Below, piece after piece: positions 1 to 37,452 of a stretch of DNA of 37,452 bases. The DNA comes from a virus. The stretch is taken from positions 1 through 37,452 of the IMG/VR virus record IMGVR_UViG_3300010370_000096; one strand, written 5' to 3'. The notes beneath the pieces are model-generated. The model made no database searches, was not told where the DNA came from, and saw nothing but the letters and a program-made list of their open reading frames with translations. Both the position numbers and the translations under genes were made by a program. Within the stretch, counting starts at the first letter, position 1, and the number at the start of each line of letters is the position of its first letter.

Positions 1-1
1 C

Positions 2-526
2 ACTGGCATAGCTGGCGTGGACAGTAAGGGACGCAAATTCAGTCTATGGATGACTGCTGGTAAAGACAGCGTTACCACGGCTGGATGCACGATAGAGCCA
101 ACTTCATTTTTTGCGCCGTTTGCATACATCAAAACAGACGATGGATTGCGGTACTACAACAACGACAAGGAAGTCAGCCGCCAGCAAATTGATCCGGTAC
201 TGAGGATGGTCTGTGCCGTGTTAAATAAACTGTCTGCTGGAGGAACAGCATACCAAGCAACACCTAAAAAAACATTTATCAATCGCAAGCGAGCCACCAA
301 AGGAAAGTCTGCTTTGTCATTTGACTGGCACACAGTTGTCATTGAGCCTCCAAAGCCAAAGCAAGAGCATCAAGGAGGCACACACGCAAGCCCACGCAGA
401 CACCAGTCACGGGGACATTGGCGCACATACAAATCAGGAAAACGTGGATGGGTCAAAGAATGCTGGAAAGGAGATGCAAGCAAAGGGACAGTTTTTAAAG
501 ACTATCAAATAAAGGAAAACACATGA
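2..526 (+). CDS. Conserved phage hypothetical protein, 5' end cut by window edge
   Basis: The frame is open to the left edge of the window, so the GTG at 17 is probably internal and the true start lies outside. The visible 174 residues have no domain I can name. The last 45 residues are basic and carry a block rich in His, Arg, Trp and Lys with the pattern HWRTYKSGKRGWVKECWKGD followed by GTVFKDY. I have seen similar tails in phage hypothetical proteins and regard this as a conserved but functionally unknown family. The basic, aromatic tail would suit nucleic-acid contact, but this is inference. It is the first visible gene of a plus-strand cluster and its stop overlaps the next start as ATGA at 523-526. 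Confidence 0.75.
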   Translation, partial: TGIAGVDSKGRKFSLWMTAGKDSVTTAGCTIEPTSFFAPFAYIKTDDGLRYYNNDKEVSRQQIDPVLRMVCAVLNKLSAGGTAYQATPKKTFINRKRATKGKSALSFDWHTVVIEPPKPKQEHQGGTHASPRRHQSRGHWRTYKSGKRGWVKECWKGDASKGTVFKDYQIKENT

Positions 527-606
527 CATACGCAGCAATCATCTCAGCCCAACTTGCTTGCATCAGCATCCAACTGTGGCTAATTCAGAGGGCGCTAAAC
601 CGATGA
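523..606 (+). CDS. Tiny hydrophobic protein (27 aa)
   Basis: This 27-codon frame starts at ATG 523, overlaps the previous stop by four bases (ATGA), and ends in an ATGA overlap with the next gene at 603-606. An AAAGGA ribosome site lies at 511-516, with good spacing. The product is mostly hydrophobic (Ala, Ile, Leu, with one Trp) and ends in Arg-Ala-Leu-Asn-Arg, so it could form one membrane-spanning or amphipathic helix. Both junctions have the same coupling as the neighbouring genes, which is the main argument that it is real. Function is unknown. A non-coding spacer remains possible because the frame is so short. Confidence 0.5.
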   Translation: MTYAAIISAQLACISIQLWLIQRALNR

Positions 607-797
607 AAAAGAAACCTAAATACTGGCCCGGAACAGGCATTGTGAAGTCAATGGATAATGACTTCAACTGGCGCAAACGCGTTTCGACTGTAGCTAAAGC
701 AATAGTTGAGTACCAAACCAAATCCCGTTCGGGGACAAGGGGCGGTGAAAACACCGTTAATAAACACCATGAAATCATAGGAGTACTACTAAGATGA
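603..797 (+). CDS. Small basic hypothetical protein (64 aa)
   Basis: The start is taken at ATG 603 because it makes a four-base ATGA overlap with the upstream stop. A TTG at 558 would give a 79-residue version but would run through the preceding small gene. The product is basic, opening with Lys-Lys-Lys and containing a Trp-Arg-Lys-Arg stretch near residue 25. No known domain, signal peptide or membrane segment is visible. It ends in ATGA shared with the next gene at 794. It is probably an accessory protein of the early cluster; function unknown. Confidence 0.6.
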   Translation: MKKKPKYWPGTGIVKSMDNDFNWRKRVSTVAKAIVEYQTKSRSGTRGGENTVNKHHEIIGVLLR

Positions 798-1282
798 AAC
801 AGCTTACTAAACAACAGATGGACATCCTGTCCAGCCTTGCATCGTCACCGAGGAAACTACACTACTTCACGCACGACAAGGACACCCCCATTTTTAAGCT
901 AACGCTGACCAAACTGGTTCACAATGGCTACGTCTATGAAGATGGTGACAACTACCATATCTCTACGAAGGGGCGGCAGATATTTGATGCTCCCGGTGTG
1001 GCAAAGACTGAGTTGGTTAACGACTGGCGCAAGAGTGTTTATAAAACGGGGGATGGTGATCTGATCACCGAGAAGCGTCCTGGTTCAATGGACGCATTTA
1101 GGCTACCATCTAGGGGTTTACAGAAAGGGAAAACTATGGAAGCAGCAAATCAACAGCAGTATCAAGCCGAGGTCCTCGATGAATTCCGCAAGGAAATTGA
1201 AGAGGATGAAATGCTTGAGGAAATACGCCACATGCAAATGGAAGAGGAGCTTGACGGGGTGTTTCTCGAGGAGAAACCATGA
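794..1282 (+). CDS. Putative winged-helix-like protein
   Basis: The first 60 residues look like a small winged-helix domain. There are helices around residues 5-15 and 33-45, then a beta-like turn with Gly-Tyr-Val-Tyr-Glu-Asp-Gly-Asp-Asn-Tyr and a final strand ending Ser-Thr-Lys-Gly-Arg. This is the usual form of MarR/PadR-like wings, but no family can be assigned with certainty. The last 50 residues are very acidic, glutamate-rich and probably helical, with a patch near the end containing repeated Glu-Glu. An AGGAG site stands about 11 bases before the ATG. The ends are coupled by ATGA overlaps on both sides. A regulatory role is inference from the fold impression and the neighbouring HTH genes. 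Confidence 0.6.
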   Translation: MKQLTKQQMDILSSLASSPRKLHYFTHDKDTPIFKLTLTKLVHNGYVYEDGDNYHISTKGRQIFDAPGVAKTELVNDWRKSVYKTGDGDLITEKRPGSMDAFRLPSRGLQKGKTMEAANQQQYQAEVLDEFRKEIEEDEMLEEIRHMQMEEELDGVFLEEKP

Positions 1283-1464
1283 AATGGAAACCCTGGTCCG
1301 ATAACCATGTTGTTTTAGTCGATGAGAAAGGAGAAGTTGTAGATGAAATTAAACGCAATGACGACTTCTTCTTTGTACTGAAAAGCAACGGCAAAAAGTA
1401 CATTGATTTGAAGAGCGCGAAGAAGGCTCGGATGACGGGGCTCGATGATGGAAAACGGGATTAA
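1279..1464 (+). CDS. Small hypothetical protein (61 aa)
   Basis: This short charged protein starts in a four-base overlap with the upstream stop and has a GAGGAG ribosome site five bases before its ATG. It seems to have strand-rich segments (Val-Val-Leu-Val-Asp, Phe-Phe-Phe-Val-Leu) separated by charged turns and a lysine-rich C-terminus. I recognise no family. The last 20 bases overlap the XRE-type regulator gene in another frame, so the two are probably translated together. Confidence 0.6.
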   Translation: MKWKPWSDNHVVLVDEKGEVVDEIKRNDDFFFVLKSNGKKYIDLKSAKKARMTGLDDGKRD

Positions 1465-2020
1465 AAGAATCCGATTGTGCATGGGCATGACCCAGCAGGC
1501 TTTTGCCGACATGCTGGGCTGCTCACAGGGCAACATCGCTCATTACGAAATCAGGGAACAAACCGTGCCGCCTGAAGTGGCGAAGAAAATCATTCAGGAA
1601 GCCTCGGTCCGTGGTTCTCGGGTAACTTACGAAGACATTTACGGCGTAATTGATGCGCCTGTAGCGGGGGAAAAGATGAAGATAGAAGAGGATGTTACGG
1701 TTGTCATAGAAGAAAACGGTGCGTTGGCCGAGGTTCTGATTCCGGCGTTTGAGTTGAATGACATTCGCAGGGAGAGGGATGAGTACTTGGCGCAAACGGC
1801 GTCAGACTTGTATGACCGTGTGGTCTACATGGTCCGGGCCTCGGGCCTGGATCAGGTAGCAAATCCAGAAGTAAAACTGGAAGTGTATCTAGGGGACTTG
1901 CGTGCTTCGGTGTCCTTTTGGCTCGATTCGCGCAGAGAGCGGCAAGACAAACTAAAACAAAGCATTAATGATTGCATGGGGCAGTTACTTAATGCAAGCA
2001 AGGAACTGCAATCGCAGTAA
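1445..2020 (+). CDS. XRE/Cro-CI family transcriptional regulator
   Basis: Residues 5-45 form a helix-turn-helix of the XRE type. The pattern IKRIRLCMGMTQQAFADMLG, followed by a second helix with CSQGNIAHYE, matches the recognition region of Cro/CI-like DNA-binding proteins. After residue 60 the protein changes to an acidic beta-rich segment and then a helical C-terminal half with many charged residues, which may serve for oligomerisation. Two ATGs in tandem (1445 and 1448) could start it, and I kept the first. No peptidase or lexA-like cleavage domain is seen. The palindromes at 9407-9442 are possible operators for it, but that link is inference. Confidence 0.82.
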   Translation: MMENGIKRIRLCMGMTQQAFADMLGCSQGNIAHYEIREQTVPPEVAKKIIQEASVRGSRVTYEDIYGVIDAPVAGEKMKIEEDVTVVIEENGALAEVLIPAFELNDIRRERDEYLAQTASDLYDRVVYMVRASGLDQVANPEVKLEVYLGDLRASVSFWLDSRRERQDKLKQSINDCMGQLLNASKELQSQ

Positions 2021-2038
2021 TTTAAAAGGAGTTATAAA

Positions 2039-2533
2039 GTGAGAAAGTCAACACGTGCAAACAAGATCAGGGCTTACATTGAAGCGCATCCTGACGATAG
2101 TTCTGGTTCCATCGCAAAACGGTTCAAGGTCCATGTTTCGCGGATATATCAGCTTAGGAAACAGGTGCTCGCTGTGCCAATGCCGGATTTAACGCAGGCT
2201 ACGCAGGAAGCGTATGAAAAGATGGTGGAATCAATGTCCAATCCAAAGGTGGAGGAGCCGAAGGATGTGGACGCGATCCTTGACGAACGGGCCAGGGAGT
2301 ACGGCAAGTTCATTGAGGGCGCGGAGATCATGCAGATGACCAAACGCTTGATTCATAACTACATTGATCAGCGGGGCACGGCAATGGCTTTTGATCAGTT
2401 AGAAGCTATTGACATGATCATCCACAAGCTGGGCCGCATGATCAATGGCAACCCTGACAAGGCAGATCATTGGCTTGACATCGCCGGATATGCCAAGCTG
2501 GTTGCTGATCGGCTTAATGGCAATGTCCGATAA
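2039..2533 (+). CDS. HTH protein fused to a DUF6378-like domain
   Basis: The GTG start at 2039 has an AAGGAG site at 2025-2030. Residues 4-45 look like a helix-turn-helix module: helices with SSGSIAKRFKVHVSRIYQLR are typical of homeodomain-like binders. Residues 76-160 resemble the phage family known as DUF6378. They show an ERAREYGKF motif, a helical segment, then LEAIDMIIHKLGRMINGNPD and HWLDIAGYAKLVADRL. The domain's function is unknown. The joining of an HTH to this domain suggests a DNA-linked or regulatory role (inference). It is the last gene of the plus cluster, and its TAA abuts the stop of the convergent polymerase gene with no bases between. Confidence 0.75.
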   Translation: MRKSTRANKIRAYIEAHPDDSSGSIAKRFKVHVSRIYQLRKQVLAVPMPDLTQATQEAYEKMVESMSNPKVEEPKDVDAILDERAREYGKFIEGAEIMQMTKRLIHNYIDQRGTAMAFDQLEAIDMIIHKLGRMINGNPDKADHWLDIAGYAKLVADRLNGNVR

Positions 2534-4399
2534 CTACTTAGCTTCCCCCCAGCTTGGGCCGACTTCTACATCGCACTTGCTGGGGACTTCCAGGCTCACG
2601 GCGTGAGCCATTATCCTGGCTGCTTCCACAGCATCCTCCCGACTCTTGACTGACAGGGCCACCTCATCATGAACTTGCAGGATGGGGTCAAACCCTGCTT
2701 TCTTTAGCGCCACCATGGCAGCCTTGGTCTGATCAGCAGCAGAACCCTGAATCAAACGGTTCAAACCCTTGTAAGTTCCGGCACGCTTGATCCGTTGGCC
2801 GTATTCAATCACTGCCTGCTCACGGGGAAGGGCTTTGTTTACGCCCCATTCCATCGGTTCCCACAGAGGAAAACGGCACTTACGGCCAAGTAACGTGCGG
2901 ATTGCGCCACCAGCAGCCGGATGTTCAATACGTTTCATCACCGCGTTCACGGTTCCCTTGAGGAATGGGACATTATGGTGAAACTTGGTGATCAGTTCAT
3001 CTGCCTCTTCTAAATTCAAATCCAACTGATGGGATAGCTTATTCTTGCCCATGCCGTACATCAAACCAAGGCCAATGGTTTTGGCGGCCTTTCGTTTAAT
3101 CCCTGCCATGTCGGCCACCATCTGGTGGAAGTCGGTGTCCGGGTTGCTCTGATACGCATCCACCATCCGATCTGCCCCAGGCAAGTCCAACAGATTGGCG
3201 TAATGCACCAGAAGGCGCGGTTCCTGGGAGGAAAAATCGTTGGACGCCCAGATTTGTTCTTCTTCTGGAAGGAACAGGCTGCGGACCATCGGGCCGATAA
3301 CTTCGTGACGGGCGGGAACCTGCTGAAGGTTTGGGTTGGCCATGGACAGGCGTCCGGTAACCGTGCCGCCATCATCTGAGCGCATCTGATTGACGTGCGG
3401 ATGGATGCGCCCGGTCTTGGCACTGAAGTCCATGTACGGCTGCAAGAAGGTGCTGTGCGTCTTATTGATTTCCCGGGCCTCTACGATCATTTTGGCTAGG
3501 GGATGTTCGTGGGTATCAAGGAACAGTTTTGTAAAGCTAGGAAGCCCGTTAGCGGTCTTGCTGTAGGCAATTCCAAGCTTGTCGAAGGCAGATGCAATGG
3601 ATTGGGCTGCCCAGATGTCAACTTTCTGTCCGGTCTGGGATTTTATTTTCTGTAAAAGCTCAGTCTCACGCTTTCGCATGTCATCAATCAGCCTGGAGCA
3701 TTTGTCCCGGTCAAAGCGGATTCCTCGACGGGTCATTTCTAGGAGAACTGGGAAGACATCGGTTTCCAGTTGGAAAATGGATTCAACTTCGTCCTGACGC
3801 ATCTTGATCTTGAAGGCTTGCCAAAGCTTAAGGGTCAGTGCAGCATCCTGCTCGGCGTACTCACCAACATACATTGCTGGGAGTTTCCAAAGTTCCTTTT
3901 TCGGATGAACGCCAAAGTCAGCCGCCGCTTGCTTAAGGCCTTGTTCGGATTTAACCTCTTGGAGGTAGTCGAAGCCAAGCGCATTGAGGCTGTATGAGAA
4001 GCGGTTTTCATCGAGCAGCGGGGCAGCGAGCATCGTATCGTAGATGCGGCCATTGATTGTGAATCCACTTGCACCCAGCCACCCGGCGTCATACGCAGCG
4101 TTGTGCATGATCTTGTCGGCGGGCGTGGCGAGGACATCTTTGATCCATCTCTCAACCAATCGCTTGTCAAGATTGCCACCACCAGCATGGGCAACAGGAT
4201 AATACCCAGACCAACCATCCACGGCCACGGCATATCCGACGATAAAACCGTCACCCCTAGGCCACCCAGGACCATAAGACTCCATGTTGGGATCGCACGT
4301 TTCGAGGTCAATTGCAATCTCCTTAGCTGTAGAAAGATTGGGAAAAGTGTCGGGAGCAACCCATTCTATTGGGGTCGGGAACATTGGAATTGTTTTCAT
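2534..4399 (-). CDS. Family A DNA polymerase with 3'-5' exonuclease (PolA-like)
   Basis: It copies phage DNA and proofreads. The 621 residues hold a DnaQ-like 3'-5' exonuclease with Exo I D31/E33, Exo II N100/D104 and Exo III Y181/D185. A family A polymerase follows, with motif A at 384-397 (D388), the O-helix at about 436-451 and motif C HDE at 577-579. No 5'-3' exonuclease domain is present, as usual in phages. In the O-helix, K440 and Y448 align with E. coli Lys758 and Tyr766, which places L444 at the position of Phe762; this is a Leu762-type enzyme. The start ATG overlaps the upstream helicase stop by four bases. It is the last gene of the minus-strand replication operon. Confidence 0.97.
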   Translation of the reverse strand: MKTIPMFPTPIEWVAPDTFPNLSTAKEIAIDLETCDPNMESYGPGWPRGDGFIVGYAVAVDGWSGYYPVAHAGGGNLDKRLVERWIKDVLATPADKIMHNAAYDAGWLGASGFTINGRIYDTMLAAPLLDENRFSYSLNALGFDYLQEVKSEQGLKQAAADFGVHPKKELWKLPAMYVGEYAEQDAALTLKLWQAFKIKMRQDEVESIFQLETDVFPVLLEMTRRGIRFDRDKCSRLIDDMRKRETELLQKIKSQTGQKVDIWAAQSIASAFDKLGIAYSKTANGLPSFTKLFLDTHEHPLAKMIVEAREINKTHSTFLQPYMDFSAKTGRIHPHVNQMRSDDGGTVTGRLSMANPNLQQVPARHEVIGPMVRSLFLPEEEQIWASNDFSSQEPRLLVHYANLLDLPGADRMVDAYQSNPDTDFHQMVADMAGIKRKAAKTIGLGLMYGMGKNKLSHQLDLNLEEADELITKFHHNVPFLKGTVNAVMKRIEHPAAGGAIRTLLGRKCRFPLWEPMEWGVNKALPREQAVIEYGQRIKRAGTYKGLNRLIQGSAADQTKAAMVALKKAGFDPILQVHDEVALSVKSREDAVEAARIMAHAVSLEVPSKCDVEVGPSWGEAK

Positions 4400-5898
4400 A
4401 TGTGAAAGCCCCTGTCTGTGTATTTTGGTAAGACTAGGTGCAGGGATTGCCTAGCTCTTGTTACGCCAACATAAAACATTCGATGGATGTCGTCCGAATT
4501 ACGTTGTGCATCTTTCATAAACTTTGGCGAGAGGTCCATGAGCAGCAAGACGTTGTCCGCCTCCCCGCCTTTTGCACCGTGAATGGTGGAAAGCTTTATG
4601 GAAGCCGAATTCGATAGCTTGCCGCCGTGCCGTAAGATTGAAATAAGATAGTCCCGTTTGTCGTGGGCGAGTTTTCCCATGGCCTCGTGCCAGATGGGCG
4701 TATGCTTAAGCCCAAAGGAATCCATGAGCCGCTCAGAAGTATAAAGCTGATCCAGTTCGCCCTTAAATATCCGGTAGCCTCGGGTCACGTTGTCTGAATC
4801 TAGATAGCGGTAGATTTCTTTGACTTCTTCTCCCGGGATGGCCTGTCCTTTACGCAGGCGTTCCCAATTGATCACCGATCTGACAATGGCAGGAGACACG
4901 CTGGGAATGCCTGATCTTTCGTAGAGAACACCAAGGCTCTTGAGCCATGCTCCGATAGGGTCGAGCAAGTAATTGGTGCTGCCCAGAACAAGCCATTCGC
5001 CCGTTAAAACGGGAACATCTTCAAATCGGTAGTAGGTGCTGACGCTGCCCTCAAATTCACGGGGGCGCCATTGTTTTTCCTGTCGATGTCGAATGCGCTT
5101 GACAATACTACCGGCCAGACGGTGAACGCTGCTAGGTACACGATAGGATTGCTCAAGAACCTTTATCTTTCCATTAAAGGACAGAAAACTATTGACATCG
5201 GCCCCGGCCCAAGTGAACACAGCCTGATCGTCATCCCCAGCTATAAACACCCGTTGTGCCTTGGCAGCCAGGGCTTCCACCAGTTGCCACTGCAGGCGGG
5301 ACAAGTCCTGCGCCTCGTCGATTATTACAACCTCCAACGATGGCAAGAGCTCAGTCTGGCTGATGATCATCTCCAGCAAGTCGGTGAAGTCCAGAAGATC
5401 ACGGCTACTTTTGTAGTGGCGATAAGTACGGTCTACAAATTCAAAATGATGCCATTCGATATCCAGTTTGGACTCGTTGTAGTGCTGGCGCAGGTCTTTA
5501 CCCCGGATTCTGGCAAGGTCTATTTCGTTCAGGATTGGGTTGTCCGCTTTGGAGACGCCATCTTCCTCTGAACTGATGCCAACGCTGATACCTGCCTGTG
5601 CGGCAAATTCCTTGAAATTGGAGGGCTGCATGATGTATTCAGCCTTTATGCCAAGAGCCTGGAATGCCAAGCTGTGCAGCGTTCGGAAGTAAGGGAAATC
5701 AGTCTTCGGGTTTAAGTGCGGAAAGCGCTTGACCGCACGGTCCCGCGCTTCATGAGATGCTTTTCTGGTGAAAGAAAAATACCCAATCTGGTTGGACGGG
5801 ACCCCCTCCGCAAGTTCCTTGTCCACAACCCCTAGAAGATAGGTCGTCTTGCCGCTGCCCGGAGGTCCGAAGACCTTTTCAATGTTCGACGCCATCAT
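4396..5898 (-). CDS. UvrD/Rep-like superfamily 1 DNA helicase
   Basis: This is an ATP-driven DNA helicase of superfamily 1A. Numbered from ATG 5898, motif I GPPGSGKT is at 11-18 and motif II DEAQD at 194-198. Motif III GDDDQAV is at about 221-227, with the conserved arginine in QSYRVP at about 253. Motif V has HGAKG at about 440-444 and motif VI VTRAR at about 479-483. At 500 residues it is shorter than full UvrD or Rep, with reduced accessory subdomains, which is common in phage forms. An in-frame TTG at 5922 would add eight residues; I prefer the ATG pair at 5898/5895. It overlaps both neighbours, so translation is probably coupled with primase and polymerase. Confidence 0.95.
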   Translation of the reverse strand: MMASNIEKVFGPPGSGKTTYLLGVVDKELAEGVPSNQIGYFSFTRKASHEARDRAVKRFPHLNPKTDFPYFRTLHSLAFQALGIKAEYIMQPSNFKEFAAQAGISVGISSEEDGVSKADNPILNEIDLARIRGKDLRQHYNESKLDIEWHHFEFVDRTYRHYKSSRDLLDFTDLLEMIISQTELLPSLEVVIIDEAQDLSRLQWQLVEALAAKAQRVFIAGDDDQAVFTWAGADVNSFLSFNGKIKVLEQSYRVPSSVHRLAGSIVKRIRHRQEKQWRPREFEGSVSTYYRFEDVPVLTGEWLVLGSTNYLLDPIGAWLKSLGVLYERSGIPSVSPAIVRSVINWERLRKGQAIPGEEVKEIYRYLDSDNVTRGYRIFKGELDQLYTSERLMDSFGLKHTPIWHEAMGKLAHDKRDYLISILRHGGKLSNSASIKLSTIHGAKGGEADNVLLLMDLSPKFMKDAQRNSDDIHRMFYVGVTRARQSLHLVLPKYTDRGFHI

Positions 5899-6127
5899 CG
5901 TACATATCGTTAATCCAAACAAGGACGGGCGTGTCAGGTCCGATGTATGCGCCCTCGATGTTGTATTCGATGTATTCTCGGGCCTCTTCCATGTCCATGC
6001 CGTCTCGTTGCATGAGGATGTTACGCATGGTTTCAGCGTCGTAGATAAGCACTTCCACCTGGGTACGATCTGTCCAGATCAAAGCGGGGCCAATAATAGC
6101 TTCATCAAAACCATCCCATTTTTTCAA
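5879..6127 (-). CDS. Small acidic hypothetical protein (82 aa)
   Basis: An acidic protein of 82 residues with no membrane segment. Its middle carries a helical patch with Met-Glu-Glu-Ala-Arg-Glu-Tyr-Ile-Glu-Tyr-Asn, followed by an Ile-Glu-Gly-Ala-Tyr-Ile-Gly turn and a strand ending in Val-Trp-Ile-Asn-Asp. Proteins with this Glu-Tyr-Asn-x-Glu-Gly-Ala-Tyr pattern are common as unknowns in phage genomes; that is memory of the pattern, not a search. It starts in a four-base overlap with the primase stop and overlaps the helicase start. It therefore sits in the replication operon and may assist one of the two enzymes. Confidence 0.7.
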   Translation of the reverse strand: MKKWDGFDEAIIGPALIWTDRTQVEVLIYDAETMRNILMQRDGMDMEEAREYIEYNIEGAYIGPDTPVLVWINDMYDDGVEH

Positions 6128-7656
6128 AATGGACTCCCTTGTTCGCGTTGAGTTTGTGTTTCAAACGGCGCATCTTGCCGATCAAAACGGGGAATACGCC
6201 AGCAACGTGCAGTTCTGCCCTTGAGCATCAAACTGATCGGCTCGCCACCAAGATCACGCATTCGTTGCGCCATCTTCGGGGCTGTCATACCTTTGAAGTT
6301 GTTGCGAGACAAATGCGCTTCGAGGTCCTTGATCCTGAAATAGGTTTTACCCTCTTCCTCTTCTGTCCATGGTCGGCCCATTAGAATTTCATCACGAGCA
6401 AGCGCCTGCTGCATATGCGTGGTGAATTCTTCGAGCAGGTCCATGAACTGACCCGTTACGCTGGTGTCTTCGCTGGCCTCTGTGATCTGCTCAGTTTCCA
6501 CCATCTCCTTGAGTAGCGCATTCAGGAGGTGTTCCCAATCCTGTTTACGCAGGGTAGGCGGAAGAATGTTCAGGCGCTCGACACACGCTTTTTGAAAAGC
6601 TGCTTGGTTGTACAGGCTCTCCGTATCCAGTTCTATGCGCTTGCCATTTACATCCAAGAACCACAGAGGCGGTTCACTGGCGTACTTTGACAAACTGGCG
6701 ATTTGAGCGGCATCTGGAGCATTTGATCCAATACCAAACTTCCTGCTTCGGCACAGCCCGGAGTTGCAAAATCCGTTCAAAGGAGCATCCTTACACTTGT
6801 AAAGATAGTCCTTTTTCCCAGCCTGCTTGATCAGCAGTTGTACTTCATTGTTCGGCAGTGGCGGAGCCACAAAACGCTGGTTATACTCAACCATCTTGTC
6901 TTCCCAACCAGAGGGATAGACTTTTTTCAAATAAACGCCAATGTTGAACAAACCGTTGTTCCGCGTACCCTCAGGGAACCCCTGAGCGCAAAGAGCCTGG
7001 AGGCACGGTGGGCCATCCTTGATCGGACTATCAGCCTGCTTAGGCGCTTCTGGCGCTTCAATCGGAAGGTCCTGGGCAAATCGGGCATGGAGTTCGTAAA
7101 ACTCTTCCAGAGTGGCAGCAGAGCCATCATCATTAAAAGCGTAGCGAGTACCCGCATCTCCCCCAAAATAAGGAAGGTTCAGGAAGTTGCCTGTATCGCC
7201 CCGGTCAACAAGGATTTCTGACTGTTTGGGGAATATTTCCCGCCCTGCTTCGCCAAGAAGTGACGCGGCGTTCTTCAGGTAGTTTTGAAAATCCCGTGCA
7301 GGGGCAGGCTCCTTGGTAAAAAGGAAAACATGCGCTCCACCGGATTTGCTTCGACAGACTACAAGGGGAAGGTTTAACTGGCGAACCTTTTCCACCAGTC
7401 CCTTATGGTCAAGAGGGTACTGGTCAATATCAATACAACCCCAAATGCAAGAGTTGTCAGCCCTAATAGGAATAATACCGAGAGAAGGCTCAACACCGTT
7501 AAGATGCTTGACCCAAAGGTCATCCGTTGGGGGCTTGCGAACCACCGTAGCTTGTCCCGCTTGTTTGCCATCTCCACGCTCCGATTTGATTTTGTAAGTG
7601 CCATAAGCGATATCCAACCCGCTAAATATGGCCTTAAATCTGGTGATGTCAGTCAT
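6124..7656 (-). CDS. AEP-superfamily primase-polymerase (TOTE/Prim-Pol-like)
   Basis: It probably makes primers for the phage polymerase. The N-terminal 170 residues match an archaeo-eukaryotic-type primase core. A metal-binding hDhD motif CIDIDQYP gives D76 and D78, and the nucleotide-binding SKSGGAHVF motif gives H109. These are followed by FPKQ at 142-145 and LNLPYF at 159-164, as in TOTE-type primase domains. Residues 215-310 contain C218, C288, C297 and C302 around a helical PLPNNEV segment, a layout like PriL C-terminal iron-sulfur domains. The C-terminal 190 residues are helical and could bind DNA or a helicase. Only 14 bases separate the start from the upstream terminator's T-run, and no ribosome site is evident. 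Confidence 0.88.
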   Translation of the reverse strand: MTDITRFKAIFSGLDIAYGTYKIKSERGDGKQAGQATVVRKPPTDDLWVKHLNGVEPSLGIIPIRADNSCIWGCIDIDQYPLDHKGLVEKVRQLNLPLVVCRSKSGGAHVFLFTKEPAPARDFQNYLKNAASLLGEAGREIFPKQSEILVDRGDTGNFLNLPYFGGDAGTRYAFNDDGSAATLEEFYELHARFAQDLPIEAPEAPKQADSPIKDGPPCLQALCAQGFPEGTRNNGLFNIGVYLKKVYPSGWEDKMVEYNQRFVAPPLPNNEVQLLIKQAGKKDYLYKCKDAPLNGFCNSGLCRSRKFGIGSNAPDAAQIASLSKYASEPPLWFLDVNGKRIELDTESLYNQAAFQKACVERLNILPPTLRKQDWEHLLNALLKEMVETEQITEASEDTSVTGQFMDLLEEFTTHMQQALARDEILMGRPWTEEEEGKTYFRIKDLEAHLSRNNFKGMTAPKMAQRMRDLGGEPISLMLKGRTARCWRIPRFDRQDAPFETQTQREQGSPF

Positions 7657-7670
7657 GTGAACTAAAGAGG

Positions 7671-7700
7671 GAAAAAGGGCGCTGATTCACACCAGCGCCC
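7671..7700 (-). terminator. Intrinsic terminator inside the replication operon
   Basis: On the minus strand an eight-pair perfect stem (GGGCGCTG / CAGCGCCC, at 7693-7700 and 7677-7684) with an 8-nt loop is followed directly by TTTTT (7676-7672). It lies between the SSB-like gene stop (7707) and the primase start (7656). It should partly or fully end transcripts from the 9.4 kb promoter, lowering primase, helicase and polymerase relative to the SSB-like protein. Confidence 0.8.
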
Positions 7701-7706
7701 CGAGGT

Positions 7707-8483
7707 TTAGAACGGGATGGAACTGCTGTCCACGGTTCCTTCCGCATGCTCATGCTTGACCTTGACTTCGCCTGCATTAATCTGTGAGGCAAAGGACTTG
7801 GCAGCCGCATAAGCGTTCATGTCCTCAACTGGACCAACCTTCTCGATCTCCCAGCCAAACCACTTGCCTTTGTCGTTGGACTCGGCTTGAGTCGTCAGGC
7901 GGTACACATGACTGTACATGGGAGGGGTGAAAGGGCCGTTCTTACCAATCATCTTGGTAGCCATCATCATGCTGTTCCACTTGCGGCTTTTCTTAAGCTG
8001 CGTGGACTTCATGGTGATCAGTGCTGGATTAGGCATGCCATCTTCGCCCATGACCATCACATAGTGGTTGGCCGTGTTCTCAATGTAGTTACCGTTGTCC
8101 AGATAGTCCTTGTTGTCGCCCGGTTCACGGTGCGTGCGACTAAGGATATCGCTAGTGGCCGGATACACCGCAACGGGTGCGCCGGAACCCGATCCGCGAG
8201 GAGCCCATTCAATGTACTGACGCACATAGGCCACGGGGATCACTTCAATGCCTTTCTTGCCGTCATAAAGCTCGTTGGTGACCGAGTTATAGACCATGCC
8301 CGGAAGAGCACCGTCGATCTCACCCACCTCAGGGCTGGTATTGGTCAGAAGGCGAAGAAAGGGCAACGCAAAATCTTCCTGACCCATGCTACCGAAGCCG
8401 GACTGTGCGTCCTCTTCAAATGCATTGCCCAGGGCAACTGCGTATTCTTTTTTCTCTTGTACTGCTACTTGATTCTTGCTCAT
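7707..8483 (-). CDS. Putative single-stranded DNA-binding protein
   Basis: The 258-residue protein is beta-rich in the middle and ends in an acidic tail closing with Asp-Ser-Ser-Ser-Ile-Pro-Phe. That C-terminus is like the Ile-Pro-Phe tip by which bacterial SSB proteins recruit partners. The middle contains a repeated Met-Met-Met-Ala-Thr-Lys stretch and a Gly-Lys-Trp-Phe-Gly-Trp-Glu-Ile strand. I see no clear classical OB-fold signature, so SSB function rests on the tail, the size and the position beside replication genes. An AAAGGAAA ribosome site precedes the ATG. High output is expected since it is placed before an intrinsic terminator. It could alternatively be a recombination mediator. 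Confidence 0.68.
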   Translation of the reverse strand: MSKNQVAVQEKKEYAVALGNAFEEDAQSGFGSMGQEDFALPFLRLLTNTSPEVGEIDGALPGMVYNSVTNELYDGKKGIEVIPVAYVRQYIEWAPRGSGSGAPVAVYPATSDILSRTHREPGDNKDYLDNGNYIENTANHYVMVMGEDGMPNPALITMKSTQLKKSRKWNSMMMATKMIGKNGPFTPPMYSHVYRLTTQAESNDKGKWFGWEIEKVGPVEDMNAYAAAKSFASQINAGEVKVKHEHAEGTVDSSSIPF

Positions 8484-8495
8484 GATAGATTTCCT

Positions 8496-9053
8496 TTAAG
8501 CTGATTTAATGGTCGCTTTTTGGCCAATGAATACGCCAAAAAGTTCTGTGGGGAATGCGTTGCCGCGCTCCACCATGTCGCGAGCCCAAGCCTTGAGGGT
8601 TTGAGGCTCGATCTTCTGCGCTTGCTCCACTGGGTAGTTTTGCTCACGCAGTTGATTCAGTAGGCTATCGCACAATTCGTCTTCCCCACGCCCGAATCGT
8701 ACAGACACCGTGTTTTTGATAATGTCGTCGTAACCATGTTCACGCAGCCACTCAAAGGCCTGCGCCCGGTTCTCTTCCTTAATGGTCGCGCCGTAGAACG
8801 GTTTGATTGACACCTTGCTGCCATCAGCCATGGTGAAATCTTTCATGCCCAGTTCTGAAAGCATATTGGGGATGGACTCCTCCAATAGCTTGCGGTACTG
8901 CTCATTACGTTCCTTGAGCACAGACTCAATCTCTTCGATCTCTTTCTCAAGCATCTTGGCTCGCTTAGCCAGTGCTGCAATCGAGGACAGGTCCTCATCT
9001 TTAACGGTCAACGCACCTGCGTCTTCCTCAAACATAGCGTTTAGGCTACTCAT
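8496..9053 (-). CDS. Coiled-coil replication-operon protein, function unknown
   Basis: Residues 24-65 form a long charged helix, very probably coiled coil, with many Glu, Lys and Leu at heptad-like spacing. After this comes a compact domain with MADGSKVSIKPFYGATI, a helix, then a FGRGEDE turn and helices to the end, which closes with LFGVFIGQKATIKSA. I recognise this as a conserved phage unknown often next to SSB-like genes, without known activity. AAGGAGA precedes the start, and the first codons overlap the upstream gene by eight bases. Coupled synthesis with the SSB-like protein suggests a role in handling DNA (inference). Confidence 0.75.
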   Translation of the reverse strand: MSSLNAMFEEDAGALTVKDEDLSSIAALAKRAKMLEKEIEEIESVLKERNEQYRKLLEESIPNMLSELGMKDFTMADGSKVSIKPFYGATIKEENRAQAFEWLREHGYDDIIKNTVSVRFGRGEDELCDSLLNQLREQNYPVEQAQKIEPQTLKAWARDMVERGNAFPTELFGVFIGQKATIKSA

Positions 9054-9375
9054 CGATCTCTCCTTTCTGAGTTACATCCACTTTAACAGGAATATACATG
9101 CGCTCGCGGCGGTCCCACTTCAACGCAGTGTAGCGGCCAGAGTTGAAAAACGCAGCAATAGAGCAGGCCAACCCTATCGCTACGGGGTCACCTGTCAGCA
9201 ACAGGTAATCTTCATCAGAAAACTTGCGTAGCTTGGTACGCATGCTCCTTATGGTCGGTGCAGTGCTGAAGGCAATCTGATTGTACGGCGGAAGCAGTAC
9301 CTTCATTTCGCCAAACTTCATTGCGGGGGCAATGTCGTGATTCGGCATCTCTTGAACTACATATACGGTTGACAC
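9046..9375 (-). CDS. Conserved phage hypothetical protein, first gene of replication operon
   Basis: This is the first gene of the minus-strand operon, starting with GTG at 9375 after a GAAAGGAG site and about 25 bases from the predicted transcript start. The 109 residues show a beta-rich N-terminal half with VLLPPYNQIAFSTAP, then a charged helix, an acidic SDEDYLLLTGDP turn and an ALACS-like small-residue helix. A short tail rich in Arg and Lys follows. I know of similar phage unknowns but no function. The final eight bases overlap the next gene. Its promoter-proximal position suggests it is made early and in quantity. Confidence 0.72.
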   Translation of the reverse strand: MSTVYVVQEMPNHDIAPAMKFGEMKVLLPPYNQIAFSTAPTIRSMRTKLRKFSDEDYLLLTGDPVAIGLACSIAAFFNSGRYTALKWDRRERMYIPVKVDVTQKGEIDE

Positions 9376-9406
9376 GTTTTCGCTCTCCTTTCTTCAAACG
9401 TGCTTT

Positions 9407-9418
9407 TAGTGTACACTA
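9407..9418. promoter_or_regulatory. Perfect 12-bp palindrome over the -10 box (candidate operator)
   Basis: TAGTGTACACTA is a perfect palindrome. It covers the -10 element of the minus-strand promoter and could bind a dimeric repressor. The XRE-type protein encoded at 1445-2020 is one candidate, but nothing in the sequence proves the link. Confidence 0.55.
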
Positions 9419-9435
9419 TCTTTCAAGGTTGTCAA
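9408..9435 (-). promoter_or_regulatory. Sigma70-like promoter for the minus-strand replication operon
   Basis: On the minus strand a perfect TTGACA (9435-9430) is followed after 16 bases by TACACT (9413-9408), which matches TATAAT at four of six positions. Transcription would begin near 9400, about 25 bases before the GTG at 9375. The two boxes lie inside palindromes 9425-9442 and 9407-9418, an arrangement expected of a repressible promoter. Confidence 0.65.
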
Positions 9436-9442
9436 CAACCTT
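9425..9442. promoter_or_regulatory. 18-bp inverted repeat over the -35 box (candidate operator or attenuator)
   Basis: AAGGTTGTCAACAACCTT has eight-base arms around CA. It covers the minus-strand TTGACA. On the plus strand the arms can fold into a hairpin followed by TTTT, so it might also act as an attenuator before the helicase gene at 9464. The operator reading seems the better one because a second palindrome covers the -10 box. Confidence 0.55.
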
Positions 9443-9463
9443 TTTTAAGAAAGGAAGAAAGTT

Positions 9464-10918
9464 ATGGATTATTTTTTAACGCGCTACCCCTTCAAGAACA
9501 AGCCTTTTCTCCATCAAGCGGCGTATTTACAGCGTTTCTGGGAGGACAAAGAGGCTGCTGTCTTGGCTGAAATGGGCACTGGAAAGAGCTTTATGCTCAT
9601 AAACAACGCCGCCATGTTGTACGACAAGGGGCGGATAAATGCCATGTTGATTGTGGCTCCCAAGGGCGTATACCGTAACTGGTATACCTCCGAAATCCCA
9701 AAGCATATGCCGGATCACGTCCAGTACACCATGGCCTGTTGGTCCCCCTCCCCCCGTAGGGCGGAAAAGGAGGAAATGGACAGAATGATGATGGCAACGG
9801 ATACGTTGCGGATTCTGATCATGAATGTGGAGGCGTTTAGTACGGAAAAAGGCATGTTGTTTGCCCGTACTTTCCTACGGGTAACTGAGGCCTTTATGGC
9901 TATTGACGAAAGCACAACCATCAAGACGCCTAACGCCAAGCGGACAAAAGGCATCATCAAGGTAGGCAAGGAGGCGCGGTACAGGAGAATTGCCACGGGC
10001 TCCCCGGTGACAAAAAGCCCCCTGGACTTGTTTAGCCAGTGTGAATTCCTTGGTGCTGATTGCCTTGGATACCACAGCTTTTATGCATTTCAAGCCCGGT
10101 ACGCGATCCTTATGGAACGCCGCATGGCAACCCACACCTTTAAGCAGATTGTGGGCTACCGCCACCTCGAAGAATTGCAGAAAAAGCTAAACAACTTTTC
10201 CTTTCGCGTTACCAAGGAAGAGTGCCTGGACCTGCCTGAAAAAGTGTTTGTTCGCAGGGAAATTGAGTTGACCCCAGATCAGAAAAAGTACTATGACCAG
10301 ATGAAGCTAATGGCGCTGGCTTTGTTTGAGGACGGTTCTGTCATGACCACCAACAACGCCCTGACACAGCTTATGCGTCTGCATCAGATTTGCTGTGGGC
10401 ACATCAAGTTGGATGATGGGCGGCAAGAGGACATCCCCAGCAACCGTGTTAAAGAGCTACTGGATCAGATCGAGGAAGTGGATGGCAAGGTCATCATCTG
10501 GGCAACCTACCGCCGGGATATTGAAAACATCCGCCTAGCTCTGCAAAAAGAGTACGGCATGAATTCTGTTGCAACCTACTTCGGGGATACCGAGGCCGAG
10601 GAGCGGCAGCAGATTGTCACTAACTTTCAGAACCCTGACCATGAGCTTCGTTTCTTTGTTGGCAACCCACGTACTGGTGGTTACGGACTGACGCTCACAG
10701 CGGCTAAAACGGTGATCTACTACAGCAACAACTTCGATTTGGAAGTCCGGCTGCAGTCCGAAGACCGCGCTCACCGTATCGGGCAAACCAACAAGGTGAC
10801 CTACATCGATTTCATCAGCCCCGGCACAGTTGATGAGCACATTGTCAAGGCGCTTCGTAACAAGATCAACATTGCCAACGCTGTGCTTGGCGAAGAACTC
10901 AAGGAATGGATTAAATAA
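9464..10918 (+). CDS. SNF2-like superfamily 2 helicase/translocase
   Basis: A DNA-dependent ATPase of the SNF2/RapA type. The Walker A motif EMGTGKS is at 36-42, the Walker B-type motif DES at about 148-150 and motif III ATGSP at about 177-181. Motif VI, RAHRIGQT, is at about 435-442; the Gln-x-x-x-Arg-Ala-x-Arg-Ile-Gly-Gln form is diagnostic of the SNF2 group. At 484 residues it is a minimal two-lobe enzyme without chromatin-type extra domains. AAAGGA at about 9450-9455 precedes the ATG. Its stop and the next gene's ATG share one base (TAATG), so it is coupled to the RecB-like nuclease. The pair may process or remodel DNA during replication and recombination (inference). Confidence 0.94.
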   Translation: MDYFLTRYPFKNKPFLHQAAYLQRFWEDKEAAVLAEMGTGKSFMLINNAAMLYDKGRINAMLIVAPKGVYRNWYTSEIPKHMPDHVQYTMACWSPSPRRAEKEEMDRMMMATDTLRILIMNVEAFSTEKGMLFARTFLRVTEAFMAIDESTTIKTPNAKRTKGIIKVGKEARYRRIATGSPVTKSPLDLFSQCEFLGADCLGYHSFYAFQARYAILMERRMATHTFKQIVGYRHLEELQKKLNNFSFRVTKEECLDLPEKVFVRREIELTPDQKKYYDQMKLMALALFEDGSVMTTNNALTQLMRLHQICCGHIKLDDGRQEDIPSNRVKELLDQIEEVDGKVIIWATYRRDIENIRLALQKEYGMNSVATYFGDTEAEERQQIVTNFQNPDHELRFFVGNPRTGGYGLTLTAAKTVIYYSNNFDLEVRLQSEDRAHRIGQTNKVTYIDFISPGTVDEHIVKALRNKINIANAVLGEELKEWIK

Positions 10919-11664
10919 TGCAGCTTGTCCCAATCAGAAATAAGTTTGTCTACCCCAAGCTCAAGCGCGTAGACCTGCCCACGGGCCGCGTTTATACGTT
11001 GGATGGCACGGACCCCGTTCCAAGCGTCACCACCATCCTGTCAGCAACCAAGGACCGTCAGCATCTAGATGCCTGGGAAGAGCGCATTGGTAAGGAAGAA
11101 GCCAACCGCATCAAGAACGATGCTGCCACGGTGGGCACGCACATGCACTCCGTGGTTGAACGCCTGCTGTTAAACAGACCGCTGGAAACACCGCGCACAT
11201 GGTTGCAGATTAAGGGCTACCGAATGGGCTACCTGTTGATTGAAAGTTTTTTCCACAATCTGCAGGAAGCGTGGGGCACGGAAATCCCATTACTGTACCC
11301 GGGCCGATATGCTGGGACATCGGATTGCATTGGTGTGTACAAGGGCAAGCCCTCCATCATCGACTTTAAGCAAGCCAATCGCATGAAGAAGCGGTCATGG
11401 ATTGATGATTACTTTGTCCAGCTTGCTGCGTATTCCGAAGCGCACAACAAACAGCACGGGACGGAAATCAATCAGGGCGTGATCCTGATGGTGTCACAGG
11501 ACGGAGAAGTGCAGGAATTTGTGACCGTTGGCAGGGAATTTGATTCGTACCGGGACGCATGGTGGCGCAAGGTCGAGGATCACGCAAAAAGGAGCCCGGA
11601 ACACGGTCCGGGCTCAAATGCCAGTGTGGGAGAAAGGACACAAGAGTCACACGGCAACTGCTAG
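10918..11664 (+). CDS. PD-(D/E)XK nuclease, RecB/Cas4-like exonuclease
   Basis: A 248-residue nuclease of the PD-(D/E)XK fold. Residues 73-81 contain a GTHMH motif followed by E81. GTSD gives D136 and IIDFKQA gives the paired D149 and K151. QLAAY at 168-172 is the helix motif typical of RecB-family enzymes. An intact set of metal ligands implies an active enzyme. Such phage nucleases serve in recombination, end processing or host DNA breakdown; which one is not clear here. It begins in a one-base overlap with the SNF2-like gene. The last 30 residues look poorly folded, and the DNA there also holds the antisense terminator of the late operon. Confidence 0.93.
   Translation: MQLVPIRNKFVYPKLKRVDLPTGRVYTLDGTDPVPSVTTILSATKDRQHLDAWEERIGKEEANRIKNDAATVGTHMHSVVERLLLNRPLETPRTWLQIKGYRMGYLLIESFFHNLQEAWGTEIPLLYPGRYAGTSDCIGVYKGKPSIIDFKQANRMKKRSWIDDYFVQLAAYSEAHNKQHGTEINQGVILMVSQDGEVQEFVTVGREFDSYRDAWWRKVEDHAKRSPEHGPGSNASVGERTQESHGNC
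11586..11615 (-). terminator. Intrinsic terminator of the late operon, antisense inside the nuclease gene
   Basis: A perfect nine-pair stem (GAGCCCGGA at 11592-11600 with TCCGGGCTC at 11607-11615) and six-base loop. On the minus strand it is followed by one C and TTTTT (11590-11586). It stands just after the last minus-strand late gene (stop at 11668). On the plus strand there is no T-run, so it should act on the minus strand only. Confidence 0.82.
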
Positions 11665-11667
11665 TTT

Positions 11668-12048
11668 CTATTCGAGGTTACGAAGCTTGTAGATGACTGA
11701 TAGATATGTTTCGATTGCGGTATCTATCAGGTTCTGAATAGCGGTGTCGGACTTGTCGCATGCTCTGTACCGCAGGTCTTCAACAGAGTTCATGTGGCTT
11801 TCAAGGATTGTTGCGGTTGCTGCAATTGTCTTTTTCCCTTTTGGGCATTCCAGACAAGGAATGTCGTCCATCAAGCCATACATGCCTTGATAGGCTTCTG
11901 CTATCGAATCGGCGTTGTCGATAATGTCATCATAAAATGATCCAAGCGCCATATGAGCAGCAAAACTGCCCGGGCCCGTTACCGCCAAGTGGCGACGATG
12001 AGCAAATTCACGGCTTAAAAACAAAGTTGCGATAAGTTGTTCCATCAT
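11668..12048 (-). CDS. Ferritin-like/Dps-like helical protein (DUF5856-like)
   Basis: The 126 residues appear to form a four-helix bundle. The N-terminal helix has MEQLIATLFLSREFAHRRHL and the next SFAAHMALGSFYDDIIDNAD, then IAEAYQGMYGLMDDIP. The spacing of His, Glu and Asp residues recalls Dps/ferritin-like proteins, and the whole resembles phage members of DUF5856. A metal or iron role is possible, but ligand residues are not proven. A strong AGGAGG site precedes ATG 12048, better than most in this operon, suggesting good expression at the operon end. It starts in a four-base overlap with the giant virion gene. Only three bases separate its stop from the convergent nuclease stop. Confidence 0.7.
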   Translation of the reverse strand: MMEQLIATLFLSREFAHRRHLAVTGPGSFAAHMALGSFYDDIIDNADSIAEAYQGMYGLMDDIPCLECPKGKKTIAATATILESHMNSVEDLRYRACDKSDTAIQNLIDTAIETYLSVIYKLRNLE

Positions 12049-15000
12049 TGGCGGCCTCCTAATTGCTGTTGACGCTGCTGAAGCATCTGACTAATTGGGT
12101 CATTTGGGAAAAGTTGCGGGTACATCAGCGGTACTTGTGGACTGCTTATTGGGGGCGGCGGCCCAACCCGAAGGTTTGGCATTCCCCTGGTTTGCGGTGC
12201 AGGTGGCATTTTACGCAACATCTGGGCTGCTGTGCCGGGAACCTCCGGAAGTCCTGCTGTAGCTGTCGGGACAGTCCTATCCTGCTGCGCCAACTTGGAA
12301 GCCTCAAGAGCCGTGATCCGGGCAGGGGAAGGAACGTATTTTGTTGGGGAAATGCCAATATCTTGTAGCTTTGCGGCTACTTTTTTGGCCTCTTCAGGCG
12401 TACCTACGCGGACCATGGATTTTGCAAATTCCGGGTCTTCCAGCGCTTTTGTAAAAATACGCTGATACAACTGGTTTTCAATTGATCCAGTCAGGCGCAA
12501 CAACATTGCCAATGCGCCGGTTTGCGGATTAATCCTGCCCACTGCAGCTTCACGCATCGTAGTCGTCAGGAATTGAATACCAGAACCAAATAGGCGCTTC
12601 ATCGCTTGATCAAGAGAATCAAACGCTGGAATCTGCCCCGTTATGTCGGAAAAGGCATTGACCCGACGCTGCAGATCGGCCAAGGTTTTGAGATCATTTA
12701 GGTGAGAAGTATTTTTAAACAGAACACTGAGTGACTTCTCGTTGTTCTTCAAGAAATTTTCCAACGCACCACCGGCTTGTGCGCCGCCTGTGGACAAATC
12801 CCAGACTTTACGGCGTAAGGCAGCCAAGTCATCCGGATTCTTTCCAAGCTGATCTACCAGCACCCTCATTGTTGCCGGGTCCTGTAGCGCCTTGGTCAGT
12901 ACTTGTTGCGGATCGGCATCTGGCCGAGAAGCTTTTGCAAGCAATGCATCAAGTTCATTGTTAGTGGCGTCCACTCGACGGCGGTCCAAGTCGCCCATGC
13001 GCTTTGCAAAATCATCAGCATTTGCTACTTCATCCCGCAGACGTTGCTGCACGGCAGGAGGCAGTGTCTCAACAATATTTTTATTGTTGTCAAGAATGCT
13101 GCGAATCTTTTTCGGGTCTACCAGACCGTCCTGAGTGACCGCACCCTTGGATCGGAGCCAATCAATAGCTCCACGGGTAAACATGTCTTCTTTAACAGGG
13201 TTGTTCCCCAGCGTCAAATCTAGTTGACGCAGATTTTCTGCCGATTTAAATGCTGTACGCATCAAATCTTCATTGGGCAAGAGGTAGTCTCTTCCCCCTG
13301 CTCGCTTAGATGTCAGAAGCAGCGGTAAGCGTTGTTCAAAGCCAGCGTTGTAATCATCCAGCACCATCTTCATGGCGCCGTATTCTTGATTGACTTTTGG
13401 AATAGAACCAAGAACTAGGTTTTCAACATCCTTATATGCGGCATTACCTCGATCAAGGCGCAATTGAGCATCCGTGGTCCGTGTTCCACGGCCCGATAGC
13501 TGTGAGCGGTTGAACGCATTAACAGCATCATGGCGGGAGCGTTGAGCGGCAGCCAACAAGTCCAACGCTTCCGGGATGTTCAGGTCTATCTTTGTTCCCT
13601 CTGCCGCAATCAATTCAGCATCTTTGCGGATTTGATCTGGGTTGATATAGACTGCGCGTCCTGGATAGCCAGTAGCTACCCGAATCTCGCCTTCCTTTTC
13701 CCCAGTTTTAAATCCAGCAGACTTGAGCAGGTTGGCTTCTCTAACGGATGCAATATCCTTTTTGCCCTTTGCTTTGGCAGGATTGACAAGCATACGAACG
13801 CTTTTTATTAACTCGTCCTGGAGTGCAGGATCAAGCTCAAACCCACCAAGCTGTTCTTTTATGCGCTGTTGGATTAGCGATTCAGTAGCATGATCAAGTG
13901 CCTTACGACGAGCCACATCTGTAGATGCAATCATGTTTTGCAAAATACGAATCGGCTCAGGCATTTCCCCGCCCTTGGCCCGTGTTGCACGAGCAGGGTT
14001 GTATTTTTCTACAAGCTTACGGGCAGCATCCTCGATGTCATAGGCTGGATACAACGATTTTCCTGCATCAGCGCCTTCACGCACGCGGGTGTCCGCCAGT
14101 GTGCCGTCAGGGTTTATAGCGCGTTTCATACCTAACTTGGACAAGACTCTTTGGCGCATTCCAAAGTCTGCTTCCATGTCCGCCAAAATCACTCCGCGCA
14201 GTTCATTGTTGAGCATGTCAATGTTCTGCGGGCCAAGGCGCTCGGAGATGGCAGCAACTTCTGCCTCAGTAAGGTCTTTCTTCTGACGAAGAAGATCATC
14301 AAACAGGGATTGACGTTCCTGTTGCGCGGCCAAGAAAGCTTCCTCAATTGGCTTGCGTGTAGCGGGAGAAAAGGAATCAAATAGAGAAGCCAGCTTTTGC
14401 TGGTTTTCGTTGATTCGAGCTTTTACTGATTCAAGTTCTTTGGGGCCCAGTTGCTCTAATAGCTCGGCTTTTCGCTTGAGCAGCGGGTTATACATTGTCC
14501 GCTCAGACACGTCGAACAAGAATCCCGCATCTGCAATTCTGGGATCAGCCAAAGCCGCTTCTAGCTGCTTGAGTGCTTGCTGCGCTTCGGGGCTTTCGCT
14601 GATCGGGCCGAATACCTGAGTCAGCTTGCTTTCCGCACGTTTTACCAGTGTGCGAGGAATGATGTTGATTAGGGGAAGCCTATACCCCTTTGGTAGCGAT
14701 TGAATGGCCTCATGTTCCACATTGCCAAGACCACCAGAAGCACCTTTGATTTTGTCGATGGTCCAGCCAGCGGCTTTTACGCTGGGAAGATTAGCAGCAG
14801 CAAAAGGGAGCCCCATAAAAGCAGCGGCTGGCAGCAAATCCTTGTACATACTTTTGTACGGATTGCTGTTATCAACATTTTCTTCCACTGCCTGACGCAG
14901 GCCCTCATAGCCCGCGCCAAATGCTACGTCCGTAGCGGCAGCAAGGCGGGGGTTCTTCTGGACAAAGCTGATTGCATCATTAGCAATTGACTTCAATAGT

Positions 15001-15428
15001 CCGGCCCCGGGTTCAGCAGCCCTGACCATCGGAGCGCTTTTAGCAGCATACGCAAGAATTCCTGTGAAAGGTAGCGTCCCACCAATGCCTTCGCCCACGG
15101 CACGAGCGTAACGCTCTTCACTGTTTACAGCGGCCCGTTGTCCTTTATTAAAGAACTTGGTAAGCGTAAAAACTTCTTCTGGATTGAGCCCTAGACCTTT
15201 GGCTATTAGCTTTGTTCCCGCATCTGGCAATGCAAACAACGCGCTGTTAAAGCCCCATGATAGGTTGTTGATCAGCCCCGCCGCAGTGCCTTCTGGAGAA
15301 GGCACGTCTACGCCAGTGGCTTTTCTAGGATCGACCTCTGTGGGCGTTCCTTCAACCCTGCCTTCAGTTCCAGAGCCAAAAAGATCAATTTTTCGTCCCT
15401 GTGCATCTTCGACGTAAAACGAGCTCAT
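12045..15428 (-). CDS. Giant internal virion/ejection-type protein (1127 aa)
   Basis: A very large, largely helical protein at the end of the virion gene block. It starts with a small hydrophilic segment, then Gly/Ala-rich hydrophobic stretches (about 50-230) that could insert into a membrane. Long charged helices with many Ala, Leu, Arg and Glu follow over 270-1000, then a proline- and glutamine-rich tail. No lytic transglycosylase motif is evident to me. Size, composition and location match podovirus internal core/ejection proteins (such as T7 gp15/gp16 by position, not by clear homology). GAGAGGC precedes the start. Function is inferred from context; sequence alone shows only a long helical protein. 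Confidence 0.72.
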   Translation of the reverse strand: MSSFYVEDAQGRKIDLFGSGTEGRVEGTPTEVDPRKATGVDVPSPEGTAAGLINNLSWGFNSALFALPDAGTKLIAKGLGLNPEEVFTLTKFFNKGQRAAVNSEERYARAVGEGIGGTLPFTGILAYAAKSAPMVRAAEPGAGLLKSIANDAISFVQKNPRLAAATDVAFGAGYEGLRQAVEENVDNSNPYKSMYKDLLPAAAFMGLPFAAANLPSVKAAGWTIDKIKGASGGLGNVEHEAIQSLPKGYRLPLINIIPRTLVKRAESKLTQVFGPISESPEAQQALKQLEAALADPRIADAGFLFDVSERTMYNPLLKRKAELLEQLGPKELESVKARINENQQKLASLFDSFSPATRKPIEEAFLAAQQERQSLFDDLLRQKKDLTEAEVAAISERLGPQNIDMLNNELRGVILADMEADFGMRQRVLSKLGMKRAINPDGTLADTRVREGADAGKSLYPAYDIEDAARKLVEKYNPARATRAKGGEMPEPIRILQNMIASTDVARRKALDHATESLIQQRIKEQLGGFELDPALQDELIKSVRMLVNPAKAKGKKDIASVREANLLKSAGFKTGEKEGEIRVATGYPGRAVYINPDQIRKDAELIAAEGTKIDLNIPEALDLLAAAQRSRHDAVNAFNRSQLSGRGTRTTDAQLRLDRGNAAYKDVENLVLGSIPKVNQEYGAMKMVLDDYNAGFEQRLPLLLTSKRAGGRDYLLPNEDLMRTAFKSAENLRQLDLTLGNNPVKEDMFTRGAIDWLRSKGAVTQDGLVDPKKIRSILDNNKNIVETLPPAVQQRLRDEVANADDFAKRMGDLDRRRVDATNNELDALLAKASRPDADPQQVLTKALQDPATMRVLVDQLGKNPDDLAALRRKVWDLSTGGAQAGGALENFLKNNEKSLSVLFKNTSHLNDLKTLADLQRRVNAFSDITGQIPAFDSLDQAMKRLFGSGIQFLTTTMREAAVGRINPQTGALAMLLRLTGSIENQLYQRIFTKALEDPEFAKSMVRVGTPEEAKKVAAKLQDIGISPTKYVPSPARITALEASKLAQQDRTVPTATAGLPEVPGTAAQMLRKMPPAPQTRGMPNLRVGPPPPISSPQVPLMYPQLFPNDPISQMLQQRQQQLGGRQ

Positions 15429-15441
15429 CGCTGCCTCTCAA

Positions 15442-17916
15442 TCACTGAATGGATGCGCCAAGGATACTTGAAACAGGCACAAGAACCTTTTCGCCATTTG
15501 GACGCTTGATGTAGACCGATGCCCCTGGCGCAGTGGATTTGCCTAGTGTCGATTGTAAGAAATTAGCCATCTTGGCTTTTTCTTCATCGTCATTGGGAAT
15601 CACAAACGGGTCGTTCTTGGTTCCTGTATTCGGCACTGACATCACTAATTCTCGCGTACCTATACCTAGCTGTCTGGCACGGTCATTCCACTCATTCTTA
15701 TACATCGTAGCCAACGAATTAAGAGTGGCTGCAGCAAGCTCAGGGTTCTTGAGCAATGCAGTCGGGTCCTTGACCGCAGTGCTGTTTTCCTGTGCCCATC
15801 TTTGCTGCTGCGTGGATAGGCGGCCTTCATTTGCCGTTGCTAAGCGACTGACGGAATCAAAGCCCTGACGCAGTATTGTCGCAGCCTTTTGCAGGTCAGT
15901 GTTGGGGCTGACCAACGCATCAGGCAGCACAGGGACAAAAATGTTATTTTTAATATCAGATACGAACGCTCCAGGGCCGTAGGCCTGCTGGACCACGCTC
16001 TTCATGTATTCAATTTTACTGAGATTATCATTGATCAGATTTATTTCCCCAACAATTTTTTCACGATCTTTAGGATTGGTTACTGTAATAGCAGTAGCTG
16101 ATCCTGCATCTCTAACGAATGGATTGCTCGTGTCGAAGTAGTTATAATTTTTTCGGATATCTTGGATGGTCGGATGATCCTGATTGAGGAATGTTCCAAG
16201 ATACGAGCCGTCTTTGCTTTCATAGTTGATCAGTCCTACTCCAGCATCTTTTGCAATAACCTGATTCTTCTCGGCCAACTTTCCCAGTAGTCTGTAATCA
16301 CCTTCCAGCGCTTTAAGCTTCAAGGCCTGCAGGAACTTGTCTTCTGTAGTGACATCCGTAATGGCCTGCTGCAGTGTTGCCGTTTTGCCCTTGAGTGCCA
16401 GTTCGCGCTCTTGTGCGGCAATAGCTGCCATGCCCCTTGGAACACCAGCAAATGCTTCGCCCACCGCCATGGCTGCAGTAGGTTTTCCAATGGTTGCAAG
16501 TTTTAGCCCTGCTTCAGACAACAAGAGCAGTGCGTTCATTTTCGCCGCTTCTTTGTCCGAGCCAAAAATCTCCTCAAACAAAGGTGCGTATTCTCCTTGC
16601 GCTTCTTTAATGCGCTCCATCTTTGTCTTCGGCCCCTGCTTTTCTTGAGCAGCTTGCGTCTTAGAGATAAAGTCACCAAGAGGCATAGTAGAAGGGGACA
16701 GGCCCTCCCCCTGAGCTCTTTCTTGCTCTGGGGTAAATGCAGGCGCTTCACCTTGAGCTATTTCCTGTTCTGGAGTCGCAGAAAGTTTTCCTGCCCCGCT
16801 AAAAGGATCGCCAGAATATTCATATAAAACAGGGTTAAACGGAATTGGCAGTTTCTTGCCTTCTGGTCCTTGCTGCGAGGTCCAGTCTTCACCTTTCGGG
16901 GCAGATATGTCATACGTCATTGATGGAGGCTTGCTCATCAACTCCAGACGAGCAGCGCGATCTGCTGCTGTATCAACAGGGATCTGATTTACCAAATCGG
17001 ATTGTTCTCCTGCCCCGTCCCCGCCACGAGTAGCCAATCCATATGCTGGGACACTGCCAAAAGCAGCCGTTGATTTAAGAGCGCCCGCGAGTCGTGGGTA
17101 TTGATCAACAAACCTACTTGCTCCCTGCATCATTCCTTGCGTAAATGTCGGGTACAGCAGTTCCCCGCCACGAGCAATCTGCTCAGCCGTATATCGACCA
17201 CCAGGACCCCGAACATTTTCCAAAAACGGCTGGGTCATCGAAGGCTGCATAAACATACGGCCCAGAGCGGCGTTTGCCGCACCGGCTTTGTCGCTCATAA
17301 ACTGAGCAGCACGCATGGCCGGGTTGACAAAAGCGCCTAAGAAAGCATGCATCGGTGGCATGCCATCCGGGGTCGGCGGTTCTACAGCCCCGCCGTGTGC
17401 ATATTGTTGTGGGGCACTAGGCCCCTGGGAAAAAGGGGGAGCACTCTCCATGCCCTGGGGCATCGGAATACCGCCTTGGGGCATGGCCGCGCCGGGTTGC
17501 TGGGGGGCAGGTGCAGGCGCACCACCCATTGGGGGCTGTCCGCCCGGGGGCATCATTCCTTGGGCCTGGGGCAATGCACCGATGCCCCCGCCTTGTTGCT
17601 GCATAGCCAGTTGTGTCTGCAGCATCGCCAAGACTTCTGGCGGCGTATCCATCGCAGCTTCTTCGCCAACCATCTGAGCAAGTTCCTGATAGCGAGCGTC
17701 AACAGAGCGCATGTCACCACGCAGATTGTTCATCAGAATCTCTGGATTCTGGGGAGTCCTGGACATGGCGGGCATTTGCTCCATCTCAGCATTCTCATCC
17801 CGATCCATCTCACCTTCCATCTCATCCATGTCAAACCCAGACATGATGCCCGAGTTGCGCGACTCCTTTGACAGAGGCATCGCAAACATTGCTCGTTTTA
17901 GGATTTCTGTTTTCAT
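15442..17916 (-). CDS. Large virion protein with Pro/Gly/Met-rich N-terminal part (824 aa)
   Basis: Residues 25-50 are acidic and Met-rich, and 105-185 are made of Pro, Gly, Gln, Met and Ala with little secondary structure, ending in YAHGGAV at 172-178. Helical small-residue segments follow (190-290). Residues 366-376 (YSGDPFSGAG core) and two copies of a TPEQE-AQGE motif (381-390 and 395-409) recur in the 865-residue neighbour. After 440 it is more regular, with coiled helices and a beta-rich end. No enzyme motif is seen. Position among ejection-type genes and the shared motifs suggest an internal virion or tail-core component. Confidence 0.72.
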   Translation of the reverse strand: MKTEILKRAMFAMPLSKESRNSGIMSGFDMDEMEGEMDRDENAEMEQMPAMSRTPQNPEILMNNLRGDMRSVDARYQELAQMVGEEAAMDTPPEVLAMLQTQLAMQQQGGGIGALPQAQGMMPPGGQPPMGGAPAPAPQQPGAAMPQGGIPMPQGMESAPPFSQGPSAPQQYAHGGAVEPPTPDGMPPMHAFLGAFVNPAMRAAQFMSDKAGAANAALGRMFMQPSMTQPFLENVRGPGGRYTAEQIARGGELLYPTFTQGMMQGASRFVDQYPRLAGALKSTAAFGSVPAYGLATRGGDGAGEQSDLVNQIPVDTAADRAARLELMSKPPSMTYDISAPKGEDWTSQQGPEGKKLPIPFNPVLYEYSGDPFSGAGKLSATPEQEIAQGEAPAFTPEQERAQGEGLSPSTMPLGDFISKTQAAQEKQGPKTKMERIKEAQGEYAPLFEEIFGSDKEAAKMNALLLLSEAGLKLATIGKPTAAMAVGEAFAGVPRGMAAIAAQERELALKGKTATLQQAITDVTTEDKFLQALKLKALEGDYRLLGKLAEKNQVIAKDAGVGLINYESKDGSYLGTFLNQDHPTIQDIRKNYNYFDTSNPFVRDAGSATAITVTNPKDREKIVGEINLINDNLSKIEYMKSVVQQAYGPGAFVSDIKNNIFVPVLPDALVSPNTDLQKAATILRQGFDSVSRLATANEGRLSTQQQRWAQENSTAVKDPTALLKNPELAAATLNSLATMYKNEWNDRARQLGIGTRELVMSVPNTGTKNDPFVIPNDDEEKAKMANFLQSTLGKSTAPGASVYIKRPNGEKVLVPVSSILGASIQ

Positions 17917-17925
17917 GTCTTGCCT

Positions 17926-19371
17926 TTAAAGAATGCCTGCTTTGTTGGCTGCAGCCGCCGCGCTTACCCCGGCAATTCCCAAACCAGCAACTTGTTGGAA
18001 TGGACTTGGAGTAGCCTGTGTGCCTGTAATACTTGCCATCTGTGAGGATGGAGCACCTTTGTAGATGTCCGATAGGAAGGCCATCTGCTGATATGGCTGC
18101 ATGTTTTGCTGCAGTTCGTTCTGACGCGCTGCATCCAATTCTGATTGCAGTTGACGTTGTTGTGCTTGTCCAAGGTTGTACAGGAAGTTTGTGTCCTGCT
18201 GGCCCAGCGTTTGTTGCTGTTGCCCCAAAGCAGCCTGTTGCATGCCGATATTGGCCTGTTGCGTGCCCAAAGCGCCAAGGCCCTGTGCCATTTGAGAGCC
18301 AATACCGAACTGCTGAGAAGCCAGATTGCCAATACCCTGTGCCATCTGTTGACCCAACTGGGACTGCTGGCCGTAGATATTGGCCTGTTGACTGCCCAAG
18401 TTTCCATAAAGGCTCGACAAATTTGCCAAATTGCTTGCCAAATTGCCCTGCAGACCGGCTGCGCCCTGACCTAACTGCGCTTGCTGGAGAGCTTGCTGCC
18501 CAAAAAGTCCGCCAATACCTTGGTATCCCTGAGCCTGAGCAAGTTGTCGCTGTTGTTGCTGTTCAAATGCTTGCTGAGCCTGTTGAGCAGCATTTTGATA
18601 ACCCTGCTGCAGACCACCAACAATAGCGGCATTGCGCTGCTGAGCAAGATTTTTCTCCAATTCAGCACTTTCTACAGCTTGCCTGCCGCCGCCAAAAGCC
18701 CCAGCTTTTACTGCCTGCGCTTGTAGCCCTTGCCTAGTAATGTCCCCCTGACGGTTGATCTGACGAACAGCTTCATCAATTACCTGTTGCTGGTAAGGAT
18801 TCATGAAACCCTGCGCCATCGTAGGGGCATACATCTGCCCAGCACCCTGCAATGTGCCCACACCTTGGCGTAGCGTGTTGAGCGCCTCGCCCATATTGGC
18901 CTGAGAGTACTGATTAGCCATCTGCTGAGCGGCAGTCAGGCCCTGGGCCCCTTGAGCAATCAGCGGGACGCCTTGAGTCACCAAGTTTGCAGCCCCGCCC
19001 ATCTGCTGAATCGGAATGGCTGCCTGATTCATGGCAGCTTGCGCCCCGGCAAACTGACCACGGGTATCGGCTCCGCGTAAAATGTCGGCGGCTTCACCCA
19101 GAGTTTGTCCTCCGGCAGTGACCCCTTGAGTAGCTGCCGTCATATACGGCTGATATGCGCCAATACCAGCACGACCCATTTGTAGGGCAGTAAGTTGATC
19201 CGGGCTCATGCCCGCAATTTCATAATCAGGAGTCAGGTATTGACCGGAAAGTGCAGCTAGGTTGGTGGCATCTACAAGGGATTTTGCAGACCCCATCAGG
19301 CCTACTTTTGCTGCTTCAATATCCGGGGCTTCCCGGACTATCTGCTCTTGAATGCTAGTTGGATCAGCCAT
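17926..19371 (-). CDS. Gln/Ala/Gly-rich repetitive virion protein (481 aa)
   Basis: A low-complexity protein dominated by Gln, Ala, Gly and Leu. Residues about 270-420 consist of degenerate repeats built on Gly-x-x-Gln-Gln-Ala-x-Ile-Gly-x-Gln and related units; examples are GSQQANIYGQQ and GTQQANIGMQQ. These would make long amphipathic helices or a fibrous core. The C-terminal 60 residues are distinct: a Met-Gln-Pro-Tyr-Gln-Gln-Met-Ala-Phe-Leu-Ser-Asp-Ile-Tyr-Lys-Gly segment and then a small-residue hydrophobic tail. I recall this C-terminus as conserved in aquatic phage virion proteins. Only two bases separate it from the upstream stop. It is probably an internal core/ejection protein (inference). 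Confidence 0.72.
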   Translation of the reverse strand: MADPTSIQEQIVREAPDIEAAKVGLMGSAKSLVDATNLAALSGQYLTPDYEIAGMSPDQLTALQMGRAGIGAYQPYMTAATQGVTAGGQTLGEAADILRGADTRGQFAGAQAAMNQAAIPIQQMGGAANLVTQGVPLIAQGAQGLTAAQQMANQYSQANMGEALNTLRQGVGTLQGAGQMYAPTMAQGFMNPYQQQVIDEAVRQINRQGDITRQGLQAQAVKAGAFGGGRQAVESAELEKNLAQQRNAAIVGGLQQGYQNAAQQAQQAFEQQQQRQLAQAQGYQGIGGLFGQQALQQAQLGQGAAGLQGNLASNLANLSSLYGNLGSQQANIYGQQSQLGQQMAQGIGNLASQQFGIGSQMAQGLGALGTQQANIGMQQAALGQQQQTLGQQDTNFLYNLGQAQQRQLQSELDAARQNELQQNMQPYQQMAFLSDIYKGAPSSQMASITGTQATPSPFQQVAGLGIAGVSAAAAANKAGIL

Positions 19372-19373
19372 TT

Positions 19374-21971
19374 TTACGCCCTTTGTGCATTGCTTTCAAG
19401 CTGATGCATCAGCTTGTACATTTTTTTAGCGCCATCTCGACGGCTTCCATTTCCCATGCCACGAACTGCTTTGGCAGTCATGACAAATTCTCCGTCGGAA
19501 AGCATTGCAGGGATGGAATCAGATTTCTCTGTTCCAGGACCGCTGATTTGTCCGTTCATCCTAGGATACCCTCCTTGAGCCAAAGCTGCAATACCTTTAT
19601 CGGTAGAAAATGCAGTTGCTGGAGTCGTAACGGATGTTGCAGGTTTAAGAATATTTGCTATTCCAGAAAGATAGCTTTGCTGCCCCTGCAACATGGGCGC
19701 ATAGGCCTGATTCAAGGCAGCAAGCTGGGCGGCTCGATTGCGAGCACCAAATTGCTCATCACCATAACTTCCAGGCGAGGTGCGGCCTTCTTGTTGGCCC
19801 CATTGAGTGAAGTGCTGTTTCGCAAACTCAGACTGAGTTAAAGGCGAGTTAGAACGATAGTATTCCGCCTGCACATCGGGATTAGCCTGGAAATACGAAT
19901 TGATCGGGTTGACTTCCGGAGCAAGTGCACCGAGGCCCGCATTGATGTTGGCGTACATCGTGCCATAGCCCTGAGCTCGGCGCATGGCTTTTTGTTGAGC
20001 AACCGCGTCACGAGCTTGTCGCTGTTGAGCGGCTAAGGCGTCTGCTGCTGCTTTATCCGCTGCTGCTTTATCCGCTGCTGCTTGATCTGCTGCAATCTGC
20101 TCAGCGGATTTTTGCACAACGCCGCCATCCTCATATTGTTGGATAGAATAGTTAGGGTAGTTAGGATATAGCAGGTTGGGGTACATCAATGCTGTGTTAT
20201 ACGGCTGAGCAATTTTGCCCGATCCCATTGCACCTTGAGGTGTAGTGTAAATAGGTGGTAATTGCATGATGCCAGAGGGCTGCATGACCCCTGGGGTCAA
20301 AGACCCATAGGTTGGCGTGTTGTATGTCGGCAAACTTCCTGTAAAACTTCCAGCAATGGGTTCGCCATACTGATCGTATTGAACACCCGGCAGACCCTGA
20401 ATGTAATTTTGGCGTTGAGTGCCTTCTTCCCGTATACGTTGAGCAGCAGGTTTGTACAGAGATTTCGTTATTTGTCCGGGTTCCACGGGCTTTTTATCAA
20501 ATCCGCCAGACAGGGCCATGATCCCCAAGCCTGTGCCCACGGCAGGGCCGTAAGTGGAAAGTATCCCAGGAGTGGCGGATTTAACAGCAGCATCATAAGC
20601 CCTTATCTGTTGCCATTCCGGAGCTCCAGCTGCCTTGGCAGCATCTGCTGCCGTTTGCCCAGCTTGCTGCGCCTTGGCTGCCCCTTCAGCTTGTATTTCT
20701 GAGGGGGAAATCTTGCTCCACATATCCTTGGTTTTATTCCAAGCATCACTTCCAAACTGCTTGGCTTGCTCCCACGGACTTTGTGGCATCGATGGCGACA
20801 ATCCCTGTCCCTGTGCAAGTTCCTGCGCTGGAGTTAGTTCAGGAAAATTAGGGGAACCGGCAGGCGCGGCCTGAACTGGCGGAGCAACAGGCGCAGCTTT
20901 TTTCAAAGCATCCTGAGGGCTAAAAACAGTTGGCTGAATATTACTTACGGACTCTGGGGTAATGGGAGCAGAAGGTACAGACGAAGCACCACCAAAAGGA
21001 TCACCTGCGTACTCAGGAGGGACAACAGGAGCCGCCTCTGCTCCGGGTATGGCAGGAGCGCCGGGGGCCGCGCCTTCTGCTCCGGGGGCCATGGCTCCCG
21101 GGCCCATGAACTGGCTCATACCCCAGTTTGCCACGCCCGCGCTAATACCGGCAAGTACACCGGACCTCAGAGCATCACCAATGTTTCCGCCAGCAAGGAG
21201 CGTGGACCCCGCACCGCCGACAAAACCGCTAACGGCAGCCAAAGCAAGGGGAGAGCTAACTCCAAGAAAGCTGGCTGCCGCTGGGCCGAGGACCATGCCA
21301 AGGGCAATTGTAGTTACGACGCGCCCTACGCTGCTCTTTGCAAAATCGCTTACAGCCTTGCCAATACCGCTAATTGCGTCGGAAATAGCACCAAGGGGGT
21401 TGTCAAAAAATCCAAACTCCGGCAATCCAGTGGCAGGGTTAATGGTCCCCGAACCGCCCATCCGTTTCAGCATCCGTGCTTCTGCAGGATTAATGTGGGC
21501 CAAAATGGTATCGCCATTTCTGCCTTGAGACTGAATTGCTTTGGCAATCGGCTTTAGCTCAGCAATGCCACCTTTTGCAAAACTCTGCACTTTTTCGCCA
21601 GCGCCAGCGCCAGAAAGCTGATCAAGGGCCATGTTCAACGCGCCAAAGAAGCTGGGATCAAAGCGTTCCGGCAAAATGTCCGCAGGAATACCGGCTTCTA
21701 AAGCAGCCTGTCGAATTTCCGCATATCGCTCAGGATTAGAAAGAATTTCCTGTAAAAGCCTATCCAGAATATTTAAAACTTCTGGCGGAACCTGAAGCTT
21801 ATTTAATTCGGATTTAAATTTATAAACGGCTTGGGGATCGACCTGCGACGCCCCGGACAACAATTCATTAGAAATTTGTCCTGGTGCAGCGTTTTGGCGA
21901 ATTTGATCAAGGATCGCCATTTGATCAGGAGAAGGGGCGGTGGCAGGCATTGCCATTGGGATGTTTGCCAT
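19374..21971 (-). CDS. Large virion/ejection-type protein with tape-measure-like C-terminus (865 aa)
   Basis: TAAGGAAA precedes the ATG. Regions in order: a helical N-terminus (15-125); FAKGGIAEL at 131-139; a Gly/Ala-rich hydrophobic region at 195-290 able to cross a membrane; a disordered Pro/Ala stretch; YAGDPFGGAS (321-330) and TPAQELAQGQGLSPS (380-394), both shared with the 824-residue protein. A tyrosine/proline-rich part and an AADKA pentapeptide repeat (about 627-645) follow. Near the end come SDSIPAMLSDGEFVMTAKAV and a basic helical tail. The SDGE-V-TAKA pattern appears in many phage tape-measure and virion proteins. Because the other tail genes look podoviral, I read it as an ejection/internal protein; a tape measure remains the alternative. 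Confidence 0.75.
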   Translation of the reverse strand: MANIPMAMPATAPSPDQMAILDQIRQNAAPGQISNELLSGASQVDPQAVYKFKSELNKLQVPPEVLNILDRLLQEILSNPERYAEIRQAALEAGIPADILPERFDPSFFGALNMALDQLSGAGAGEKVQSFAKGGIAELKPIAKAIQSQGRNGDTILAHINPAEARMLKRMGGSGTINPATGLPEFGFFDNPLGAISDAISGIGKAVSDFAKSSVGRVVTTIALGMVLGPAAASFLGVSSPLALAAVSGFVGGAGSTLLAGGNIGDALRSGVLAGISAGVANWGMSQFMGPGAMAPGAEGAAPGAPAIPGAEAAPVVPPEYAGDPFGGASSVPSAPITPESVSNIQPTVFSPQDALKKAAPVAPPVQAAPAGSPNFPELTPAQELAQGQGLSPSMPQSPWEQAKQFGSDAWNKTKDMWSKISPSEIQAEGAAKAQQAGQTAADAAKAAGAPEWQQIRAYDAAVKSATPGILSTYGPAVGTGLGIMALSGGFDKKPVEPGQITKSLYKPAAQRIREEGTQRQNYIQGLPGVQYDQYGEPIAGSFTGSLPTYNTPTYGSLTPGVMQPSGIMQLPPIYTTPQGAMGSGKIAQPYNTALMYPNLLYPNYPNYSIQQYEDGGVVQKSAEQIAADQAAADKAAADKAAADALAAQQRQARDAVAQQKAMRRAQGYGTMYANINAGLGALAPEVNPINSYFQANPDVQAEYYRSNSPLTQSEFAKQHFTQWGQQEGRTSPGSYGDEQFGARNRAAQLAALNQAYAPMLQGQQSYLSGIANILKPATSVTTPATAFSTDKGIAALAQGGYPRMNGQISGPGTEKSDSIPAMLSDGEFVMTAKAVRGMGNGSRRDGAKKMYKLMHQLESNAQRA
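20041..20093. repeat. 15-bp tandem repeat within the 865-residue virion gene
   Basis: About 3.5 copies of a 15-base unit (TCCGCTGCTGCTTTA with single changes) lie in direct order. On the coding (minus) strand each encodes five residues of an Ala-Ala-Asp-Lys/Gln-Ala series, resembling the Ala/Lys helices of TolA-like proteins. Slippage here would change copy number without breaking frame. Confidence 0.8.
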
Positions 21972-22040
21972 AGTTTTCCTTACGCTGTGGTCAGCAGGTA
22001 AAAGTTATTGAATCGTACCATGTTCAGGGCAATTTTCCAA

Positions 22041-22700
22041 CTACATCGCGGACACAAACGTAATCGACCCGATCATGGACGGCACACTTGGGCGCGGCAT
22101 CGGGGTAGTCTGCGCGGTATCGGCAAAGATATAAATCCCATTAGCCCCGCCAGAAACTGCGGCTTGCTCCGTCCCCCACCATAGCCCAACCGTGTCTCCC
22201 GCTTCCATTGGAAAAACAGCCTCAGAGTAGCCACACCGGTAGTCCCAAACCGAAGCACTCTGCCGAGCCTGAAGAGAGAAAATAGTGGTTGAAGCCGGTA
22301 CATCTACCCCGTTTAGGCGCAACCAGAATACAGCAAAGTGAGGGGCATTTGCATTATTAGCCAGTTGTGCGCTGTAGGTTATCTTGAATATGCCTGAAAC
22401 ATTGGCTGTTGCAGTATGATCATTATTTAATGTAAACCCGTTAATGCCCGTTGTGCCATCCCACTCAATTATTGTTGGGGTATTATTTGCCGTGGCGTAC
22501 AGGGAATATGAACAAATAGCCGCAATAAACGGATTGGATATATACTGCCCACCCAGCGTATTTGTTACGTTATTTAAATTATTTGTTAGTTGGTTGAAGT
22601 ACAACCTCAAGACGTTACTGTACTGGTCTTGATGGTTTTTGGTGTACTCCACTCCGCCAAATGGCAGGTTTGGGACGGCAACTGACTTTAGTTGTGGCAT
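22041..22700 (-). CDS. C1q/TNF-like jelly-roll virion protein (219 aa)
   Basis: The N-terminal 60 residues contain a helical stretch with repeated Asn-Asn-Leu spacing, which suits a trimeric coiled stalk. Residues about 75-215 look like a C1q/TNF-type beta jelly roll: an SGIFKITYSAQL strand, then FAVFWLRLNGVDVPAST, and later EAVFPMEAGDTVGLWW, the typical order in phage head or tail decoration proteins. It adjoins the nozzle gene with no spacing. The protein could be a tail appendage, fibre or capsid fibre. A 69-base gap (21972-22040) separates it from the next gene; I see only that gene's ribosome site there. Confidence 0.78.
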   Translation of the reverse strand: MPQLKSVAVPNLPFGGVEYTKNHQDQYSNVLRLYFNQLTNNLNNVTNTLGGQYISNPFIAAICSYSLYATANNTPTIIEWDGTTGINGFTLNNDHTATANVSGIFKITYSAQLANNANAPHFAVFWLRLNGVDVPASTTIFSLQARQSASVWDYRCGYSEAVFPMEAGDTVGLWWGTEQAAVSGGANGIYIFADTAQTTPMPRPSVPSMIGSITFVSAM

Positions 22701-24806
22701 TTATCTACGTCCATCAGGTCTGATGTCAATCCTTGGCGCACCAAGCTGCCAAGTCGTGCCGACTTTATTAGACTGCATCTTCAGGATCAACTGACGCCCC
22801 CGGACACGGGTGTAGATTTGGCCCGTGAATTCTTCGGTAATGTTGTAGTTTGATCCCTGAGTGATTCCTCCGGAGGCCTGAATATTGACCCCGGAGCCTG
22901 AGTTGACCATGCCATACAGCGTCATGGTTGCCTCTGCGGTTGTGCCGCTGGTTGAGCCGTTAAAGGTCAGGTCGGGAAGTACGCGCCAGACATAGCCAAA
23001 GTTATGCCCGTCGTTAATGTCAAACTCAGCCGAGGAGATATACGCCTCAATAGCCTCTGCCGTGCCGCTTTCCACATTGTCCACGCCGTCCTCATGCTGG
23101 ACTAACTTATAGTTGTAGGTGGCTGCGATTGGATAAGGAATTAGCCCGGAATCCAGCCAAGCTGTACGGGCCATGTTGCCGTAATACCACACATTTTCAA
23201 GGTAGTTGTAGACCACATATTTATCTATTGCTACAGAGTTTGCAGAGCAGTAGAACCACCAGACTTCATTAAAGGCCTCGTTCGTTCCGGCGTAGACTTG
23301 CTCCCTTTGGTCGGCATTAAAGTCGTTGAAAACATACTTACGCAGGTCGCAATTAAGCGTCATAACTTGACCGTTATACAGATAAAACTTGTCAATTCCC
23401 ATCCAGTAAATGATACCGGAGGCGATAACTGCCGCATTTGGCCCTGCAATAGAGATGTTGTCACCCAGCAACTGAGAACCCCAAACATAGGGTGGCCCAA
23501 GATACTGCAAGGAATAGACGGAAGTATCCGTAAAAACAACAATTTCCTGACGGGTTTGAACTCCGGTAACAATCCTAGAGCCATGAGATAGCCGCAAACT
23601 GCCAGCCTGATTTGTAGCTTCCGGTGTCCATGTGTATGGGTCTTCTTGCTGTGACCACCGGATAAGCATCGGGTCAAGGACGGTCGATCCGTAATCATTT
23701 GTGCCGAATACGATAACAAACCTAGATACATCCGACACCATAATACAGTTTTGGTATATCGGAGTATCTGCATCCCCGGCATCCGCCAGATCAATACCGC
23801 GTTGAGATATGTACTGAAGTCCCGACTGCGTTCCGCTTGTGGTTATTGCCGCGCCTTGTAGTGTGGTAGAAACACTGAACGTGGTTCCTGTTGAATTGAC
23901 AACAAAATACACCTGTCCGACATCCAACCCGGTAGGCAACGCCCCGGTACTGGTGAATGAAATAGCCGTTCCGTCTGGAATGCTAAACCCAACAGGAAGC
24001 GTTATCACCCCCGGAGCAGCAATGCTTATGGTTATCTGGATTGGCGTATAGCCAACATTTGCGTTCCAGTAATAAATACCCCCGCCTCGCGGCCCGTAGA
24101 TAAGGTCTTCACCAAAGTTCTGCTGACTCCATAGCCGCATCGGATACTGCGTATTAGTGCCAATACCCCATTCCCCAGAACCCCACGGGCCTGCTCCCCA
24201 ACCTGTAATTGGAACTTGATACGCTGTACCCGTGTTTATTTCATACTGAGTCACAACCGTCCCACCACCGGGTGAGCCAGCGGCATCGGTAGCGTTGGCG
24301 GTTACGCCAACATTTATCGTATAGACATCATCGTTTACATAGGTGACTTGGAATGTTCCAGTTAGTACGGATGCCGTTATGTTTCCGCCCAGACCAACGA
24401 TTCCTGCCCCACTATAGATAACCGTATCCCCATCAGCGCAGCCGTGATCAACCTCGTTAATTGTCAGGATTGAAGAGCCATCAGTGGCGGTAAATGGGTC
24501 AGTCAGGGTTTCTGTCTTCCTAATTGGGGTGACATCATAATATGCGCCTCCCTTAAGGATGTAAAACTTGAGGTTTGTTCCAACTCCGACCAGATTTTCA
24601 CCTGCCAAAGTCACCCAGTTCCACAGGGAGCGGCAGACCCCCAAGAATGTATTAACAGAAAACTGCGTCCAGCCGCCTATTTTTTCCGGGGTTCCTTGGC
24701 GGAAACGGATTTTGTCGCACTCATACCAGCCGCCTTCGGTGGTGTAGCGGGTGTTTTCTCTATTTACACCGGATTTCAGGAGTGTTTTAGTTAATGGCAT
24801 GGTCAA
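22701..24806 (-). CDS. Tail nozzle/hub protein, P22 gp10/T7 gp12-like
   Basis: The N-terminus has the pattern MPLTKTLLKSGVNRENTRYT followed by EGGWYECDKIRFRQGTPEKI and GGW, characteristic of the phage stabilisation/tail-nozzle family (P22 gp10-like). The 701 residues are strand-rich with Trp- and Tyr-containing blades, as expected of a beta-propeller hub that closes the short tail. Residues about 262-332 carry an inserted beta domain with a DGTAISFTSTGALPTGL motif and a VVNSTGTTFSVS motif, frequent in phage surface proteins; a second insert may lie at about 108-185. AGGA precedes the ATG. It follows the lysis cassette and starts the nozzle-to-ejection block. Confidence 0.85.
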   Translation of the reverse strand: MTMPLTKTLLKSGVNRENTRYTTEGGWYECDKIRFRQGTPEKIGGWTQFSVNTFLGVCRSLWNWVTLAGENLVGVGTNLKFYILKGGAYYDVTPIRKTETLTDPFTATDGSSILTINEVDHGCADGDTVIYSGAGIVGLGGNITASVLTGTFQVTYVNDDVYTINVGVTANATDAAGSPGGGTVVTQYEINTGTAYQVPITGWGAGPWGSGEWGIGTNTQYPMRLWSQQNFGEDLIYGPRGGGIYYWNANVGYTPIQITISIAAPGVITLPVGFSIPDGTAISFTSTGALPTGLDVGQVYFVVNSTGTTFSVSTTLQGAAITTSGTQSGLQYISQRGIDLADAGDADTPIYQNCIMVSDVSRFVIVFGTNDYGSTVLDPMLIRWSQQEDPYTWTPEATNQAGSLRLSHGSRIVTGVQTRQEIVVFTDTSVYSLQYLGPPYVWGSQLLGDNISIAGPNAAVIASGIIYWMGIDKFYLYNGQVMTLNCDLRKYVFNDFNADQREQVYAGTNEAFNEVWWFYCSANSVAIDKYVVYNYLENVWYYGNMARTAWLDSGLIPYPIAATYNYKLVQHEDGVDNVESGTAEAIEAYISSAEFDINDGHNFGYVWRVLPDLTFNGSTSGTTAEATMTLYGMVNSGSGVNIQASGGITQGSNYNITEEFTGQIYTRVRGRQLILKMQSNKVGTTWQLGAPRIDIRPDGRR

Positions 24807-24808
24807 TC

Positions 24809-25285
24809 CTACGACAGAAACATGGCTTTTTCGTCAATTCTGCGGTTTTGTAGCCCTTTCAGTATTTTGCCACCAGCCATGCAATACTTCAAGAACTCCT
24901 CGGCTGCGCCCTCTTTGTCGCCCCTGTTTAGCTTTAATCTTAGGGTTGATCTTTGGAGCGTCCCAAGGCCGCAATTAAATGAGAAGCTAACAAGCCCATC
25001 AAACATACCTTGGGTAAGCTGGGTAGTGATAAGTCTACTAACGCCTTGTTCAAATCTAGCAAGGTCTGCACGTAGTATTGCATCTACTTCTTCTTTGCTA
25101 AAAGTGCGGTTATCTTCTGGGCGAAGCGCATAACCATCTCTTTCATTGATTGGCATTTTGCCTTGATCTGGGTAAAGTACATGACCAACTCCTATAGTCC
25201 AAAGTTTCGCCGGGCAACGGTATGGTTTAAACCTCACTCCTTCGTGGTGCTTAATTACCTCAGTTGCTTTAGCACTTACTTTCAT
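24809..25285 (-). CDS. Endolysin, GH24 lysozyme (T4/P21-type)
   Basis: This muramidase cuts the peptidoglycan glycan chain at lysis. E15 in HHEG begins the GH24 signature and is followed by eight residues, C24, five residues and T30 in TIGVGH. The E-8-D/C-5-T pattern is retained, with Cys in place of the usual Asp. An FSFNCGLG segment at about 98-105 is also typical. At 158 residues its length is normal. The N-terminus is basic and lacks a hydrophobic signal-anchor, so export probably needs a holin. It begins in an ATGA overlap with the upstream small gene, and two bases separate it from the nozzle gene. Confidence 0.95.
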   Translation of the reverse strand: MKVSAKATEVIKHHEGVRFKPYRCPAKLWTIGVGHVLYPDQGKMPINERDGYALRPEDNRTFSKEEVDAILRADLARFEQGVSRLITTQLTQGMFDGLVSFSFNCGLGTLQRSTLRLKLNRGDKEGAAEEFLKYCMAGGKILKGLQNRRIDEKAMFLS

Positions 25286-25524
25286 ACATAAACATCCACA
25301 TGGTTCATTGTGATGTTATGCCCGTTCTTCTGATCTTTGCCAAGGTATGCTTCCCTTGCCTGAGCAACGCAATCAGCTTGCAGGTCTTTCAATCTTTTAG
25401 CCTCGATGTCTGCCAGTTTACGCATATGCTTTAAATGTTCACAATGCTGAATCTGCACCTGCTCCGCAACTCTCTTTGCGTTGATTAGGTCATAAGACGC
25501 TCTGGCAGCATCGTTGACCTTCAT
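25282..25524 (-). CDS. Small helical hypothetical protein in lysis cassette (80 aa)
   Basis: An 80-residue charged protein, probably one long helix (residues 5-55, rich in Ala, Lys, Glu, Asp and Leu), with two cysteines (28 and 52). It shows no signal peptide, lipobox or membrane segment. It begins and ends with ATGA overlaps between the holin-like gene and the endolysin, which ties it to the lysis operon. The position would suit an Rz-type spanin, but a spanin needs a membrane anchor that is not seen here. Function is therefore unknown. Confidence 0.7.
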   Translation of the reverse strand: MKVNDAARASYDLINAKRVAEQVQIQHCEHLKHMRKLADIEAKRLKDLQADCVAQAREAYLGKDQKNGHNITMNHVDVYV

Positions 25525-26036
25525 TTACCAAATGCCCTGCCACCAAAATGAAACGCTATTATCGAAGCAAACAATGCCTGAGTCTCGTTGTCCCACAGGT
25601 GTTCTGCCATTTGCTCGAATGGAATATCGTACTTAAACCCATGAATGATCAGCGCCAAGTCAATTCCAACCAGCAGGAAAAAGAACCCATAAGTGATTAC
25701 CGGACGAACTGATGCACGAAGATTCTTCATCCACTGGGAAGTACCCTCATTTAATGCGGTGTCGTGGGCATAGATTGCCTGCATCTCTGCTGTCTGGGCA
25801 GCAATCAAACTTTGCTTTTCGGCGCTCTTGGTTTCAATCTCAAGCTGCTCGGTCTTTATGTGTTCAACCCGTTCTTGCGCCTCGAAGCCGAGTTTTCGTA
25901 GCTCCATCTCCCGCTGAATCTGAAGTTGGGCTAACTCCATCTCATGCTTTTTGTCAGAACGATCCTGAAAGAAGTCCAGCAACTTGGGAAGACCGCCCAT
26001 CAGGAAAGAGATTAGGGTAGATAGTAGCGTCAGCAT
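25521..26036 (-). CDS. Putative holin (GTA_holin_3TM-like)
   Basis: Three hydrophobic segments are visible: residues 1-23, about 112-133 and about 152-168. A charged coiled helix (25-95) stands between the first and second. Near the second segment is an ASVRPVITYGFFFLL motif, and the end has FHFGGRAFG. Both match the three-segment holin family described from gene transfer agents (PF11351-like). The protein would sit in the inner membrane and trigger release of the lysozyme. GAGGAC precedes the start, and its stop overlaps the following small gene. Position next to the endolysin supports the call. Confidence 0.82.
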   Translation of the reverse strand: MLTLLSTLISFLMGGLPKLLDFFQDRSDKKHEMELAQLQIQREMELRKLGFEAQERVEHIKTEQLEIETKSAEKQSLIAAQTAEMQAIYAHDTALNEGTSQWMKNLRASVRPVITYGFFFLLVGIDLALIIHGFKYDIPFEQMAEHLWDNETQALFASIIAFHFGGRAFGK

Positions 26037-26043
26037 AAAGTCC

Positions 26044-26211
26044 TCACTTGAATCGACTCATTACAGAGTCCATGATAGGCACAGCCAGTTCATTTGGCAA
26101 TTTGGAAATAATGTCCAAAAACCAGATGAAGGCCATCCCGTAGCAGAACAATTTGAACCATTGCTTAAAACCATCAATGATCTCTTTGGTCAAAAAGTCC
26201 TTGAGTCTCAC
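26044..26211 (-). CDS. Small membrane protein of lysis region (55 aa)
   Basis: Start taken at GTG 26211, which makes a GTGA overlap with the upstream stop, the same joint as elsewhere in this operon. A GTG at 26253 would give 69 residues with a longer overlap. The protein has an amphipathic N-terminal half and a hydrophobic segment with LFCYGMAFIWFLDII (about 21-35), followed by a short tail. One membrane pass is likely. It may be an antiholin or pinholin-like accessory, but sequence gives no proof. Confidence 0.62.
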   Translation of the reverse strand: MRLKDFLTKEIIDGFKQWFKLFCYGMAFIWFLDIISKLPNELAVPIMDSVMSRFK

Positions 26212-26699
26212 CGTCCGCAACCCGTAGATGAACAGAATGAAATAGCTTCCCACGCCGCCCAGCCAATGAATATGGCAAACACAATCAGCACCCCAGCAGC
26301 AACCATCATCTCGTTGAATTCTTCTTCCTTGCGTTTGCGTTTTGCTTCAGCAATGCTGTCCTTCTGAGCCTGTACTGCGTTGGCTGCTTCCATGTCGCTG
26401 GCTCGCTTCTTGATGTTTTGCCAGATGTCCATGTTATTTGTACTGAAAAACAAGCCTTGTAGCTCATTTTCAAAGTCTCTCTGTGCTTTCAGTGCCAGTT
26501 CAATCTCAATAGCCTTGCCCATTGCAGAGCCGCCAGACTTCTTGGCCTGTTGGACTGCCTTGGTAGCTGTGTGCTTGGCCTCAAAATACTTTCCAATCAT
26601 TGGCCCAAGCGAGGCAACATCATCCACCGTAGCGGATGCTTTTTTAATTAGAGCAACTGCGCTTTGAACTGCTGCAAGGGCTGAGACTGGATCAATCAT
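26208..26699 (-). CDS. Membrane-anchored helical protein of lysis region (163 aa)
   Basis: The N-terminus reads MIDPVSALAAVQSAVALIKK and continues as helices with a Gly-Pro-Met-Ile-Gly turn. Charged helices follow, and near residues 131-155 lies one hydrophobic segment with VAAGVLIVFAIFIGWAAW. The MIDPV-A-AAVQ-AV start and the DIWQNIKKR segment resemble a conserved aquatic phage family without known function. With its C-terminal anchor and coiled middle it could work in lysis or virion entry. It is followed by the small membrane gene in a GTGA overlap. An AAGG site precedes the ATG. Confidence 0.72.
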   Translation of the reverse strand: MIDPVSALAAVQSAVALIKKASATVDDVASLGPMIGKYFEAKHTATKAVQQAKKSGGSAMGKAIEIELALKAQRDFENELQGLFFSTNNMDIWQNIKKRASDMEAANAVQAQKDSIAEAKRKRKEEEFNEMMVAAGVLIVFAIFIGWAAWEAISFCSSTGCGR

Positions 26700-26726
26700 T
26701 TTCTAGCCTTTTAACTCTTTTGCTTC

Positions 26727-26858
26727 TTAAAAAGTAATTGAACCTGACGATGTCCACTTATAAATGCGGTATCCGCCAGTCACAGTGATCGTGGGCGATC
26801 CAGTAGTAGACGTGGCCGCGCTGTAAGTGTCGGAATAACGGATGATTACGATGCCGGA
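26727..26858 (-). repeat. Adhesin C-terminal cassette, copy 1
   Basis: The last 43 codons and stop of this adhesin gene are paralogous to 28022-28153 and 29189-29320. The protein is highly conserved (SDTY, GYRIYKWTSSGSITF), while the DNA has drifted most in this copy. Confidence 0.75.
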
Positions 26859-27668
26859 ACCACCGTTGCCGGGAGTTGGCACGTTGGACGCCACTCCTCC
26901 ACCGCCCCCACCGCCGGTATTAGCTGTTCCAGAAGTTGCTTGCCTCGCCGCGTCGTTGTACGTCGCACCTGTGCCACCACCACCATTACCGCCAGCACCA
27001 CCACCTGTTCCCGTATCCCTTCCAGAACCACCGCCGCCGCCAGCGTAGTAAGTTGCAGTGCCGCTGATGGAAGACTGAACCCCGACCCCGCCAACGCCAC
27101 CAGCACCGGCAGAAGGAGAATTCCCGCCAACAGCGCCAGCTCCGCCCCCGCCGCCTGCAGCATCACCCGCGATCGTGTCGCCAGAACCTCCGCGATAGCC
27201 CTGCCCAGAAGTTCCTGCACCGTAGTTCGATGCAGTTTCACCAGAGCCACCACCCGAACCGCCGGTTGCACCAATTCGAGAGTTTGAACCGCCATATCCA
27301 CCACCAATTGCGGTGATGCTGCCAAATACAGAATTGCTGCCGGATGTTGAAGTGTTGCTACCCGCTCCGGTGCCACCTGCCCCAACAGTCACGGTAATTG
27401 GCGAACCAGCGGTTACCGAATACCCGCTAGAGGTCAATAAACCTCCTGCGCCACCACCGCCAGAAAAGTTGGAACTGTTAGAGCCACCACCGCCTCCACC
27501 AGCAACAACAAGATATTCAACAGATGTAGGGCCGTTATACGGCTGCGGCCATGCACCCTGCTTTTGCAAAGCGGCCTGCTGAGAAAGAGTCCACAACCCC
27601 GGAGCCGCAGACGATGTCGGCGTCGGAGGCGCTTTGGTTATGTAGCCACCGGGGTATTGCTCACTCAT
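26727..27668 (-). CDS. Glycine-rich tail fibre/adhesin (313 aa)
   Basis: Start set at ATG 27668, which overlaps the upstream stop as ATGA; an earlier ATG at 27683 would overlap further. After a short N-terminal part with a GLWTLSQQ segment comes the VEYLVVAGGGGGG motif. A long Gly/Ser/Ala/Thr domain (about 60-270) with many Gly triplets follows, probably packed polyglycine-type helices as known from phage adhesins. The end (SGIVIIRYSDTY then YRIYKWTSSGSITF) is a cassette shared with the genes at 28022 and 29189. This suggests a receptor-binding surface protein. Unlike those two it has no FN3 domain. Confidence 0.8.
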   Translation of the reverse strand: MSEQYPGGYITKAPPTPTSSAAPGLWTLSQQAALQKQGAWPQPYNGPTSVEYLVVAGGGGGGSNSSNFSGGGGAGGLLTSSGYSVTAGSPITVTVGAGGTGAGSNTSTSGSNSVFGSITAIGGGYGGSNSRIGATGGSGGGSGETASNYGAGTSGQGYRGGSGDTIAGDAAGGGGGAGAVGGNSPSAGAGGVGGVGVQSSISGTATYYAGGGGGSGRDTGTGGGAGGNGGGGTGATYNDAARQATSGTANTGGGGGGGVASNVPTPGNGGSGIVIIRYSDTYSAATSTTGSPTITVTGGYRIYKWTSSGSITF

Positions 27669-28012
27669 GCCAACTCCATCCAAGAAGTTGTGATCTCATC
27701 CCAGCGATATTGCTTGCCATCAGTCGGCATGGCAACAGGAGGCTCCCAAATGCAGGTTTGCTCATTTAGCCGCCAACTTTTGAATGGGCGTTGCGGAATA
27801 AATGCATCACGGTATGAGTCGTAGTGATAGCCGATCCCAGCATAATTTTTGCGTAAAGGAGTTCCTCCATTTAAGTGAACTCCACCCTGCGTGTTGTAGG
27901 ACGTTTGAACCCAAGACGAAGGATCGCCAAACAGCCCAGAGTCGATGACATCCTGTTCAGCAACAATCACTTGAGTGACAATTCCATCTTCAACTTTTGC
28001 AAAGTGCGACAT
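27665..28012 (-). CDS. Conserved virion-associated protein (115 aa)
   Basis: The N-terminus reads MSHFAKVEDGIVTQVIVAEQ, followed by SWVQTSYNTQGGVHLNGG and a tyrosine/proline-rich tail with a GIGYHYDSYRDAFIPQRPF segment. This is a well-known family in marine T4-like and other aquatic phages. It is usually found among tail or baseplate genes and sometimes annotated only as virion protein. TAAGGAG stands before the ATG. Its stop overlaps the adhesin start. It may serve as an adaptor for the glycine-rich fibre or as a fibre-tip piece (inference). Confidence 0.8.
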   Translation of the reverse strand: MSHFAKVEDGIVTQVIVAEQDVIDSGLFGDPSSWVQTSYNTQGGVHLNGGTPLRKNYAGIGYHYDSYRDAFIPQRPFKSWRLNEQTCIWEPPVAMPTDGKQYRWDEITTSWMELA

Positions 28013-28021
28013 TTTTTCTCC

Positions 28022-28153
28022 TTAGAAGGTGATTGAACCTGATGAAGTCCATTTGTAGATTCGATAACCGCCAGTTGTGGTGATTGTTGGTGAACCTGTG
28101 GTTGAAGACGCAAGAGGGTATGTATCTGAATAACGGATTATGACAATACCAGA
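28022..28153 (-). repeat. Adhesin C-terminal cassette, copy 2
   Basis: This gene's final 43 codons and stop share most residues with the copies at 26727 and 29189. DNA identity is visibly high with the 29189 copy, for example TCCATTTGTAGATTCGATAA on the plus strand in both. Confidence 0.8.
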
Positions 28154-29179
28154 GCCCCCAGCGCCGCCAGAAACTGTAATGCTATCTTGACTACCGCCGC
28201 CTCCGCCACCTCCCGTATTAGCCGTTGCTGCACCACCATTACCGTCGCTTGTTACTGCGCCGTTACCGCCTCCTCCAGAACCGCCAAGACCACCTGTACC
28301 ACCATCTCTTGAGCCGCCGCCACCGCCGCCAGCATAAGTTACTGAAGAGCCAGAAATTGACGACGCAGTGCCATTACCGCCTGCGCCTGCTACAGACCCT
28401 GAACCATTAGCGCCTACGGCACTTGCACCGCCACCACCGCTACCGGGGTAAGGAGAACTTGTCGAAGCGTTACCGCCGTTGCTACCTTGCCCAGCCGTCC
28501 CCGACCCAGCGCCTGCCCCACGATAGTCTGACCCCCCACCAGAACCACCAGATGCACCTGCGCCGCTGCCAGTGTTGTATCCGCCACCGCCACCACCTCC
28601 AGTAGAAGTAATAGAACTAAATACAGAGTTATTTCCGTTTGCACCTCGGTTTGCAGTAGCCGCGCCACCACCGCCAACAGTTACAGTAATCGCGGAACCC
28701 GCAGTAACGGCAAATCCTGCTGCAGTTCTATAACCTCCAGCACCGCCACCGCCCATACCAGCACCGTTAGCGCCTCCGCCACCACCACCACCGCCAGCAA
28801 CCACAAGGTATTCAACGGTAGATGGTGCAGAAGGCGCGACTGGCGTAACACTATTTGATGCCGCACTTGCTGGGCCAGTCCCGCTTGCATTAGTAGCCGT
28901 CACGGTGAACGTATATGAAGTCCCGTTGGTAAGCCCTGTGACAACAATCGGAGAAGCTGATCCTGTTCCAGTAAGCCCACCGGGGCTAGAAGTAACTGTG
29001 TAGCCAGTAATTGTTGATGGGTAACCCGTTTGAGTTGGCGCAGTAAAAGTGACAGATGCTTGTGCATCCCCTGCTGTTGCCGTCCCAATTGTTGGCGCTC
29101 CCGGTTTAGACGGCCAAAGGCTTGCCGCAATTGCTTGCAACTGCTGTCGTGATGTCCAAAGTCCACTGAAATTTGGCAT
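28022..29179 (-). CDS. FN3-containing glycine-rich adhesin (385 aa)
   Basis: Order: a short N-terminal segment with GLWTSRQQLQAIAASLWP; one fibronectin type III domain at about 27-113 (PGAPTIGTATAGDAQASVTF through the VTGLTNGTSYTFTVTATNA core); then VEYLVVAGGGGGGGG and a glycine-rich domain to about 340; then the shared C-terminal cassette. FN3 domains in phage tail proteins help bind carbohydrate surfaces. AAGGAC precedes the start. It is one of three neighbouring paralogues with the same ending, most probably from duplication. It is likely a receptor-binding protein, but the ligand is unknown. Confidence 0.85.
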   Translation of the reverse strand: MPNFSGLWTSRQQLQAIAASLWPSKPGAPTIGTATAGDAQASVTFTAPTQTGYPSTITGYTVTSSPGGLTGTGSASPIVVTGLTNGTSYTFTVTATNASGTGPASAASNSVTPVAPSAPSTVEYLVVAGGGGGGGGANGAGMGGGGAGGYRTAAGFAVTAGSAITVTVGGGGAATANRGANGNNSVFSSITSTGGGGGGGYNTGSGAGASGGSGGGSDYRGAGAGSGTAGQGSNGGNASTSSPYPGSGGGGASAVGANGSGSVAGAGGNGTASSISGSSVTYAGGGGGGSRDGGTGGLGGSGGGGNGAVTSDGNGGAATANTGGGGGGGSQDSITVSGGAGGSGIVIIRYSDTYPLASSTTGSPTITTTGGYRIYKWTSSGSITF

Positions 29180-29188
29180 AGATCGTCC

Positions 29189-29320
29189 TTAGAAGGTGAT
29201 CGAGCCACTGCTCGTCCATTTGTAGATTCGATAACCGCCAGTCGTTGTGACTGTTGGCGAACCAGTGGTTGAAGATGCTAATTGGTATGTGTCTGAATAA
29301 CGAATAATTACAACTCCAGA
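29189..29320 (-). repeat. Adhesin C-terminal cassette, copy 3
   Basis: The third copy of the 43-codon ending, with SGVVIIRYSDTY in place of SGIVIIRYSDTY. Together with copy 2 it provides direct repeats about 1.17 kb apart, long enough for homologous recombination. Confidence 0.8.
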
Positions 29321-30355
29321 GCCTCCCGCCGCTCCATCTGCGCCCGAACCCCTAGCTCCGCCACCGCCTCCGCCTGTATTAGCTGTGCCAGCAGTTCCCG
29401 ACCCGTTATCAGTGCCAGCATAACCAGCACCGCCACCTCCTAAACCACCCGCTCCACCACTTGCTCCAAGGCGAGTTCCTCCACCGCCACCACCGCCGTA
29501 ATAAGTTCCAGAGCCGCTAGGCCATATAACACCAGTTCCCCCAGCGCCGCCGTCGCCGTTTGATAGAGCCGCGCCGCCAACACCGCCAGCGCCACCCCCG
29601 CCTCCAGACGCACCATCTCCAGCAGTCGCTTGAGCGGCTCCGCCTGCATAACCTTCGACTGGAGAATACCCACCAGCGTTACCAGAGCCGGGAGCGCCAA
29701 AAGTACCACCAGTGTTTGTTGTACCGCCACCTCCAGAGCCTCCGTTGCCTCCCGGTTGAGGCGAGCCTCCACCGCCGCCACCACCCCCGCCGCCTGTTGT
29801 GTTAATTCCAAATGCGGAAGATGTGCTTCCATTATTACCGGGGCCACTTGTAGTTTGTGTTGCCCCACCAGCACCAACAGTAATTGTGTATGCCGTACTT
29901 GCGGTAACAGAAGCAGTGCCAGACCTTAAACCACCAGCACCACCGCCGCCACCAACATATTTGCCAGCACTACCGCCGCCAGCAACAACAAGGTATTCAA
30001 CAGTCGAAGGAGTGGTCGGAGCCGCAGGAGAAAAACTACTAGTCGCAGAACTGATTGGGCCAGTACCATAAGCATTGGTCGCGGCCACGGTTGCTGTGTA
30101 AGTGTTGCCGTTCGTCAGCCCAGTCACAACAATTGGAGAGGAAGCGCCAGTGTTTGTGAAAACAGCACCGCTCGACGAATCCTTAACAACAACAATGTAT
30201 GAAGTGATTGCCCCGCCACCTACATTAGCAGGAGCGGTAAAGGTCACAGACACTTGCGCATTTCCAGCCGTGGCTGTGCCAATCGTTGGAGCGTCAGGGG
30301 TCTGTAGCGGGAAGTAGGAAGCCGTCAGAATAGCGGCTTGATAGCGCATCGACAT
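29189..30355 (-). CDS. FN3-containing glycine-rich adhesin, paralogue (388 aa)
   Basis: It has the same plan as the neighbour at 28022: a short start, an FN3 domain (about 20-110, opening PDAPTIGTATAGNAQVSVTF), VEYLVVAGGG, then a glycine-rich region with runs such as GGGGGGGGGG, and the shared cassette at the end. The N-terminal leader (MSMRYQAAILTASYFPLQ) and glycine-domain loops differ, as expected if loops set binding specificity. AGGGAC precedes the ATG. Probably a tail-surface receptor-binding protein; it is not certain that all paralogues occur on one particle. Confidence 0.85.
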   Translation of the reverse strand: MSMRYQAAILTASYFPLQTPDAPTIGTATAGNAQVSVTFTAPANVGGGAITSYIVVVKDSSSGAVFTNTGASSPIVVTGLTNGNTYTATVAATNAYGTGPISSATSSFSPAAPTTPSTVEYLVVAGGGSAGKYVGGGGGAGGLRSGTASVTASTAYTITVGAGGATQTTSGPGNNGSTSSAFGINTTGGGGGGGGGGSPQPGGNGGSGGGGTTNTGGTFGAPGSGNAGGYSPVEGYAGGAAQATAGDGASGGGGGAGGVGGAALSNGDGGAGGTGVIWPSGSGTYYGGGGGGGTRLGASGGAGGLGGGGAGYAGTDNGSGTAGTANTGGGGGGARGSGADGAAGGSGVVIIRYSDTYQLASSTTGSPTVTTTGGYRIYKWTSSGSITF

Positions 30356-30367
30356 TGGATGTCCCTA

Positions 30368-30739
30368 TCAAGTAATCGCTTCGTAAGATGCGGTCAACTC
30401 AATCGCACTACCCGTTCCTACAGTGACCACAATGGATTGAGACTCACCACAATAGAAGGCGGTGGTCTTGTCGGTGATGATCAGAGATGCGTTTGCAGGA
30501 ACGCTGATCTGATATGCAATGCGATATGCAGTGCCGCCACCACCAGTCGCGCTATTGATCGACACAGTTACCGCAACAGCAGAGCCAGTAACGTTAGCCG
30601 CAACAATGTTGTCGATCTTGTTTACCGTTCCTGCGGCTGGCGTAAGCGCCGTCCATGTGGTTGCACTTGTAGTGCTTGGGATTAGGTAAGACGTGTTGCC
30701 GTAGATCGACGTGACGTTTACGATGTTTGGGTTTGCCAT
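30368..30739 (-). CDS. Small beta-rich virion protein (123 aa)
   Basis: A 123-residue protein composed mostly of Ala, Thr, Val, Ile and Ser, predicted to be nearly all beta strand. It opens with MANPNIVNVTSIYGNTSYL and holds an ISVPANASLIITDKTTAFYC segment. Proteins of this size and pattern are frequent among structural genes of marine phages, and some are called tail or decoration proteins. Nothing catalytic is seen. GGAG precedes the ATG. Location between two adhesin genes suggests a fibre-associated or trimerising piece (inference). Confidence 0.75.
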   Translation of the reverse strand: MANPNIVNVTSIYGNTSYLIPSTTSATTWTALTPAAGTVNKIDNIVAANVTGSAVAVTVSINSATGGGGTAYRIAYQISVPANASLIITDKTTAFYCGESQSIVVTVGTGSAIELTASYEAIT

Positions 30740-30751
30740 GTCTTACTCCAA

Positions 30752-31837
30752 TTAAAGTTGTCCTGCGTTTGTCGAAGGGAACGCTCGGACGATGCCGGGA
30801 TTTGTTGACCAGATAATACGAACTGCGCCTGCGCGGCCATCAGAAGAATTGCCGCTTGTATAGTACTTAGTACCATCGGAATCTTCACGATAGCGAGACC
30901 CTCCAGCGCCGCCGCCGCCACCATATAGACCCCCACGACCACTACCAGTGACAGAACCTACGCCGGAATTCTCCCCGGTTTCCCCACCTGATCCTCCCGT
31001 GCCACCTGTTGCTTCGGTATAGTTAATTGTACCGTTTGGAACCATACCAGTACCGCCAACACCATTTGCGCCAAGCCCATTCAGGCCGGTACCCCCACCT
31101 CCAGCACCGCCTTGATATACAGCATAGAAAATTGGGTTTGATCCGACTGTGTATTCCGCAAGGCCACCACCGCCTCCCCCACCGCCGCCACCGCCGGTGC
31201 TTGATAATCCATTACCCCCCGTGCCTGCGGCGTTACCTCCCCGACCGCCAATGGCCGTGTATCCCCCGGCCCCGCCACCGCCGCCCCCTGCCGCAAACTT
31301 TCCATAATTGTTGTCCCATGCGGTTTGCCCCCCTGCACCCCCAGCAAAGCCTGTTCCAACAAGCACTAGCCCACCCGCTCCGGTTTGCCCATTGGCTCCC
31401 CCTCCAGCCTGTACAAGGTAGGTTGAACTCCGCTGCACCCCTGAAGGATTTCCAGCATCCCCAAATCCGCGAAGAGGGTCGGACACCACAGGAGGGTTTT
31501 CCGCGCCGCCCGCACCAACAATAACCGTCAATACCTCACCGGGCGTCACAGAAACAGTATTGCTATATGCGAGCGCCCCGCCGCCTCCACCATAAACCGT
31601 TGTACCAGACGCTACAGGCCCAATAAATGAGGCGGGATCGAATTGATTTGTGTACCGAACTGCCCAACACCCTGCGCCGCCGCCACCAACCGCAACCATA
31701 GAAATGGACGTCACACCGGCAGGCACGATAAACGTATAAGTACCGGGCTGCGTGAATGTCTGTTCCCCAAAAGCATCTTCCGAGCTAAACCCAAATGCTC
31801 TGGCAGATAGAGCAGCGAAAGAATTGATGATTGGCAT
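30752..31837 (-). CDS. Glycine-rich tail fibre protein with FPSTN ending (361 aa)
   Basis: Start set at ATG 31837, one base beyond the upstream stop. A longer frame from 31948 would overlap the upstream gene by 110 bases and its extra residues look like a shadow. The N-terminal part has QTFTQPGTYTFIVPAGVTSI followed by a SMVAVGGGG stretch, then a glycine-rich domain with many Gly runs. The end (GAVRIIWSTN through RAFPSTNAG) is a known terminal motif of phage tail fibres. It differs from the cassette of the other three adhesins. Likely a tail fibre. Confidence 0.82.
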   Translation of the reverse strand: MPIINSFAALSARAFGFSSEDAFGEQTFTQPGTYTFIVPAGVTSISMVAVGGGGAGCWAVRYTNQFDPASFIGPVASGTTVYGGGGGALAYSNTVSVTPGEVLTVIVGAGGAENPPVVSDPLRGFGDAGNPSGVQRSSTYLVQAGGGANGQTGAGGLVLVGTGFAGGAGGQTAWDNNYGKFAAGGGGGGAGGYTAIGGRGGNAAGTGGNGLSSTGGGGGGGGGGGLAEYTVGSNPIFYAVYQGGAGGGGTGLNGLGANGVGGTGMVPNGTINYTEATGGTGGSGGETGENSGVGSVTGSGRGGLYGGGGGAGGSRYREDSDGTKYYTSGNSSDGRAGAVRIIWSTNPGIVRAFPSTNAGQL

Positions 31838-31838
31838 A

Positions 31839-32927
31839 TCAGGCGAACCGGACTTGAGAAGCAAACACCGTGAACGCAGCCGATCCGGTCTTGATGATGG
31901 TGTATGTGTAAGAATCAATGCCGGAGGCTGTACCAAATGACCACGCAATACCTCCTTGGTACTTTGGCGTTACAGATGCCCCATCAATCGTCACTGCGTT
32001 GTTGTAGTAGGCAGTACCACCGTTAGTAGCCAAAAACACAACCGTCAGCGTTTGCCCCGTAGACATCAGCGTGTTTAAAGATGTGCTTCCGTTGCCCCGG
32101 AAGTTCATTGTCCAGTTAGCTGATGCTGCGGTCGTGTAATAAACCACCGACTGCGTGGTCACATCAAAGTTGATTGTCCCAGTCGCCGCTGTCGCTGAGA
32201 TGGTGATTGGTTCCGCAGCATTCGCCAATACCGCTGCCAACTCTGAGGTCGAACCATTAAACGTCTGTTTGGCTGTAAAAGTTGTGGCAGTCCCCGAAGC
32301 AACGTAGTCTGTGCCCGGAGTGGCGTTTGCCAACGCACCACCAGAGTTAGCTTTCAGGATCGCCGTGCCAGAGGGGGGAGCAAGATAATCAGTTCCAGCA
32401 GTTGCGGCAGACAATGCAGTGCCGTTGCCTTTTGTGATACCAGTGATTGTTGTAGTAAGCGTGAGCGTTCCGTTGGTGTTTGTACCGGCAAAACCGTTTG
32501 CCGTGGCAACTGACGCGCTACTAACTGTTGATCCAATTTTCACAAAATCAGAACCATTCCATGCAACAGCGCATTTTTCACCGGCAATGATTGTCACGCC
32601 AGATGTGGGGCCAGCACCACGAACAACGATTGACGCCGTTCCTGCATTAACAACAATGTATGCTTTGCTCTGAGCGGGGGCAGTAATGTACCGTGTTACC
32701 CCATTTGATGCCGTCCACAGAATGATGGCTTCACGGGCTTGATTGCTTGATCCGTTGTTTGTAGATAAAGTCACATCAGCATCGGCACTAAGTGTGGTTG
32801 TGCCAGCTACAGCGGAATCAATCAGCGTTGTGATTGAATCATTTACAGTCGTGCCCCATGTACCAGACAAATCTCCTGTGGTTGGGAGAGCTAGGCCCAG
32901 TAATGGAGAAAAGTTAGTTACTGCCAT
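31839..32927 (-). CDS. Tail fibre protein (362 aa)
   Basis: A Thr-, Ala-, Gly- and Ser-rich beta protein with MAVTNFSPLLGLALPTTGDL followed by SGTWG at the N-terminus, a start typical of short phage fibre or tail-tip proteins. The middle has repeated segments such as KGNGTALSAATAGTDYLAP and a second ATPGTDY repeat, as in long beta-helical fibres. The C-terminal 80 residues look like a compact beta head with a GGIAWSFGTASGIDSYTYTI pattern. AGGAG precedes the ATG and overlaps the upstream stop codon. Function: host contact or fibre shaft. Confidence 0.82.
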   Translation of the reverse strand: MAVTNFSPLLGLALPTTGDLSGTWGTTVNDSITTLIDSAVAGTTTLSADADVTLSTNNGSSNQAREAIILWTASNGVTRYITAPAQSKAYIVVNAGTASIVVRGAGPTSGVTIIAGEKCAVAWNGSDFVKIGSTVSSASVATANGFAGTNTNGTLTLTTTITGITKGNGTALSAATAGTDYLAPPSGTAILKANSGGALANATPGTDYVASGTATTFTAKQTFNGSTSELAAVLANAAEPITISATAATGTINFDVTTQSVVYYTTAASANWTMNFRGNGSTSLNTLMSTGQTLTVVFLATNGGTAYYNNAVTIDGASVTPKYQGGIAWSFGTASGIDSYTYTIIKTGSAAFTVFASQVRFA

Positions 32928-32936
32928 AAACTACTC

Positions 32937-34556
32937 CTAAAAACCAAAAATCATTGCCATTGCAATGCTCTTGCCTGTTGAAACGCCTGTTGGTGCAGCA
33001 GATGTCCATGTTGTGCCGTTTGATGTAAGCACATTACCAGACGATCCGGGCGCTACCACCTGTAAGGCAGATGTTCCATTCCCAAGAAGGACATTGTTTG
33101 CTGTCAGGGTTGTTGATCCTGTGCCACCATTGGCTACTGGCAAAGTGCCGTCAACATGCGTAGTTAGCCCTACTTTCCCCCAAGATGGCGCAGTACCAAC
33201 GCCGCCAGAAATAAGAGCGTTTCCAGTTGCAACATCGGATAATTTAGAAAACGCCGAGGATGATGATGCATACAGAATATCGCCTGTTGTATACGAGCTA
33301 TATCCAGTACCACCATAAGTGGCATTTACAATTGCCGCGTTCCATGTCCCAGCGGTCAGTGTCCCAACCTCAGTAATACCTGTATAAGACCCGGTTAGCC
33401 GTGCAGACGGTAATGTGCCGGAGGTGATATTGGATGCGTTTGTGGTGTCTGTTGTAGCAGACGGAGCCAACCCAGATACTGCCCCTGCGGTAATAGAGAT
33501 AGCCGTGTTGGTTACGCTGGACACCTGACCGCTTGCGTTAGTCGTGAAGACAGGAACCTGAGAGGCTGATCCGTAGGTGCTTGCCGTGCCTACCGGGGTA
33601 ATACTAAATTGGTTACTTGTTAGGGTTAAACCTGTACCAGCAGAATAAACCGGTGTGGCACTTACCTGTACAAATGTGATTGCGGTCGTGCCAAAAGTAA
33701 TGGTTCCAGTGTTATTACAGACATACGTTTCACCGGCTCCGGTATCACCAGAAGTGACAAAGAACGCATCTCCGCCCCCTAGCGCAGTTGGACTAATAGG
33801 ATTGTAGGTGTCTGCATCCGTGGCCCGTGTCAGAACCCAAGCAACAGAACCACTACCCACCGTGGTAACTGTGTAAACGCCGTTCTGCGCTGCATTGGTC
33901 TGGTTGTAAATCAAAATCCTGTCATTGACGCTGGCGACTATCCCATCAGGTGTAAACGCTGCCAGAGTTCCTGCATTTGTCAGAGTTGCTCCAACCCCAG
34001 AAGAACCATTGTTGTAGGTTGCGTTTAAATTGCCGGTTGTGTCTGGAACCTCGTACTTGACAGGCGTGTGATAATGAACGGATTGAACAGCAATGCTATC
34101 AACATATGCTTTATTGGCAAGGTCGTTATCACCAGTTGGGGTTGTGGAAACCGTTCCAGCGGTAATGTTGGCTGTGGATATATTTGCTGTGCCAATTCCT
34201 GCCGTGCCAATATCGAGGAGCGTAACGGCTGAACCTGCGGTATCGAGATAAACAGCCCGTTCTGCCGGATAAGTTACAAAAGCATCCTTACTGCCAGCAG
34301 AAAAATTAACAAGGCTTCCCGCATTACTGGATTCTAAAACTGTATCTCTACTTAGCGTTGGGCCAGAAGAACTGTAAGTTCCAACGCCAACTTCCCAATC
34401 GCCAGTTTGTTGGTCATATAACGTGTAATAAGTAACATTACTGTTTCCAATAACAGAAAAAGATTGATACCCAAGGGATGCCCCACCAAGCGTAATTGTT
34501 CCTGTGCCTGTGGTGGTGAATACTTCTTTAACTCTATCTTTTACAACAAGTGACAT
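32937..34556 (-). CDS. Tail fibre protein with particle-binding N-terminus (539 aa)
   Basis: The first 110 residues match the common phage fibre attachment domain: KDRVKEVFTTTGTGTITLGG, then a YTLYDQQTGDWEVGVGTYSS block and LSRDTVLESS. Later segments are Thr/Gly/Ser/Ala-rich with repeated beta-helix-like units (AGTVSTTPTGDNDLANKAYV, several GTLTAGTWN-type and VANGGTGSTTL-type units) known from tail-fibre shafts. The end has GKSIAMAMIFGF. GAGGAC precedes the start. Placed after the small tail proteins it is probably the main fibre that anchors the more variable adhesins (inference). Confidence 0.86.
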   Translation of the reverse strand: MSLVVKDRVKEVFTTTGTGTITLGGASLGYQSFSVIGNSNVTYYTLYDQQTGDWEVGVGTYSSSGPTLSRDTVLESSNAGSLVNFSAGSKDAFVTYPAERAVYLDTAGSAVTLLDIGTAGIGTANISTANITAGTVSTTPTGDNDLANKAYVDSIAVQSVHYHTPVKYEVPDTTGNLNATYNNGSSGVGATLTNAGTLAAFTPDGIVASVNDRILIYNQTNAAQNGVYTVTTVGSGSVAWVLTRATDADTYNPISPTALGGGDAFFVTSGDTGAGETYVCNNTGTITFGTTAITFVQVSATPVYSAGTGLTLTSNQFSITPVGTASTYGSASQVPVFTTNASGQVSSVTNTAISITAGAVSGLAPSATTDTTNASNITSGTLPSARLTGSYTGITEVGTLTAGTWNAAIVNATYGGTGYSSYTTGDILYASSSSAFSKLSDVATGNALISGGVGTAPSWGKVGLTTHVDGTLPVANGGTGSTTLTANNVLLGNGTSALQVVAPGSSGNVLTSNGTTWTSAAPTGVSTGKSIAMAMIFGF

Positions 34557-34563
34557 GGCGTCC

Positions 34564-35142
34564 TCACGTTTGGGTTTTAACTACCGTCCATGTAGTAGTC
34601 TGTGTGTCGTCTATTACTGCCCAATTTGCATTCTGAGAATCGTTTATCAACTCCCAAAGCAGTCTGGAAACTACTGCATCTACCCCTATTGCGCCGTCTG
34701 ACATGGTAGCAAAAAACACACCCAATGCCAAGACAGAGTCCGCTGCATTTACAACTTCACTTACAGGCGCATTAAATATTGACGGGGCTACAAATGTCGA
34801 ATCTGTACCAACAGCGGCGTCAGAAATACTGACAAGAACGCTTGCAATACTGGAAGCTGTGTCTGATATTGCCGATTGATCTAAGAAAGCAGCATTAAGT
34901 GTGCCAATTGCACTATTTTGATCGGACGCTGTACTTGAGTCTGGCACAACGGCATTAAACACAGATGCTATTACCTGTGTCTGATCTGCGCCAACGACTG
35001 TGTCTGTGCTTAAAACACTAAAACCAACCAATAAAAAACTAAAGGCTTCAATAGACGCTGCGTCTGTTATGGCAGAATCAAATACAGCCCCGCCTTCAAC
35101 GGAAGAAAATGGTGCTGCTGCAAATGGGCTTATCCCAAACAC
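34564..35142 (-). CDS. Repetitive virion protein with 20-21-residue repeats (192 aa)
   Basis: GTG start at 35142 after AAGGTTAC. The first residues (MFGISPFAAAPFSS) resemble the openings of many small phage structural proteins. Residues about 53-160 are a tandem series in which an Asp recurs at 53, 74, 94, 114, 135 and 155. Each unit contains an Ile/Val-Ala-Ser-Val/Ile-Phe-Asn-Ala-like strand and a Ser-Asp-x-Ala segment, which could build a solenoid or fibre. The C-terminus is distinct, with Trp residues and Thr-Gln. No function is recognised; probably a tail or head accessory. Confidence 0.75.
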   Translation of the reverse strand: MFGISPFAAAPFSSVEGGAVFDSAITDAASIEAFSFLLVGFSVLSTDTVVGADQTQVIASVFNAVVPDSSTASDQNSAIGTLNAAFLDQSAISDTASSIASVLVSISDAAVGTDSTFVAPSIFNAPVSEVVNAADSVLALGVFFATMSDGAIGVDAVVSRLLWELINDSQNANWAVIDDTQTTTWTVVKTQT

Positions 35143-35153
35143 AACAAGTAACC

Positions 35154-35732
35154 TTAAGCAGCATCAAGGCTAAAGGAGTAAGTTACGTTTAGCGTGTCAC
35201 CGGATACAACCACCCTGTCACCGGGAGATTGAAAATCGGCTTCCGAAAACAAAACTCCTGAAGTGCCACTATCAACGGTACAAACAAACGCACCAGCCAC
35301 TGTTCCACCTGCCCCGGTAATCGAAAACTGAGAAGGGGAAGCTGTAGTTGTGATTACTGATGGGGTGGCGTTTGTAGCTGAACCATAGGTCATTGCTTTG
35401 CGTGAACCAGAATAGTTAGTAAATTCAGTCCAACCAGCGTGAGATGCAAGCGTATCTGAAGCGGCATATGTCGATGCAGAACTTGGCCCCGTAACCAAAC
35501 CAATATAAAAAGCTGCCGTATAAGAACTGCCTTTAAAATAGTTTGTGTTCATGTCTTGCAAACCTTCGCTTACAACAAGGTTATGCATTTGCTCTTGCCA
35601 TTTAAGATTGCCGTCTTTGTCAAAGCACTCAACGTGGAATACACCACCCGCTTTAGTGTTTTCAGAAAAACCGGTTTTGGCAATCAATCCAGCCGAAACA
35701 TTGTCGGTTGATGTTGCTTTACTGTTAAGCAT
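35154..35732 (-). CDS. Virion structural protein (192 aa)
   Basis: AAGGAG precedes the ATG. After a variable 25-residue start comes a VFHVECFDKDGNLKWQEQMHNLV segment (quoted in part: FHVECFDKDGNLKWQE) followed by VVSEGLQDMNTNYFKGSSY. Then there is a beta-rich body with FYIGLVTGPSSAS and SVITTTASPSQFSITGAGG. This is a frequent family in phage tail/head-neck clusters, sometimes called phage tail or structural protein, with unknown detail. Its size and position next to the adaptor and small tail genes fit a fibre-joint or collar part. Confidence 0.78.
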   Translation of the reverse strand: MLNSKATSTDNVSAGLIAKTGFSENTKAGGVFHVECFDKDGNLKWQEQMHNLVVSEGLQDMNTNYFKGSSYTAAFYIGLVTGPSSASTYAASDTLASHAGWTEFTNYSGSRKAMTYGSATNATPSVITTTASPSQFSITGAGGTVAGAFVCTVDSGTSGVLFSEADFQSPGDRVVVSGDTLNVTYSFSLDAA

Positions 35733-35741
35733 GATTACTCC

Positions 35742-36158
35742 TTAAGTAAGACGAATAAGTGCGTTATCAAAATTATCAGGTGGTAATATTACCTGAAACT
35801 GTTGACTCAACATAGTCTGATCAATTCCAAAATTTAATACTGCAACAGATTTATTACTTTTGGAAGAGTTATAAATCAATGCTCCACGGGTAGTAAACGT
35901 AGACGCATTCCAAACAGGGTTGTCAAATGACACATATGCAATTCCATTGTCTAAATTTACTGTTACATTTAGTAAAATTTGACCCCCAGCTGTATAGCCT
36001 ACCCCAGATACCTCATTGGTAACTGTGTATTCTGTAGTATAGGGGGAAATGTCGGAATTAGACGTATACAGCGCCATTTTCATGACATCTGTACTAAAGT
36101 CATGAACCCCCAATAAAAGTTGTTCTTTAAAACTATTTGTCAATCCTGCCGTAATCAT
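35742..36158 (-). CDS. Virion structural protein (138 aa)
   Basis: A beta-rich protein that opens with a helical SFKEQLLLGVHDFSTDVMKM segment and continues with ALYTSNSDISPYTTEYTVTN, GVGYTAGGQ and a RGALIYNSS motif. The pattern FKEQLL-G-HDF-D--KMALYTS is familiar from conserved phage structural proteins next to tail genes. Exact role is unknown. Three bases separate it from the adaptor gene's stop, so it is part of the same late message. It may help attach the fibre or collar (inference). Confidence 0.8.
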   Translation of the reverse strand: MITAGLTNSFKEQLLLGVHDFSTDVMKMALYTSNSDISPYTTEYTVTNEVSGVGYTAGGQILLNVTVNLDNGIAYVSFDNPVWNASTFTTRGALIYNSSKSNKSVAVLNFGIDQTMLSQQFQVILPPDNFDNALIRLT

Positions 36159-36161
36159 TTG

Positions 36162-37007
36162 TTACCTCACAGGAATTTTGACTTGACCATCTTGATAAGC
36201 ATCTCCACGCTGCTTACCATCACCCAAATATTTCAACAACCCAAGTGCCTCTTTAAACTTTGTATCATACAAAGCCATCAAATCTTGTTCTCCTTTCATC
36301 CAGGTGTAAGCTTCTACTAAAGAACCGTACAACAAAACAGAATCAAAATTATCACCAAGCCACGTTGTACCGGCAGTAACAATAGACTCAGGATAATAAT
36401 AAAAATGTAGTTCGGCGCTATATGCCATATCAGGGGTAGGCCCCATAATAAAAGTCAATTCATTAATGTTTTCGCTATTTGGTCCAAATATTGCATAATA
36501 TTTTGGAGTTGATCGGTATGAAGGGTTTGGATAAACCTGCCTAATATAATTAACATCCCTATTCAACAAATATGTATAGTCACCTTGAAAAGTGATTGTT
36601 CCAGATACCGTACCAGTATTAGCAACACTTAAAGTAATCGTTGTGCCATCTATGCTTTCTATAGACGCATCTACTGATATTCCCGTTCCAGACACGTACA
36701 TTCCCACAATTAATTCGGAAGAATCCGCCACTTCAATATCAAATTCCCCAGATACCCCAGTGGCTGTTGTGCTTGGATTTGGATAAATAGCTAATGAGTA
36801 TGCAGACAAAAAATCAGCAGGACATGTCAGATATTTATTTCCAGCAGAAATAACGCCTTTCATATTTTTGCGTAGATTGGCAATTTGAACGGTGTTATAG
36901 ATTCTTTGTTCTGCTTGTTGAACAAACGTAGGAATTTCAGCAACAAACTCGTCGCTGGTGTTATTTGTATAAGCCTGAAGGGCATCACTTAATTCGGTGT
37001 AATTCAT
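36162..37007 (-). CDS. Head-tail adaptor (gp4/gp11-like) with inserted beta domain
   Basis: It likely sits between portal and tail nozzle. The N-terminus is helical (LSDALQAYTNN, then EFVAEIPTFVQQAEQRIYNT) as in P22 gp4/T7 gp11-type adaptors. It continues with LTCPADFLSAYSLAI, and later YLLNRDVNYIRQVYPNPSY, a Tyr-rich YSAELHFYYYPES strand and C-terminal helices with LLYGSLVEAYTWM. Residues about 80-141 appear to be an insertion, with a GMYVSGTGISVDASIESIDG pattern typical of small Ig-like phage surface modules. The start overlaps the upstream stop (ATGA), with GGAG just before. Its presence supports a short-tailed particle. Confidence 0.85.
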   Translation of the reverse strand: MNYTELSDALQAYTNNTSDEFVAEIPTFVQQAEQRIYNTVQIANLRKNMKGVISAGNKYLTCPADFLSAYSLAIYPNPSTTATGVSGEFDIEVADSSELIVGMYVSGTGISVDASIESIDGTTITLSVANTGTVSGTITFQGDYTYLLNRDVNYIRQVYPNPSYRSTPKYYAIFGPNSENINELTFIMGPTPDMAYSAELHFYYYPESIVTAGTTWLGDNFDSVLLYGSLVEAYTWMKGEQDLMALYDTKFKEALGLLKYLGDGKQRGDAYQDGQVKIPVR

Positions 37008-37339
37008 GTGATCTCCGTTGTCACCGTTCCAAGTGAAGTTCCTGCAACAAGCGGTTTTGCTTGGGGCATTGGCATCATCCCAATACTGGCAAATGATGTG
37101 TCTGCCGTAAACCCAACATATATTGTTACCCCCATTCTAGCCTCTGGTCGTGGCTGATACAAGGCTTGTGGCTCATTAATGTTACGTTTTGGCTCAAGCT
37201 GGGGATGCTTGGGCTCATAGCATTCTGAGCAAACCTTAAACCCTTTCCAGTCTTTAATAAGTTGGTTGAGCTTGTACCGTTGCCCGCACTGATCGCACAA
37301 AGCAATTGCAAATTTGCCTGATGCGTATCCTGCGGTCAT
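37004..37339 (-). CDS. Zinc-ribbon-like small virion-operon protein (111 aa)
   Basis: Residues 14-42 carry two Cys-x-x-Cys pairs (CDQCG and CSECY), about 20 residues apart, which should bind one zinc as a ribbon. The rest is proline- and methionine-rich with a MGVTIYVGFTAD strand. Such proteins (a zinc ribbon with a KDWKGFKVC segment and YEPKHPQ) are common next to adaptors in aquatic phages; their job is unknown. The ATG overlaps the preceding stop as ATGA, and the gene overlaps the adaptor start in the same way. It may be a structural or assembly helper. Confidence 0.78.
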   Translation of the reverse strand: MTAGYASGKFAIALCDQCGQRYKLNQLIKDWKGFKVCSECYEPKHPQLEPKRNINEPQALYQPRPEARMGVTIYVGFTADTSFASIGMMPMPQAKPLVAGTSLGTVTTEIT

Positions 37340-37452
37340 GCTGGTTCTCTAAATGTTGGAACTGCGAAGTAACTAGACCGTTCCCGATCTTCTGCAGCAG
37401 CACGCGCAAATTCTTCTTCGTAAAATGCTTTTAGCACTTGAATCCTGTCCGG
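37336..37452 (-). CDS. C-terminal end of a virion-operon gene, cut by window edge
   Basis: An open frame enters from the right edge and ends at TGA 37336-37338, overlapping the next ATG as ATGA. The 38 visible residues are highly charged and helical (LKAFYEEEFARAAAEDRERS) and end in a YFAVPTFREPA tail. The amount seen is too short for a family call. Coupling with the zinc-ribbon gene shows it belongs to the late operon, perhaps after portal, capsid or another head gene outside the window. Confidence 0.65.
   Translation of the reverse strand, partial: PDRIQVLKAFYEEEFARAAAEDRERSSYFAVPTFREPA

Follow-up and report, generated by a model that had tools for sequence, protein, structure and literature searches.

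How could a gap of 88 bp serve two gene sets that are transcribed away from each other? The question is raised by positions 9376–9463 of a 37,452-base virus record (hereinafter the window, i.e., the whole stretch of DNA that was analyzed). The gap is bordered by a GTG at 9375 on the minus strand and an ATG at 9464 on the plus strand. Leftward from 9375, the minus strand codes for a replication operon, whose first gene specifies a small protein (9046–9375; phrog_5888, of unknown function), followed by a DUF7307 protein, a Pam3 gp34-like protein, a primase, a UvrD-like helicase and DNA polymerase A. A small overlapping ORF at 5879–6127 of the window has no Pfam match. On the plus strand lies a pair of genes for an SNF2-type DNA helicase (9464–10,918) and an exonuclease (10,918–11,664; phrog_298, also matching, less strongly, a CRISPR/Cas-associated nuclease family). 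Both sets are preceded by a Shine-Dalgarno element, recognizable as AGAAAGGA at 9386–9393 on the minus strand and at 9448–9455 on the plus strand, each of which is kept in most relatives. The window has no match in Rfam.

The initial annotation, whose limits for the gap our coordinates match, saw here a compact switch for the replication operon and perhaps for the helicase–nuclease pair. The former part is supported, and the gap very probably serves the helicase–nuclease pair as well. The control region is real and conserved in relatives, and it is probably functional. On the minus strand, a −35 hexamer TTGACA (9430–9435) is separated by a 16-bp spacer from a −10 hexamer TACACT (9408–9413), as annotated. 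This promoter of the replication operon is the best sigma70-like match in positions 1–20,000 (10 of 12 positions), and the arrangement TTGACA-N15-18-TACACT occurs a single time in the window as against an expectation of 0.01. The −10 hexamer is TACACT in 54 of 60 non-redundant relatives; the −35 hexamer is TTGACA in 30 of 58 and otherwise mostly TTGCNN, or TTGACG, with a spacer of 16–18 bp in 49 of the 58 gaps.

Each of these two boxes had been described as lying under a perfect palindrome. For the −10 box this is correct: TAGTGTACACTA at 9407–9418 is a perfect 12-bp palindrome that includes the minus −10. The 18-bp inverted repeat over the −35 box, AAGGTTGTCAACAACCTT, is positioned as described (9425–9442) but is not a perfect palindrome, its reverse complement being AAGGTTGTTGACAACCTT; it comprises two perfect 8-bp arms around a mismatched 2-bp CA center. 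A palindrome of at least 12 bp is in itself unremarkable in the window (5 observed versus 9.5 expected), and the 12-bp palindrome and the 18-bp repeat come together in 0.7% of shuffled 88-bp gaps. Conservation in relatives is stronger evidence than this chance estimate against an accidental origin of the palindrome and the repeat.

The window is related to Phage DSL-LC04 (OR003939), with 66.5% identity along the length of the helicase, and to numerous contigs of uncultured phages; the Yuavirus phages are distant relatives. Two scans by both flanking proteins, one by helicase alignment and a further one of contigs from bacterial genomes yielded about 160 gaps; the divergent arrangement is common to these related loci, which were reduced to 57–60 non-redundant gaps. 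DSL-LC04 resembles the window in gene order, in the divergent gap and in the position of the box and the stem, whereas in the more distant Pseudomonas phage YuA the small gene is oriented like the helicase and there is no such gap. In nearly all closer relatives the minus-gene Shine-Dalgarno, about 45–70 bp and the helicase Shine-Dalgarno follow one another, an order that is missing in far marine relatives; the furthest relatives have neither the −10 box nor the stem. Three loci found after the hypothesis was set (L254, L255 and L256) keep both features, as judged by eye. Four marine loci without the divergent gap (L236, L237, L240 and L243) display, upstream of the helicase, GCTATTATA, which resembles an extended −10 and is flanked by GGGT/ACCC arms in the first two. 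In DSL-LC04 (locus L162), a small gene at 6391–6648 is annotated as an RNA polymerase sigma-G factor.

The −10 box was analyzed in 57 non-redundant gaps chosen by their flanks alone, with 13 unparsable loci left uncounted. The pattern AnnnTAnnnT, which describes two −10 frames on opposite strands with a common central TA, is present in 53 of the 57 gaps as compared to 11.6 ± 2.8 in shuffles, and the stricter AnTnTAnAnT in 48 as compared to 1.1 ± 0.9. In the window, the second frame corresponds to a plus-strand hexamer TACACT at 9412–9417, the −10 of a putative plus promoter, whose central TA is that of the minus −10. When the minus TACACT is used as the anchor, the −9A and −7T of the plus hexamer are unchanged in 48 of 48 gaps, while its −10 and −8 positions vary (TACACT in 31, TACAAT in 11, TAGACT in 3 and TATACT in 3), and conservation fades quickly in the bases beyond the hexamer. 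The initial annotation had taken the two palindromes, which differ in sequence, as potential sites for two regulators; in about half of the relatives, however, the −10 box is no longer palindromic and both −10 hexamers survive. Two −10 elements probably fit this pattern better, as a protein operator should retain or alter its two halves in parallel. The box is maintained as a pair of overlapping −10 elements rather than as a fixed palindrome, with the plus −10 drifting only where sigma70 tolerates it. The −10 positions place the predicted divergent starts about 23–24 bp apart.

The plus strand offers no recognizable −35, mostly matching it at 2–3 of 6 positions and at 4 at best. The strength of the minus promoter, set beside this deficit, could be taken to mean that the minus promoter alone is real, that the plus half of the box owes its conservation to extending the minus −10 upstream, and that the helicase is transcribed from elsewhere. 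We regard this as unlikely: the nearest upstream plus-strand genes end at 2533 and are separated from the helicase by the opposite operon, the conserved positions beyond the minus −10 are exactly the key positions of a plus −10, and the hairpin discussed below stands at a fixed distance from the plus −10.

The inverted repeat could form a stem-loop AAGGTTG-TCAA-CAACCTT, with a 7-bp stem and the loop TCAA (9425–9442, plus strand), and the minus −35 hexamer falls in its loop and inner stem. Among 60 gaps we observe 32 different arm pairs (AAGGTTG, AGGGT, CAGGG, CGGGT, CACGT, AAGCTG, CAGGAC and others), yet the arms stay complementary. The pairing score of each phage's own arms averages 5.94 as compared to 4.40 ± 0.15 for arms cross-paired between phages, with none of 5000 permutations exceeding 4.98, indicating that the arms are maintained by compensating changes. 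On the box-bearing set of gaps, from which all the offset and stem statistics come, the arm pairing included, the summed stem score downstream of the box is 340.6 versus 235.5 ± 9.2 in shuffles, and the left arm begins 6–8 nt past the plus −10, close to a start site that is itself predicted, in 77% of relatives versus 17% in shuffles. The stems are about 4–7 bp long, the loops vary, being mostly 4–10 long, and the stem register slips by at most one base between relatives; some relatives (L063, L065 and L222) have lost the stem. Folded by itself, the leader of the window shows no unusual stability relative to shuffles (z −0.82). A strand test based on RNA wobble pairs counted 6 G-U and 5 A-C among bridged helices, and its earlier versions likewise came out equal. 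Most simply, the repeat can be read as a stem-loop with which the helicase–nuclease mRNA begins, the RNA being the level at which we presume it to act.

An inverted repeat over a −35 and a box over a −10 occupy the usual place for repression. The −35 repeat could be the operator of a co-evolving homodimeric phage repressor, with the −10 palindrome as a site of the same or another regulator. Such a homodimer, or any symmetric protein site with a co-evolving regulator, would also yield matched changes in the two arms, and the dyad center is rather constant in position (SD 1.0). The initial annotation had proposed to look for conserved palindromes in the aligned gaps of relatives: at the −35 the symmetry is kept, whereas at the −10 it persists only in about half, with the box dropping its palindromy and retaining both −10s. 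Moreover, it is the symmetry of the −35 repeat and not its sequence that is kept, and the combination of 32 arm pairs with variable loops means that neither the half-site sequence nor the half-site spacing is fixed. Nor does the site occur in several copies per genome: the box is found at most once in a genome, the strict form has a single occurrence in each of 21 of the 27 long relatives, with variants in the gap of the remaining ones, and the window has no second good copy of the repeat.

The regulator genes proposed for the site do not travel with it either. An XRE protein with a helix-turn-helix is present in the window (1445–2020), and both it and the DUF6378 protein had been named as candidates. 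The XRE protein is unmatched in 16 of the 27 long relatives, 10 of which have the strict box, and 10 of the 27 lack the DUF6378 protein; some of these records may be fragments, while that of DSL-LC04 is complete. Neither protein is a general partner of the site, although contigs may be incomplete. Thus, arm diversity, the single copy and the frequent absence of the regulator led us to reject an operator as the leading reading and to consider it improbable, although a phage-specific repressor may act in the window itself. The repressor-controlled switches of temperate phages, of the lambda cI/cro type, combine divergent promoters, a short gap and dyad symmetry over the promoter boxes. The gap studied here shares the divergent promoters in a short gap and the symmetry on the boxes; unlike those switches, it has no repeated operators, no fixed operator sequence and no repressor gene that always accompanies the site.

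Past the stem lies a T run (CCTTTTTT), in the window as well as in its near relatives, which would fit an attenuator or intrinsic terminator of the plus transcripts. We consider such a role very improbable, with at least 4 T in the seven bases past the stem in only 16 of 60 relatives and with stems of just a few base pairs that would sit within 25 nt of the start; the scarcity of the T run led to the rejection of an intrinsic terminator. Elsewhere in the window, a strong terminator-like hairpin GAGCCCGGACCGTGTTCCGGGCTC followed by CTTTTT lies on the minus strand within the 3′ end of the exonuclease gene (11,592–11,615), where it would keep leftward transcripts of the structural genes from continuing antisense into the helicase. 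Another terminator-like hairpin with a T run (7676–7701, minus strand) is located inside the replication operon, between the Pam3 gp34-like and primase genes. A further perfect palindrome, CAAGCTGATGCATCAGCTTG, of 20 bp (19,397–19,416), is found near the 3′ end of the gene at 19,374–21,971 and adjoins a minus-strand sigma70-like match.

A weaker inverted repeat, CACGTTT/AAACGTG (9373–9402), is present in the minus leader; it has the Shine-Dalgarno in its loop and a stem that reaches the GTG start. Its own arms score 5.93 as compared to 5.45 ± 0.14 when cross-paired, and it is not stable by folding z-score; pairing in this repeat is suggestive only.

Comparison across the relatives thus shows that what is conserved at this locus, as read from aligned gaps, is both −10s, the minus −35 and the complementarity of arms whose sequence changes. 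We posit, with somewhat better than even confidence, that a bidirectional sigma70-type promoter together with a 5′-terminal mRNA hairpin explains the gap. The two overlapping −10 elements with their common central TA would allow the host RNA polymerase to bind in either orientation, never in both at once, and we infer that both promoters are active. In the minus orientation, the TTGACA −35 would make for a strong promoter of the replication operon, with a predicted start near 9401–9403. In the plus orientation, the helicase–nuclease promoter, with a predicted start near 9424–9425, would be weaker or in need of help, since it has no good −35. Its transcript would open directly with the stem-loop (9425–9442), followed at once by the Shine-Dalgarno, and the 5′-terminal hairpin would most likely shield the message from 5′-end-dependent decay. 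The hairpin loop would also supply the −35 core for the opposite promoter, and this dual use could explain the conservation of the loop next to a stem that only keeps its pairing. More tentatively, about 35 bp in this phage clade may fuse a symmetric two-way −10, a covarying 5′ RNA hairpin and an opposite −35 in its loop, such that the orientation of the polymerase picks the gene set during infection; we see this as possible but short of an even chance.

Bidirectional promoters have been described mainly via start-site sequencing in bacteria, and Warman and colleagues reportedly presented versions with a shared −10 in 2021. The gap resembles these in that its opposite-strand −10s overlap by sequence symmetry and in that orientation can be biased by the quality of the −35. 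The class is defined by start sites 7–25 bp apart (Middlemiss et al. 2023, PMC10268837), and in Escherichia coli the starts are commonly 18 bp apart, with 10 and 23 bp also occurring (Warman et al. 2026, PMC12825309). The spacing predicted for the gap falls within this range and near the 23-bp class. In contrast to the bacterial cases, the gap is known by its sequence only, belongs to phages, is clade-wide, has one flank in a hairpin and has predicted starts.

As for the hairpin, a 5′ hairpin impedes the conversion of the 5′ end by RppH and can stabilize the bla mRNA (PMC3997798), and 5′-terminal mRNA stem-loops are on record, in the account given there, for ompA, papA and bla constructs (Emory et al. 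1992, as cited in PMC3997798). Comparably, the gap would place a short stem-loop close to the predicted 5′ end, with a free Shine-Dalgarno downstream of it. Unlike in those mRNAs, its stem changes fast and its loop holds the core of an opposite −35, and stabilization would be its presumed effect. A literature search for overlapping divergent phage promoters with stem-loops found nothing relevant. The locus is best accounted for by two known elements that overlap in an unusual way, namely a bidirectional promoter and a 5′ hairpin. The clade-wide alignment, with both −10s persisting under drift, provides independent evolutionary support for selected symmetry, and these naturally aligned gaps constitute a ready test set. 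More generally, a repressor should not be presumed wherever a phage promoter carries dyad symmetry.

Follow-up and report, generated by a model that had tools for sequence, protein, structure and literature searches.

A paired linear motif in the predicted-disordered linkers of two neighbouring presumed virion proteins, found in a single phage lineage

The ejection proteins of P22 (gp7/gp20/gp16) and T7 (gp14/gp15/gp16) are large, poorly conserved and partly disordered, and their genes follow one for a virion structural protein. Short linear motifs in disordered linkers are a general class of protein sequence elements. The gene block described here, A-C-B-D, belongs to a 37,452-base virus record that was analysed over its whole length and is called the window below. 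The block resembles the P22 and T7 systems in these protein properties and in this gene position, and, like podophage ejection genes, it brings several large proteins together close to a tail-stabilisation-like gene. Functional domains have been swapped among ejection proteins according to a review (PMC8954989), whereas the feature shared by A and B is a short linear linker peptide and not a domain. Searches with A and B gave neither a significant fold match nor a sequence match to a solved ejection protein. A search of the open-licence literature found no report of the motif described below or of any linker motif shared between ejection proteins.

Within the window, the four genes occupy the minus strand in the order A (865 aa, 19374..21971), C (481 aa, 17926..19371), B (824 aa, 15442..17916) and D (1127 aa, 12045..15428), and upstream of them are encoded a 701-aa virion structural protein (phrog_3287) and a 219-aa protein. 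Relatives were collected from viral contigs (the best 80 of 394 for B and the best 80 of at least 583 for A); after profile annotation, 117 loci had both an A and a B of more than 500 aa, and 94 non-redundant ones, the window included, were kept. The order A-C-B-D on a single strand was found in 82/82 annotated loci with all four genes (59 of the 94 non-redundant phages), and the length of protein C ranges from ~280 to 1405 residues among relatives (L042, L127 and others) while the gene order stays constant. The corresponding genes of phage DSL-LC04 (OR003939.1) are annotated as a stabilization protein, two hypothetical proteins, a tail tape measure protein (A), two further hypothetical proteins (C and B) and a DNA transfer protein (D), with the block flanked by the stabilization and DNA transfer annotations. 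DSL-LC04 comes from Dishui Lake and has been assigned to a proposed family, 'Dishuiviridae' (PMC10611076).

When 28 proteins of the window were scanned with PHROGs, protein C gave a weak match to phrog_4287 'DNA ejection protein' (E 4.6e-4, 139 residues), and at E 0.01 proteins A, B and D had no match to any ejection family. No match to portal, terminase or major capsid families was obtained among the 28 scanned proteins, and the record is for this reason probably incomplete. Elsewhere in the window, three close minus-strand genes (26727-27683, 28022-29179 and 29189-30355, encoding 318, 385 and 388 aa) match phrog_2295; their upstream parts differ, their C-terminal 41–47 residues are nearly identical (89–93% to the 385-aa protein), and the DNA of the 385-aa and 388-aa genes is 82% identical over ~150 bases.

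A C-terminal motif of the form GPGT..SDSIPA.LSDGEFV is a usual feature of tape measure proteins. Protein A has this motif (GPGTxxSDSIPAxLSDGEFV) in common with the tape measure proteins of PDB 8rk3 and 8zdo; the tape-measure matches span ~30–65 residues only, those from PHROGs are confined to residues 772–842, and the paired motif lies elsewhere in A. The C-terminal motif falls within residues 793–840 (19452-19595), reads GPGTEKSDSIPAMLSDGEFVMTAKAV and is mostly invariant in a 38-row alignment of A, many rows of which were recruited by that very motif.

The paired motif consists of EYxGDPFxGA (element 1) followed by TPxQExAQGxGLSPS (element 2) and occurs in both A and B. In A, element 1 (EYAGDPFGGA) covers residues 320–329 (20985..21014) and element 2 (TPAQELAQGQGLSPS) covers residues 380–394 (20790..20834); in B, element 1 (EYSGDPFSGA) covers residues 366–375 (16792..16821) and the full element 2 (TPEQERAQGEGLSPS) covers residues 395–409 (16690..16734), all on the minus strand. 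The original prediction, made from the letters of the DNA, had given these positions and residues for both proteins, and they are correct. It had also counted element 2 twice in B, which holds for the N-terminal half of the element. A half copy (TPEQEIAQGE, residues 381–390, 16747..16776, minus strand; pattern TPEQExAQGE) starts 14 residues before the full element 2 and reads TPEQEIAQGEAPAF, with GLSPS missing; each protein thus has a single full element 2, and B has an additional copy of the N-terminal half. Nothing in B corresponds to the 50 residues that separate the two elements in A, and protein C, encoded between A and B, has no motif copy.

AlphaFold2 models of the two proteins, which rest on alignments of 47 and 38 sequences and have mean pLDDT values of 65 and 66, predict a disordered linker with pLDDT<50 in each protein: residues 287–407 of A (20751..21113, minus strand), which hold both elements, and residues 329–410 of B (16687..16932, minus strand), which hold element 1 and both the half and the full copy of element 2. 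The earlier claim of disordered surroundings is thereby borne out as a prediction. In B, a predicted helix (LGDFISKTQAAQE, residues 413–425, 16642..16680, minus strand) follows directly downstream of element 2; in A, a predicted helix at residues 408–421 (20709..20750, minus strand) likewise lies downstream of element 2, which ends some residues short of the predicted helices 400–403 and 408–421, and the longest predicted helix of A is 623–683. A larger domain common to A and B, of which the motif might have been a part, was rejected: profile–profile comparison of A with B by hhalign gave a probability of 1%, and the motif does not belong to any detectable common domain. Foldseek searches with the A and B models gave no match at E<=0.001, an absence that is weakened by the low model confidence, and a weak similarity of B to XaxB at sequence level (E 0.011 and 0.018) was not adopted. 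In one relative with a similar B linker (L016), a different stretch takes the place of the motif region between the PIP part and the LGxFI part.

Linkers rich in Pro, Ala and Gln do produce spurious matches, and a chance or compositional resemblance of two such linkers would be one explanation of the motif. In its favour, raw BLOSUM62 local alignment of A with B across the 94 phages, in which Pro/Ala-rich linkers match one another, ranks the window 19/94 and was set aside. Composition-weighted ungapped element scores were adopted after raw BLOSUM62 proved dominated by Pro/Ala-rich stretches. On this scale, element 2 alone scores 31.0 bits, a value reached by 1/1500 sampled cross-phage A–B pairs and matched or exceeded in 8/8742 when all cross-phage pairs are taken, some of them low-complexity. 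Chained together, the two elements score 54.6 bits, far above the maxima of 42.1 in 500 cross-phage A–B pairs and 37.9 in 400 block-shuffles, a value attained in 1/94 same-phage A–B pairs, which is the window's own. BLASTP of A against B gives the motif stretch at E 3e-4 and the next best match at 0.21, making it the sole significant A–B match in the phage, and under composition adjustment the motif stretch alone is significant. On these scores a chance origin of the A–B match appears very unlikely, and we give next to no credence to composition as the explanation. A general matching of A and B linkers within the same phage was also rejected, since same-phage and cross-phage A–B pairs average 18.3 and 18.3 bits with no general excess; matched A–B pairs are not generally maintained within a phage.

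Over both elements, A and B have identical residues at 20/25 positions, and their nucleotides are identical at 21/30 positions of element 1 and 31/45 positions of element 2. The shared residues are encoded by identical codons in 6/20 cases, where random synonymous choice by the phage's usage predicts 6.95. These counts agree with the claims of the original prediction that the DNA had diverged while the residues were kept and that the two copies do not stem from a recent duplication. The half and full copies of element 2 within B are likewise at the random level (3/9 identical codons, 3.7 expected), and element 2 of A against the half copy of B gives 4/7 (2.6 expected). Because codon identity is at the random level, the A and B copies are either old or independent.

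A search for the motif in related phages, which had been suggested together with the original prediction, refutes the idea of a conserved motif. Apart from the window, none of the 94 non-redundant phages (93 relatives) has the strings GDPFxGA, QExAQG or GLSPS in A, B or C, or in D where its sequence was available (59/94), and three more relatives recovered by a scan of genome contigs all lack the motif strings (one of them, L173, matched B over residues 1–167 only). Exact back-translated patterns for QExAQGxGLSP and EYxGDPFxGA were scanned against 2.9 million viral contigs and returned, among relatives, only one record that is 99.96–99.99% identical to the window, is the same phage, and has zero differences in A, B or C. 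The single other EYxGDPFxGA match (L014) lies in a protein that is unmatched by the profiles of A to D. A scan of viral contigs for TPxQExAQG gave 25 further contigs; in the ORFs read there, neither the DGEFV nor the PEILMN signature of A and B was present, by what is a string test only. Chance-like TPxQExAQG matches occur in proteins of L176 and L178 with a FAQGGI...LIGEAG stretch that looks tape-measure-like.

Since the motif is missing from A, B and C of the examined relatives and the pattern scans gave no other A- or B-type protein, it is not a fixed part of an ejection complex. The nearest B relatives are about 50–57% identical, and no closer ones were found in viral contigs or genome contigs; given this distance, closer, unsampled relatives may carry the motif.

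Repeats and short peptides are found in A and B of the wider family. The best internal repeat reaches at least 31 bits in A of 36/94 and in B of 13/94 phages, simple repeats and repeated domains counted, and the 48 best repeats with a period of at least 10 range in codon identity from 20/20 (L021) to near random (L102, 16/42 against 12.8 expected). An FAxGGI-type motif is present in A of 91/94, B of 34/94, C of 0/94 and D of 1/59 phages, with far fewer in shuffles of A and B. On the minus strand of the window it reads FAKGGI at residues 131–136 of A (21564..21581), LAQGGY in a second copy at residues 797–802 of A (19566..19583) and YAHGGA at residues 172–177 of B (17386..17403). A DATxxQGSLAK-type peptide occurs in A of 11/94 phages, in several of them slightly upstream of the helix; a derivation of element 2 from this peptide or from the FAxGGI motif gave suggestive alignments only and is not claimed. 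The A linkers of L010 and L102 contain tandem YAGMDLSSAQG repeats with near-perfect residues, for which the L102 codon count is the one given above; codons compared between L010 and L102 are identical in 4/16 cases (4.6 expected), and inside L010 they are more alike (34/55 against 16.3 expected).

Two further peptides are likewise found in A as well as in B. The DPLGxFI peptide is found in B of 17/94 and A of 3/94 phages, and its DPLGDFI form shared between A and B has identical codons in 3/12 (4.2 expected) and 2/8 (3.3 expected) cases; because these codons are random, the sharing may be convergent or old. The AAQPNDFA..IDAQAP block is present only in A of L027 and B of L072, where 15/18 residues and 43/54 nucleotides are identical and identical codons number 11/15 against 5.9 expected (binomial P 0.008, uncorrected and one of nine comparisons). 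This DNA-level likeness suggests transfer of a linker block between an A gene and a B gene, and in both proteins the block sits immediately before the region that corresponds, by alignment, to the helix of the window. When best segments were required to have at least 7 residue types and at least 30 bits, 4/2500 cross-phage A–B pairs qualified, compared with 0/2500 in each of five other protein combinations and 0/1200 shuffles in each of six, and these family-wide A–B matches rest on few modules from related phages. At 28 bits or more, the counts are 6/2500 for A–B, 1/2500 for A–C and 2/2500 for B–C, a level near noise because the shuffled A–D and C–D controls reach 2/1200 each, and the family-wide A–B excess is weak.

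The explanation we prefer, with slightly less than even confidence, is that a lineage-specific linker peptide is present in both A and B, likely through gene-to-gene copying, and is selected for docking to a common partner. A and B would be large internal virion proteins of an ejection-protein-like block, each with a long, disordered linker that changes fast and runs up to a predicted helix, and such linkers would hold short peptide modules that vary from phage to phage and are occasionally common to A and B. In the window's lineage, one module would have reached both linkers at a site shortly upstream of the helix, with copying from one gene to the other as the most likely route, and element 2 would then have been half-duplicated in B. 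Synonymous sites would have been randomised afterwards while the residues stayed, on which ground the peptide is probably under selection. Its most likely role would be that of a short docking segment that brings A and B to a common partner, or to one another, in the course of packaging or ejection. For the window's pair the copying is inferred, because no DNA trace connects its A and B copies. The selected short motif of the original prediction survives in weakened form: retention of residues while synonymous sites changed fits selection on a short peptide, and absence from the examined relatives refutes a motif conserved in the family. As in short linear motifs generally, the motif is short, lies in a disordered context and keeps its residues while the DNA diverges, here within one lineage; it differs from them in lacking conservation across the examined relatives, and its docking role is putative.

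Two separate gains of the motif, one in A and one in B, must be allowed for. Both linkers might have acquired the same peptide independently, with a common partner (a virion protein or a host factor) as the selecting agent and with no copying, a history we regard as unlikely although a serious contender. It would account for codon likeness at the random level between A and B and between the two B copies, and it has a parallel in the near-perfect peptides with near-random codons of other family linkers, namely those inside L102 and between L010 and L102. Old copying followed by purifying selection, however, yields the same codon picture, and two elements in the same order with so many identical positions are much to gain twice; moreover, the AAQPNDFA..IDAQAP block, another A–B block in the family, does retain a DNA trace. 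An old linker copy that has no function and has not yet decayed would suit linkers that are highly variable and repeat-prone, as well as a motif not found in the examined relatives, but residues so largely kept with codons at the random level are unexpected without constraint, and we consider such a relic improbable.

We hold it to be decidedly improbable that the motif marks a processing site, at or near which a viral or host protease cuts A and B in an exposed linker during maturation or ejection. The 25 positions over two elements exceed what a protease site usually needs, and the motif is missing in relatives. Among the 28 PHROGs-scanned proteins of the window, the sole peptidase-family match, a weak one, is that of the endolysin, although a protease may be encoded beyond the ends of this probably incomplete record or be supplied by the host. 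What speaks for processing is the position of the motif in the predicted-disordered linkers of two adjacent presumed virion proteins, together with the statement in the review cited above that a host enzyme may have to cleave P22 gp20 (PMC8954989).

It is poorly understood how, in short-tailed phages, the large internal proteins come together within the head and the envelope, and their linkers are readily dismissed as filler. A broader reading, which we consider doubtful and put forward as speculation from sequence, is that the disordered linkers of A and B act as interchangeable sockets and that phages of this family swap docking peptides between them, just before a conserved helix. If this were true, one partner could address both A and B, and peptides would be kept while their codons diverge, which would also shield the repeats from recombinational deletion. 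The A/B linker peptide with its random-level codons and the other peptides that recur in A and B provide concrete short sequences for binding tests, and, should these peptides bind nothing, the case would still illustrate the gain and loss of linker repeats.
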